Positions 1-45,310 of a stretch of 45,310 nt of DNA are shown piece after piece. Source of the DNA: Beijerinckiaceae bacterium (GTDB lineage Bacteria; Pseudomonadota; Alphaproteobacteria; Rhizobiales; Beijerinckiaceae); contig CANGFE010000013.1 in the NCBI GenBank assembly GCA_947453155.1, positions 1-45,310 on the forward strand, read 5' to 3'. Every line of letters begins with the position of its first letter. Within the stretch, counting starts at the first letter, position 1. The position numbers were made by a program, and so were the translations under genes. The notes beneath the pieces were generated by a model, which had not been told where the DNA came from, did no database searches, and was given only the letters and a program-made list of their open reading frames with translations.

Positions 1-969
1 GAGCTGCCCCATTTTGCGGGCATTAATACGTTTCTCAAAGCGCCCTATGTCGAAAATGTCCGTGATGTCGCCAAATATGATGCGGCTGTGCTGGGCATCC
101 CGTTTGATTCCGGCACCACCTATCGTCCGGGCACACGCTTTGGGCCGCAAGGCATCCGTCGTATTTCCGCGCTCTATACGCCCTATAATTATGAGCTCGG
201 TGTCGATCTGCGCGAGCAGATGACGCTTTGCGATGCGGGGGACGTGTTCACTATTCCCGGCAATCTCGAAAAAAGCTTTGACCAGATTTCACGTGGTGTT
301 TCGCATGTCTTCTCGTCTGGGGCTTTGCCGATCATGTTGGGCGGTGATCATTCCATTGGTTTTCCTTGCGTGCGCGGCATTGCTGAATGCACGTCGAAGC
401 GAATCGGTATCATTCATTTCGACCGTCACATCGATATTCAGGAGCGCGATCTTGATGAGCGCATGCATACAACGCCGTGGTTCCATGCGACCAATCTTCC
501 CAATGTGAAGCCGACCAATCTGGTGCAGCTGGGCATTGGTGGCTGGCAAGTGCCGCGTGCGGGTGTGCAGGTTGCGCGTGATCGCAACACAAATGTTTTG
601 ACGATTGCCGATATTGAACGCATCGGCCTCGAAAAGACGGCGGAGATTGCGCTCGAGCTCGCGTGGAAAGATGCCGATGCCGTCTATATTTCCTTCGATG
701 TGGATTCGATTGATTGCGGCTTCGTGCCGGGCACCGGCTGGCCGGAACCGGGTGGATTCTTGCCGCGCGAGGCGTTGAAAATTCTGGGTCTGGTAGCAGC
801 TGAAGGGCTCTGTGGACTGGAAGTGGTCGAAGTCTCGCCGCCTTATGATACGTCGGACATTACCGCTTTGTTTGGTACGCGCGTTGTGGTCGAGGCCTTG
901 GGCTCGATGGTGGCCAATGGCAAGCTTGGCTCGCATCGCTCGCTCATCGACAAGCCGGTCAAATTTTAA
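1..969 (+). CDS. Ureohydrolase of the arginase/agmatinase superfamily (5' partial)
   Basis: The frame is open from the first base, so the true start lies upstream of the window; the first internal ATG is at 88. The family hydrolyses a guanidino group to urea and an amine in the cytoplasm with a binuclear metal centre (Mn, or Ni in guanidine hydrolases). Visible metal-ligand motifs are GGDHS, D-R-H-I-D (usually D-A-H-x-D) and SFDVDSID, so all six expected ligands are present. The late motif VPGTGWPEPGG has a Trp where many agmatinases have a smaller residue, and Cys-Gly replaces the usual Pro-Ala after DSID. These differences argue against a plain agmatinase; guanidinobutyrase, guanidinopropionase or guanidine hydrolase are all possible. 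The next gene starts 14 bases downstream and encodes a His-rich protein, probably co-transcribed. The family call is secure; the substrate is open. Confidence 0.85.
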   Translation, partial: ELPHFAGINTFLKAPYVENVRDVAKYDAAVLGIPFDSGTTYRPGTRFGPQGIRRISALYTPYNYELGVDLREQMTLCDAGDVFTIPGNLEKSFDQISRGVSHVFSSGALPIMLGGDHSIGFPCVRGIAECTSKRIGIIHFDRHIDIQERDLDERMHTTPWFHATNLPNVKPTNLVQLGIGGWQVPRAGVQVARDRNTNVLTIADIERIGLEKTAEIALELAWKDADAVYISFDVDSIDCGFVPGTGWPEPGGFLPREALKILGLVAAEGLCGLEVVEVSPPYDTSDITALFGTRVVVEALGSMVANGKLGSHRSLIDKPVKF

Positions 970-983
970 GGCGAGGAGCCATC

Positions 984-1448
984 ATGCATCGCGGACATGA
1001 CCATCATCATGATGACGGCGGCGCGCCCGGCGCCCATTTGCACATGGGGCATAATGGCGGGCAGGGCGCTGTTCAATGGCAGACGCCGCATCTGGCGGGC
1101 GGGGCAGCGCCACAAACGTCGGTGGCCTCGGAGACCGATCTTGATCTTGTCGAGACCAGCTTCGTCGAGACGTTTCCTCTTGCAGCAGATCCTGTGAGCT
1201 TCCTGCGGTTGGCTGGAATTCCATTCTCCGGTCGTGCTCCTGATGGTGCGACGTTGCAATTGCTTCGTGTAGAAATTGATGACCGCACGGATGTGGGTGT
1301 GCTCGCTCCGACGATAGGCGGCGGCTATCATTATGATCCCCTGCCGGGGCGGCTGAATTCAAGGCGCAAATCGCTCAAATTTGCATATTTTGACGGTCAA
1401 AATCTCCGGCTGCTTAGCTTGGAGCAATCGAAAAAAATATCGGTGTGA
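984..1448 (+). CDS. Small protein with His-rich N-terminus, possible metal-handling partner of the ureohydrolase
   Basis: A 154-residue protein starts at an ATG preceded by a good ribosome site (gaggag, 975-980), 14 bases after the ureohydrolase stop. Residues 1-24 contain eight histidines interleaved with Gly and Asp, a composition seen in nickel, zinc or copper storage and delivery segments. The remaining part, about residues 40-154, has no signal peptide or membrane segment and I do not recognise it. The tight spacing suggests the two proteins are made together, and a metal-delivery or metal-buffering role for the neighbouring binuclear metalloenzyme is a reasonable inference. It is not a HypA or HypB homologue by eye: I see no P-loop and no zinc-ribbon cysteines. 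It is followed by a long gap with a strong terminator, so it is probably last in its operon. Confidence 0.7.
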   Translation: MHRGHDHHHDDGGAPGAHLHMGHNGGQGAVQWQTPHLAGGAAPQTSVASETDLDLVETSFVETFPLAADPVSFLRLAGIPFSGRAPDGATLQLLRVEIDDRTDVGVLAPTIGGGYHYDPLPGRLNSRRKSLKFAYFDGQNLRLLSLEQSKKISV

Positions 1449-1591
1449 TAGAGCAAGAGTGCTTACTGCTGAGTAGAAACTTGGTCACGATCGTCTGTTA
1501 ACGACCCAAATCTTGGTTTTAGATTATGGTTCTGATGCATAACCCTCGGTGGCAGCGGGTCCCCGCAACCAAATCCTAAAGCACACACATC

Positions 1592-1630
1592 AAAACGCCC
1601 CTTGAGTTCGCACTTCGGGGCGTTTTTTTT
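1592..1630 (+). terminator. Intrinsic terminator after the ureohydrolase operon
   Basis: A ten-base arm aaaacgcccc (1592-1601) pairs perfectly with ggggcgtttt (1617-1626), and the T run continues to 1630. The A run at the left arm means it could also act on the minus strand. Confidence 0.85.
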
Positions 1631-1817
1631 GCTCCCTCGCATGCTGCACGAATGTTGGCGAGCTCGCCTCCGTAGGGACTTGAGGCGCCACGCGTGGCTC
1701 ACAGGGCCAACCTTCAAAACGGAAACCTGCTTCCAGATGGCGCTTGCAGATTATTTCGAGTGCGGCAGCAATTTTCCCTCTTTACCGTCACAGAGCCATT
1801 AAAATCAGTGACTTAGC

Positions 1818-1835
1818 GCGTCATTCGTTTGTCAT
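1818..1835 (+). promoter_or_regulatory. PHO box upstream of pstS
   Basis: gCGTCAT-tcgt-tTGTCAT matches the PhoB consensus of two CTGTCAT heptamers separated by four bases (5/7 and 6/7). The 11-bp phasing between the half-sites is exact. It lies about 70 bases before the pstS ATG, a normal position for PhoB activation. Confidence 0.65.
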
Positions 1836-1903
1836 GAAGCTCCGGTACCCACTGTCTCATCGGAGAGGAAGCCGATCTTCCTCGCGGTATAAAAAGGTGT
1901 CTC

Positions 1904-2929
1904 ATGAAATTCAGCCAATTGTTCTGCTCAGCCCTTGTCGCCGGTGTGGCGCTGGTGGGTCTGTCCAATGCCCAGGCTGCCGATATTACCGGCGCCGGCG
2001 CGACCTTCCCCTATCCGATCTATTCCAAGTGGGCGGATAGCTATAAGACCGAGACTGGCAATTCGCTGAACTATGCTTCGGTTGGCTCGGGCGCTGGCAT
2101 TAAGCAGATTCAGGCCAAGACAGTGACTTTCGGTGCGACCGATGCCCCGCTGACGGCTGAGCAGCTGACCAAAGACGGTATGGCTCAGTTTCCGATGGTC
2201 ATGGGCGCGATCGTCGCCGTTGTGAATGTCGAGGGCGTGAAGGCTGGCGAGCTGGTTCTTGATGGCAAGACGCTCGGTGACATCTATCTCGGCGCTGTGA
2301 AGAGCTGGGATGATGCAGCAATCAAGAAGCTGAACCCAAATGCGAAGCTGCCGTCGGCAGCGATCACGGTCGTGCGTCGTTCTGACGGCTCGGGCACATC
2401 TTTCAACTTCACCGATTACCTCGCCAAGGTGAATGCGGATTGGAAGTCGAAGGTTGGTGTTGGCCAGGCTGTTGAATGGCCAGTTGGCGTTGGCGCAAAG
2501 GGCAATGAAGGCGTTGCTGGCAATGTCGCCCAGACGAAAAACTCGATTGGCTATGTTGAATATGCCTATGCCAAGCAGAACAACCTGACCTATGTCTCAA
2601 TGGTCAATGCTGCGGGCAAGACCGTGAAGCCGACGCTCGCTGCTTTCCAGGCTGCTGCTTCCAACGCTTCGTGGAAGGCGGAAGATGGTTTTTACCAGAT
2701 CCTGACCAATCAGCCGGGTGATGCCTCTTGGCCGATCACAGCTGCGACCTTTATCCTCGTCTACAAAGACGCATCGGATAAGGCTGCGGTTGCTGAAGCT
2801 CTTAAGTTCTTCGCTTGGGCTTATGACAAGGGCGGCAAGTCCGCTGAAGACCTCGACTACATTCCAATGCCTGCGAACGTTGTCTCGCTCGTCAAGGCAA
2901 TGTGGGCCAAGGACGTCAAGACCAAGTAA
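1904..2929 (+). CDS. pstS: Phosphate ABC transporter, periplasmic phosphate-binding protein PstS
   Basis: A 341-residue protein with a Sec signal peptide ending at about residue 25 (AQA|AD). The mature protein begins with the PstS signature [10 protein letters not shown]. The phosphate-binding loops are visible: [18 protein letters not shown] and [15 protein letters not shown]. It captures inorganic phosphate in the periplasm and delivers it to PstCA. It is the first gene of pstSCAB-phoU-phoB and sits behind a PHO box, so it should be induced by phosphate limitation through PhoB. A hairpin after its stop probably raises pstS transcript above that of the downstream genes. Length and motifs are typical, and the assignment is secure. 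Confidence 0.97.
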
Positions 2930-2942
2930 GGTTTTGAAAAAA

Positions 2943-2965
2943 GGGGGAGGCTTTGTGCCTCTCCC
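2943..2965 (+). terminator. Attenuating hairpin between pstS and pstC
   Basis: gggggaggc (2943-2951) pairs with gcctctccc (2957-2965) with one mismatch, followed by a weak T-rich stretch. It probably causes partial termination or protects the upstream message, as is common after binding-protein genes of ABC operons. Confidence 0.5.
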
Positions 2966-3004
2966 ATTTGCATTTTGTGATGTGTTTTCGAATAGGGGTC
3001 TCAC

Positions 3005-4003
3005 GTGACGGACATGACCGTGCCAGCACAGATAGATCGCACAGGGCCGCTTGACCGCGCACGCGCACTCGCCGCTTTCAAATTGGGTGACCGTACTTTT
3101 TATTGGCTGACGCGCATTTCTGCGCTCGCCGTTTTGTGCATTTTGGGCGGCATTATCCTCTCGCTGATTGTGGGTGCTTGGCCTGCCATTCAGCAATTCG
3201 GATTTGATTTTCTGGTGACGCGCCGTTGGGCGCCGCAGCTCTCGCCTTCACCCGTGCTGGGTGCGCTGGGGCCGATCTATGGCACCATCGTCACGTCATT
3301 GCTTGCCATGTTGATCGCCGTGCCTGTCGGCATGGGCATTGCGATCTTCCTGACAGAGTTTTGTCCTCCAGCTATTCGTCGCCCCGTCGGTGTGGCGATT
3401 GAATTGCTCGCAGGGATTCCATCGATCATTTACGGGATGTGGGGCTTCTTTGTGCTCGCCCCCTTCATGACAGATCACTTTATGCCGGCCGTCATCGCGA
3501 CCTTCCAGCATGTCCCTTTGCTCAATGTGATCTTCGCGGGTCCGCCATCCTATCTCTCGCTCTTCAACGCTTCATTGGTCCTAGCGATCATGATCTTGCC
3601 GTTCATTACGGCGATCTCGCGTGATGTGTTCCAGACTGTGCCGCCCATGCTGAAGGAATCCGCTTATGGGCTTGGTTGCACCACTTGGGAGGTGGTGAAG
3701 AATGTTGTCATCCCCTTCACCCGCGCTGGTGTGATTGGCGGCATTATGCTGGCACTGGGGCGCGCCTTGGGTGAGACCATGGCGGTGACGTTTATCATCG
3801 GCAATTCGTTCCAGATCACCGGCTCCATCTTTTCACCCGGCACGACAATCTCCGCTGCGATCGCCTCGGAATTTGCTGAAGCGTCTGGCGTACATATGTC
3901 GGCTTTGATCTTGCTCGGCCTGCTGCTCTTCGTCTTGACCTTCATCGTCTTGGCTGCAGCACGCCTGATGCTGGCGCGTCTACAAGACAAGCAGGGGAAG
4001 TGA
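3005..4003 (+). CDS. pstC: Phosphate ABC transporter permease PstC
   Basis: A 332-residue inner-membrane permease with about six hydrophobic segments. The BPD permease loop appears near residues 215-240 ([20 protein letters not shown]), and [16 protein letters not shown] is a PstC hallmark. It pairs with PstA to form the phosphate channel energised by PstB. The start is a GTG at 3005, preceded at six bases by agggg (2994-2998). An ATG at 3014 is in frame but worse placed. One base separates its stop from the pstA start, so translation is coupled. The assignment is secure. Confidence 0.95.
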
Positions 4004-4004
4004 C

Positions 4005-4850
4005 ATGAGTGCTCTTTACGCTGCGCGCGCCCGCAAAGACAAAGTGATCCGTATCCTCTGCTTTGGTGCGGCTGCATTTGGCCTCACCTGGCTCGGGCTG
4101 ATCCTGTTCACGCTCTTCTCGAAAGGGCTGGCGGGTCTCTCACCTGATGTCTTCACGCAGATGACACCACCGCCCGGTTCCAAGACCGGCGGTCTTGCCA
4201 ATGCGATCATGGGCTCAGTCATGATGACCGTGATTGGCGTTGGCATTGGTACGCCCATTGGTCTTTTGGCGGGAACATATCTGGCGGAATATGGACGCCA
4301 TGAGAAGCTCAGCTTCTATGTGCGTTTCATTAACGACATTCTTCTCTCTGCGCCCTCCATCGTCATCGGTCTCTTCATCTATGGTGCGGTCGTCGTGCCC
4401 ATGGGCGGCTTCTCGGGCTTTGCAGGCTCTTTGGCGCTCGCAGTGATCGTCATCCCTGTGGTCGTGCGCACCACTGAAGATATGTTGCTGCTTGTCCCCA
4501 ATCAGCTGCGCGAAGCCGCATCCGCTCTAGGTCTGCCGCGCTCGCTGGTGATCCGTCGGATTGCTTATAAAGCCGCACGTACAGGCATCATCACCGGCAT
4601 TCTTCTCGCCACCGCGCGTGTTGCAGGTGAAACGGCGCCGTTGCTCTTTACGGCTCTGTCGAACCAGTTCTGGAACGCCAATCTGATGAAGACCATGGCG
4701 AACCTGCCGGTGACCATCAATAATTTTGTCCAATCGCCTTATGAATATTGGCGTCAATTGGCTTGGACCGGCGCGCTGCTCATTACGCTCGCGGTTCTCG
4801 CATTGAACATTGTTGCGCGCCTGTTGGGTGCTGAAAGGAAGCAAAAGTGA
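4005..4850 (+). CDS. pstA: Phosphate ABC transporter permease PstA
   Basis: A 281-residue inner-membrane permease, the partner of PstC. The PstA features are [20 protein letters not shown], the loop [19 protein letters not shown], and [15 protein letters not shown]. The start ATG at 4005 has aggggaag immediately upstream inside the end of pstC. Its stop overlaps the pstB start by four bases (GTGA), a typical coupling. Length and order fit the Pst operon. The assignment is secure. Confidence 0.95.
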
Positions 4851-5662
4851 CTGATCTGCAAATCAAGACAGATATGTCTCACGCAGCTGCACCCTCAACG
4901 GGCGTGCGCGCGAACAAACTCGAAGTGCGCAATCTTGATTTCTTTTACGGGGAATCAAAAGCGCTGAAAAACATCAATCTCTCGCTGGCGACCAATACGG
5001 TGACGGCTTTCATCGGCCCATCGGGATGCGGCAAGTCCACGCTGCTGCGCATTTTGAACCGCATGTATGATCTTTATCCTGGTCAGCGCGCGACTGGCGA
5101 AGTTCTGCTTGATGGTCAGAATTTGCTTGATCCGAAGCTTGATCTCAATTTGCTTCGTGCGCGTGTGGGCATGGTGTTCCAGAAGCCGACGCCATTTCCG
5201 ATGACAATTTACGAAAACATCGCATTTGGCATCAAGCTTTATGAAAACCTCTCCAAAAGCGAGCTCGATGGTCGTGTCGAACATGCTTTGCGCGGGGCTG
5301 CTCTCTGGAATGAAGTGAAAGACAAGCTCAATGCGAGCGGCCTTTCGCTTTCGGGTGGTCAGCAACAGCGTCTGTGCATTGCACGTACGGTCGCGATTCA
5401 GCCGGAAGTCATTCTCTTTGATGAGCCTTGCTCTGCGCTCGATCCGATCTCAACCGCAAAAGTGGAAGAGCTCATCGATGAGCTCAAAGAAAAATACACG
5501 ATCGCGATTGTGACCCACAATATGCAGCAGGCTGCCCGTGTGTCCGAGTTCACGGCCTTCATGTATCTCGGTGAACTTGTTGAGTTTGGTCAGACGACCA
5601 AGCTCTTCACGTCTCCCGAAAAACGTCAGACCCAAGATTACATCACCGGCCGCTTCGGCTGA
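4847..5662 (+). CDS. pstB: Phosphate ABC transporter ATPase PstB
   Basis: A 271-residue ATPase that powers phosphate import. Walker A is GPSGCGKST (residues 57-65), the ABC signature LSGGQQQR is at about 168-175, and Walker B VILFDEP is at about 188-194, followed by the D-loop SALD and the switch His in [23 protein letters not shown] is the PstB-specific Q-loop. The start is a GTG at 4847 overlapping the pstA stop. An ATG at 4874 is in frame, but the GTG matches the coupled arrangement. The first 20 residues are less conserved, which is common for PstB. Confidence 0.95.
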
Positions 5663-5687
5663 TTCTGCGACCGGAGGAGATGAAAAA

Positions 5688-6389
5688 ATGAGTGATCATA
5701 CAGTCGCTGCCTATGACAAAGAATTGGCTACGCTCAGCCAGAACATTCTGGAAATGGGCGGTATCGCCGAAAAAATGCTTATCGATGCGATGGATGCACT
5801 CGTATCGATGAATATTGAGCGTGCAAAAGCAGTTGTTGCGAGCGATCCGCGCTTGGATGCACTTCAGCGCCAGGTCGAAGAATTTGCCATTCTCACGATT
5901 GCGCGTCGTCAACCCATGGCGGTGGATTTGCGCGAGATTGTTGCGGCCATCCGCGTTTCCGCCGATCTGGAGCGCGTGGGTGATTTGGCTAAAAACATTG
6001 CCAAGCGCACGCAAAAACTTGGCGAGGCGCGTATTCCTCGCGCGGCGATCGGCTTGAAGCATATGAGTGATCTGGCGCTCCTTCAGCTGAAGAACGTCCT
6101 TGATGCTTATGCGACGCGCGACATTGAAAAGGCTCGCGCGGTTTGGGAGCGTGATGCGGAACTCGACGCGCTCGAAGATTCAGTCTTCCGTGATCTACTG
6201 ACCTTCATGATGGAAGATCCGCGCAACATCACATTCTGCACGCATCTTCTCTTCTGCTCGAAAAATATTGAACGTGTGGGCGACCATGCGACCAATATTG
6301 CCGAGACGACGCATTATCTCGTTACAGGAGAACAATTGCCAGTTGAACGCCCCAAAGGGGTGACGTCATCCGTTACAACGGGGAAGTGA
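5688..6389 (+). CDS. phoU: Phosphate signalling complex protein PhoU
   Basis: A 233-residue cytoplasmic helical protein with two repeats of the PhoU three-helix domain. The metal-binding motifs of each repeat are visible: D-L-R-E followed by S-A-D-L-E-R-V-G-D-L-A-K-N-I-A in repeat 1, and K-N-I-E-R-V-G-D-H-A-T-N-I-A in repeat 2. PhoU dampens Pho signalling, normally by linking PstB to the kinase PhoR. The ATG at 5688 is chosen because ggagga lies 9 bases upstream; the open frame extends back into pstB but without homology. It sits 25 bases after pstB and 9 before phoB. Confidence 0.94.
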   Translation: MSDHTVAAYDKELATLSQNILEMGGIAEKMLIDAMDALVSMNIERAKAVVASDPRLDALQRQVEEFAILTIARRQPMAVDLREIVAAIRVSADLERVGDLAKNIAKRTQKLGEARIPRAAIGLKHMSDLALLQLKNVLDAYATRDIEKARAVWERDAELDALEDSVFRDLLTFMMEDPRNITFCTHLLFCSKNIERVGDHATNIAETTHYLVTGEQLPVERPKGVTSSVTTGK

Positions 6390-6398
6390 TCGTCCGAG

Positions 6399-7109
6399 AT
6401 GCGCTCGAAAGATCAAATTGCACCGCGCATCCTCGTTGTGGAGGATGATCCATCGCTGGGTGAATTGCTGGCTTATAATTTTGAGGCTGAGGGCTACGCT
6501 GTGGAGCGGGCTGAGCGCGGTGAAGAAGCCGAGCTTAAGCTGATTGAAAACCCGCCAGATCTCGTCATTCTCGACTGGATGTTGCCAGGCGTTTCCGGGA
6601 TTGAGATTTGTCGTCGCTTGCGGGCGCGTGATGAAACAAAGTCACTTCCAGTCATTATGCTGACCGCCCGCAGTGAAGAGGCTGAACGCATCCGCGGCCT
6701 TTCGGTGGGCGCTGATGATTACGTCGTCAAGCCTTTCTCTGTTCCAGAATTGCTGGCGCGGGTACGCGCACTTTTGCGACGCATGTCTCCAGAGAAGATT
6801 GCAGGTCGCCTCACGTTTGGTGATCTGGAGTTAGACCGCGAAAATCATCGGGTGCGTCGTTCAGGGCGCGATATCCATCTGGGACCGACAGAATTTCGTT
6901 TGCTGGATCATTTACTCTCAAAGCCAGGGCGCATCTTTACGCGTGCGCAGCTTCTTGATTCTGTTTGGGGGCTATCAGCAGAAATCGATGAGCGGACGGT
7001 TGATGTTCATATCGGGCGTCTGCGCCGTGCCCTGTCACGCGGCGCCGAAAAGGATCCTATTCGCACCGTGCGCGGGGCGGGATATGGATTAGACGAAACT
7101 TATCGATAA
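6399..7109 (+). CDS. phoB: Phosphate regulon response regulator PhoB
   Basis: A 236-residue OmpR-family response regulator. The receiver domain carries the acidic pocket E15-D16-D17, the phospho-acceptor D59 in ILDWMLPG, T89 and K111 (VKPF). The C-terminal winged helix, about 135-236, contains the recognition region ERTVDVHIGRLRRAL. Phosphorylated PhoB binds PHO boxes, and candidate boxes are present upstream of several genes in this window. The usual partner kinase PhoR is not next to it. After its TAA stop (7107-7109) the same reading frame continues, after one codon, into a GTG-started second DNA-binding domain. The PhoB call is strong from domain order and operon position. Confidence 0.95.
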   Translation: MRSKDQIAPRILVVEDDPSLGELLAYNFEAEGYAVERAERGEEAELKLIENPPDLVILDWMLPGVSGIEICRRLRARDETKSLPVIMLTARSEEAERIRGLSVGADDYVVKPFSVPELLARVRALLRRMSPEKIAGRLTFGDLELDRENHRVRRSGRDIHLGPTEFRLLDHLLSKPGRIFTRAQLLDSVWGLSAEIDERTVDVHIGRLRRALSRGAEKDPIRTVRGAGYGLDETYR

Positions 7110-7112
7110 TCC

Positions 7113-7442
7113 GTGGCAGCACTCACGCATTATTTTGAGCTGGATCAGCCCGATCTCATCTCTGGAGATTATCGGGTTTGCTATGCATCCATCCGTGCGT
7201 TTCGTCGGGGAAAATTACTCGCGCTTCGACCAAAAGAGTTTTTATTATTTGAGCTTTTTCTCCGCAATCGTGGGCAGGTCCTTACGCGGGAATATTTGAG
7301 CGCTTATATTTCAGATCGCGCTGATCACCTCTATGATCGGACATTAGATGTTCACATCATGAGATTGCGCAAAAATTTGCGGCCCCGCAGATGGAGCGAT
7401 CCGATTACCACGGTGCGCGAGCGCGGGTATCGGTTCGATTAA
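7113..7442 (+). CDS. Stand-alone PhoB/OmpR-type winged-helix DNA-binding domain, in frame with phoB
   Basis: A 109-residue protein consisting only of a Trans_reg_C winged helix. The conserved core aligns with the PhoB C-terminus: L-R-P-K-E-F-L-L-F-E-L-F, T-R-E-Y-L, and D-R-T-L-D-V-H-I-M-R-L-R-K-N-L, ending in T-V-R-E-R-G-Y-R-F-D. There is no receiver domain. It lies in exactly the same frame as phoB, separated by TAA and one codon (TCC), with a GTG at 7113 and no clear ribosome site, so translation probably depends on coupling to phoB. It could be an autonomous competitor or partner of PhoB, or the end of a split REC-DBD-DBD protein. The reading frame is intact and the motifs are conserved, which argues against decay. 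Confidence 0.75.
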   Translation: MAALTHYFELDQPDLISGDYRVCYASIRAFRRGKLLALRPKEFLLFELFLRNRGQVLTREYLSAYISDRADHLYDRTLDVHIMRLRKNLRPRRWSDPITTVRERGYRFD

Positions 7443-7477
7443 AGCTTTTAAGTTTTACGGAGCGAAATTCCTGCTCC

Positions 7478-7495
7478 CTGTCATAAAATTGAGAT
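7478..7495 (+). promoter_or_regulatory. PHO box upstream of plcP
   Basis: CTGTCAT-AAAA-TTGAGAT: the first heptamer is a perfect PhoB half-site, the spacer is the AT-rich one of the E. coli consensus, and the second half matches at 4 of 7 positions. It overlaps a TTG at 7489 that could be read as an upstream start of the next gene, which supports the later ATG at 7549. Confidence 0.7.
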
Positions 7496-7548
7496 CAGAA
7501 TCAGGCACCCATCACGCAGTTTTTGATCAATGGCGATGGGGCCGAAAA

Positions 7549-8355
7549 ATGCCGGATGAGAGCGGAGCCATTCATGTGCAAACGCTCTTCATATCGGATG
7601 TACATTTAGGCACACGTGGTTGCCAGGCTCAGGCGCTTCTAGATTTTATTCGCGTCTATGAGGCGCAAACCATTTATCTGGTTGGCGATATTTTTGATGG
7701 CTGGCGTCTGAAAGCATCCTGGCACTGGCCACAGGCCCACAACGATGTCGTACAAAAAATCTTGCGCAAAGTCCGCAAGGGCACGCGTCTTGTTTATGTG
7801 CCCGGAAACCATGATGAATTCATGCGCGATTATGCAGGCTCCACCTTTGGTGGTGTTGAAATCGTCGAAGAGGCTATTCACGAGACGGTTGATGGACGTC
7901 GCATGCTTATTCTTCATGGCGACAAATTCGACACTGTGGTGCGCAATGTGAAGTGGTTGGCGCTGTTGGGAGATTGGGCTTATGATTTAGCGATCTGGCT
8001 CAATCGTTGGATTGCCAGGGCCCGTCGCGCGCTTGGCTTGCCTTATTGGTCGTTTTCGGCCTGGAGCAAGTCGAAGGTGAAGCGCGCTGTGAATTTCATC
8101 AGTGCTTTCGAACAAGCTGTTGTGGCCGATGGGCGTCGTCATGGTGCGGATATTGTGCTCTGCGGGCATATCCACCGCGCCGCTTATGAGCATATGGATG
8201 ATATTCTTTATGTGAATACGGGTGATTGGGTCGAAAGCAATACGGCGGTTGTCGAGCATCGCGATGGGCGTCTTGAGCTCATCCACTGGACTGACGCATC
8301 TCACGCAGTCCTGGGACATCGCTCAGAGACTGACGCGCTGCCCGTTGCAGCCTAA
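7549..8355 (+). CDS. plcP: PlcP-like metallophosphoesterase (phosphate-starvation phospholipase C; UDP-2,3-diacylglucosamine diphosphatase-like family)
   Basis: A 268-residue calcineurin-like metallophosphoesterase. Metal-ligand motifs are D17-V-H19 (ISDVHLG), G46-D47 (VGDIFDGW), G-N87-H88-D-E, H123 (LHGD) and G-H207-I-H209. Pattern and length match the rhizobial COG2908 protein PlcP (SMc00171 of Sinorhizobium meliloti), which removes the phosphorylated headgroup of membrane phospholipids during phosphate starvation. Many databases label the family UDP-2,3-diacylglucosamine diphosphatase (LpxH-like), so that is the alternative. Context favours PlcP: it follows phoB, has a PHO box upstream, and converges on a glycosyltransferase of the type paired with plcP for glycolipid synthesis. 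The ATG at 7549 is preferred over the TTG at 7489, which lies inside the PHO box. Confidence 0.8.
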   Translation: MPDESGAIHVQTLFISDVHLGTRGCQAQALLDFIRVYEAQTIYLVGDIFDGWRLKASWHWPQAHNDVVQKILRKVRKGTRLVYVPGNHDEFMRDYAGSTFGGVEIVEEAIHETVDGRRMLILHGDKFDTVVRNVKWLALLGDWAYDLAIWLNRWIARARRALGLPYWSFSAWSKSKVKRAVNFISAFEQAVVADGRRHGADIVLCGHIHRAAYEHMDDILYVNTGDWVESNTAVVEHRDGRLELIHWTDASHAVLGHRSETDALPVAA

Positions 8356-8362
8356 AGCACAC

Positions 8363-9424
8363 TTATCGCATACGCGGAACCCGCACTGCTGCTACATGTG
8401 AGAAGAAATGGGCGGCGCTTTCGCGCATGCCGTGGCGCTTTGCAAAAGCCTTGCAGGCATCACGTGGGATTTCAAGCGCTGTTAGGGCCGCCGTACGCAG
8501 ATCATCATTCATCACGCCGCAGCGCGAGCCCGCCAAAACTTCCATCGGGCCTGTTACGGGGAAGGCGGCTACGGGTGTGCCTGCGGCGAGTGCTTCCAGC
8601 ATGACAAGGCCGAATGTATCCGTGCGGCTCGGGAAAACGAAAACATCAGCGCTGGCATAAAGATTTGCAAGTTCTTGGCCACTTTTCAGCCCAAGGAATC
8701 GGGCTTGTGGGTATTTGTTTTGTAATTCTCCACGGGCAGGTCCTTCACCAACAACAATCTTTGTTCCTGGTAAATCGAGCGATAGAAAGGCTTCAATATT
8801 TTTCTCAATCGCGACGCGTCCAACATAAAGAAATACGGGGCCGCGCACGCCTAGATCGACATATTGCCCTTTCCCGAAAAGATTGAGATCAATCCCCCGT
8901 CGCCATGTCTTCAGCTTTGAAAATCCGTGCGCCGCGAGTTCGTCGCGCAGGCCACTTGTCGCAACCAAAGTGGTCGCGCCCGCATTATGGAAGCGGCGCA
9001 GCACTGCATAGGTGAGGGCAGGTGGGACCGGAAAGCGGGCGGCGACATATTCGGGAAAGCGAGTGTGGTAGCAGGTGGTAAAAGGGCGGTTGCGGACCAG
9101 ACAATGGCGGCGCGCGAGAAAACCCAGCGGTCCTTCTGTCGCGATATGAATGGCGTCTGGATCAATGTCGTCGATCATGCCTGCGATGGTTGAGGCACCT
9201 GTGAGGCTTAGCCTGATTTCCGGATAAGTTGGCATGGGGATGGAGCGGAAACGGTCAGGCGTCAGCATGACAACTTCCACACCAAAGGCGGGTGCTTCCG
9301 CAGCCAGCCATTCCAGGGTTCGTACTACGCCATTGACTTGTGGCTTCCACGCGTCGCTGACAATCAGCACGCGTGAACCGGTTGCAATAGGCTCGCCTTC
9401 AAGGGGGTGAATGAGTGGCTGCAT
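8363..9424 (-). CDS. GT4 glycosyltransferase, Agt-like diacylglycerol glycosyltransferase candidate
   Basis: A GT-B glycosyltransferase of 353 residues. The N-terminal domain starts RVLIVSDAWKPQVNGVVRTL, typical of the group that uses diacylglycerol or phosphatidylinositol acceptors. Later come LYVGRVAIEKNIE and the donor-site E-x7-E region FGLVMLEALAAGTPV. In rhizobia and marine alphaproteobacteria such an enzyme (Agt) sits beside plcP and turns the diacylglycerol released by PlcP into glucosyl or glucuronosyl lipids. Here it is convergent with plcP, 7 bases between stops. The start at 9424 has ggag six bases upstream; a longer frame to 9451 lacks a ribosome site. The sugar donor cannot be read from sequence. 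Confidence 0.75.
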   Translation of the reverse strand: MQPLIHPLEGEPIATGSRVLIVSDAWKPQVNGVVRTLEWLAAEAPAFGVEVVMLTPDRFRSIPMPTYPEIRLSLTGASTIAGMIDDIDPDAIHIATEGPLGFLARRHCLVRNRPFTTCYHTRFPEYVAARFPVPPALTYAVLRRFHNAGATTLVATSGLRDELAAHGFSKLKTWRRGIDLNLFGKGQYVDLGVRGPVFLYVGRVAIEKNIEAFLSLDLPGTKIVVGEGPARGELQNKYPQARFLGLKSGQELANLYASADVFVFPSRTDTFGLVMLEALAAGTPVAAFPVTGPMEVLAGSRCGVMNDDLRTAALTALEIPRDACKAFAKRHGMRESAAHFFSHVAAVRVPRMR

Positions 9425-9470
9425 GGGAGGCTCCGTTGCGAGCAGCCTCATCAGATTCGTGCTTCACGAT

Positions 9471-9528
9471 TGTGACAGTTCTGCCCGTTTTGGGAGCGCT
9501 AAGACTTTTGTCTGTTGGATTGTGACAA
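9471..9528 (-). promoter_or_regulatory. Two PhoB-like half-sites upstream of the glycosyltransferase
   Basis: On the minus strand the 10-mer TGTCACAATC occurs twice, centred near 9474 and 9524, each containing a good half-site ((C/T)TGTCAC). Neither has a convincing second heptamer at 11 bp, so this is only a candidate PhoB region. Confidence 0.25.
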
Positions 9529-9568
9529 TGGCTTATGCCTACGCTGAGGCCTCATAAGGATATCGAAA

Positions 9569-9982
9569 ATGCAAAAGCCGAAGAAGCAGCTGAAGACCCT
9601 CGCGCGCTTAGGCGCCTATCTCAAAAAAGAAGGTGGCCGTCTGGAGAAGATTCTGGCGCGCAGCGGCGACATTGAAGGCTCGTCATTGGTTGACGGCGTG
9701 GTTCGTCGCCTCTCTGATCGCCGCGCAGTGGCTCTCGCCGATCTCGGTCTGATTGATGCTGCCGAAGGCGCAGCCCGCAAGGCGGCCAAATCTGGCAGTG
9801 CCAAAAAGTCCAAAAAGGCTGCTACCAAGAAATCTGCCAAGAAGGCCCCTAAAAAGCCGGCTAAAACGCCGGCCAAATCGTCACGCAAGCCAGCAACAAA
9901 GCCTGCGCGTAAGGCTGCGGCCAAGAAATCGGCGCCCGCGCGTCGTCGCAGCGTAAAAGCGACCCCGGTCGCCGAGGCTTAA
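9569..9982 (+). CDS. Histone H1-like Lys/Ala-rich protein
   Basis: A 137-residue basic protein. Residues 1-70 form a moderately charged, probably helical domain (LKTLARLGAYLKKEGGRLEK) that I cannot assign. Residues 72-137 are an almost pure Ala-Lys-Pro-Ser-Arg tail with repeated A-K-K, P-A-K and K-P-A units, resembling bacterial histone H1-like (HC1, AlgP) tails that bind DNA or condense the nucleoid. No signal peptide or membrane segment. It is alone on its strand between the divergent glycosyltransferase and the SRPBCC gene, within the phosphate-linked block. The base bias of the tail follows from its composition and is not a sign of transfer. A DNA-binding role is inferred from composition only. 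Confidence 0.7.
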   Translation: MQKPKKQLKTLARLGAYLKKEGGRLEKILARSGDIEGSSLVDGVVRRLSDRRAVALADLGLIDAAEGAARKAAKSGSAKKSKKAATKKSAKKAPKKPAKTPAKSSRKPATKPARKAAAKKSAPARRRSVKATPVAEA

Positions 9983-9988
9983 GGCGCA

Positions 9989-10006
9989 GTTTCATGTCTC
10001 TGTCAT
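9989..10006 (+). promoter_or_regulatory. Possible PHO box before the SRPBCC gene
   Basis: GTTTCAT-GTCT-CTGTCAT matches the consensus at 5/7 and 7/7 with correct 11-bp phasing. It overlaps the first candidate ATG (10005), so it would be meaningful only if translation starts at the in-frame ATG 10029. Its place among other PHO boxes gives it some weight. Confidence 0.35.
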
Positions 10007-10034
10007 GAAGCGAGCCCAGTTTCGCTTCATGACA
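10001..10034. repeat. Perfect 13-bp inverted repeat over the start of the SRPBCC gene
   Basis: tgtcatgaagcga (10001-10013) and tcgcttcatgaca (10022-10034) are exact reverse complements with an 8-base spacer. Each arm contains a candidate start ATG (10005 and 10029). No T run follows, so it is not a standard terminator; it could be an operator or an RNA hairpin that masks the start codon. Confidence 0.75.
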
Positions 10035-10574
10035 ATTTCGCGATTCTTTTTCTTGTCTCTGGTCGCTATCACTATTCCCGATGGTGCGGCGGCTCAGGCC
10101 CCCGTTCAAGTCACCGTGCACGAAGATGGGTCGGCCTGGCGCATCCAAGTTGATGCGACGATGAATGCTTCCCCGCGGCAAATCTGGTCTGTGTTGACAA
10201 ATTGCGCGCGGGCGAAGGAATTCATCCCGCATTTCGAGATGTGTCGCGTGGTGGATAAGGATCCGGCGGGACGCTGGGATCTGCGAGAAAATATTTCAAA
10301 CCCGCCATTCTTGCCGCGCATCCGCACCATGATCCGCAGCGATTATCGCCCGCCGCAAGGGTTTTCTTATCGGTTGGTGAGTGGGGATCTGAAACGCTCG
10401 GAAGGGTCGTGGGAATTGATCCCACAGCTTGTGGGCACGCGGGTTCATTACCAAGCGCTGTTTGAGCCGCAAGTTTCGGCGCCATCATTTCTGATGATTT
10501 CGGCGATCAAATCGGACTTGTCGGAAATGTTCAGCAGGCTTGAGCGCCTGAGCACCTCCGGCAAGACCGATTGA
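10005..10574 (+). CDS. Exported SRPBCC/START-like (polyketide cyclase/dehydrase-fold) protein
   Basis: A 189-residue protein, or 181 if it starts at the in-frame ATG 10029. A hydrophobic N-terminal segment (ISRFFFLSLVAITIP) ending AAAQA looks like a Sec signal peptide. The remainder reads as a SRPBCC fold: ATMNASPRQIWSVLTN followed by FIPHFEMCRVV near the start of the domain, then beta-rich sequence, ending in an amphipathic helix. Such proteins bind hydrophobic ligands such as lipids, and cytoplasmic relatives act in ubiquinone delivery (COQ10/RatA group). No clear ribosome site precedes either start. It converges on the phytase-like gene 10 bases away. A lipid-related role would fit the neighbourhood, but this is inference. 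Confidence 0.7.
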   Translation: MKRAQFRFMTISRFFFLSLVAITIPDGAAAQAPVQVTVHEDGSAWRIQVDATMNASPRQIWSVLTNCARAKEFIPHFEMCRVVDKDPAGRWDLRENISNPPFLPRIRTMIRSDYRPPQGFSYRLVSGDLKRSEGSWELIPQLVGTRVHYQALFEPQVSAPSFLMISAIKSDLSEMFSRLERLSTSGKTD

Positions 10575-10583
10575 TTTTTCTTT

Positions 10584-11921
10584 TTACTTCGGACCGAAGG
10601 TCACGCCCTGATTGAGTTTGTTGATTTTCAAGCCAGGCAGGACTGACGGCGAAACCGCGAAAGCGAAAATATAATTAGGGAAGCCGGTTTCGAGAGAATC
10701 GAAATCATTGTCATTGCAGGCGAGCAGCAAATGATCGCCGTTTGGCAGATCAGGACCCCAAGCATAGCCTTCGATCTTGTCAGGCAGGCCGCGCGCATTG
10801 GCGAAAGCGCCTTTGCCATCTTCCTGTGCTTTGTTGAGCATTTTACCGATATCGGCAAAGAGCGTCTTTTTGAGAGCAACAACGCCCTCGGGCTGGCCGC
10901 TTTCGGGAAGCGTTTTAGCCGTTGCTCCGACATATCCCGCCGCCGTCAATTCGGTGGGCTTGTCACTCTGGTTGATGTCCACGAGATAGAGAAGCTTGCG
11001 GCCATTGGCGCCGACAGCGGCGTCGCGCTCATTGACGAGGAAACGTGTTTCATCCACCGCGAGAATTTCGCTGATCCCCATTTTGGTGTCGTCGAAGGGG
11101 TAGATGAATTGGCGCGGGGCCGCAGTTTTATTTTGGAGATCGTAGATCACAATGCGGCTGTTCAGCCCCTTTTGACCACCGTCTTGCATGAGCGGGCTCT
11201 GCATCCCCATCGCTAGATAGCGGCCGCCCGGTGTGATGGTGAGTCCTTCCGCGCCACGATTGGTTGCGCGACCAACTTTATTGTTTTGCATTTCGGTTTT
11301 GAGATTAGGTCCGGGCGTTGCGATCTCGAAGCCTGCGGGTGCCGACAGGCGGCCCATTTGTTTGCCAGTTTGATCAAACTGCAAAATGTGCGGTCCATAC
11401 TCATCAGATATCCAGATGGTGCCGTCAGGTGCAATGCCAACACCTTCAGAATCAAGCCGACGGTTCGGCTTGCCGTCATTCGCAAAGGCAGTCGAAATAC
11501 CGATATATTGTTCGCCGCTGGCGGTCTTCAGAAGTGTTGTGCCCACATGAGCCAGGTCGATGCGCCATCCGGTTGGGCGCCCAGCATCCTGAACCACTTT
11601 GATATCGAAGGTCTGGATGCGGTTTGCATATGACGTGGTGAAATCCACCTCTGCGCCGCCCTTATATTCCACTTTGTTCGGGCCGCGATCGGGCAGCAAG
11701 ACGAAACGGTTTTGATAGCCCGTGTAAGTCATGCCAGAGCCAATCCCGTTGAGGCCGTTCATTGGCGAGACGCCATCTTCCAGGAGGGTAGCGGGCAGAC
11801 CGGATTTATCGGTGCTCTTCCCATCCAAATAGCCCGTTCCGATGAACCTGACGTCTTGAGCCGAAGCCGAGATTGAGGTGAGGGCCAAAAAGCTGATGAT
11901 GAGCGTCGTTTTCGAAAGCAT
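10584..11921 (-). CDS. Secreted phytase-like esterase (esterase-like activity of phytase family, PF13449)
   Basis: A 445-residue secreted protein with a Sec signal peptide ending SASA|QD. The domain fills the mature protein and shows the family pattern: an early G-x-G-Y-L-D-G, then GLNGIGSGMTY, FVLLPDRGPN, SEGVGIAPDGTIWISDEYGP, GAEGLTITPGGRYL and EGYAWGPDLPNGDHLLLACNDNDF. These describe a beta-propeller related to phytases and often found in phosphate-scavenging contexts; catalytic details are poorly known. The start at 11921 directly precedes the signal peptide; a longer frame to 11948 adds an unlikely extension. A strong PHO box lies about 55 bases upstream, so phosphate control is probable. 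Confidence 0.85.
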   Translation of the reverse strand: MLSKTTLIISFLALTSISASAQDVRFIGTGYLDGKSTDKSGLPATLLEDGVSPMNGLNGIGSGMTYTGYQNRFVLLPDRGPNKVEYKGGAEVDFTTSYANRIQTFDIKVVQDAGRPTGWRIDLAHVGTTLLKTASGEQYIGISTAFANDGKPNRRLDSEGVGIAPDGTIWISDEYGPHILQFDQTGKQMGRLSAPAGFEIATPGPNLKTEMQNNKVGRATNRGAEGLTITPGGRYLAMGMQSPLMQDGGQKGLNSRIVIYDLQNKTAAPRQFIYPFDDTKMGISEILAVDETRFLVNERDAAVGANGRKLLYLVDINQSDKPTELTAAGYVGATAKTLPESGQPEGVVALKKTLFADIGKMLNKAQEDGKGAFANARGLPDKIEGYAWGPDLPNGDHLLLACNDNDFDSLETGFPNYIFAFAVSPSVLPGLKINKLNQGVTFGPK

Positions 11922-11973
11922 TTGGCACCCATTGGTCGGTGGATTCATGATTCACCAACAAAGGATGTCTTTT

Positions 11974-11991
11974 GTGACACGCGCATGACAG
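11974..11991 (-). promoter_or_regulatory. PHO box upstream of the phytase-like gene
   Basis: On the minus strand CTGTCAT-GCGC-GTGTCAC: the first heptamer is perfect and the second matches 5 of 7 (6 of 7 with the pyrimidine allowed at the last position), with exact 11-bp phasing. It lies 53 bases before the phytase-like ATG, in the spacer shared with the divergent ornithine-cyclodeaminase-like gene. Confidence 0.75.
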
Positions 11992-12197
11992 GTCATATGT
12001 GCCGTAATATTCTGTTTAAGGTCTAGCCCCTTATCTTTCCCTGGCTGTAGCCGACGGGTTCCGCGGCTTGAAAGTCAGCGTCTTAAGTCGGGAGCGAAGC
12101 TTCACAAAATGGGATATGCTGTTCAAAAATCAGCCGAAACATTCTGCTTCGGCCTCGGGTGTGTTTGCTCCGAAATATGAGTTAAATGGAAGTTGTC

Positions 12198-13103
12198 ATG
12201 CCACTTTATGTTAGCGAAGCTCGCGTTCGGGATGTGCTTCGGATTGATACCGTTATTGATGCGCTGCGTGCCGCTTTTCTTGCTCAAGCAAAGGGGAGCG
12301 TGGTCAATCTTCCGCGCAGCCGTGCCAAGTTGCTTGGAAAATCTTTGAACATCACCGCCGCGAGTGATGCCGCGCAAGATCGCTATGCGGTCAAGATTTA
12401 TGGCGGCGGCAATTTTCATATCCATCTCTATGACCGCACGCAGGGTCTTCTTGCGACTATGGAGGCTGATTGGCTGGGCCAATTGCGCACAGGAGCTGCC
12501 AATGGGCTTGCTGCGCAAATCATGGCGCGACGGCAATCGAAGCATGTGGCGCTTATTGGCGCCGGGCGCCAAGCTGTCGCCCAATTGCTCGCGCTTGAGG
12601 CCGTGGGTTTGATGGAGCGAGTCAGCGTCTTTGCACGTCAAAAAGAGAAGGCAGAAGACTTTTGCCAATGCATGGCGCCGCAGCTGCGCGCCGAATGGCA
12701 TGTCACAGAAAGCGCCGAAGCGGCTGTTGCTTCAGCTGATATCGTCGTGACGGCAACAACATCGGAAGTGCCGGTTTTTGACCGTTCGGCGCTGAAGCCC
12801 GGCACGCATATCAATGCTATGGGTGCCAATGCGGCCAGCCGTATGGAGGTTGATCCGCTGCTTGTTGATGCCTGCGCATTACTTGTGACCGATGATGTGT
12901 CTCAGGCACGTATTGAGGGCGGCGAATTCCGGGCTTTGGGCGAGAGTTTCGATTGGAGCCGCGTGAGGCCTTTGTCTGAGCTTGTCGCCCAAGGTGCGCC
13001 TGAGCGCCAGGCAGACGATATCACCCTCTACAAATCATTGGGCGCGGGACTTGAAGATCTCGCGGCAGCCTCCGCGCTCTATGACCTGATTGTCGCGTCA
13101 TGA
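12198..13103 (+). CDS. Ornithine cyclodeaminase/mu-crystallin family protein
   Basis: About 301 residues. The NAD(P)-binding motif is LIGAGRQAVAQL. Upstream substrate-site motifs include the conserved Lys in YAVKIYGGGNFHIHLYD and the segment ATMEADWLGQLRTGAA, and the late motif INAMGANAASRMEVD holds the Asp expected at the active site. The family contains ornithine and lysine cyclodeaminases, alanine dehydrogenase, pyrroline-2-carboxylate reductases and opine-type enzymes, so the substrate is unknown. ATG 12198 is preferred because ggaag ends five bases upstream; ATG 12186 is also in frame. The 3' end overlaps the convergent M20 gene by six bases. Confidence 0.85.
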   Translation: MPLYVSEARVRDVLRIDTVIDALRAAFLAQAKGSVVNLPRSRAKLLGKSLNITAASDAAQDRYAVKIYGGGNFHIHLYDRTQGLLATMEADWLGQLRTGAANGLAAQIMARRQSKHVALIGAGRQAVAQLLALEAVGLMERVSVFARQKEKAEDFCQCMAPQLRAEWHVTESAEAAVASADIVVTATTSEVPVFDRSALKPGTHINAMGANAASRMEVDPLLVDACALLVTDDVSQARIEGGEFRALGESFDWSRVRPLSELVAQGAPERQADDITLYKSLGAGLEDLAAASALYDLIVAS

Positions 13104-14570
13104 AAAGCGCGGGCGTTCTTTGATGTAATGCGCGCGCATGCTTTCGCGATAGCGCTCCATGGTGGCGCGGTTTAGATCGACCGGAGGCTTCTGCTCTTTC
13201 GGCAACATGGAGAACCAGCGGCTGTCACCGAGTTCTTCCGCAAAAGTCTTTTTGGCTTCCTGCACCATGGCAGGATTGGCAAAAATCTCGATAAGGCTTG
13301 CCGCCAACACTTTGGCGCCTGCAACAGCCCCCTTATGGGCAATGGATGTGGCGAGTGCGACGCCCGCGGCCCAATGGTGATAGTTGATATTTGGGATATT
13401 CGCTGGAAAGTAGAATTTCGCCATGGGCACTTTCCAAGACACGTCACCCGCATCATTGGATGCAGGCTTTTGTGTTGCAGGCCCTTTCATGCGGGCAACA
13501 TCGCGCGAAAGTCCTTCGACTTTGACGCCCGCGCGTTGCTGTAATGTGCGGGCAAGTTTGTCTTCTTCGTCTGTCCAGACAGGCGCGCCGATCTGCTCAT
13601 ATTCACCTTGCACCAGCTCTGCGAGCGTGCGGTTACCGCGGACCGGCCAGACCGCGCTTTGAACATCGATCTCAACAGTTGTGTTGCTCATCAATGCCGC
13701 GCCCTCGGCGACTTTTTTGGCGCGTTCAAAGACGGACATGGCTGCTTCTGCCGTGGGACCACGGAAATACCACCAAACTTGCGCGCGTTTGGGAATGACA
13801 TTGGGCTGATCGCCGCCCTGAGTAATCACGCGCTGGCACATGCTCTGCGGCATCATATGCTCGCGAAACTCGGCCATGCCGACATCCATGAGGATGACGG
13901 CATCCAGCGCATCGCGTCCTTTCCATGGTGCGCTGCCTGCATGAGCGCTTTCGCCGTGGAAGGTGAAGTAGGCCGAGATCAGGGCGCTCTGGATCAGGCC
14001 ATAACCGACATTGAATTGCCCGCCGATATGCGGCGTGAGTGCAACATCGACATCATCAAAATAGCCGTCGCGGACAAAATAGGGGCGTGACACCAATTGC
14101 TCTTCCGCGGGCGCGCCAAAAACTTTCAGTTGGCCAGGAAGCCCGAATTTCTCCATGGCTTTTTTGGCGGCAATGGCTCCGGCCACCATAACGGCTGCGT
14201 TTGAATTATGTCCCTCGCAATGGCCGGGTGCGTCCTCCACAATGCACGCAGGCTCTGTGATGCCAGCTTTCTGCGAATTGTCCGGGTTGGCATCATATTC
14301 GGTATGAACAGCGACGACGGGGCCGCCTTGGCCCCAGGTGGCACAAAAGCCCGTCGGAAACCCCGCAAGATTGCGTTCAATGTTGAAGCCGTTTTCTTCC
14401 AGGAGCTCGCAGAGCAGGCGGGCTGTTTCATGCTCCTGCATGCCCAATTCGCCAAAGTAGAAGACGCTGTCATTGAGCAGCGCGATCTGGTGCGCGTGCT
14501 GGTCCAGATAGTCGAGGGCGAATGTCTTTTCGGGGCGCGCGGGTTTCTGCGTCATTGCCTCATTCGCCAC
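13098..14570 (-). CDS. M20-family amidohydrolase (AbgB-like aminoacyl hydrolase)
   Basis: A 490-residue M20 metallopeptidase. Metal-centre motifs are VHTEYDANPD, GHCEGHNSNAAVMVAG and GAPAEE, and a lid domain follows (FHGESAHAGSAPWKGRDALDAV). The variant matches the subgroup with AbgB (p-aminobenzoyl-glutamate hydrolase) and indole-acetyl-amino-acid hydrolases, which cleave amide bonds of N-acyl amino acids in the cytoplasm. The start is a GTG at 14570 with gggagg five bases upstream; the ATG at 14555 has no ribosome site. It diverges from the bicupin gene by 170 bases. With the neighbouring cyclodeaminase-like gene it may serve amino-acid conjugate catabolism; this is inference. Confidence 0.85.
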   Translation of the reverse strand: MANEAMTQKPARPEKTFALDYLDQHAHQIALLNDSVFYFGELGMQEHETARLLCELLEENGFNIERNLAGFPTGFCATWGQGGPVVAVHTEYDANPDNSQKAGITEPACIVEDAPGHCEGHNSNAAVMVAGAIAAKKAMEKFGLPGQLKVFGAPAEEQLVSRPYFVRDGYFDDVDVALTPHIGGQFNVGYGLIQSALISAYFTFHGESAHAGSAPWKGRDALDAVILMDVGMAEFREHMMPQSMCQRVITQGGDQPNVIPKRAQVWWYFRGPTAEAAMSVFERAKKVAEGAALMSNTTVEIDVQSAVWPVRGNRTLAELVQGEYEQIGAPVWTDEEDKLARTLQQRAGVKVEGLSRDVARMKGPATQKPASNDAGDVSWKVPMAKFYFPANIPNINYHHWAAGVALATSIAHKGAVAGAKVLAASLIEIFANPAMVQEAKKTFAEELGDSRWFSMLPKEQKPPVDLNRATMERYRESMRAHYIKERPRFS

Positions 14571-14740
14571 TTGGGCCTCCCTGTCGCGGCTTTCTTGATT
14601 GTGCCTGCGTGATGGGCATCCTGCTACGCCATCGGGTCCGCATCAACCCCTTCTCGACGCAGTGCAGCATCTTTCGAAATTGCACGAGCCTCAGGTCGCG
14701 GCTAGACTTTCAAAAAAAGGGCAAGTCTGGGGAGAAGCTA

Positions 14741-15853
14741 ATGTCTGGTGGGCCGCAGGTCTCAGCGGAATTTGCACGCAAATTCGCATCTGAAAAAGAA
14801 ACGCCTTACGAGCGCTGGGTCCAAAATGAGGGGCTCGATATTATCAGCGCCCATTATGTGCCCGATCTTAAAACCGTTGATCTCAAGCCTTGGGCGCGGC
14901 GCGGCGGGCGCGGCGTTTTCATCAATCATGAAGCTTCGCGTTTCTCCAATGATTGCTATGTTTGCGAGATCCCCAAAGGTGGAAAGCTCGCGCCGCAACG
15001 CCAGCTTTATGAAGAAATGGTTCTGGTTCTGGAGGGGCGTGGATCAACGACAGTCTGGAATGATTCTGGCCAGCGCATCACCTTCGAATGGAAGGCGGGC
15101 GCGATTTTCGCCATTCCGCTCAATTGCTCCTACCAGCATTTCAACGGATCAGGGCAGGCGCCCGCGCGCTATGTCGGCGTGACTTTCTGCCCGCAGCTTC
15201 TCAATATGTTTGATGACGTCGATTTTATCTTCAACACACCACGCGATTTCAAAGGTCGCTTCAATGGAGAGCCGGATTATTTTGCTAATCAGGGTGAGCA
15301 GGACGGCTTTTTGCTGCGAACCAATTTTGTGCCTGATGCGGTTAATCTACCGCTGATCACAGCTAAAGAACGCGGTGCGGGTGGCGGACATATCCGCTTC
15401 AATATGGCGCGCGGTTCTATGGCTAGCCATATTTCGCAGTTTCCAGTTGGGACCTACAAAAAAGCCCACCGGCATGGGCCTGGCGCGCATGTCATCGTTT
15501 TGTCGGGCGAAGGCTATTCGCTCATGTGGCAGGATGGCGAAGAGCCCAAACATTATCCCTGGCAGGCTGGCACTTTGATTGTGCCGCCTAATAATACGTT
15601 CCACCAGCATTTCAATGCGGGTGCCAGCCCGGCGCGTTATCTCGCCTTCAAACATTCCTCCGTGCGCAACTCGCAAGGCGTTCCCTTGTCATGGATTTCG
15701 CGACGCTTGGGCGGCAATCAGATCGATTATGCCGATGAGACGACGCAAGTGCGCAATCTCTTCCGCGAGTCTTTGTCACGCCATGGTGTCGAAACGCGGA
15801 TGGATCCGGTTTACGCGGCAGAGCTTGAAACTTTGCCGGAGGCGAAACAATAG
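14741..15853 (+). CDS. Bicupin protein, function unknown
   Basis: A 370-residue protein with two cupin barrels. Domain 1 (about 75-165) contains YEEMVLVLEGRGSTTVW and a downstream Q-H-F-N; domain 2 (about 230-330) contains K-K-A-H-R-H-G-P-G-A-H-V-I-V-L-S-G-E-G-Y and HQHFNAG. The second domain carries a full metal-ligand set (H-x-H ... H) while the first lacks the H-x-H, so only the C-terminal barrel is likely to bind metal. Bicupins of this size include gentisate-type ring-cleavage dioxygenases, but the diagnostic context is absent. The start at 14741 has ggggagaag seven bases upstream; an open frame back to 14522 has no ribosome site. A Bug binding protein follows 29 bases later, probably in the same transcript. 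Confidence 0.75.
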   Translation: MSGGPQVSAEFARKFASEKETPYERWVQNEGLDIISAHYVPDLKTVDLKPWARRGGRGVFINHEASRFSNDCYVCEIPKGGKLAPQRQLYEEMVLVLEGRGSTTVWNDSGQRITFEWKAGAIFAIPLNCSYQHFNGSGQAPARYVGVTFCPQLLNMFDDVDFIFNTPRDFKGRFNGEPDYFANQGEQDGFLLRTNFVPDAVNLPLITAKERGAGGGHIRFNMARGSMASHISQFPVGTYKKAHRHGPGAHVIVLSGEGYSLMWQDGEEPKHYPWQAGTLIVPPNNTFHQHFNAGASPARYLAFKHSSVRNSQGVPLSWISRRLGGNQIDYADETTQVRNLFRESLSRHGVETRMDPVYAAELETLPEAKQ

Positions 15854-15882
15854 AGGGTCTTTTGTCCTGAGGGAGTTTGCTG

Positions 15883-16953
15883 ATGCGCAGGTCTACCCGA
15901 TGGTTTGCATTCACCGCGCTGATGATGACGGGTGTCGTGCCTGCATCATCAGCTGATCCAGTCGAGACATTTTACCGCGGCAAATCGATCCGCATGGCCA
16001 TCGGCTATTCATCCGGTGGCGGCTATGACGCTTTCGCGCGCATGCTGGCGCGCTTTATGGGAAAACATATCCCCGGTGAGCCGACGATTGTCGCACAAAA
16101 CATGCCCGGCGCAGGTTCATTGCTGGCGACCAACTGGGTCTATAATGCCGCGCCTCGCGATGGCACGGTCATTGGTGCCATCAATCGCGGCATTGCTTTT
16201 GAGCCTTTGACGGGCGGGCAGGGCGTACAATTCGAGCCGCTGAAATTTGGCTGGCTCGGCTCGCTTGGCAAAGAGGTCAATGTTACTTTGGCTTGGCATA
16301 CATCGGCGACCCAAAAAGCAGATGACCTTTTCACGCGAGGCTTGATTGCTGGCGGGACTGGTTCGGGGGCTGATAGCGCTATTTATCCAGCCCTGATGAA
16401 TAAATTGCTCGGCGCCAAAATCCATCTGATTGCCGGCTATCCGGGCGCCAATGACGTCAATCTGGCTATGGAGCGCGGTGAGATTGAGGGGCGCCCGTCC
16501 CCATCCTGGACGTCCATGCGCATAGCGCGGCCCGATTGGTTGCGCGATGGCAAGATTGTTCCCCTCTGGCAATTGTCCCTGAGCAAGCATCGCGACTTAC
16601 CTCATGTGCCGCTGGCGCTGGATTATGCGCGCAATGAAGAAGACCGGCAGGTCATGGAGTTTTTCTTCGCACGTCAGGAAATGAGCAGGCCGTTTCTCAC
16701 GACACCTGGTGTCCCCGCTGATCGCCTGAAGGCCTTGCGTGTCGCTTTCATGAAAACGGCGGCTGATCCGGAATTTATCGAGGCGACCAAAGATCAGGAT
16801 GTCGAGCTTGAACCGATTGACGGTGAGGCCATTGAGAAACTGATCCGCAAAATTTATGCATCGCCCAAGCGTGTAGTGGAACGTGCCAGCGAAATAGCTC
16901 AATCGGCAGGCGCTGAAATGGCAAGTGCGCCTAAGCCGTCTGGTACCCGATAA
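15883..16953 (+). CDS. Bug/TctC-type tripartite tricarboxylate transporter binding protein
   Basis: A 356-residue periplasmic binding protein with a signal peptide ending at about residue 24 (ASSA|DP). The Bug signatures are YRGKSIRMAIGYSSGGGYD, QNMPGAGSLLATNWVYN, PRDGTVIGAI and a long C-terminal lobe ending with helices. The family binds carboxylates or other small polar metabolites and normally works with the TctA/TctB permeases, none of which is in this window. ATG 15883 is chosen: gggag lies seven bases upstream, while the TTG at 15877 is unlikely. It follows the bicupin and converges with an ABC-type binding protein gene seven bases away. Confidence 0.88.
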   Translation: MRRSTRWFAFTALMMTGVVPASSADPVETFYRGKSIRMAIGYSSGGGYDAFARMLARFMGKHIPGEPTIVAQNMPGAGSLLATNWVYNAAPRDGTVIGAINRGIAFEPLTGGQGVQFEPLKFGWLGSLGKEVNVTLAWHTSATQKADDLFTRGLIAGGTGSGADSAIYPALMNKLLGAKIHLIAGYPGANDVNLAMERGEIEGRPSPSWTSMRIARPDWLRDGKIVPLWQLSLSKHRDLPHVPLALDYARNEEDRQVMEFFFARQEMSRPFLTTPGVPADRLKALRVAFMKTAADPEFIEATKDQDVELEPIDGEAIEKLIRKIYASPKRVVERASEIAQSAGAEMASAPKPSGTR

Positions 16954-16960
16954 CCAGTGT

Positions 16961-18007
16961 TTACCGAGCTTTGCTTCCGCGACCGCCAATGGTTTCGCGG
17001 AAAGCCTTCTGCCATCTATCGCCCTCGTCGAGCTGGACGGCAGGATCTTCAAAATGCACTTTCAGCTCGGAAAGTGCAGACGGCACTTTGGTGCTTGTGG
17101 GAATGAATTCACGCGTGCGCAGCACGTTCTGTCCCTCGGGCGAAATGGTAAAATCATAGAAGAGCAGGGCCGCATGCGGATGGGGTGGATTGCGCGCGAG
17201 CGCAATGCCATTGGGCCGCGCGATAATCGGGTCCAGCAGCAAAGCTTCCACAGGCGCGCCCGCTTTTTTGGCAACATCGATATTCTGCAAATAAACGGTC
17301 AGCCCAAGGGGCACATCGCCAGCGGCCACAAGATTGGTAATCAGCGTGTGGCCTTTGCGCAGAGAAAAACCATTCACCGCAGCAATGGCTGAAAATGTTT
17401 TGCGTGTCTGCTCCTCGCCAACAACATGCGAAATGGAGCCAAACCAATCATAATCGTCGGCTTCAATCCCTAGTTTGCCTTTCCATTTCGGGTCGATGAA
17501 GCCCTCATATGACTTGGGCAAATCCTCTCTGGCGATCAGCTTTGTATTGTAGACAGCAGCAAAAATATTGACGCGTGTGGCCACCCATTCGCGGTGTGGG
17601 CGTAGCGCTTGCGGAATAAGATCGGCGTGAAAGGGCGAAGCTCCTATGCCGAGCAAGTCTTCGCGATGCATGGTTTCGAGGACCGGCCCATCGCTCTCAA
17701 AAACGTCAACATCTTCGCGGCCTGCTTTTTTCTCAAGCACAGAGCGGCGGAGAATATCTTCGCTGCCGCCCCGCCAGAAACGCAGTTTGATCCCGTATTT
17801 ATCCTCAAATGCTTTTTGCAGTGTATTGATGCTGGCCACCTGCATGGAGGAATAGAGCATCAAAAAACCTTCAGCGCGTGCTCCTTCAAGCAGGGCCTTT
17901 TCGCGCTCGGCACCTTTCAGTGCCGATAGGCTTTCGAGATTGGCGGCTGCTTGTGCGCCCGAGAGACTGAATGCGAGGCAGGCAAAGAAAATCCCGATGC
18001 GCGACAT
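16961..18007 (-). CDS. Extracellular solute-binding protein, ABC type (Fe3+/phosphonate-like family 1)
   Basis: A 348-residue exported protein with a signal peptide ending near AQA|A (residues 18-21). The fold markers are ALLEGARAEGFLMLYSSM, VFESDGPVLETMHREDLL, IDPKWKGKLGIEADDYDW and ISPEGQNVLRTREFIPTS, the pattern of FutA/AfuA-like and 2-aminoethylphosphonate-like type 2 binding proteins. It is the last gene of a minus-strand run that starts at 23338, 15 bases after the previous stop. No ABC permease or ATPase accompanies it. The ligand is unknown; the Tyr residues that coordinate iron in FutA are not evident, so iron is not assumed. Confidence 0.8.
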   Translation of the reverse strand: MSRIGIFFACLAFSLSGAQAAANLESLSALKGAEREKALLEGARAEGFLMLYSSMQVASINTLQKAFEDKYGIKLRFWRGGSEDILRRSVLEKKAGREDVDVFESDGPVLETMHREDLLGIGASPFHADLIPQALRPHREWVATRVNIFAAVYNTKLIAREDLPKSYEGFIDPKWKGKLGIEADDYDWFGSISHVVGEEQTRKTFSAIAAVNGFSLRKGHTLITNLVAAGDVPLGLTVYLQNIDVAKKAGAPVEALLLDPIIARPNGIALARNPPHPHAALLFYDFTISPEGQNVLRTREFIPTSTKVPSALSELKVHFEDPAVQLDEGDRWQKAFRETIGGRGSKAR

Positions 18008-18022
18008 GTCCTCTCCCCTTGG

Positions 18023-19069
18023 CTAGCCTTTGCTGGCCTCGAATAGTTTTTGTAATTGCTTGAGCATTTCAGGCGGCGCTTTTGCGACAATGTCGATTTG
18101 CTCGAGGATTTCGTCTGCTGTCCCCGGATGCACTTCAAGTTTCATGCGCTCGGCATCTTCCAGCAACAGCGGATCGCGATGGGCGGCGGCAAAGGCTTTG
18201 CGCAGAGCCTCGACGCGATCGGCAGGCACATCGGGTGGCGCGGTGAAGCAGCGCGATAAATGCCAAGGCACTTCGGCCAGCTCGATCAATTGGCGCACGC
18301 GGGCATCGCCGGCGAGTTCGCGGGCAGTCGGCACATCTGCAAAAGCAGGATGGCGTGTGGTGCGCCCAAATTGCAGGAGTACTTTCATCTGTCCGTCGGG
18401 TTTCAGCCAATCCGGCTTCCCTGCAAGGATCGAGGAATAATCCACCATTCGGCCATCTACTTCACCGCGATCAGCCGCGAGATTGACCGAGCCGCCGTCG
18501 GGAAAGCCCGCAATCATTTTGAAATTGAGCTTGAGAATATCGCGCAGCAGATTGGGTACATCATAACCGGGCGAGCCCTCGCCGGTTGAACCCAGAATTA
18601 GCGGTGGGCCTGACATATTGCGCGCAGCATCAATTGTTCCGCTTTTCGCGTCCTTGCGCAGAAAGAGGAGATAGGCGTCATCGGCAAAGCTCGAAGATGA
18701 TCCGAGCCAGTTGAACTTGCGCGGATCAAATTGCACAGCCGGATTATGGCCTGAAAGTCCCATCAATGGCACATTGCGTGCGAATATGCCGAAGGCCGTG
18801 CCATCACGCGGCGCTGTATTGTAGATATGGTTGGCCGCGCGCAGGCTGCCGGCGCCGGGCATATTTTGCACCACGGCATTGGGTGTGCCGGGCATGTGGC
18901 GGCTGATGTGGCGTGCAACAAGGCGCCCATACAGATCATAGCCGCCACCGGGGCCATAACCGACAATGACTGTCAGTTGTTTGCCACGATAGAAATCAGC
19001 GAGCGCATCGGCTTTTGCCGGAAGGCTTGCGAGCAGAGTAAGGGCCGCGACAAAAATGGGCTTACGCAT
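18023..19069 (-). CDS. Bug/TctC-type binding protein
   Basis: A 348-residue protein with a signal peptide (LTLLASLPAKADA). Core motifs are YRGKQLTVIVGYGPGGGYD, ARHISRHMPGTPNAVVQNMP, GAGSLRAANHIYNTAPRDGT and VADRVEALRKAFAAA-type C-terminal helices (PADRVEALRKAFAAAHRD). It closely resembles the Bug proteins at 15883 and 22310 in the GYGPGGGYD and PGAGS loops, suggesting paralogues that arose by duplication. Genes on either side are 12 and 15 bases away, so it is in the operon that also encodes the M29/NicX-like and decarboxylase-like enzymes. No permease partner is visible. Confidence 0.88.
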   Translation of the reverse strand: MRKPIFVAALTLLASLPAKADALADFYRGKQLTVIVGYGPGGGYDLYGRLVARHISRHMPGTPNAVVQNMPGAGSLRAANHIYNTAPRDGTAFGIFARNVPLMGLSGHNPAVQFDPRKFNWLGSSSSFADDAYLLFLRKDAKSGTIDAARNMSGPPLILGSTGEGSPGYDVPNLLRDILKLNFKMIAGFPDGGSVNLAADRGEVDGRMVDYSSILAGKPDWLKPDGQMKVLLQFGRTTRHPAFADVPTARELAGDARVRQLIELAEVPWHLSRCFTAPPDVPADRVEALRKAFAAAHRDPLLLEDAERMKLEVHPGTADEILEQIDIVAKAPPEMLKQLQKLFEASKG

Positions 19070-19081
19070 GTGGGCGCGCCT

Positions 19082-20161
19082 TTATTCATTGCCAATCGAA
19101 TCGCGCAGAACTTTTCGCACGGCAGGATCCACTTTGCTCATGCGATCAAACAAGGGCAAAAGATCCTCACCGCGTACGAGGTCAGGCTCTTCGCTGGTGA
19201 CCTTCTTGTAATCTTCGATGAAGCCTTCGTCTTTCATAAGGCCATCAAAAGCGAGGCGCAGCGCGCTGACGGCTTCTTTCGGCGCACCTTTGGGCAACAT
19301 TAAGCCGCGCTGCATCTGCGTGCCAATGTCACTCATCAAAAGCAGGGCCTCCCATTTCGGACCGGACGGCGGCTTGCCAAAGGCGCGCTCATAGACCTTA
19401 TCCAAGGTCTCAAGGCCGAATTTTTCAAGCGCAGGATTGCCTCTCGGTTTTCCATCCTTGCCAATCACTGGATATTGGAACAGCGGAACTCCGACACCCG
19501 TCTGCATAATCTGCGGCATGACTTGCGTCATATAGCCGGGCAGCGACGAGCCGGTGACATTGATCTCGTTTTGCAACATGGCTTTGTTGATCTGCGCCGT
19601 GCCAGGAAAGCCGGTGACGACCGTATAAGGCATGTTGAAAATTTCCATCGCGAGACGCAAACGCGTGTCGTGCGAGGATGAGCGGCTATAGCCGGCGAGA
19701 TAGATAGATTTGGCTTTGATGAAATCTTCAGGCTTTGTCAGTCCGCCGGGGATCAGATCTTTGCGCGCATAGACCATGTTCCAGCCGCGAGCGCCCCCGA
19801 TAATGGCGAAATCTGCCATTTTTACTTTGAGCGCGGGGTCATCAATGAGCGGCGCAATAGCGCTAGTTGTAAAATATCCGGCCGTGAAACCGTCAGCTTT
19901 CACATTGATGCCGAGCCCCAGCATATTCATGGCGGTGAAGCCGCCTGCACCCGGCGCATTCTGGATGATGATGTCGGGCTTGCCTGGAATATGTTTGGCG
20001 AGATGGCGTTGATAAACGCGGGCTTCGGTGTCGGCATTGCCGCCGACACCGTAATTGATGAGGAGGGTGAGAACTTTCCCCTGATAGAAGGGCGTTTGTG
20101 CCATCGTTGATGTGGCACTGGCGATCAGGAGACCTGCGGTCAGGAAAGTCTTGAGCTTCAT
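19082..20161 (-). CDS. Bug/TctC-type binding protein, divergent member
   Basis: A 359-residue exported protein with a signal peptide ending STMAQ. Family motifs are present but altered: YQGKVLTLLINYGVGGNADTE replaces the usual GYGPGGGYD, and IIIQNAPGAGGFTAMN replaces the usual NMPGAGS. This puts it in a different ligand group from its neighbours. ATG 20161 is preferred, because gggg lies 6 bases upstream of it; the ATG at 20167 would leave no spacing. It sits 17 bases after the M29/NicX-like gene and 12 before the next Bug gene. Its ligand could be the substrate of those enzymes. Confidence 0.85.
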   Translation of the reverse strand: MKLKTFLTAGLLIASATSTMAQTPFYQGKVLTLLINYGVGGNADTEARVYQRHLAKHIPGKPDIIIQNAPGAGGFTAMNMLGLGINVKADGFTAGYFTTSAIAPLIDDPALKVKMADFAIIGGARGWNMVYARKDLIPGGLTKPEDFIKAKSIYLAGYSRSSSHDTRLRLAMEIFNMPYTVVTGFPGTAQINKAMLQNEINVTGSSLPGYMTQVMPQIMQTGVGVPLFQYPVIGKDGKPRGNPALEKFGLETLDKVYERAFGKPPSGPKWEALLLMSDIGTQMQRGLMLPKGAPKEAVSALRLAFDGLMKDEGFIEDYKKVTSEEPDLVRGEDLLPLFDRMSKVDPAVRKVLRDSIGNE

Positions 20162-20178
20162 CCTCATCCCCTTTTTTC

Positions 20179-21372
20179 TTATTCCACAAAAGCTTCCAGC
20201 AATTCCACCGGATCACCATGCTTGCTGGCTTCTGCAATGACTTGCGGATCGCGCAAGGCCATGAGGAATCCATTGTCGATGAGCGTCGTGTTGCCGAGCT
20301 TCACGGTCATATCGAAGGCGACGCAATCCTGATGCGTATGCGGCTCTTCCCAGCGCGGGACCATGCGGTTCATGAAATCGCTGCGCTTGTCGCTGTCGGT
20401 GCCGAAATGCAGACAGCCGGGCGCATTGGAGCCCGCAGGATAGGCTTTGAAGCGCGGATATTTGGGGTTGAAGCCGCAACCAAGCTCATGCAGATGGGCA
20501 TTCACGCCGACCAGCATGTCGCGCAGAATTTCGGCTTCCATCGATTTGCCGTGCACTTTCACGACAAGATCATCTTTATATTCGATGCCGATTTTCTCGG
20601 TGAAAGGCTTTTTGAAACCAACTGCCCATTGCGGAAAGACCACACCTTGCATATCGGCATGCGCACCGGGCTCACGTTTGAAGCAGGTGCGGTCGTAAAT
20701 GTTCGGGCCATGTGTTGGTAGATAGTGAACATAGCAGCCAGCTTCATCGGCAATATCTTTGCCACGCCAGCGATTACCCTGATGCAGATTTTTCACCATG
20801 TCGGGGGTGAATTTGATCTGCAAATCCGTACCGCGCGGATCGGAGAAGGACATGGTGAAATTTTCAGTCTTGGGATACATGCGCGCAGTTGCACGAATGA
20901 TCTCGCCGACAAGCTCCACGGGGAATCGCGCTTGCGGCGTGTGCAGCAAATCAAGATTGCGGAAATAGGTGATCTTGACCCAACGCTGGCCTTTTTCTTT
21001 ACGCAGCTTGTTGAACAGCGGCGCATTCACCGAGCAGAACCAGGATGAGACGACAAAGTCGGCTTTTTCGACCATGGCGCGGCATTCATCCGGGCAGTCC
21101 ATGATCTGCGTAGTATGCGCCATATATTCGCGCGGGAACACGCCGCGCGCATTGGCTACACCCGTGATGGCATCCACCACGCGACGATCGAGCAGCGGAT
21201 CGGTCAAGAACAGCATTTCTTCGCCCGGACGAACCGCGAAAACCTTGATCATGTTTTCGATGGCTTGGAAGTAATTGCGTGTCTCGGTCGAGGGCGATAC
21301 CCAAGGCGAGGGAAGGGCCGTCGCATAGGGCGAGGCGACGATGTCTTCATAGCTTGGAGGAACAAAGGTCAT
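20179..21372 (-). CDS. M29-aminopeptidase-fold metalloprotein, NicX (2,5-dihydroxypyridine dioxygenase)-like
   Basis: A 397-residue cytoplasmic protein. The C-terminal half carries the M29-like metal site: H295-E296-L-G-C-G-F-N-P, C-L-H322-F-G-T and H345-T-H347-Q-D349, equivalent to E-L-G-x-G-x-N-P, A-H-x-x-F-G and H-x-D of M29 peptidases and of the iron enzyme NicX. NicX opens the ring of 2,5-dihydroxypyridine in nicotinate breakdown. The N-terminal half (FAVRPGEEMLFLTDPLLD) fits the family's nucleotide-fold-like domain. It lies in a run of Bug proteins and an arylmalonate-decarboxylase-like protein, which argues for small-molecule catabolism rather than peptidase work. The fold call is fairly firm; ring cleavage is a hypothesis. 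A 219-base gap upstream contains an 8-bp hairpin at 21419-21439. Confidence 0.65.
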   Translation of the reverse strand: MTFVPPSYEDIVASPYATALPSPWVSPSTETRNYFQAIENMIKVFAVRPGEEMLFLTDPLLDRRVVDAITGVANARGVFPREYMAHTTQIMDCPDECRAMVEKADFVVSSWFCSVNAPLFNKLRKEKGQRWVKITYFRNLDLLHTPQARFPVELVGEIIRATARMYPKTENFTMSFSDPRGTDLQIKFTPDMVKNLHQGNRWRGKDIADEAGCYVHYLPTHGPNIYDRTCFKREPGAHADMQGVVFPQWAVGFKKPFTEKIGIEYKDDLVVKVHGKSMEAEILRDMLVGVNAHLHELGCGFNPKYPRFKAYPAGSNAPGCLHFGTDSDKRSDFMNRMVPRWEEPHTHQDCVAFDMTVKLGNTTLIDNGFLMALRDPQVIAEASKHGDPVELLEAFVE

Positions 21373-21591
21373 TTTCTTGTCCTTCTTTCAACTGCGCGCA
21401 TACACGCGACGACCTTCCGGCCAGATGCGAGATCTGGCCGATCATTCAAAACAGGAGTTTGGGAGAATAGCGGGACGGACTGCGCGCATTTCCTCCAGAG
21501 CCTCTCCATCCCTTGATCGCGGCATTCTTGAAGGCCGCTGTTTCATGAAGGATAAGCGAGAGAGACCCCGAATGAAAAGGGGGGATTTCGG

Positions 21592-22308
21592 TTAAAGCTC
21601 GCGCAAAAGACGCCCGTAGCCGGAAATCTTGTCGTTGAGCCCCAAGCTACGCAAGGCGTGCCAGAGAGTAGCTTGCAGATTGGTCACGACGGTGACGCCC
21701 AATTCCTGTTCCAGAGGATCAATGGCCTCCACCACGGCCCAATGCGGACAGGGAAAGAGCAAAGTATCGGCCTGCGGGCTGCGCCTCTTCATTTCGCGCC
21801 CCCATTCGAGCGCCTTTGCAACAGGCAGTTTGGGAAGGCCGATCAGATCGCAGCCACCGCCTAATGAACCGGCTGGGGTTAGCCCCAATTGGTCAATCAT
21901 GCGGTCGTGGCGGTCATTATCGCCTTCGGCAAAGGGGTGGACGGTGGCAATGCGCTTGCTGCCAAGCGCGTGAAAAGCCGCCAATTGCGCGCTCGCATCG
22001 GTGGTGACTTTCACGCCGAGCCGATCACTGACAGATTTTTCAATTTCGGCGAGATTGCCTCCGCGTGACAGCAAGACAGGGCGGCCACCCAGAACCAGAA
22101 GGTCAACGCCCGATCGCGCCAGTGCCTCGGCGCCTTTCATCGTGTCGTCGTAGAGGCGGTCCATTTCATTTTTGGAAAATTCGGATTGCTGGATGGTGAT
22201 GAGGGCGAGCGTCACCCCCTCCGGTGCCATTTTATAGAAGGAGTAAGGAAAGACCTCCGACACGAAAGCGACAGATGTATAGCCAATGCGCGCGCGATGC
22301 CCGTACAT
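21592..22308 (-). CDS. Arylmalonate decarboxylase-like protein of the Asp/Glu racemase superfamily
   Basis: A 238-residue protein. At the position of the first catalytic Cys there is glycine (L-V-L-G74-G75-R-P), and the second Cys is kept (L-L-F-P-C187-P-H-W). This single-Cys pattern with Gly at 74 is that of arylmalonate decarboxylase (Gly74, Cys188 in the 240-residue Bordetella enzyme), whereas racemases and maleate isomerases have both cysteines. It therefore probably catalyses a one-base reaction such as decarboxylation of a substituted malonate. The start at 22308 follows the Bug stop by one base (TGACATG), so the two are coupled; the frame upstream lies inside the Bug gene. Maleate isomerase activity is less likely. 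Confidence 0.75.
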   Translation of the reverse strand: MYGHRARIGYTSVAFVSEVFPYSFYKMAPEGVTLALITIQQSEFSKNEMDRLYDDTMKGAEALARSGVDLLVLGGRPVLLSRGGNLAEIEKSVSDRLGVKVTTDASAQLAAFHALGSKRIATVHPFAEGDNDRHDRMIDQLGLTPAGSLGGGCDLIGLPKLPVAKALEWGREMKRRSPQADTLLFPCPHWAVVEAIDPLEQELGVTVVTNLQATLWHALRSLGLNDKISGYGRLLREL

Positions 22309-22309
22309 G

Positions 22310-23338
22310 TCAATTGCTTCCGATAATGGCGGCCGCTCGGTCGATGACCGGTTGGGGCGTTGCATAGACATCAGAGATCAGCTTTTCGATTTCATCAGCC
22401 GAAGTGAGTTTGATGGGCATGTTGAGGCGCTGAGCCTCGGCCAGAAATTCTTTATCTGCCAATGTCGCCTCAAAGGCTTTGCGCAGAGCGGTTACGCGAT
22501 CTTTCGGCACGCCGGGAGGCGCAAGAAAGGGGCGGGCCATATCTTGGCTGCCGAAAACGAGTTTGACGATCTGGCGATCTTCTTCCGTTTTTACGAGATC
22601 AAAAATGTGCGGAACGCCTGGTAATTCTGGATCTTTGACCATGCCGAGCTGGATCATGATTTTGATTTTATGATTGCCAACCCAGTCCGGCTTTTCGGAT
22701 TTTACGCAATCCCAGCACCATCCCAAACGGCCGAAAATTTCGCCCCGCTCCATCGCAAGGCTCAGATCCGATGTGCCTTGATAGCCGCCGACCACTTTGA
22801 AGCGTGTCTTGATCAGTGCATTGAGCACGCGCGGATAGATGCTGGTCACATCGCCGCTGCCCGTTGCGCCAACGGTGACCTCTTGCGTAAAAGCCTTGTC
22901 GATTGTTGTGACAGGTGCCTCGCCCCACATGAGCGCAATGCCCGTCCAGCGATCCATGCTGCCAATCCAATTGAATTTGGTGGCCTCAAATTTCACGCCA
23001 TCTCGGCTCCAGAGCGGGCCGAAGGGTACAGAGCCGCCGATAATGCCAAATTCTGTGCCGTCTTTGGCGGCGAGATTGTAGAGATGATTGGCAGCCACAA
23101 GACTGCCGGCGCCCGGCATATTGCGCGGAACCATGCCGGGTTGGCCCGGAATATGGCGGCTCATATGGCGCATTAGAATTCGTGCGGATGAATCAAAGCC
23201 GCCACCTGGTGGGTAGCCAATGACCAGCGACATGGTCTTGCCCGAATAGAAATCGGAGACCGATTGCGCGGCAGCGCTGAGCGTGAGAGCGGACAGGGCA
23301 AGGGCGCTGCAAAGAAGGCGCCGGATGGAGGAATTCAT
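22310..23338 (-). CDS. Bug/TctC-type binding protein, first gene of the minus-strand run
   Basis: A 342-residue exported protein with a signal peptide (LCSALALSALTLSAAAQ). Motifs are YSGKTMSLVIGYPPGGGFD, RHMSRHIPGQPGMVPRNMPG, GAGSLVAANHLYNLAAKDGT and a C-terminal PKDRVTALRKAFEAT. ATG 23338 is chosen from the ribosome site ggag seven bases upstream and the signal peptide; the open frame to 23596 runs antisense to the next gene. Its start codon is only one base from the start codon of the divergent gene, so its promoter must lie inside that gene. It is coupled to the decarboxylase-like gene downstream. Confidence 0.88.
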   Translation of the reverse strand: MNSSIRRLLCSALALSALTLSAAAQSVSDFYSGKTMSLVIGYPPGGGFDSSARILMRHMSRHIPGQPGMVPRNMPGAGSLVAANHLYNLAAKDGTEFGIIGGSVPFGPLWSRDGVKFEATKFNWIGSMDRWTGIALMWGEAPVTTIDKAFTQEVTVGATGSGDVTSIYPRVLNALIKTRFKVVGGYQGTSDLSLAMERGEIFGRLGWCWDCVKSEKPDWVGNHKIKIMIQLGMVKDPELPGVPHIFDLVKTEEDRQIVKLVFGSQDMARPFLAPPGVPKDRVTALRKAFEATLADKEFLAEAQRLNMPIKLTSADEIEKLISDVYATPQPVIDRAAAIIGSN

Positions 23339-23339
23339 T

Positions 23340-24164
23340 ATGATCTCCAGTCTTGTAGATTTCCGCTGGTGCCCGAATAATGACGCGGCTGAGGCGGCGC
23401 TGGCAAGTCGCATCGCGGTTTTGGGGGATGGAATGGCATTTGGCGGTGCATGGCGGGGGATGGTCGGGACCATCAAGCCGACAAAAGGCTCCGGTTCTCT
23501 GGAAGAATTGATCCGCATGCTCCCCGAGGGCGTTGGCGTTCTGCCGCTCTTCAACAATATCCGGCATGGCACGTTGCAGGAGTTTGGCGGCGCCATTCCC
23601 TCCTATGAAGAGAAAATTGCGGAATTGGCGGAAGATGGGGTGGACCTCATCCATCCTGCGGGCACGCCGCCTTTCATGCTCATCGGTTACAAAGCCGAAC
23701 AAGAACTGATCGCCGCATGGGAGAAGCGCTGGGGCATCCCGATCTTCACATCCGGATCAAACCAAGTGCGGGCCTTGAAGGCGCTGCATGTCAAAAAGTT
23801 TGTGGGCATCGGCTATGACTTTGAAGATATGACGCCGGTGCATCGCTATTTTACGGATGCGGGCTTTGATGTGCTCGCGCTGGAGCGCTTGCCGGGGCGT
23901 TGGGAAGATGTCGGCATGTTGTCTTCGCAAGAGATCTATCGCTTGATCAAGTCCATCGTGCTGAAGCATCCGCAGGCTGAAGGCATTTATATCCAAGGCG
24001 GTAAATTGCGCATGCTGGATATTGTCGCAACACTCGAGCGCGATCTCGGTATTCCCGTCTTGCATCCTGGCGTCGCGACAGCATGGGAAATTTTACAACG
24101 GATGCGCGTTCATGCGCCGCGCGAGGGTTATGGTTATTTGCTCTCTCATCTGCCCAAAGGGTGA
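23340..24164 (+). CDS. Asp/Glu racemase-fold (maleate isomerase-like) protein lacking both catalytic cysteines
   Basis: A 274-residue protein with the two-domain racemase fold: VDLIHPAGTPPFMLIG in the first half and IYIQGGKLRMLDIVATLERDL then PVLHPGVATAWEILQRM in the second. At the two positions where superfamily enzymes carry cysteines it has A107-G108-T109 and Q219-G220-G221. The only Cys is C11 near the start. It cannot use the normal two-Cys or one-Cys mechanism, so it may be a binding protein, or may bind the ligand in another way. ATG 23340 has ggagg about nine bases upstream, inside the divergent Bug gene. An earlier in-frame ATG at 23325 is possible. Confidence 0.75.
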   Translation: MISSLVDFRWCPNNDAAEAALASRIAVLGDGMAFGGAWRGMVGTIKPTKGSGSLEELIRMLPEGVGVLPLFNNIRHGTLQEFGGAIPSYEEKIAELAEDGVDLIHPAGTPPFMLIGYKAEQELIAAWEKRWGIPIFTSGSNQVRALKALHVKKFVGIGYDFEDMTPVHRYFTDAGFDVLALERLPGRWEDVGMLSSQEIYRLIKSIVLKHPQAEGIYIQGGKLRMLDIVATLERDLGIPVLHPGVATAWEILQRMRVHAPREGYGYLLSHLPKG

Positions 24165-24267
24165 TGTCTCAGCTGGGCGTTAAATTGGCTACTGACGCTA
24201 TGACGGTTGTGTCTCTGCAAAATTGGTGCAGAGTGAAGGTATAAAAAACAAACTTGGGGGGAGTGTG

Positions 24268-25395
24268 ATGGGCATGAAATCGGTATTTTTCTGCCGCGCC
24301 ATCAGTGCAGCCTTGTTGTTGGCGCCACTTACTGCCGCTTCAGCCGAGCCGCTGACCATTGCTAAAATGGGGAGTATGGAGGCCGGGGGGACGGTGATCG
24401 ATTGCCAGACGGTTGATGGTGGCGATCCCAATAATCCGCGCCAGACGCCCGGTCGTCTTGTCGTCAATCAGGTTTATGCGTCTTACCTCTACCCCCAAGA
24501 TCAGCGTTACCCTTATCCGATCTTGTTCAATCCCGGTGGTGGACACACCGCTCGTTTTTATGACACGACACCGGATGGGCGTGAGGGTTGGTTGACCTTG
24601 TTTGCGCGTGCGGGTTTCCCGACTTATGGCGTTGATCGCGTTAATACAGGGCGGTCGGGCAGTGACATTTGCAAGCTCAATGCCGTGCGACTGGGTCGTG
24701 CCCCGGTCAACGAGATTCCGATTGCGAACCGCTATTCGGCAGAAGCGGCTTGGGTCAGTTTCCGTTGGGGCCCGAAATTTGGCACCGCTTATCCCAATAC
24801 GCAGTTCCCAATTGATGCGGCTGATGCCTATTATCCGCAAACACTCACAACTTATCGCGATCCGGCTGAGACACAAAAATCTGTCGCGGCTTTTGCAGCT
24901 TTGATCGACAAGATTGAGGCGCCTGGCGTGATTATTCAGTCGTGGTCGTCATCGGGCTTGCTTGGCTATCTGACGGCAGCCGAGCGTCCAGACAAGGTGA
25001 AGGGTATTCTTGCGATTGAAAGCTCGACGAGCGCTTTCGATGACATTCCCGAAGCAAAGAAGAAGATCCTCGCCAAAATTCCGATCATCATCATGATTGG
25101 CGACCGCGCACCCGATCGCAATGAATCTTCGCGCAAGTTTCAGAAGGAAATGGTCGCGCTGGGTGGGAATGTGACGGTCGACGTGCTGCCTGAGGCTGGC
25201 ATTTATGGCAATGGTCACACATTGGCAGCTGAGAAAAACAACAAGCAAACCATGCATCGCCTGATCGCCTGGATGGAAGGCAATGTGTTCAATACGGATA
25301 AAAAGGCTGGGCAACCCCCGTCACCCGATGAGCCGCCGCCGCCGATTATTCCGAATTCGACATCCGGATCCTCGTCGCGTCGCCAGGCGAAGTGA
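24268..25395 (+). CDS. Secreted alpha/beta hydrolase (esterase-like) with Pro/Ser-rich tail
   Basis: A 375-residue protein with a signal peptide ending ASAEP. Hydrolase landmarks are the oxyanion region ILFNPGGGHT, the nucleophile elbow I-I-Q-S-W-S-S-S-G-L-L (the usual first Gly of G-x-S-x-G is Ser) and a late G-N-G-H-T-L with the likely catalytic His. The last 26 residues are a Pro/Ser/Arg-rich low-complexity tail after the fold. The start at 24268 is supported by gggggg-ag five bases upstream; the frame to 24223 lacks one. It follows the racemase-fold gene by 103 bases and precedes the enolase-superfamily gene by 81 bases. The substrate is unknown; periplasmic ester or lactone hydrolysis feeding the downstream catabolic genes is possible. 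Confidence 0.75.
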   Translation: MGMKSVFFCRAISAALLLAPLTAASAEPLTIAKMGSMEAGGTVIDCQTVDGGDPNNPRQTPGRLVVNQVYASYLYPQDQRYPYPILFNPGGGHTARFYDTTPDGREGWLTLFARAGFPTYGVDRVNTGRSGSDICKLNAVRLGRAPVNEIPIANRYSAEAAWVSFRWGPKFGTAYPNTQFPIDAADAYYPQTLTTYRDPAETQKSVAAFAALIDKIEAPGVIIQSWSSSGLLGYLTAAERPDKVKGILAIESSTSAFDDIPEAKKKILAKIPIIIMIGDRAPDRNESSRKFQKEMVALGGNVTVDVLPEAGIYGNGHTLAAEKNNKQTMHRLIAWMEGNVFNTDKKAGQPPSPDEPPPPIIPNSTSGSSSRRQAK

Positions 25396-25476
25396 GAAGA
25401 TAAAGGGAAGGCGAGGCGCGAAGCTCAGTCTTCCCACTTCAGTTAGATTAAGAAGAACAGAAAATCGGACAGATCG

Positions 25477-26601
25477 ATGAGTTTGCAATCCGCCAAAATC
25501 ACCCGGATCGAAGCAATCCCGCTTCGCACCCCATTGTCAAAAACTGCGGCCGGCTCGACGTTAAAGCTGACACATCGCTCAGCCATTTTCACTCGTGTCT
25601 ATACAGATCAGGGCGTCGTTGGTGAGTGCTACAATGGCAATGATGATGAGCTGCAAGGCGCGATCATCAAAATGATGCATGATGAAATGGGACCACTCAT
25701 CAAGGGGCAAAAAGTTGCCGCTATTGATGACATTTGGAATATCACGCGCCAGGCCACGCTGCCGTTCTTGCGCGACCGCCGCGTCGCTCTGCGAGCGCAG
25801 GCTTGTATTGATACGGCGTTGCAGGATGCGATCGGCAAGCTTGCTGGTCTTCCCGTGCACGTCATGTGGGGCGGAGCGCGTGACAAAGTCCCGGCCGTTG
25901 CGCTTGGTGGATATTACCGTGACAAAGACGAGCTGGAAGGTCTGGCTGACGAGGCGCGCGAGCTCAAGGAATTTGGGATCGGTGGCCTGAAGTTAAAGGT
26001 TGGCGGCCTGAGCCCTGCGCAAGACGCCAAGCGCGCGGAAGCGGTTCGGCGCGCCGGGGGCGATAATTTTGTTCTGGCTGTTGATGCCAATCAGAACTGG
26101 TCGCGGCAGGATGCGATTGAATTTGCGCGGATCACGATGGATCTCAAGCTGGCTTGGTTTGAAGAGCCATGCCGCTGGGATAATGACCGCAGGGAAATGT
26201 CGATCGTGCGGTCGATTACGGGCGTGCCGATTTCTGCAGGCCAGAGCGAGCTCTCCCGTTATGGTTGCCGCGATCTGATGATCCAGAATGCCGTTGATAT
26301 TTGTAATTTTGATGCCAGCTGGGGCGGTGGTCCGAGTGAATGGCGCCGTATCGCTGCGCTCGCGGCCTGTTTTGATGTCAAAGTTATGCAGCATCTTGAG
26401 GCGCATATTGGCATCGGCATGTGCGCTGGTGTTGTGAATGGAAATTCGGCCGAGGTCACGCTGCCTTGGCGCGATCCATTCTTCTACAAGCTGATTGCTA
26501 ATCAGCGGTCGTTTAAAGATGGAATGTATGAAGTGTCTGACAAGCCCGGTTGGGGCTGGGATTATGACATGGATTATTTGAAATCGGTTCGCGTGAGCTA
26601 G
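25477..26601 (+). CDS. Mandelate racemase/muconate lactonizing enzyme family protein (enolase superfamily)
   Basis: A 374-residue protein with an N-terminal capping domain and a TIM barrel. Visible active-site elements are the K-x-K motif (G-L-K-L-K-V-G), the metal ligands V-D-A-N-Q-N-W and F-E-E-P, then S-A-G-Q-S-E-L-S for the third ligand, and a late Q-H-L-E-A-H-I-G. K-x-K with a late His is the mandelate-racemase subgroup: proton abstraction next to a carboxylate, giving racemisation or sugar-acid dehydration. It ends convergently with dctA, separated by an inverted repeat. Substrate not predictable; a sugar acid or hydroxy acid is likely from family knowledge. Confidence 0.85.
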   Translation: MSLQSAKITRIEAIPLRTPLSKTAAGSTLKLTHRSAIFTRVYTDQGVVGECYNGNDDELQGAIIKMMHDEMGPLIKGQKVAAIDDIWNITRQATLPFLRDRRVALRAQACIDTALQDAIGKLAGLPVHVMWGGARDKVPAVALGGYYRDKDELEGLADEARELKEFGIGGLKLKVGGLSPAQDAKRAEAVRRAGGDNFVLAVDANQNWSRQDAIEFARITMDLKLAWFEEPCRWDNDRREMSIVRSITGVPISAGQSELSRYGCRDLMIQNAVDICNFDASWGGGPSEWRRIAALAACFDVKVMQHLEAHIGIGMCAGVVNGNSAEVTLPWRDPFFYKLIANQRSFKDGMYEVSDKPGWGWDYDMDYLKSVRVS

Positions 26602-26614
26602 GCTCACGCGAACC
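26586..26614. terminator. 13-bp hairpin overlapping the stop codon, shared convergent terminator
   Basis: ggttcgcgtgagc (26586-26598) and gctcacgcgaacc (26602-26614) are perfect complements; the 3-base loop is the TAG stop codon itself. It lies between the convergent enolase-family gene and dctA. No T run follows on either strand, so it may act as a bidirectional stop or as a 3'-end stabiliser. Confidence 0.55.
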
Positions 26615-26622
26615 TGAGTGTC

Positions 26623-27936
26623 TTATTGAGCAGGTTGAACCGCTGTGGCTTCAGACTGGTTCGATGCAGAGCCAATATTCGGGTTCTTCATGAACTCATC
26701 ATATTGGGCCTGATTGAAGCCGCCTTCCCATTTGGCGATGACGAGTGTTGCCACCGCATTGCCGATCATATTGGTGATGGAACGCGCTTCTGACATGAAG
26801 CGGTCAACGCCAATCAGCACACCAAGGCCACCCAGCGGAAGCGCTTGGCTTGATTGGAGTGTGGCTGCCAATTTCACAAAGCCCGCGCCAGAAACGGCTG
26901 CGCCACCCTTTGATGTGAAGAGCAGGATCGCCAGAATGGAGAGCTGTTGCGCAATCGACAGGGGCGTATCCGTGACTTGCGAAATGAAGATCACGGCCAT
27001 CGACATATAGATCGACGTGCCATCCGTGTTGAAGCTATAGCCGGTTGGCAAAACAAGCCCCACGATTGAGCGATCACAACCGGCTCGCTCCAGCTTATCA
27101 AGCAAGCGCGGGAGCGCGACTTCTGACGATGATGTGCCGAGCACAAGAAGGAATTCTTCTCGCACCATGCGCAGAATGCTCAGGATGTTAAATCCGAAAG
27201 CCCCTGCAATGGCGCCCAAAATTACCAGCACGAAGAATATGCAGCAGGCATAGACGAGCAGGATGAGATTGAACAAGGACACAAGAGTCGCGCCGCCATG
27301 CAAGCCGACAGTATAGGCCATCGCCCCAAAGGCGCCGAGCGGTGCCAGATACATGATGAAGCTCAGCATGCGGAACGAGATTTTCTGAACTTCGGCAACG
27401 ATGGAGATGACTTGCTTAGCTTTGTCACCCACAAGAAGGGCTGCTGTTCCAAACATGACCGAGATGATCAAGATCTGGAGAATTTCACCTTCTGCGAAGG
27501 GACTCACGAATGTTTTGGGAATAATCGCGAGCAAAAATTCAACGAAACCACCTGCTTTTGCTGCGCTTGATTGGAAGCCCGCAATGGCAGGGGTGATTTC
27601 TTTGCCTGCGTGCAGGCCCGCACCGGGTTCCATCACATTGGCAGCGACCATGCCAAGAATGAGCGCGATTGTGCTGACAACTTCAAAATAGATGAAGGAT
27701 TTCACCAGCACGCGTCCCAGTCGCCCGGTGTCGCGGATCTGTGTGAGCCCAGTCACGACCGTCGTGAAGATAATTGGGCCAATCATAATTTTCAGCAGAG
27801 CGATGAAACCGTCGCCGAGTGGTTTCATGGCACGGCCCACATCAGGCCAGATCATGCCGACGATCGAGGCGATAAAAATTGCGATCAGGACTTGTACGTA
27901 AATAGGTCGGAGACCGCGCCAGATTTGGCTTGCCAT
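26623..27936 (-). CDS. dctA: C4-dicarboxylate:cation symporter DctA
   Basis: A 437-residue membrane protein of the DAACS family with about eight transmembrane helices and two re-entrant loops. Signature segments are GTSSSEVALPRLL (serine-rich HP1), LPTGYSFNTDGTSIY (TM7) and FMSEARSITNMIGN (TM8). It imports succinate, fumarate, malate and related acids with protons or sodium. aaagg precedes the ATG by eight bases. An alpha/beta hydrolase gene starts upstream on the same strand with 29 bases between, so they may be one transcript; the hydrolase product could be a dicarboxylate, but DctA also has general use. Confidence 0.93.
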   Translation of the reverse strand: MASQIWRGLRPIYVQVLIAIFIASIVGMIWPDVGRAMKPLGDGFIALLKIMIGPIIFTTVVTGLTQIRDTGRLGRVLVKSFIYFEVVSTIALILGMVAANVMEPGAGLHAGKEITPAIAGFQSSAAKAGGFVEFLLAIIPKTFVSPFAEGEILQILIISVMFGTAALLVGDKAKQVISIVAEVQKISFRMLSFIMYLAPLGAFGAMAYTVGLHGGATLVSLFNLILLVYACCIFFVLVILGAIAGAFGFNILSILRMVREEFLLVLGTSSSEVALPRLLDKLERAGCDRSIVGLVLPTGYSFNTDGTSIYMSMAVIFISQVTDTPLSIAQQLSILAILLFTSKGGAAVSGAGFVKLAATLQSSQALPLGGLGVLIGVDRFMSEARSITNMIGNAVATLVIAKWEGGFNQAQYDEFMKNPNIGSASNQSEATAVQPAQ

Positions 27937-27965
27937 AAGTGATTACCTTTCAGGAGATCAGAAGT

Positions 27966-28766
27966 TCAGGACACTTTCAAAATGAGATCAGCGAGCCATT
28001 CGGGCTGGTCGATCATCACGTCGTGGCCTGTGTTTTCATTGACGAAAGTTTGCCAGCTGGCATTTGCGCGGCATTCTGCCAGCGCTTTATCAAAAGCCGC
28101 CTGCGGATATTTTGGTGCGCGGATGTAGGTTTTCTTTTTGACTGTTTCCAGCTTGCCGGTCAGCGTCAGTGGCTGAAAGACAATATTATTGGGCTGTGGC
28201 GTCAATTTTGAATCAATCCAAGCGTAGGATTTCTCATCTTGCGAATAGGTATTGGCAGGTGTTGGTTTGCGCCCGGCTTCGCCGCGGGCCATCGCTTCTT
28301 CAAGCGCCTTGCGGCTGAATTCTGAAATATAATCGACCGGCTTTTCGCTCGATTTTGGCTTGAAGGCATCGAGCCAAACAAGAGAGCCCACGCGATCTGC
28401 AATATGTTCGAGCGCGCCTGAGGCCGGCCATCCACCGAAGGAATGCACCACCAGACAGATATCTTTCAAATCCTCATATTTAACGAGGTTGACGATATCC
28501 ATAATCTGCGTGTCGAGGGTTAAGTCTTTACTGAGCAAGTGCACGCGGTCGCCATTGCCTGTCAGAGAGGGCGCATAAACTTTGTGGCCCTGCTTTTCGA
28601 GAATGGCGCTCACGCGCTGCCAGCACCAGCCGCCATGATAGGCGCCGTGCACCATGACAAATGTTTTCTTTGGGCTCGTCTGAGCTTGAACTGCAGAACC
28701 TGCGGTCACAGCCGGAGCGGTTGCTGCCATGGCAAGCGCTGTGCGGCGGGTTAATTTCGCCCCCAT
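27966..28766 (-). CDS. Exported alpha/beta hydrolase, hydroxynitrile lyase/salicylate esterase-like
   Basis: A 266-residue protein with a Tat-like signal (K-L-T-R-R-T-A-L) ending QAQT. The fold is the compact HNL/methyl-esterase type: FVMVHGAYHGGWCWQRV near the start, nucleophile elbow L-V-V-H-S-F-G-G-W, and a late T-G-H-D-V-M with the catalytic His. Such enzymes hydrolyse small esters or lactones. ATG 28766 is chosen because gggagga lies four bases upstream; the frame beyond it is not conserved-looking. It is followed by dctA. NicD (N-formylmaleamate deformylase) is also an alpha/beta hydrolase, but it is cytoplasmic and this protein is exported, so that role is unlikely. Confidence 0.8.
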   Translation of the reverse strand: MGAKLTRRTALAMAATAPAVTAGSAVQAQTSPKKTFVMVHGAYHGGWCWQRVSAILEKQGHKVYAPSLTGNGDRVHLLSKDLTLDTQIMDIVNLVKYEDLKDICLVVHSFGGWPASGALEHIADRVGSLVWLDAFKPKSSEKPVDYISEFSRKALEEAMARGEAGRKPTPANTYSQDEKSYAWIDSKLTPQPNNIVFQPLTLTGKLETVKKKTYIRAPKYPQAAFDKALAECRANASWQTFVNENTGHDVMIDQPEWLADLILKVS

Positions 28767-29052
28767 CTCGTCCTCCCTCTGTCCCGCCCGAATCTTGACG
28801 CTCAGGCTGAGTGCACTTCCCGGTTTTGTCACAGCGATCTGTTTTGGCGCGTCGCTGCTGAGCACCCACTTTATGCATTAGCTGTAACATTACCAGCCAC
28901 TTCGTGCTGCTTAGAAAACGGGCGATTGTTGCAGTGCATCAATATGGATAAGGGGTGGACAGAGTGCCCGACTTCACTAGAAATCAGGGCAGTGTTCAGC
29001 GTGTCCATACGCATGCGTCCGAACAAAAAAGAAAAAGCCTCGGGAGGGGACT

Positions 29053-30429
29053 TTGGAGACAATCTCGTATCAAATTGCTGATTGGGTTCGTGGCATTAAA
29101 TTGTCTGAACTGCCGCCCTCCGTTGTCGCTGGTGCCAAATATCGCATTATGGATCTGACGGGCGTCATGCTCGCGGCCAAAGATCTCAAAGTCGTCAAAT
29201 CAGCCCGCGCGGCTTGCACTGAAACAGAAGCGGGTGGTGCCATTGCACCCGCAGGCTCCAAAGAGAAAACATCACTGACCACGGCAGCTTTTTTGAATGG
29301 CATTCAAGCCTCAGCCATGGAATTTGATGACACTTATCTGCCAACGACCATGCATGCCACGGGGCTTGCCTTGTCGGTGTGTTTTCCCGAGAGCCAGCGT
29401 CAGCCCGTCAGCGGACAGAAGCTTCTGGAATCGGTTTTGATCGCCAGTGAAATGATGATCCGCCTGTCGATCGTGACCAATCGTCATTGGTTTGATTATG
29501 GCATTCACCCAACCGGATCTTTTGGTGTTTTCGGTGGCGTGTGTGCGCTTGGAAAAATGCGCAATCTTGATCAGATGCAAATCGTTCATGCGCTGGGCCA
29601 TGCAGGCTCCATGTCGACAGCGCTGACCGCTGCTTTTGAAGATGGAACATCCACCAAGAACCTTCACGTGGGTTTGGCTGCAGCCAATGCCTTTCGTGCT
29701 GTGGCGCTTGCGCAGCAAGGCATCACCGGCCCGACAGCTGTGTTTGAAGGAAAATTTGGCTGGTTCCGTTCCTCTGTGCAGACAGAGGATGAGCGTCACT
29801 GGGAACGCGTGACCACAGAGCTTGGCAAAGAATGGCTCACCGAACATATTGCAACCAAGCTCTATCCGGTTGCCAATCCGCTCATGCCGCATATTGAAGC
29901 CACGATCACATTGCGTGATAAATACAATATCAAGCCTGAGCAGGTCGCTGGCATTGATGCTTATATCAAAGAGCGTTCATTTTTGACCTTGTGCAACCCG
30001 CCTGAGAAAAAGCGTCGGCCCCTGACCACTTGGCATGGTCGCATCAGCATTTATCACACGATTGCCGAAGCTCTTGTGAATGGCAAAATGGATAAATATG
30101 CCTATTCAGAGGAAGCTATTCGCGATCCCATTATCAACGGTCTTGCTGATCTGGTGCAGCCTTATCCTGATCCAGAAGCAACTGATTATTTGCGCTCACA
30201 GGGCCGCGTGGTGATCCGTTTGAAAGATGGCCGCAGCGTCGAACACAAGATCGATGACTTCCGCGGCACGCGGCGTAATCCGCTGACTGAGGAAGATTAC
30301 CTGCAGAAATTCCGCGCCAATGTTGGCGACCTTCTACCCGCCGACATTGTCGATCGCGCGATTGACGGATTCCTTCATCTTGAAAAGCAGGATGACATCG
30401 CTCCCATTTTGCGCAGCCTTGAAAGCTGA
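29053..30429 (+). CDS. MmgE/PrpD family protein
   Basis: A 458-residue protein of the 2-methylcitrate dehydratase/cis-aconitate decarboxylase family. Family segments are A-M-E-F-D-D-T-Y, H-A-T-G-L-A-L-S, H-P-T-G-S-F-G-V-F-G, E-D-G-T-S-T-K-N-L-H-V-G-L-A-A and a C-terminal domain with P-H-I-E-A. Known members dehydrate or decarboxylate hydroxy-tricarboxylates; orphan members outside prp operons are common and largely uncharacterised. The only early start is a TTG at 29053 with a strong ggagggg four bases upstream; the next ATG would delete the first helix. No prpB or prpC gene is near. A flavin monooxygenase gene follows 54 bases later. Confidence 0.85.
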   Translation: METISYQIADWVRGIKLSELPPSVVAGAKYRIMDLTGVMLAAKDLKVVKSARAACTETEAGGAIAPAGSKEKTSLTTAAFLNGIQASAMEFDDTYLPTTMHATGLALSVCFPESQRQPVSGQKLLESVLIASEMMIRLSIVTNRHWFDYGIHPTGSFGVFGGVCALGKMRNLDQMQIVHALGHAGSMSTALTAAFEDGTSTKNLHVGLAAANAFRAVALAQQGITGPTAVFEGKFGWFRSSVQTEDERHWERVTTELGKEWLTEHIATKLYPVANPLMPHIEATITLRDKYNIKPEQVAGIDAYIKERSFLTLCNPPEKKRRPLTTWHGRISIYHTIAEALVNGKMDKYAYSEEAIRDPIINGLADLVQPYPDPEATDYLRSQGRVVIRLKDGRSVEHKIDDFRGTRRNPLTEEDYLQKFRANVGDLLPADIVDRAIDGFLHLEKQDDIAPILRSLES

Positions 30430-30483
30430 CGCTTATCGTGACGGGGCTCGGAGCATGGTTCTAAGCCGCCAAAGAGAAGCTTT

Positions 30484-31797
30484 ATGGGAGCTCAGCGGAT
30501 GCGCCAGATGAAGCTTGGTTTGTTTCTGGCGCCAGCTGGGCATCACATGGCAGCCTGGCGCCACCCTGATGCTTATCCGGATGGGTTCAGCGTCAAGACC
30601 TATGCGCGCTTTGCACAAATTGCCGAGCACGGTTTGTTCGATATGCTGTTCGTGGCGGATGTTTTTTCGCTAACGCCGAATGGCAAACGCTCGGACAATT
30701 TTCGTCTCGAGCCGCTCACCTTGCTCTCAGCGCTTGCAATGGTGACAGAACGCATTGGTCTGGTCGCCACAGCCACCACATCTTTCAATGAACCCTATCA
30801 TGTGGCGCGGAAATTTGCCTCGCTTGATCACATCAGTGGTGGGCGGGCCGGATGGAATATCGTGACATCTTCGTCACCGCGTGAAGCGCTGAATTTTGGT
30901 TATGACGCGCATTTTGAACACGCTGAGCGCTATCGTCGGGCTGACGAATTTACACAGGTTGTGCGCGGCCTCTGGGATTGTCTCGATGATGATGCGGTGA
31001 AGATAGATCAGCAAAGTGGGGTCTTTTTCGATTCCGGAAAATTACGCCTGCTCAATCACAGCGGGACTAATTTCAAAGTTGCTGGACCATTATCCTTGCC
31101 GCGCTGTCCGCAAGGCAATCCTGTTTTGGTTCAGGCAGGCTCATCCGAGGATGGCAAAAGTCTGGCTGCGAAATATGCCGAGGTTATTTTTACCATTCAG
31201 CGCGATCTCGCTGCTGCGCAGATTTTCTATCAGGATATCAAGGCGCGCGTGGCGTCTTTCGGTCGCAATCCTGATCATGCGCTTGTCTTGCCTGGCGTCA
31301 TGCCAATTGTGGGGAAGACGAGGCAGGAAGCTCAAGATCGGTATTACGATCTCCAAAGCCTGATCCATCGCGAGGCAGGTCTTGCAACGCTTGGTCGACA
31401 CCTTGGTATGGACCTTTCCGGCGTTGATATTGAAGGACCGTTGCCAGATATAGATCTGACAAAGCTCACGCAGAGCCGCGCGATTGGCATTGTTGAAACC
31501 TCACGGCGTGAAAAGATGAGCGTGCGTGAGACGTGGGAAAAGCTCGTCGTTTCGAAAGGCCATCGCCAGCTGATTGGTGCAGCGACTGATGTGGCCGATT
31601 CATTTCAAGATTGGTTCGAGAACGGCGGCGCCGATGGCTTTAACATTATGCCGCCAATGCTACCCAATGGATTGCAGGATTTTGTCGATCTAGTTGTGCC
31701 AGAACTTCAAAAGCGCGGCTTGTTTCGCAAAGCCTATACGGGCCCGATGCTGCGTGACCATTTGGGATTGCCGCGCCCAGCGCTCTTGTCCCATTGA
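30484..31797 (+). CDS. LLM-class flavin-dependent monooxygenase, NtaA/SnaA/DmoA family
   Basis: A 437-residue protein with the bacterial luciferase-like TIM barrel. Landmarks are L-G-L-F-L-A-P-A-G-H-H-M-A-A-W-R near the start, the insert F-R-L-E-P-L-T-L-L-S-A-L-A, and F-A-S-L-D-H-I-S-G-G-R-A-G-W-N-I-V-T-S. These are typical of nitrilotriacetate, EDTA and dimethyl-sulfide monooxygenases, which need FMNH2 from a separate reductase; none is visible here. Three close in-frame starts exist (30484, 30499, 30508); 30499 has gggag eight bases upstream, so the first residues are uncertain. It ends just before a strong terminator. Substrate unknown. Confidence 0.87.
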   Translation: MGAQRMRQMKLGLFLAPAGHHMAAWRHPDAYPDGFSVKTYARFAQIAEHGLFDMLFVADVFSLTPNGKRSDNFRLEPLTLLSALAMVTERIGLVATATTSFNEPYHVARKFASLDHISGGRAGWNIVTSSSPREALNFGYDAHFEHAERYRRADEFTQVVRGLWDCLDDDAVKIDQQSGVFFDSGKLRLLNHSGTNFKVAGPLSLPRCPQGNPVLVQAGSSEDGKSLAAKYAEVIFTIQRDLAAAQIFYQDIKARVASFGRNPDHALVLPGVMPIVGKTRQEAQDRYYDLQSLIHREAGLATLGRHLGMDLSGVDIEGPLPDIDLTKLTQSRAIGIVETSRREKMSVRETWEKLVVSKGHRQLIGAATDVADSFQDWFENGGADGFNIMPPMLPNGLQDFVDLVVPELQKRGLFRKAYTGPMLRDHLGLPRPALLSH

Positions 31798-31830
31798 GCA
31801 GTGAGCTTCTGGATGCCCGTCTTCAGAAAA

Positions 31831-31869
31831 ACAAAACGCCCTGTGAGTGGAAACTCCGGGGCGTTTTGT
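31831..31869. terminator. Bidirectional intrinsic terminator after the monooxygenase
   Basis: acaaaacgccc (31831-31841) pairs perfectly with gggcgttttgt (31859-31869). A/T tracts on both flanks let it serve the plus-strand monooxygenase and the minus-strand gene ending at 31896. Confidence 0.8.
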
Positions 31870-31895
31870 GTGGGGTCGCTCGCACTTTATAGAAT

Positions 31896-32294
31896 TTAGT
31901 GCGAGGGGCCCTTGCGGCGTTCTTTTTTGGCAGCTTTGCGTGCGGAATAGCGCGCGTCGCGAGCCGCTTTCTGCTCGGCGAGAAGATTGGCTTGCTGCTC
32001 GTCGGCTTCACGCTTCAGGCGCAGAGCTGTTTCGGCATCTGCAGCGCGCTGTTCTGCGGCCAGCTCGTTGGCTTTGCGGGCGGCTTCAGCGCGTTCAGCG
32101 GCAGCGGCTTTTTTGGCTGCTTCTCGTTCCGCATTGCGGGCGTCGCGGGCGCGAACAAGCTCTGCGCGTGCAGCAATTTTTTCGGAAGAGACGGGCTGTT
32201 GGGCCGCAACTTTGAATTTTTCGGCGATGGAGACGCGGGCAGCAATAGCGTTGCGCTGGCGTTCAGCGAAGTCGTTAGATTTTAGGAAGCTCAT
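31896..32294 (-). CDS. DUF6481-type coiled-coil protein
   Basis: A 132-residue Ala/Glu/Arg/Lys-rich protein with no signal peptide. Residues 40-125 are almost entirely long-helix sequence with repeated A-A-E-R-A-E and R-D-A-R units, predicted to form a coiled coil, and the end is basic (KAAKKERRKGPSH). The opening M-S-F-L-K-S-N-D-F-A-E-R-Q matches the short DUF6481 family of Rhizobiales, often found near cold-shock genes as here. Function unknown. The start is supported by gagga just upstream. Confidence 0.7.
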   Translation of the reverse strand: MSFLKSNDFAERQRNAIAARVSIAEKFKVAAQQPVSSEKIAARAELVRARDARNAEREAAKKAAAAERAEAARKANELAAEQRAADAETALRLKREADEQQANLLAEQKAARDARYSARKAAKKERRKGPSH

Positions 32295-32325
32295 GTATCC
32301 TCAGTGAATAGTCACTCGATGTCCG

Positions 32326-32517
32326 TCATTGCGACGCAGGCGCGCTTTTCAAATGCGCTTCCTCGGCAACGCGCTCCTGTCCTGTTTGGCAGGAGCGGAT
32401 TCGGTATTGAGGGGTGCCGCGCTCGGCAGGCATCTGGCGCACGACTTTGAAAGTCTGCTCGGCTTGGCCAATCGGTTGAAAGACCACTGTCGCGTCAAGT
32501 TCATAAAGATGCGTCAT
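32326..32517 (-). CDS. Small conserved protein of unknown function
   Basis: A 63-residue protein. The pattern F-K-V-V-R-Q-M-P-A-E-R-G-T-P-Q-Y-R-I-R-S, then Q-E-R-V-A-E-E, resembles short rhizobial proteins found near regulatory or stress genes. ATG 32517 is preferred from ggggg placed six bases upstream; ATG 32523 and 32532 are also in frame. No signal peptide or membrane segment. It lies between the cold-shock gene and the DUF6481 gene on the same strand. I do not recognise a function. Confidence 0.6.
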   Translation of the reverse strand: MTHLYELDATVVFQPIGQAEQTFKVVRQMPAERGTPQYRIRSCQTGQERVAEEAHLKSAPASQ

Positions 32518-32549
32518 GGTCATCCCCCTCAATCCAAGAAGATTTAAAA

Positions 32550-32575
32550 CGCTTCTGTCGCGTACGACAGAAGCG
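32550..32575 (-). terminator. Intrinsic terminator of the cold-shock gene
   Basis: cgcttctgtcg (32550-32560) and cgacagaagcg (32565-32575) form an 11-bp stem with a CGTA loop, followed on the minus strand by TTTTAAAT. Confidence 0.8.
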
Positions 32576-32595
32576 AGATTTCTACTTCAGGCGAA

Positions 32596-32805
32596 TTAAA
32601 CCGCTTGAAGATTCGTTGCCGAAGACTTGCCGGTGCGACGGTCAGGCTGCACTTCATAGCTGATCTTCTGGCCTTCATTGAGGCCGCGCATGCCAGCCTG
32701 CTCGACAGCGCTGACGTGAACGAACACATCGGCTCCGCCATCGTCAGGTTGAATGAAGCCGTAACCCTTTTCGGAGTTGAACCACTTAACTGTGCCCATG
32801 CTCAT
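32596..32805 (-). CDS. Cold-shock domain protein (CspA family)
   Basis: A 69-residue OB-fold protein with RNP1 K-G-Y-G-F-I and RNP2 V-F-V-H-V, opening M-G-T-V-K-W-F-N. It binds single-stranded nucleic acid and acts as an RNA chaperone. The ATG at 32805 has aagga seven bases upstream; an internal ATG at 32799 would give a slightly shorter protein. It has its own terminator and a long upstream region, typical for independently transcribed csp genes. Confidence 0.95.
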
Positions 32806-33114
32806 GGGAATATCCTTATAGACATAGATCGAGAGAGGCCTCGCGAGAAGCCCGTTGTGAATCGAAGAAGGAGTGAGGGGTCAGCAGAGCGCCTGGGCGC
32901 AGGGCTTAATCGCAAGCCAAATAATCGACCTGAGTACCTTTAGCGGTTCACGGGTGAATAGCAAGCAAACCCTTTCGGTCGAAGAGATTCCGCTTTACCT
33001 GGTGCCATGGCAGCGTTCGAGGCAGATCGCGGAATTATCGAAATAATATCTTTAAAATCAGATATTTGCGTTGTTTGCCCCAGCTTTCGCGTGGCTTATT
33101 AGCCTGCTGCGCAA
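32806..33114. other. Leader and promoter region of the cold-shock gene
   Basis: These 309 bases contain no convincing reading frame. They most likely hold the csp promoter and its long 5' untranslated leader plus the 3' end of the next minus-strand gene's transcript. I see no strong hairpin or clear promoter hexamers. Confidence 0.45.
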
Positions 33115-33339
33115 TTACCGGCGCCGGTCGCAGAAGGTAATCCGGCAGACAGCGCGGCGCGGTGTCCGAATGGCGCATTCCTGAAGGGCGATCCGGCGAG
33201 CTCTTTCTGGAGATTGCGAGCGGCCCCAGCTCGAGGCGCCGCTGGTGCTGCGCGCTTCGCAATAAAATGCGCTGGCTTGGCTTGTTTCGAGGGTGATCAG
33301 GCCAATGGTCATGCAGGCGAGGGTCAAAGCCTTTTTCAT
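33115..33339 (-). CDS. Small exported Cys-containing protein
   Basis: A 74-residue precursor: signal peptide MKKALTLACMTIGLITLETSQASA and a mature part of about 50 residues with four cysteines and many arginines (F-Y-C-E-A-R, L-Q-E-C-A, V-C-R-I-T-F-C). The segment E-R-A-R-R-I-A-L-Q-E-C-A resembles the core of short exported alphaproteobacterial proteins (DUF4189-like). Function unknown. ATG 33339 is preferred from the signal peptide and ggaag close upstream; a longer frame to 33420 overlaps the neighbouring gene. Confidence 0.65.
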   Translation of the reverse strand: MKKALTLACMTIGLITLETSQASAFYCEARSTSGASSWGRSQSPERARRIALQECAIRTPRRAVCRITFCDRRR

Positions 33340-33376
33340 ATGTCTTCCAGTCTTCTTGTTGTGTGTGTCGTATCTC

Positions 33377-34153
33377 TCAGGTGTTTTCATCATTTGGTTT
33401 GCCAAACAATCCGCCAACAATTCCGCCGATGGCAGCAGCGGCTGCTACCCCGCCCATCGATTGCGCATTCGTGGGATCTGGCGTGATGGGCAAATAGCGG
33501 CTGATCTCTTCAGCGAGATTCATAATTGGCATAGATTGCAAGGCTACGCGGCCGGGGCCTGTGAGTGTGGCGAGAAACAGGCCTTCTCCGCCAAACAGGA
33601 TGTTTTTGAAGCCGCGCACCATTTGAATGTCGAAATTGATGGTGGGCTCCATCATGCCGACATGGCCAGCGTGAACAAGAATGCGCTCGCCCGGTGCGAG
33701 TTGTTTTTCAACCAATTCACCCGAGAGGTCGAGAAAAACAGTGCCGGGCCCGGTGACCTTTTGCAGGATGAAGCCAGCGCCACCAAAGAAGCCCGCTCCA
33801 ATTTTCTTCTGCCAAGCGATTTCGAGCGACACTGATTTTTCTGCGCAGAGAAATGTTTCCTTGCGACAAATAATCGATTGCCCAGGGCTGAGTGTGACCG
33901 GGATGATGGTGCCAGGAAATCTCGGCGCAAAAGCAACATGGCCTTGGCCTGTTGATGTGAAGTCAGTCACGAAGAAACTGCCGCCACCAAAGCTGCGCAT
34001 GAGTCCTGAGAAGATGCCACCACCTGTGTGGGTATCCATCTCAATCGCATCATTCATCCAGCACATGCTATTGGTTTGGCTGAAGACAACCTCGCCTGGC
34101 TCCAGATCAATGGCGAGTGTCTGCATGAGTGAGCCAGAGAGTTCATATTTCAT
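33377..34153 (-). CDS. AIM24/TIGR00266 family protein
   Basis: A 258-residue beta-rich protein. Markers are G-L-M-R-S-F-G-G-G-S-F-F-V-T-D-F, F-P-G-T-I-I-P-V-T-L, a central G-A-G-F-F-G-G-A-G-F, G-P-G-T-V-F-L-D-L-S-G-E-L, and a Gly-rich hydrophobic C-terminus (A-A-A-A-A-I-G-G-I-V-G-G-L-F-G). Members are widespread in bacteria and related to mitochondrial AIM24; the molecular role is not established, and the C-terminal segment may insert in a membrane. The ATG at 34153 is the natural start of the family. It sits downstream of a small periplasmic protein gene, separated by a hairpin. Confidence 0.85.
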   Translation of the reverse strand: MKYELSGSLMQTLAIDLEPGEVVFSQTNSMCWMNDAIEMDTHTGGGIFSGLMRSFGGGSFFVTDFTSTGQGHVAFAPRFPGTIIPVTLSPGQSIICRKETFLCAEKSVSLEIAWQKKIGAGFFGGAGFILQKVTGPGTVFLDLSGELVEKQLAPGERILVHAGHVGMMEPTINFDIQMVRGFKNILFGGEGLFLATLTGPGRVALQSMPIMNLAEEISRYLPITPDPTNAQSMGGVAAAAAIGGIVGGLFGKPNDENT

Positions 34154-34176
34154 GCCGCTGTTCCCTCACGCGAGCC

Positions 34177-34205
34177 ACGACGCCCGTTTCAAGAACGGGC
34201 GTCGT
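34177..34205. terminator. 12-bp perfect hairpin between two minus-strand genes
   Basis: acgacgcccgtt (34177-34188) pairs with aacgggcgtcgt (34194-34205) around a 5-base loop. No T run follows on the minus strand, so it is either a weak terminator for the gene ending at 34214 or a stabilising 3' hairpin. Confidence 0.55.
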
Positions 34206-34213
34206 GCTGGTTA

Positions 34214-34705
34214 TTATTTGATCGCTTTGATGCTCATCAGCAGATCTGAAATATCAGCCTTGTTTGCGGCGCGTCCTTCTTCAGATGCCCACAGCGTGAT
34301 CAGCATGATGCGGTTATTGCCCGCGGGAAGGACTACGAAATCAATGACCGTGTCGCCTTCCGCATCTGTGGCTTGATAGGTGAAAGCTTTGGCTGGAATG
34401 CCGCCGATGACCAGCTCCTCTTCAACCGCCTTGCCCTTGGGGACGATATCTTGCTCGATCATCCATTTTTCATTGGCTTCAAAAAGCTTGTCGATGCGTG
34501 CGCCGCTGGCCGATTCAATCGAGAAAATAACTTCCTCGTCTTCTGAGACTGCTGAATAGCCAAAATCAGCTTCGATGAGCTCCCAGCTATCGGGGATTGA
34601 GAGCGTTGCCACCGGGTTCTTTTCTGGGACTGCCAAATTTTTAGCAACTGCTGGCATAGCAAGCGTCGCGACAATAGCTGCAGCGAGCATCATCTTCTTA
34701 ATCAT
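34214..34705 (-). CDS. Small exported protein of unknown function
   Basis: A 163-residue precursor with a clear signal peptide (MIKKMMLAAAIVATLAMPAVA). The mature protein is acidic and mixed alpha/beta (VATLSIPDSWELIEADFGYSAVS, later VIGGIPAKAFTY), as in small periplasmic lipid- or stress-linked proteins, but I cannot assign a family. ATG 34705 is chosen from aggaga seven bases upstream and the signal peptide. It precedes the AIM24 gene by 60 bases and may be co-transcribed with it. Confidence 0.7.
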   Translation of the reverse strand: MIKKMMLAAAIVATLAMPAVAKNLAVPEKNPVATLSIPDSWELIEADFGYSAVSEDEEVIFSIESASGARIDKLFEANEKWMIEQDIVPKGKAVEEELVIGGIPAKAFTYQATDAEGDTVIDFVVLPAGNNRIMLITLWASEEGRAANKADISDLLMSIKAIK

Positions 34706-35164
34706 GGTATAATCTCCTAATAATCGCGTGCGATGAGGCCCGTTCAAGCAGACAGACAGCGCATAGTCCCCTAGTTATTGTGATGATTCACGAGAATCCC
34801 AATCGGACATTTATAAAACCATATCTTTTTTTCAAACTGTTATTGGTATGAGAGGTGGTTATTAGACGAATTCACCACCTGTTTTGGGTGCCTCCTCTGG
34901 CGGCCGGTGGTGCGAGTGGGGCGCGATTTCAGCTGATGACGTGAGCGCTTGTCTCAAGCTGGTCGCCAGAAATGCGGTTTGGATTGTGCCGTGCTTGATC
35001 CGAAGCCAAGTCATCGACGTTCGAAAATAAATACGCAGCCCACATTGCGGTACAGCTGCCGCAGTTCTTGGAAAAAGTGTTTCCCTTGTTCTGTGCCCCC
35101 ATTAGAATAAGGCGGTGAGCCAGAAGACTGGCCGCATTTTGAGGAAACAGCCGGAGAGCTATTC
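34706..35164. other. Intergenic region between two divergent exported-protein genes
   Basis: These 459 bases hold promoters for the minus-strand gene starting at 34705 and the plus-strand Bug gene starting at 35165. A short inverted repeat (aggtggt/accacct near 34854-34881) is visible. No protein-coding frame with a ribosome site is convincing. Confidence 0.5.
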
Positions 35165-36154
35165 ATGGCTTCCAACCCTTTTACGCGTCGTGACGTTGCT
35201 GGCCTTTTGGCAGGCGCAGGCCTTGCCTCTGTTGTGCCTGGTGCGCAGGCGCAGGTCGCAGGTGGCGATAAGAACATCACCTTCATCGTGCCGTTTAGCG
35301 CGGGCTCAGGCCCCGACACGATCGGCCGCATCTGTGCGCAATATCTGCAGCAGAAATGGAAGCAGACAATCATCGTCGACAATCGCGTGGGTGCTTCAGG
35401 CAATATTGGGACACAGGCTGTCGCGCGTGCCGCGCCCGATGGGACGACCATGCTGGTCACCGCCAATACTCTGGTGATGAATGTCAGCCTGTTCAAAAAC
35501 GTGCCCTATGATCCGGTCGCCAATTTCGCGCCGGTTGCGGGTCTCGTCTATTCGGTCTTTGCCTGTGCCGTGCACAAGTCGCTTGGCGTGAACACTTTCG
35601 CCGAGCTGGTCGCACTGGCCAAAGCCAAGCCGAATGAAATCAATTTTGGCTCGCCGGGTCCGGGCTCGCCGCATCACATTGCGCTGGAACTTTTCAACCA
35701 GAAGTCCAAGTCGCAATTGCGCCACGTGCCGTATCGTCAGCTTGCTGGCGCCATGCAGGATCTCTCTGGCGGCCATATTGGCGGCATGTTTATGCCGGCC
35801 CTTCAGGCTGTGTCTTTGTCGAAGGGCGGCGATGTGAAAGTGCTCGCTGTCTCAGGTGATAAGCGCATTGCTTTGGCCCCAGACGTACCAACCATGACGG
35901 AAGCAGGCGTGGCTGGCATTGATATCGACAATTGGTGGGCGATCCTCGCACCTGCCGGCACACCTGCTGATGTGGTCGCGAGATATAATACCGACCTCAA
36001 TGCCATGCTGAATGATCCTGAAATCAAGGCGAAACTTGATGCGCAGGCGCTGCAGGTGATTGGCGGTGGGCCTGAGCGTCTGAAAGATATTGTCGCTCGC
36101 GACGTCAAACGCTGGGCCGAGGTCATTCAGGCCGCCGGCATTCAGCCGGAATGA
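35165..36154 (+). CDS. Bug/TctC-type binding protein with Tat signal
   Basis: A 329-residue protein. The signal T-R-R-D-V-A-G-L-L-A-G has the twin arginines of Tat substrates and is cleaved near AQA|Q. The classic Bug pattern follows: I-T-F-I-V-P-F-S-A-G-S-G-P-D-T, V-D-N-R-V-G-A-S-G-N-I-G, and V-P-Y-R-Q-L-A-G-A-M-Q-D-L-S-G-G. It is nearer the textbook Bug/TctC proteins than the longer group at 16-23 kb. It is monocistronic: its own leader, then a perfect terminator 7 bases after the stop. No TctA/TctB genes are present. It could supply the ligand for the catabolic operon that converges on it. Confidence 0.9.
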   Translation: MASNPFTRRDVAGLLAGAGLASVVPGAQAQVAGGDKNITFIVPFSAGSGPDTIGRICAQYLQQKWKQTIIVDNRVGASGNIGTQAVARAAPDGTTMLVTANTLVMNVSLFKNVPYDPVANFAPVAGLVYSVFACAVHKSLGVNTFAELVALAKAKPNEINFGSPGPGSPHHIALELFNQKSKSQLRHVPYRQLAGAMQDLSGGHIGGMFMPALQAVSLSKGGDVKVLAVSGDKRIALAPDVPTMTEAGVAGIDIDNWWAILAPAGTPADVVARYNTDLNAMLNDPEIKAKLDAQALQVIGGGPERLKDIVARDVKRWAEVIQAAGIQPE

Positions 36155-36160
36155 CAAAAG

Positions 36161-36188
36161 AAAAAGGCGCCGTTTTCGGCGCCTTTTT
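36161..36188. terminator. Bidirectional intrinsic terminator
   Basis: aaaaaggcgccg (36161-36172) and cggcgccttttt (36177-36188) form a perfect 12-bp stem with a TTTT loop and A/T tracts on both sides. It serves the Bug gene and the convergent operon ending at 36194. Confidence 0.92.
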
Positions 36189-36193
36189 TAATG

Positions 36194-37162
36194 TCAGACC
36201 TTCAGGTTCAAAATCCGCTTGGCATTGTCCCAGCAGATTTTCTGCCGCTGTGTCTCATCGATTTTTGCATTCTCAATGAAGTGGCTGGCTTCCGCCGTGC
36301 GCTCAAACGGGTAATCAGCCGAGAACATGACGTTGTCACCGCCCAGAGCACTGAGTGCGCATTGCAGCGGCTCTTCTGAGCAGACGCCCGACGTCGTCAC
36401 CAGGATGTTCTTGCGGATGTAATGGCTCGGCGGCTCTTTCAGTGTGAGACCTTGACGATTGGCAATGGCCCAGCGGCTATCAATGCGCCACAGCTGGAAG
36501 GGAATGGCCTCTCCCATATGGCCAAGAATAATCTTTGCATCAGGATAACGCTCAAAGATGCCAGCCGTGACGATGCGCATGGCATGTGTCGCCGTCTCAA
36601 CACCCCAGCTCCACATCGGGCCCCAAAGCTCGGGGTGGCCGTTGAACATGGACGGGTAATCAACCGGATTATTGGGATGGATATAGACGGGCGCTTTCAA
36701 AGCTGCCGCGCGTTCCCAAAACACTTCGATGCTCGGATCATCGAGATACATGCCATTGGTCGCGCCATTGATCATGACACCGGAGAATCCAAGTTGCGTG
36801 ATGCAGCGCTCGAGTTCGTCAGCTGCTGCTTTGGCATCTTGCACGGCGACATGGGCGAGGCCGCCGTAGCGTTTGGTGTTTTTGGCGACTTCCTTGGCCA
36901 GAAAATCATTCACCTCGCGGGCGCGCTGAACAGCAAGCTTGGTATCTTTTTCAGCCTGCACGCCGGGGCCAGCAAGCCCCAGAATGGCAATCTCAATGCC
37001 ATTCTTGTCCATGTCATCGAGGCGGCGCGCGCCAAAGTCTGATAGAGCACCCAGCGCCTTGTCGGAGAGTTCGGGAGAAATGTTGCCGAAGGTCGTGGCC
37101 CAATAATCGGTGAAATCGGGCGCCATGAAATGTTCTTCCAGCGCAATCTTCTTGATAGACAT
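36194..37162 (-). CDS. Amidohydrolase-2 family decarboxylase, gamma-resorcylate/dihydroxybenzoate decarboxylase-like
   Basis: A 322-residue TIM-barrel metal enzyme. Metal and catalytic positions match gamma-resorcylate decarboxylase: E9-E-H11 (A-L-E-E-H-F), H162 (Y-I-H-P), H215 (L-G-H-M-G-E) and D283 (F-S-A-D-Y-P-F-E), with W-R-I-D after the third. The family decarboxylates hydroxylated aromatic acids or aminocarboxymuconate semialdehyde in the cytoplasm. It is the last gene of the dctPQM operon, with agagga before its start. A hydroxybenzoate-type acid imported by the TRAP transporter is the natural candidate substrate, but non-aromatic acids are not excluded. Confidence 0.83.
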   Translation of the reverse strand: MSIKKIALEEHFMAPDFTDYWATTFGNISPELSDKALGALSDFGARRLDDMDKNGIEIAILGLAGPGVQAEKDTKLAVQRAREVNDFLAKEVAKNTKRYGGLAHVAVQDAKAAADELERCITQLGFSGVMINGATNGMYLDDPSIEVFWERAAALKAPVYIHPNNPVDYPSMFNGHPELWGPMWSWGVETATHAMRIVTAGIFERYPDAKIILGHMGEAIPFQLWRIDSRWAIANRQGLTLKEPPSHYIRKNILVTTSGVCSEEPLQCALSALGGDNVMFSADYPFERTAEASHFIENAKIDETQRQKICWDNAKRILNLKV

Positions 37163-37185
37163 CAGGCGTTCCTCTTGTGATCTGT

Positions 37186-38127
37186 TTATCGCTCAACGCG
37201 ATTTTTGAAATCTTGCAGTCGGCCATCCTGGAAGGCGCGCACATTATGCGCGATCAGCGGCATGATCTGGTCGACATAGCTTTCGCTCTTGCCACCGATA
37301 TGGGGCGTGATGATGACATTGTCCATCGCCCAGAGCGGGCTTGAGGCGGGCAGGGGCTCTTCCACGAATGTGTCGAGACCGGCTCCCGCAATCACTTTGC
37401 GTTGAAGGCGGTCGATGAGCTCGTCTTCCTTCACCACGGGCCCGCGCGCAATATTGATGAAGACGCCGTGACGGGGCATGGCATCGAGCACGGCGCCATC
37501 GATGATCCCTCTCGTTTCCGGCGTCAGCGGCAGGACGGCGATAAGATAATCTGCAAGGCTGGCCGCTTCTTTGAGCTTTTCGCGCGGCATCAGGCGGTCG
37601 AAATGGGGCGCAGATGTGCGCGATGTGATGCCGATGACATTCATGCCAAAGGCTTTGCAGCAGCGCGCCAGATCTTCTGAAATCACACCCACGCCGACAA
37701 TGACGACTGTCTTGTTCCAGAGCAGCCGCTGCGGGCGGCGCTCGAAATTGCAAGTGTCTTGATCGTGCAGAACGGTGCGGATGTCGCGCGCAAAGTTGAG
37801 CATGTAGAGAAAGGCGAGCTCGCTCATTTGCGGTCCATGAATCCCGCGTCCCGAGGTGATCGGGATTTTGGGATCAAGCTCTCTCATCGCTTTGAGCGGA
37901 TCAACGCCGGTGGTGAGCGCCTGAATCCATTGGAGGCCGGTTGCGGCCTTCACCATGGCGGGCGTGATTGATTGCGCGAGACCCATTAGCACTTGGGCAT
38001 CGGCGCAATGGGGCAGAATCTCTGCCTCGGTTTTGCCCGCATGCACAATAACACCGGGCACTTCTGTGCGCAGACGTTCTGCCAGATGTTCGTCAGGTTC
38101 TTCGATGATGGCGATTTGGATGGTCAT
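37186..38127 (-). CDS. D-isomer specific 2-hydroxyacid dehydrogenase
   Basis: A 313-residue NAD(P)-dependent dehydrogenase. The Rossmann loop is V-V-I-V-G-V-G-V-I-S (the final Gly replaced by Ser), and the catalytic triad is R228 (N-I-A-R-G-P), E256/E257 (D-T-F-V-E-E-P) and H276 (I-T-P-H-I-G-G). It interconverts D-2-hydroxy acids and 2-oxo acids. ATG 38127 is one base after the dctM stop, so it is coupled to the transporter genes. The substrate is probably the TRAP-imported acid or its product. Confidence 0.87.
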   Translation of the reverse strand: MTIQIAIIEEPDEHLAERLRTEVPGVIVHAGKTEAEILPHCADAQVLMGLAQSITPAMVKAATGLQWIQALTTGVDPLKAMRELDPKIPITSGRGIHGPQMSELAFLYMLNFARDIRTVLHDQDTCNFERRPQRLLWNKTVVIVGVGVISEDLARCCKAFGMNVIGITSRTSAPHFDRLMPREKLKEAASLADYLIAVLPLTPETRGIIDGAVLDAMPRHGVFINIARGPVVKEDELIDRLQRKVIAGAGLDTFVEEPLPASSPLWAMDNVIITPHIGGKSESYVDQIMPLIAHNVRAFQDGRLQDFKNRVER

Positions 38128-38128
38128 T

Positions 38129-39433
38129 TTATCCGTAAAGTTTCTTGGGCAACCAAAGCGCCAGTTCCGGGAAGATCAGCAGAAGTGCAATCAGCACGAA
38201 AGGCGCAATCAGGAAAGGAATGATGCCACGATAAATGGCGGTCAGTTTCACATCGGGCGCCTGCGCCTGAATGACGAAGAGATTCATGCCGACGGGCGGA
38301 TGAATCAGTCCCAGCTCCACCACGATGACAACGATGATCGAGAACCAGACGGGGTCATAGCCAAACTTTACGACGAGTGGCAGGAAGACGGGCACGGTGA
38401 TCAGCACCATGCCAATGCCTTCGAGGAAGCAGCCGATGATCACATAGGCAATGACAATGATGATCATCACTGTCAGAGCGTTGAGCTGCATGGATTGCGC
38501 GAAGCTCGACAGCAGCACCGGCAATTGGGTTTGTACAATGAAATAGGCAAACAAGGTCGCGCCGATGATGATTACAAAGAGCAGGGCGCTGGTGATGACC
38601 GTACCTTCAATCGCTTTCACCATCTGTCCGACAGTGAGACGGCGCCCGACAAGGCCGAGCAGTATCGCGCCGAAAGCACCAATCGCGGCTGCTTCCGTCG
38701 GCGAAAAGACGCCCGCATAAATGCCACCAATCGTGACGATGAAGAGCAGGAGGAATTGCCAAGGCTGGCGCAAAGCATCCAGTCGCTCTTTCCATGTCAC
38801 ATTGGCAACGGTGGGCGCATATTCAGGGCGCATATGCGCAATGACGAGCGCCACAATGATGTAGATGGTGGTAAGCACAAGGCCGGGGATGAGCGCTGCC
38901 GCGAAAAGTTTTGGTACGCTTTGCTCGGCAATGGCCGCATAGATCACGAGAATAATTGAGGGCGGAATCAGGATGCCCAGACTTCCGCCAGCGGCAATTG
39001 AGCCGGTGGCTAGACCGTCGTCATAACCGGCCTTGCGCATTTCAGGCAGTGCGATCTTGGTCATCGTAGCGGCCGTGGCAACCGATGATCCGGAGACAGC
39101 GCCAAAGCAAGCAGCTGCGCCAATGGCCGCCACCGACAGGCCTCCGCGAATGCCTGACAGAAGCACGCGCGCGGCATTGAACAGATCAGCCGAGAGGCGC
39201 GTGGATGAGGCCACGTCACCCATCAGAATGAAGAGAGGGATAACTGACAGCGTATAGGCAGAGGATGTGTCAAATGCTGTTGTGCCTAGAATGGCGAAGG
39301 AGGAGCTCCAGCCGCCAACAATTGTATTGCCGATCACACCAACGAGCATCAGCGCCGCCCAAACGGGCACGCGCAGGAACAGAAGAAGGAAGAGGGCGAG
39401 GACGCCGCAGGCGCCGATCCATTGATTGCTCAC
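38129..39433 (-). CDS. dctM: TRAP transporter large permease DctM
   Basis: A 434-residue protein with about twelve hydrophobic segments. TRAP signatures: F-G-A-V-S-G-S-S-V-A-T-A-A-T-M, G-S-L-G-I-L-I-P-P-S-I, and G-L-I-H-P-P-V-G-M-N. Together with DctQ it forms the sodium-coupled channel fed by DctP. The GTG at 39433 is chosen because it overlaps the dctQ stop (GTGA) with ggcggag upstream; the longer frame to 39490 is inside dctQ. It precedes the hydroxyacid dehydrogenase by one base. Confidence 0.93.
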   Translation of the reverse strand: MSNQWIGACGVLALFLLLFLRVPVWAALMLVGVIGNTIVGGWSSSFAILGTTAFDTSSAYTLSVIPLFILMGDVASSTRLSADLFNAARVLLSGIRGGLSVAAIGAAACFGAVSGSSVATAATMTKIALPEMRKAGYDDGLATGSIAAGGSLGILIPPSIILVIYAAIAEQSVPKLFAAALIPGLVLTTIYIIVALVIAHMRPEYAPTVANVTWKERLDALRQPWQFLLLFIVTIGGIYAGVFSPTEAAAIGAFGAILLGLVGRRLTVGQMVKAIEGTVITSALLFVIIIGATLFAYFIVQTQLPVLLSSFAQSMQLNALTVMIIIVIAYVIIGCFLEGIGMVLITVPVFLPLVVKFGYDPVWFSIIVVIVVELGLIHPPVGMNLFVIQAQAPDVKLTAIYRGIIPFLIAPFVLIALLLIFPELALWLPKKLYG

Positions 39434-39918
39434 ATCCGTTCTCCGCCATGCGATGTGACAACAGGCTTGGCAAGAGCTCCGAGCGCGCAAAAGAGAGTTC
39501 CGGCCAAGCCAGCAATCGCGAGCGTCCAGAGAATCCAGAGCTTCAAGCCGAGCTCGAGTTTTTTGTCGCCATATTCAAAGGCCTGCGAGGCAGGCTCAAA
39601 CATGGCCCAGATCATCAGGGCGAGCATGCCAATTGTGATGAGATCAGAAAGGCGCACCAGCCCATGGGTGACGCGCAGAGGCACGATATTGTCGATCAGA
39701 TCGATGACAATATTCTGTCGTGCGAGAAAGCAGGATGAGAGGCCGTGGAAAACAAAAATCAGCAGGCTGACTTCTACCACGTCATAAGCGCCGTGGATCG
39801 GGCTTGAAAAAACATAGCGCATGGTGACATCGCAGACGATGATCATCATCATGACGAAGAGTGCGAGCATGGCGAGGCGCAATTGCGCGTTCTTCATAGC
39901 TTCTGCAAAACGCAACAT
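39430..39918 (-). CDS. dctQ: TRAP transporter small permease DctQ
   Basis: A 162-residue protein with four transmembrane helices, as usual for DctQ (L-A-M-L-A-L-F-V-M-M-M-I-I-V, then V-V-E-V-S-L-L-I-F-V-F-H-G-L, and so on). ATG 39918 is preferred over 39951, which lies inside the hairpin after dctP. It links DctP to DctM in the inner membrane and ends overlapping the dctM start. Confidence 0.88.
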   Translation of the reverse strand: MLRFAEAMKNAQLRLAMLALFVMMMIIVCDVTMRYVFSSPIHGAYDVVEVSLLIFVFHGLSSCFLARQNIVIDLIDNIVPLRVTHGLVRLSDLITIGMLALMIWAMFEPASQAFEYGDKKLELGLKLWILWTLAIAGLAGTLFCALGALAKPVVTSHGGERM

Positions 39919-39942
39919 GGCGTGAGCCCTAAAAAGAGAAAA

Positions 39943-39966
39943 GGCCGGCACCTTGGGGCGCCGGCC
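39943..39966 (-). terminator. Attenuating hairpin between dctP and dctQ
   Basis: ggccggc (39943-39949) pairs with gccggcc (39960-39966); on the minus strand the stem is followed by TTTTCTCTTTTT. It probably terminates most dctP transcripts so that the binding protein is made in excess of the permease. Confidence 0.75.
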
Positions 39967-39981
39967 TCGTTCAGATTTGGA

Positions 39982-40992
39982 TTATTTCTGGTAAGCGTCG
40001 AGGAATTTCTTGCCCGGCTTTCCTTCGCTCTCAAGCTTCGAAGATGCCTTTTCGACGATCGGGGCGAGCGTCTTTTGGATATTGGCAAGTTCAGCATCCG
40101 AGAGCTTGGTAATCTCGACCTTCTTGTCGACCATGTACTGACGGCCGTGTTTTTCGCCTTCGTCAAACACTTTGCCGAAAGCTTCCGCGCGCGCAGGGCC
40201 GGTGGTCGTGTCGATCAGCTTCTTCAGATCATCGGGCAGCGACGCATATTTCGCAGGGTTCATAACAACTGCGAAGGTCGCAGTAGAGACACCCGGTTCC
40301 AGAGAATATTTCACAACCGTGCCCAGATCGAAGCTTTGCGTGGCTTCATAGGGGAAGGTCGCGCCATCGATGATGCCCTTTGCGAGACCATCTTGTGTTT
40401 CAGCTGGTGGCACGGGCAGGGGCACAGCGCCCAGCGCTGGAATGATTTGTGCGAATTGTTCACCCGCATAGCGGATGCGAAGGCCCTTGAAGTCGGCGGC
40501 TGTGGCGATCTTCTTGTTGGCCGTGTGGAACATCAACGGATTGGTGACGGCCATCCAGAGAATTTTCAGGCCGTTATGTTCTGCGGCCAGAAATTCTGGT
40601 GCGAGTTCCGTCAGGCGCTTCGATGTGACAGCGCTATTGTCGCCAGCTTTCGGATGCACATAGGGCAGGCTGACGAGTTCTGTTGTGGGGTAACGGCCAG
40701 GAGTTGCGCCATGCAGGCCCACCGCAATATCCGCGACGCCGGAGCGTGCGAGGTCAAACTGGCGGTTCACGGGGCCAAGCTGCGAAGCAGGGAAAATATT
40801 GAGTTTTAGACGGCCACCCGACTTTTCAGTCAGCTCTTCGCCCCAGCGCACGAGTTCTTTCTGGAACGTATGGTTTGGCGGAAGATAATGCGAGACCTTC
40901 AGCTCGACGGTCTGTGCAACAGCAAAAGTGCAGGATGCGATCAGTGCGGCGGACGCGATGCTTCCAGCGAGCGCGCGACGAGTCATGCTCAT
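39982..40992 (-). CDS. dctP: TRAP transporter periplasmic binding protein DctP
   Basis: A 336-residue exported protein. The signal M-S-M-T-R-R-A-L-A-G-S-I is Tat-like, cleaved near AVA|Q. DctP motifs are S-H-Y-L-P-P-N-H-T-F, S-G-G-R-L-K-L-N-I-F-P-A-S-Q-L-G and F-K-G-L-R-I-R. The Arg in the last motif binds the ligand carboxylate in TRAP proteins, so the ligand is a carboxylic acid. ATG 40992 is chosen with ggagga five bases upstream; the frame to 41079 runs through the operator region. It opens the dctPQM-dehydrogenase-decarboxylase operon. Confidence 0.9.
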   Translation of the reverse strand: MSMTRRALAGSIASAALIASCTFAVAQTVELKVSHYLPPNHTFQKELVRWGEELTEKSGGRLKLNIFPASQLGPVNRQFDLARSGVADIAVGLHGATPGRYPTTELVSLPYVHPKAGDNSAVTSKRLTELAPEFLAAEHNGLKILWMAVTNPLMFHTANKKIATAADFKGLRIRYAGEQFAQIIPALGAVPLPVPPAETQDGLAKGIIDGATFPYEATQSFDLGTVVKYSLEPGVSTATFAVVMNPAKYASLPDDLKKLIDTTTGPARAEAFGKVFDEGEKHGRQYMVDKKVEITKLSDAELANIQKTLAPIVEKASSKLESEGKPGKKFLDAYQK

Positions 40993-41049
40993 GGTGTTCC
41001 TCCTTGCTTTCCTCTTCCTGATCGGTCGGAACACTCTTTGGTGCAGCCT

Positions 41050-41088
41050 GTACCGTATCATGGAACTAGAGTACCGCATGGCGATACC
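41050..41088 (-). promoter_or_regulatory. Candidate IclR-type operator upstream of dctP
   Basis: GTACCG occurs at 41050-41055 and again at 41071-41076, 21 bp (two helical turns) apart. The first copy continues into cgtatcatgga (41054-41064), an 11-mer found unchanged upstream of the cyclase gene at 41997-42007. It lies about 60-95 bases before the dctP start, a promoter position. Confidence 0.5.
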
Positions 41089-41139
41089 CGGTCAAGCGGA
41101 CTCGCTTGTCCTTTGCCCCCTCCATTGGTAGGCGGGTGG

Positions 41140-41913
41140 TCAGCGAGAGATGGCGGCCCGGATGCGTTTGCGGAAGGCCTTCAATTGTCTCGATAAATCG
41201 TCCTTCTGCTCAGCGAAGCGCTGAGACGGCACAGGGATAGAGACCGCTACAGGGCGCCCCATCGGGTCGAGCATGGCAATGCCGATGGCGGAGATGCCCT
41301 CGCCATGTTCTTCGAGGTCATAGGCCAAATTGCTCTTGCGGATGTCTTCCAACTCGGCATGCAGTTTCGCGCGGTTTTTCAGCGGAAAATCAGGATGTTC
41401 TGCGAGGCTCTTGTCGATGAGCTCTTCGGCATCTTCGGGTGAGAAACAGGCGAGGATTGCTTTGCCATTGGCTGTGCAGTGCAGCGGAAATCGTTCCCCC
41501 ACAGCCGACACGGCGACCAGGCGATGACGGCCGGGCACTTGATCCACAAAAACAGTCGAGCCACCTGACAGCACAGCCAGATCGACAGTTTCACCAACCT
41601 CTTCGCCAAGCGTGCGAAGATGCGGGCGTATGAGATCTGCCGTGTTGGAGGCAACCGATGCTGCAATGCGAACAAGGCCGGGGCCGATGCGCACATCGCC
41701 GGGACCTGATGCAATCACGAAATCTTCTGCTGCAAGTGCTGCCACGATGCGCTGCACGGTTGAGCGCGCCAAATCGACCGATTTCGCAATCTGGCCAAGG
41801 CTCAATCCATCAGGATGGTTTTCAAGCGTGCGCAAAATGCTCGCCGCTCGCGCAATGACTTGAATGCCGGCTTGCGTGCCGTTCTTTTCTTCAGGATCTT
41901 TGACGTCCTGCAT
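41140..41913 (-). CDS. IclR-family transcriptional regulator
   Basis: A 257-residue regulator. The N-terminal winged helix includes G-L-S-L-G-Q-I-A-K-S-V-D-L-A-R-S-T-V-Q-R-I-V. The C-terminal effector domain carries A-N-G-K-A-I-L-A and the late I-S-A-I-G-I-A-M-L. ATG 41913 is chosen since ggaggag lies five bases upstream; the frame to 41940 translates that ribosome site. The gene lies between the dctP operon and the cyclase operon, with repeats in both flanking regions. IclR proteins often control aromatic or small-acid catabolism, so it is probably the local regulator, responding to the imported acid or an intermediate. Confidence 0.9.
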   Translation of the reverse strand: MQDVKDPEEKNGTQAGIQVIARAASILRTLENHPDGLSLGQIAKSVDLARSTVQRIVAALAAEDFVIASGPGDVRIGPGLVRIAASVASNTADLIRPHLRTLGEEVGETVDLAVLSGGSTVFVDQVPGRHRLVAVSAVGERFPLHCTANGKAILACFSPEDAEELIDKSLAEHPDFPLKNRAKLHAELEDIRKSNLAYDLEEHGEGISAIGIAMLDPMGRPVAVSIPVPSQRFAEQKDDLSRQLKAFRKRIRAAISR

Positions 41914-41982
41914 CCGAACTCCTCCGATCGGCCCTTTCAAATCGCGCGGGAAAAAGCGCGGGACGGCCGATTGACCGCTATA

Positions 41983-42010
41983 TGGTACATGCGTATCGTA
42001 TCATGGACCA
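41983..42010. promoter_or_regulatory. Candidate IclR operator upstream of the cyclase operon
   Basis: Arms TGGTaCATG (41983-41991) and CATGgACCA (42002-42010) form an imperfect inverted repeat with a 10-base centre; 8 of 9 bases per arm match. It includes the cgtatcatgga element shared with the dctP upstream region. It lies between the divergent IclR and cyclase starts and could control both. Confidence 0.55.
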
Positions 42011-42066
42011 CAAAAAATTTGGCGGCAATTCCGCCGTCAGGGATGAAGCGCAAACGGAGGATGACC

Positions 42067-42909
42067 ATGCCCGTGACCATTCGCGGCATTCAGTTCGAGG
42101 GCAACCTCGACAATGCCATGGGACTCGAATTCTACAATCTCTCACATCGCTTTGGTTTTCAGGCGCCCAACTGGCCCTATTTCCAGGACGTGAAGATCGA
42201 GCGCATTCATTACATGGCAAAGTCCGGCGTGTTGTCGCAGCGCATCACCACGTCCATGCATTGCACGACGCATATTGATGCGCCGGCTCACGTTGTGCCC
42301 GGTACACCTTTCATCGATGAAGTGCCGCTGCCGCATTTCTTTGGTTCGGGCATTGTTGTGTCGCTGCCCAAAAAGCAATGGGAATCGATCACTTATGACG
42401 ATCTCGAAAAGGCCGCTGGCAAAGTCGTGCGTCCGGGCGATGTCGTGATTATCAACACCGGCTGGCACAAGATTTACGGCGACAATGAAGATTATTTTGC
42501 CAAGGCGCCGGGTTTCGTGCCGTCCGCTGGCGATTGGTTTGTCGAGAAGAAGGTGAAAGTTGTTGGCCACGATACGCAGGCCAATGATCATCCGCTCGCC
42601 ACCGCCATTGGCCCGCAGCGCAATGGACCTTTGCTGCCGCATCTCGAACAAGAATATTTCGAATGGTCGGGTGGGCGCGATTGGAAGGATGATTTCCCCG
42701 AGTGGGAACCCGTGCATCGCAAGCTTTTCACCAATGGCATTCTCGGCATTGAAAATGTCGGCGGCGATCTCGATGCTGTCACTGGCAAGCGCGTGACTTT
42801 CGCTTTCTTCCCGTGGAATTGGGACAAGGGTGATGGCTGCATCATTCGTCTCGTCGCCATGGTCGACAAGGGCGGCGATTATCGCATCGAACGTGGCGAG
42901 GCTTTCTGA
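42067..42909 (+). CDS. Cyclase/kynurenine-formamidase-like hydrolase (PF04199)
   Basis: A 280-residue metal hydrolase. The family motif appears as M-H-C-T-T-H-I-D-A-P-A-H, with H-x-T-T-H-x-D in place of the usual H-x-G-T-H-x-D. Further motifs are V-V-I-I-N-T-G-W-H and a late G-H-D-T-Q-A-N-D. Known members hydrolyse N-formylkynurenine, isatin and related amides or lactams. ATG 42067 is chosen: ggagg lies six bases upstream; ATG 42061 would leave none. Its stop overlaps the cupin ATG (TGATG). It is the first gene of an operon that appears to carry out a whole degradation. Confidence 0.8.
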   Translation: MPVTIRGIQFEGNLDNAMGLEFYNLSHRFGFQAPNWPYFQDVKIERIHYMAKSGVLSQRITTSMHCTTHIDAPAHVVPGTPFIDEVPLPHFFGSGIVVSLPKKQWESITYDDLEKAAGKVVRPGDVVIINTGWHKIYGDNEDYFAKAPGFVPSAGDWFVEKKVKVVGHDTQANDHPLATAIGPQRNGPLLPHLEQEYFEWSGGRDWKDDFPEWEPVHRKLFTNGILGIENVGGDLDAVTGKRVTFAFFPWNWDKGDGCIIRLVAMVDKGGDYRIERGEAF

Positions 42910-43259
42910 TGCATCTCAAGCGCTTTCAAGATGCGCAACCCTATGACGCCCCTAATCACAGGGGCGTTGTGGGTCTTCGCTTGCAGGGCTTTGAGCCCAA
43001 TGGCCCGACCAATCAATGGATCGGCCTTTCGCAATTCCTGCCCGGCGGTGGCGCCGGTCCGGATTCCACGCCCTTTGAAAAAGTCTATGTCGTCATTGAA
43101 GGCGAGATGACGGTCATCATCGATGGCAAGGAAACAGTGTTGAAGAAATTCGACTCTTGCACCATTGCACCGGGTGAAGTGCGTGTGATCGAAAATCGCA
43201 CCAATCACACTTGCACCATGATGGTCGTCATTCCCTATCCGCCGGGGGTGAAGCCATGA
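42909..43259 (+). CDS. Small single-domain cupin
   Basis: A 116-residue cupin: P-F-E-K-V-Y-V-V-I-E-G-E-M-T-V-I-I-D-G and a second motif A-P-G-E-V-R-V-I-E-N-R-T-N-H-T. The first motif lacks the usual H-x-H (P-F-E-K) while the second keeps N-H, so metal binding is incomplete and the role may be isomerase, ligand binding or an accessory one. It overlaps the genes on both sides (TGATG and ATGA), so its translation is locked to the operon. Function unknown. Confidence 0.8.
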   Translation: MHLKRFQDAQPYDAPNHRGVVGLRLQGFEPNGPTNQWIGLSQFLPGGGAGPDSTPFEKVYVVIEGEMTVIIDGKETVLKKFDSCTIAPGEVRVIENRTNHTCTMMVVIPYPPGVKP

Positions 43260-44056
43260 GTGCAGATTTTCTGAAAAACCCTGCTTCACTCTTCGACGTG
43301 AAGGGCAAGGTGGCTGTCATTACAGGCGCCTCAGGCGCTTTTGGTGCGCTGGCCGCGCAAGTTTTTGCGGGTGCGGGCTGCAAGCTCGTGCTCACGGCTG
43401 GCAAGAAGGCGGAACTCGATCAGATTTCAGCTGATTGCAAAGCGCTTGGCGCAGAAGTTGAAGCGCTCAACGTACGTCCCTCAACGGAAGCCATTTGCGA
43501 TGACATTATCGCAGCAGGCGTGAAGCGTTTTGGCCGCGTCGATATTCTGGTTGTGGCCTCTGGCAAGAATGACGTGTCGAAAATCGACCAGATGGCGCCC
43601 GAGCGTTTTCTCGACGTGATGGATGCCAATGTTACGCAGAGCTGGTTGATGGCCAAAGCTGCCACCAAGCAGATGCTGGTGCAGGGCGGTGGCAAGATCG
43701 TCCTTATGTCGTCGGCTCGCGGACTGCTTGGTCATCCGGCGGGCTATACGGCTTATTGCGCGTCCAAGTCCGCTGTCGATGGCATCACCAAAGCTTTGGG
43801 CTGCGAATTGGGACCGATGGGCATTACGGTCAATGCGATTGCGCCGACCGTGTTTCGTTCGCCGCTTACCGCCTGGATGTTTGCGGATGATGAGAAGGCG
43901 CAGGCCACACGCGCAGGCTTTTTGGCCCGCGTGCCCAAGGGTCGTCTCGGCGAGCCGGAAGACCTGGCGGGTCCGTTGCTCTTCCTCGCCTCGCGTGCGT
44001 CCGATTTCTACACCGGACACATCCTCTACGCCGATGGCGGTTACACTTCAGGCTGA
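43256..44056 (+). CDS. Short-chain dehydrogenase/reductase (SDR)
   Basis: A 266-residue SDR. The cofactor motif is T-G-A-S-G-A-F-G, and the active site is S-S-A-R-G and Y-C-A-S-K, giving the Ser-Tyr-Lys triad. The usual N-N-A-G is replaced by V-A-S-G-K-N. ATG 43256 overlaps the cupin stop (ATGA); the frame to 43211 is not needed. SDRs of this length oxidise or reduce alcohols/ketones; in this operon it probably handles a hydroxyl of the imported acid. It is followed by a second oxidoreductase nine bases later. Confidence 0.88.
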   Translation: MSADFLKNPASLFDVKGKVAVITGASGAFGALAAQVFAGAGCKLVLTAGKKAELDQISADCKALGAEVEALNVRPSTEAICDDIIAAGVKRFGRVDILVVASGKNDVSKIDQMAPERFLDVMDANVTQSWLMAKAATKQMLVQGGGKIVLMSSARGLLGHPAGYTAYCASKSAVDGITKALGCELGPMGITVNAIAPTVFRSPLTAWMFADDEKAQATRAGFLARVPKGRLGEPEDLAGPLLFLASRASDFYTGHILYADGGYTSG

Positions 44057-44065
44057 GGCATAAGC

Positions 44066-44989
44066 ATGAGCGAGCGTGCGAATATTGCAATCATCGGCGC
44101 GGGCCTGATGGGTCATGGTATTGCGCAAGTCTTTGCGCGTGCCGGCCACAAGGTCCGTGTCTATGACGCCTATAAGGCCTCCCTCGACACGCTGCATGCG
44201 CGGATTGAAAGCAATCTGCGTGATTTGGACGAACCGATTGATTGCTTGCCGCTTGTGTCGGGTCATGCCGACATGGCGGAGGCAGTTGCGGGCGCGCAAT
44301 TCATCTTTGAATGCGCACCCGAAAAAGTTGAACTGAAGCGCGAGATTTTCGCCAAGCTTGAAGCGCTGGCGCCCGCAGATGCGGTGCTTGCTTCCAACAC
44401 ATCGGTTATGCCGATTGGCTCGATTGTGGGTGATCTCTCAACACGCTCGCGCATGCTCGGCACACATTGGTGGAACCCGCCTTTTCTTGTGCCGCTGGTT
44501 GAAGTCGTCGGTACGCCAGACACCGAAGTGCGCCACATTGAAAGCATGATCGCGCTGCTGGCTTCTGCTGGCAAAACACCTGTGCGAGTCATGAAAGATG
44601 TCGCTGGCTTTGTGGGCAACCGTTTGCAGCATGCGCTTTGGCGCGAAGCCATTGCGCTGGTGGCCGAAGGCATTTGCGATGCACGCACGGTTGATACGGT
44701 GATCAAAGCGAGCTTTGGTCGGCGTCTCGCGGTTCTGGGACCGCTTGAAAATTCCGATCTTATCGGCACCGAGCTGACGCTTGATATTCACAAGACCATA
44801 ATTCCTGCGCTCGATCACAGCACAGGCCCTAGCCCCTATCTCGATAAGCTGATGACTGAGGGAAAATTCGGCGTGAAATCGGGAGAAGGTTTTATGGCCT
44901 GGACGCCTGACGAAGCCCAGGCTCTGCGCAAGCGTGTTTTCGCGCATCTCAAAAAAGCTTTGGCCGCAGATCGCGGTGAGGGAGCCTAA
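44066..44989 (+). CDS. 3-hydroxyacyl-CoA dehydrogenase family protein (L-carnitine dehydrogenase/lambda-crystallin-like)
   Basis: A 307-residue protein with NAD motif I-I-G-A-G-L-M-G-H-G-I-A, S-N-T-S and the catalytic H134 in G-T-H-W-W-N-P-P, followed by E146. The length fits single-domain short enzymes such as L-carnitine dehydrogenase and L-gulonate 3-dehydrogenase, which oxidise free beta-hydroxy acids rather than acyl-CoA. The next gene, one base after its stop, encodes a BKACE enzyme, which cleaves beta-keto acids. The same pair occurs in carnitine degradation, so the pairing supports oxidation of a beta-hydroxy acid to a beta-keto acid. Confidence 0.85.
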   Translation: MSERANIAIIGAGLMGHGIAQVFARAGHKVRVYDAYKASLDTLHARIESNLRDLDEPIDCLPLVSGHADMAEAVAGAQFIFECAPEKVELKREIFAKLEALAPADAVLASNTSVMPIGSIVGDLSTRSRMLGTHWWNPPFLVPLVEVVGTPDTEVRHIESMIALLASAGKTPVRVMKDVAGFVGNRLQHALWREAIALVAEGICDARTVDTVIKASFGRRLAVLGPLENSDLIGTELTLDIHKTIIPALDHSTGPSPYLDKLMTEGKFGVKSGEGFMAWTPDEAQALRKRVFAHLKKALAADRGEGA

Positions 44990-44990
44990 A

Positions 44991-45310
44991 ATGTCCGACG
45001 CCCTGAAGAAGACCGATCCGTCGAAGAAAGTCATCATCACTTGCGCTGTGACGGGCGGTATTCATACACCGACCATGTCGGATGCTTTGCCGATCACGCC
45101 TGCGCAAATTGCCGAACAGGCCATTGCAGCGGCAGAAGCAGGCGCATCCATTTTGCATCTGCATGCACGTGATCCGAAAGACGGCAAGCCGACACCGGAC
45201 CCGAAAGTGTTTATGGAATTCTTGCCGCGCATCAAGCAGGCAACAGATGCTGTGATTAACATCACCACAGGCGGCGGTCTCAATATGACCGTTGATGATC
45301 GCCTCGCAGC
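44991..45310 (+). CDS. Beta-keto acid cleavage enzyme (BKACE/DUF849), 3' partial
   Basis: The first 106 residues are visible; the gene runs off the window. The start ATG at 44991 lies one base after the previous stop, and gggag sits nine bases upstream. The hallmark H56-L-H58-A-R-D with downstream D-G-K-P-T-P-D is the metal-binding signature of BKACE enzymes such as Kce (3-keto-5-aminohexanoate cleavage enzyme), which use acetyl-CoA to split a beta-keto acid into an acetoacetyl or acyl-CoA product. T-T-G-G-G follows as in the family. It is probably the final step of the operon's route. Confidence 0.85.
   Translation, partial: MSDALKKTDPSKKVIITCAVTGGIHTPTMSDALPITPAQIAEQAIAAAEAGASILHLHARDPKDGKPTPDPKVFMEFLPRIKQATDAVINITTGGGLNMTVDDRLA

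Follow-up and report, generated by a model that had tools for sequence, protein, structure and literature searches.

Which compound does the divergent gene cluster at 36194 to 45310 degrade, and is its pathway a known one? A sequence-only reading had described it as a probable acid-degradation pathway under one IclR regulator, with no characterised counterpart for its gene set. The window (the whole stretch analysed, 45,310 nucleotides) is the entire contig C13 of a draft genome with an estimated completeness of 83.6%, and the BKACE gene ends after 106 residues because the contig stops there. ORFs, Pfam and NCBIfam bear out every gene named in that reading and its position.

36194..37162, minus strand: Amidohydro_2 protein (PF04909), gamma-resorcylate-decarboxylase-like; proposed 2,4,6-trihydroxybenzoate decarboxylase
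37186..38127, minus strand: D-2-hydroxyacid dehydrogenase (PF02826, PF00389)
38129..39490, minus strand: TRAP large permease DctM (PF06808; TIGR00786 above cut-off); start probably GTG near 39433
39430..39951, minus strand: TRAP small permease DctQ (PF04290)
39982..40992, minus strand: TRAP solute-binding protein DctP (PF03480; NF037995 above cut-off); start probably ATG at 40992, open frame extending to 41079
41050..41065, plus strand: shared element, copy 1, GTACCGTATCATGGAA, upstream of dctP; aligned in relatives
41140..41940, minus strand: IclR-family regulator (PF01614, PF09339)
41971..41999, plus strand: sigma-70-like promoter of the cyclase operon, TTGACC-17-TATCGT (promoter scan); region aligned in relatives
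41984..41997, plus strand: imperfect palindrome GRTAC-N4-GTAYC, overlapping the cyclase-operon promoter
41993..42008, plus strand: shared element, copy 2, GTATCGTATCATGGAC, upstream of the cyclase
42067..42909, plus strand: cyclase-family hydrolase (PF04199; W-P-Y, HxxxHxD); proposed dihydrophloroglucinol cyclohydrolase
42909..43259, plus strand: small cupin (Cupin_2, PF07883)
43256..44056, plus strand: SDR, best solved relative 5g4k/5g4l; proposed phloroglucinol reductase
44066..44989, plus strand: 3HCDH-type dehydrogenase (HAD; PF02737, PF00725); proposed (S)-3-hydroxy-5-oxohexanoate (triacetate-forming) dehydrogenase
44991..45310, plus strand: BKACE fragment (NF053538 match), running off the contig end; proposed 3,5-dioxohexanoate:acetyl-CoA lyase

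A conserved core with a reconstituted precedent

The plus-strand neighbors overlap or are separated by no more than 9 bp. Of 20 loci taken from relatives, 17 keep the order cyclase-cupin-SDR-HAD, which is not a chance arrangement. Two of the other three loci (L039 and L043) start within HAD at a contig end, and the third (L049) holds HAD only. Locus L051 has a DctP-like match between SDR and cupin. A cyclase at least 80% identical to that of the window occurs in 40 of 150 genomes, the window's own counted. HAD lies within 12 kb of it in 33 of the 40 and on another contig in 6, and genome G008 has the cyclase with no HAD found among the best 51 matches. This co-location count used those best 51 HAD matches (39-100% identity), together with BKACE matches of at least 71% identity and fragments. 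BKACE alone is common, since 74 of 150 genomes match at E ≤ 1e-80. All five genes occur together in at least 54 of 121 cyclase loci, a lower bound because many loci stop at contig ends; SDR, HAD and cupin matches below 37% identity and short matches were left out of this count. The left-out matches include opposite-strand cupins (30-33% identity) in Lachnospiraceae-type clusters. The core genes are thus co-located in the window and its relatives, and not scattered. Liv-type ABC genes were seen by eye in some relatives' clusters and are annotated in two.

The same families have a precedent. In 2023 the four enzymes of the Clostridium scatologenes pathway were purified and the pathway reconstituted with them: phloroglucinol reductase (CsPGR), dihydrophloroglucinol cyclohydrolase (CsDPGC), triacetate-forming dehydrogenase (CsTfD) and triacetate acetoacetate-lyase (CsTAL). 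The cluster was reported in alphaproteobacteria among others (PMC10470551, Zhou 2023). The core gene set of the window matches this known phloroglucinol pathway and is not an undescribed one, and the earlier statement that the set has no characterised counterpart does not hold. The two systems place the same four families (cyclase, SDR, 3HCDH and BKACE) side by side. They have in common the cyclase W-x-Y and metal ligands and the dehydrogenase catalytic residues, with the C. scatologenes proteins compared solely through the residues given in PMC10470551. Triacetate appears to be the last intermediate here as well, from the NF053538 assignment of a relative's BKACE. The window differs in having Ile instead of Trp in BKACE and an SDR without the NADPH motif, and it adds an acid decarboxylase, TRAP import and an IclR-linked element. 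In the clostridial cluster L100, a reductase 88% identical to 5g4l is accompanied by members of the same cyclase, cupin, HAD and BKACE families.

Residue-level evidence for the four core enzymes

The protein of entries 5g4k/5g4l, which we take to be phloroglucinol reductase (the entry file itself says SDR protein), tops the 99 solved matches to the window SDR at E ≤ 1e-25, with 175 bits versus 139 for the next protein. The window SDR is 41% identical to 5g4l. A tree separates 108 cluster SDRs plus 5g4k/5g4l from 10 other SDRs with a support of 0.988, a split that is partly built in, as the selection required ≥37% identity to the query set for cluster SDRs and less than 36% for the outgroups; a length filter removed none of the 108. 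The PTVFRS stretch of the solved protein is found in the window SDR and in 96 of the 108. The published NADPH motif TR(S/N), read here as TGR(S/N), is absent from the window SDR, which has TAGKK versus TGRN in 5g4l. TAGKK occurs in 19 and SAGKK in 4 of the 108 cluster SDRs.

At the substrate site, CsDPGC differs from isatin hydrolase by Trp20 and Tyr22 (PMC10470551). The window cyclase has both residues and the conserved metal site HxxxHxD, and is 37% identical to the Acetoanaerobium enzyme. W20-P-Y22 was found in 114 of 120 readable cluster cyclases (1 of the 121 is gapped at the site). None of 7 outgroup cyclases has the W and Y pair, and one has W alone. The closest fold to the predicted cyclase model is isatin hydrolase (TM about 0.6). 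The model has a mean pLDDT of 78.6 that falls under 50 in the W-P-Y loop (residues 30-37), and for this reason the overall fold alone was compared. Isatin hydrolase (PDB 5nna, 4m8d) has the fold and the HxxxHxD motif in common with the window cyclase, but identity is 20-22%, and W and Y replace substrate-site residues as PMC10470551 describes for CsDPGC.

The window HAD keeps the catalytic Ser, His and Asn. Among 94 sequences, Ser and Asn are present in all and His in 93, with one gap. CsTfD is without the CoA-binding Lys56 and Asn221 (PMC10470551). The placement of these two positions in the window HAD is uncertain. Relative to the Acetoanaerobium enzyme and three further 3HCDH-type proteins, the window HAD is missing a stretch of eight alignment columns, and it is also different at the GANHP stretch.

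The BKACE fragment scores 166 bits across 96 of the 310 positions of NF053538 (3,5-dioxohexanoate:acetyl-CoA acetone transferase), whose curated cut-off is 430 bits. The rest of the gene was not found elsewhere in the window's assembly by a search at E ≤ 1e-80. The closest relative has a full-length BKACE, with 99% identity across the 106 common residues; it scores 540 bits and is one of 7 among 9 scanned cluster BKACEs that pass the cut-off. CsTAL has Trp in place of Glu14 (PMC10470551), and the window protein has Ile at this site. The distribution across 84 cluster BKACEs is Trp in 52, Ile in 31 (window included) and Met in 1. By this residue the window BKACE belongs to a lineage different from that of CsTAL, and two BKACE lineages apparently serve the same pathway step.

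These data suggest, with a probability of roughly three in four, that the four core steps of the window constitute phloroglucinol degradation to triacetate, which is then split by BKACE. The window enzymes would by analogy carry out the four reactions of the Clostridium enzymes. The SDR would reduce phloroglucinol to dihydrophloroglucinol, the Mn-type cyclase-family enzyme would open the ring by hydrolysis to 3-hydroxy-5-oxohexanoate, and the 3HCDH-type enzyme would oxidize this compound to triacetate (3,5-dioxohexanoate). BKACE would convert triacetate and acetyl-CoA to acetoacetate and acetoacetyl-CoA, from which CoA transferase and thiolases encoded elsewhere would form acetyl-CoA. The genome encodes a CoA-transferase subunit (264.7 bits versus a cut-off of 128.5) and three thiolases above cut-off. 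The beta-hydroxy acid intermediate and the oxidise-then-split logic predicted from the sequence agree with this scheme. The predicted hydrolysable ring is also retained, but the amide or lactone is not, the expected bond being the C-C bond of a cyclic 1,3-diketone. Counted against the scheme are the two published signatures absent from the window (the NADPH motif of the reductase and the Trp of CsTAL), the truncation of BKACE to about a third of its length, the 2-hydroxyacid dehydrogenase and the cupin, to which it gives no role, and the modest identity of the SDR and the cyclase to the reference enzymes.

The minus-strand operon and the shared promoter element

Upstream of these steps, TRAP DctPQM would import a trihydroxybenzoate and the amidohydrolase would decarboxylate 2,4,6-trihydroxybenzoate to phloroglucinol. 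A carboxylate substrate, as first proposed, is probably right. The best solved relatives of the amidohydrolase are the gamma-resorcylate decarboxylases 3s4t (244 bits) and 2dvt (224 bits); it has no NCBIfam match, and the D-2-hydroxyacid dehydrogenase reaches no NCBIfam cut-off. The EEHF, HP, GHMGE and DxPFE stretches of the amidohydrolase align with the metal and catalytic motifs of gamma-resorcylate decarboxylase (PDB 3s4t/4qro, 2dvt), and its loops are unlike in length and sequence. Of 121 cyclase loci (window counted), 19 have a relative of this decarboxylase nearby, and every one of these belongs to the window's genus; the 80 loci from genome contigs have none. The decarboxylase is thus a local addition.

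The two operons are linked by a 16-base element with perfect matches at both promoters, on the dctP side and the cyclase side. All 22 exact copies in the 51 genomes of the genus lie inside this cluster. Of the 51 genomes, 9 carry it at both promoters and 4 at a single one, and the other 38, many of them with the cluster, have no exact match. The pattern was derived from the window and its relatives before being searched. Control matches in the exact search of the 51 genomes were 0. At ≤2 mismatches the reversed control gave 3 matches, equal to the pattern itself, and the weight therefore lies on the exact search and on the two perfect hits. Both operons very probably belong to a single regulon, as the sequence-only reading had proposed; the shared element speaks against independent control. 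The sigma-70-like promoter search found 1 site versus 0.4 expected in shuffles. The palindrome at 41984..41997 is the sole exact copy in the window, and it is present in 21 of 35 upstream regions and absent from 14. We infer that the IclR regulator binds these promoters in response to a ligand. One IclR-linked regulon would then govern growth on phloroglucinol-type acids.

The chance that the core steps and the acid front end are both correct is close to even. A possible, if doubtful, alternative keeps the phloroglucinol core, and so overlaps the main model, but has the TRAP-dehydrogenase-decarboxylase operon serve another acid and be co-induced only. This minus-strand operon is a mosaic, with a decarboxylase 74-97% identical in some relatives and 46-51% in others, within the window's genus only; the Liv-type ABC genes of some clusters and the unplaced 2-hydroxyacid dehydrogenase also fit a separate acid. 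Against it stand the element at both promoters in 9 genomes (one promoter in 4 more) and a recurrent decarboxylase-family gene, divergent from the cyclase operon, at either of two distances from the cyclase, about 1-2 kb or about 4-7 kb.

It is unlikely that the same chemistry acts on a related ring, that is, a substituted phloroglucinol, an orsellinate-like acid or another cyclic 1,3-diketone, with the decarboxylase acting on 2,6-dihydroxybenzoate or another resorcylate. The amidohydrolase scores nearly as well with 5-carboxyvanillate decarboxylase (220 bits) as with the gamma-resorcylate enzymes, the SDR deviates at the NADPH motif, and annotated maleylacetate reductase and ring-cleavage dioxygenase genes lie near the cluster in Aminobacter and Rhizorhabdus. 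However, the BKACE equivalog NF053538 names 3,5-dioxohexanoate, the unsubstituted product. Resorcinol degraded by the same chemistry yields 5-oxohexanoate, which leaves the dehydrogenase and BKACE without a substrate.

Degradation of the carnitine or betaine type, or a different carboxylate pathway with a dehydrogenase and BKACE, is very improbable. The last two enzyme families are the same, and the dehydrogenase-BKACE logic that the sequence-only reading drew from carnitine breakdown stands. Carnitine itself is not supported: the carnitine-dehydrogenase models give 161 and 115 bits versus cut-offs of 592 and 414, NF053538 makes the BKACE of the relative a 3,5-dioxohexanoate equivalog, and the SDR and cyclase are left unexplained.

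The cupin and the source of the acid

The cupin is a widespread fifth gene of the cluster, present in 47 of 80 loci from genome contigs. In an alignment it is without the usual metal-binding histidines and the H-x-H motif; the metal-motif segment is readable in 80 of 88 cupins and 8 did not fit the pattern. Its predicted model (pLDDT 95.4) has TM1459 as the nearest solved fold. Dke1 is a cupin enzyme for aerobic acetylacetone cleavage. A Dke1-like role was considered and dropped, since the cupin also occurs in Clostridia and is without H-x-H. The main text of PMC10470551 does not mention a cupin, although the gene is common to many phloroglucinol clusters, nor IclR or TRAP, and uses 'decarboxylase' for gallate only.

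Soil bacteria reportedly degrade catechin through phloroglucinol carboxylic acid, according to a passage in PMC3877349. A literature search found no gene set for this acid, and the locus supplies candidate genes for acid import, decarboxylation and reductive ring opening, with the promoter element as a marker of the regulon. A broader proposal, which we advance as speculative, is an alphaproteobacterial pathway dedicated to the flavonoid A-ring acid 2,4,6-trihydroxybenzoate. It would combine import and a new decarboxylase with an NADPH-independent reductase, a triacetate lyase from a separately recruited second BKACE lineage, and the metal-free cupin as a fifth catalyst from Clostridia to Proteobacteria.

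Phloretin hydrolase (PF18089) was rejected as an upstream source. A search of 61 genomes gave 6 with PF18089 above cut-off, and the window's genome was not one of them. In genomes that have both, the hydrolase is either far from the cluster or on a different contig. The gene that follows BKACE in Acetoanaerobium narrowly misses the PF18089 cut-off (22.1 versus 22.7 bits).

The core gene set and the published phloroglucinol route

Open reading frames and Pfam recovered every gene named in the sequence-only reading, which had proposed an undescribed acid-degradation pathway in two divergent operons under one IclR regulator. The genes are arranged as follows.

36194 to 40992, minus strand: DctP, DctQ, DctM, a D-2-hydroxyacid dehydrogenase and an amidohydrolase (left operon)
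41140 to 41940, minus strand: IclR regulator
from 42067, plus strand: cyclase, cupin (42909-43259), SDR, 3HCDH-type dehydrogenase (HAD; 44066 to 44989) and BKACE (residues 1-106)

The BKACE gene is truncated at the contig end, the window being the whole of contig C13 of a draft genome. Adjacent plus-strand genes overlap or almost abut, so they very probably form one operon.

Zhou et al. 2023 (PMC10470551) purified four enzymes from Clostridium scatologenes: a phloroglucinol reductase (SDR), a Mn2+ dihydrophloroglucinol cyclohydrolase of the 'cyclase' family (CsDPGC), a triacetate-forming dehydrogenase annotated as a 3-hydroxyacyl-CoA dehydrogenase, and a triacetate acetoacetate-lyase (BKACE). 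The main text reports the cluster across diverse bacteria, including marine alphaproteobacteria, Mesorhizobium loti and Bradyrhizobium. The same families make up the window's plus-strand operon, except for its cupin. The core pathway is very probably this published route, and with its families matched the core can no longer be called undescribed. What is new here is the putative acid-decarboxylating, TRAP-importing front end, a promoter element, a widespread cupin, and departures in the reductase and the lyase. No published account of the front end turned up among the search results or in the main text of PMC10470551. Downstream, the genome encodes a CoA-transferase subunit and three thiolases, all scoring over their cut-offs; CoA transferase and thiolases could convert acetoacetate and acetoacetyl-CoA to acetyl-CoA.

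Core enzymes and their departures

The best solved relative of the window SDR is 5g4k/5g4l (175 bits versus 139 for the next protein), which we take to be the Clostridium phloroglucinol reductase cited in Zhou et al. A tree split with support 0.988 places 108 cluster SDRs and the 5g4k/5g4l protein on one side and 10 other SDRs on the other, a separation partly built in by keeping cluster members at ≥37% identity and choosing outgroups at <36%. The PTVFRS motif of 5g4k/5g4l occurs in 96 of the 108. The NADPH motif of known reductases, TGR(S/N), is replaced by TAGKK in the window SDR, so its cofactor use may differ.

Trp20 and Tyr22 set CsDPGC apart from isatin hydrolase (PMC10470551, main text). 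Of 120 cluster cyclases that could be read at these positions, 114, the window's among them, carry both residues; none of seven outgroup cyclases carries the pair. The predicted fold of the window cyclase is closest to isatin hydrolase, with the W-P-Y loop poorly modelled.

The window HAD retains the catalytic Ser, His and Asn. It lacks an eight-column stretch found in three other 3HCDH-type proteins, in an alignment where the Lys56 and Asn221 positions are uncertain. The published dehydrogenase is described as having lost CoA contacts (PMC10470551, main text), and judged from the alignment the missing stretch may fit that loss.

The complete BKACE of the closest relative scores 540 bits on NF053538 (3,5-dioxohexanoate:acetyl-CoA acetone transferase; cut-off 430). 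Seven of nine cluster BKACEs scanned pass; those of Mycobacterium riyadhense and Acetoanaerobium noterae fail. 3,5-Dioxohexanoate is another name for triacetate, on which the published lyase acts (PMC10470551, main text). Where the clostridial lyase has Trp, the window BKACE has Ile. This position splits 84 cluster BKACEs into Trp (52), Ile (31) and Met (1), and two BKACE lineages therefore appear to serve the same step.

A paralogous cluster carries a tandem pair of cyclases, with W-P-Y replaced by W-P-S in the second, together with a cupin, a PGR-like SDR and HAD. It lies in these fetched loci.

L059: 8153-11526, with a fumarylacetoacetase-annotated gene
L156: 1618-6125, with an alpha/beta hydrolase
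L169: 7181-10941
L157, L158 and L159

BKACE was not found there within the stretches fetched, and the cluster may encode a route related to the phloroglucinol pathway but hydrolytic throughout.

The proposed acid front end and the shared promoter element

The window amidohydrolase is closest to gamma-resorcylate decarboxylase, with the EEHF, HP, GHMGE and DxPFE stretches aligned and kept. Across 121 cyclase loci, drawn from the window, its relatives, named replicons and 80 genome_contigs loci, a decarboxylase-like amidohydrolase gene of this kind neighbours the cyclase in 19. All 19, window included, are in the window's genus, and one (L157) is a partial 38% match in the variant cluster. None of the 80 genome_contigs loci has a decarboxylase-type amidohydrolase near the cyclase. 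The compound 2,4,6-trihydroxybenzoate has the 2,6-dihydroxy pattern used by such decarboxylases, and the product would be phloroglucinol. Phloroglucinol carboxylic acid is a reported intermediate of bacterial catechin degradation (PMC3877349).

Both intergenic regions of the cluster carry a shared element. In the 2.79-Mb draft genome, a perfect match to GTAYCGTATCATGGA is found at two positions only, 41050 (before dctP) and 41993 (before the cyclase). GTAYCGTATSATGGAM occurs as 22 copies in 13 of 51 genomes of the genus and is absent from the other 38; its reversed control has zero matches across all 51. Every one of the 22 copies belongs to this cluster, 20 of them in fetched cluster loci and the other 2 in the window, with placement on three short contigs checked by flanking genes. 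The two sites are ~940 bases apart in nine genomes, and four have a single site. Overlapping the cyclase promoter is a palindrome, GRTAC-N4-GTAYC, which 21 of 35 upstream regions share. We infer from position that the IclR protein binds the shared-element sites. With the element at both promoters and confined to the cluster among the 51 genomes, the earlier proposal that both operons form one regulon is well supported.

Other genes, some of them near these clusters, were also noted. Next to the left operon, the gene at 35165-36154 was judged by eye to encode a solute-binding protein of the tripartite tricarboxylate (TTT) type, and L033, L034 (cut) and L036 have 96-97% identical copies at the equivalent position. 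Flavin-dependent monooxygenase-like genes, also read by eye, lie at 30484-31797 in the window and 15086-16423 in L044. In a profile search of 61 genomes, PF18089 (phloretin/DAPG-hydrolase family) was over cut-off in six (G003, G009, G020, G022, G024 and G036) and was not found over cut-off in the window genome. The gene next after BKACE in Acetoanaerobium (L060, 10807-11424) is slightly below this cut-off.

The cupin and conservation of the cluster

The cupin is common to clusters from Clostridia to Proteobacteria, in 88 of the 121 cyclase loci and 47 of the 80 genome_contigs loci, among them L100, where the reductase shares 88% identity with 5g4l. It is not mentioned in the main text of PMC10470551, and the four-enzyme reconstitution described there includes no cupin. 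H-x-H is absent from all 80 readable segments of the 88 cupins; E-x-R-x3-N, by our reading at the expected metal-binding His position, is in 84 of 88. Tyr12, His17, Tyr60, Arg92 and Asn96 are invariant across 44 aligned sequences. The structure model is confident, and the closest solved fold is the Mn cupin TM1459.

Gene order cyclase-cupin-SDR-HAD is identical in 17 of 20 loci fetched from relatives; the three exceptions are L039 and L043, which a contig end cuts within HAD, and L049, where HAD alone is seen. In 15 of these 20 loci BKACE is visible at the HAD end, in several of them after a further ~5 kb. For L044, L040 and L050 this stretch was judged by eye to consist of Liv-type ABC transporter genes, the annotation of the corresponding genes in Aminobacter and Pacificitalea; L040 has TRAP and ABC genes together. 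A cyclase ≥80% identical is present in 40 of 150 genomes, counting the window's own, with HAD ≤12 kb away in 33 and BKACE ≤12 kb away in 21. BKACE at ≥71% identity is found anywhere in the genome in 35 of these 40 versus 3 of the other 110.

All five genes are present in 54 of the 121 loci, many of which end at contig ends. Named replicons bearing the set include Aminobacter sp. MSH1, Pacificitalea manganoxidans, Sinorhizobium sp. BG8 (HAD match interrupted by an internal stop), Novosphingobium pentaromativorans US6-1, Rhizorhabdus wittichii RW1 and the anaerobe A. noterae. Four of the five genes (cyclase, cupin, SDR, BKACE) are present in M. riyadhense, and HAD only as an unannotated HAD-like stretch. 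In the closest relative, L033, the DNA beyond the point equivalent to the right end of the window (11080-14253) encodes another amidohydrolase and another 2-hydroxyacid dehydrogenase together with an M24 peptidase-family protein; the left operon of L040 likewise includes an M24 gene.
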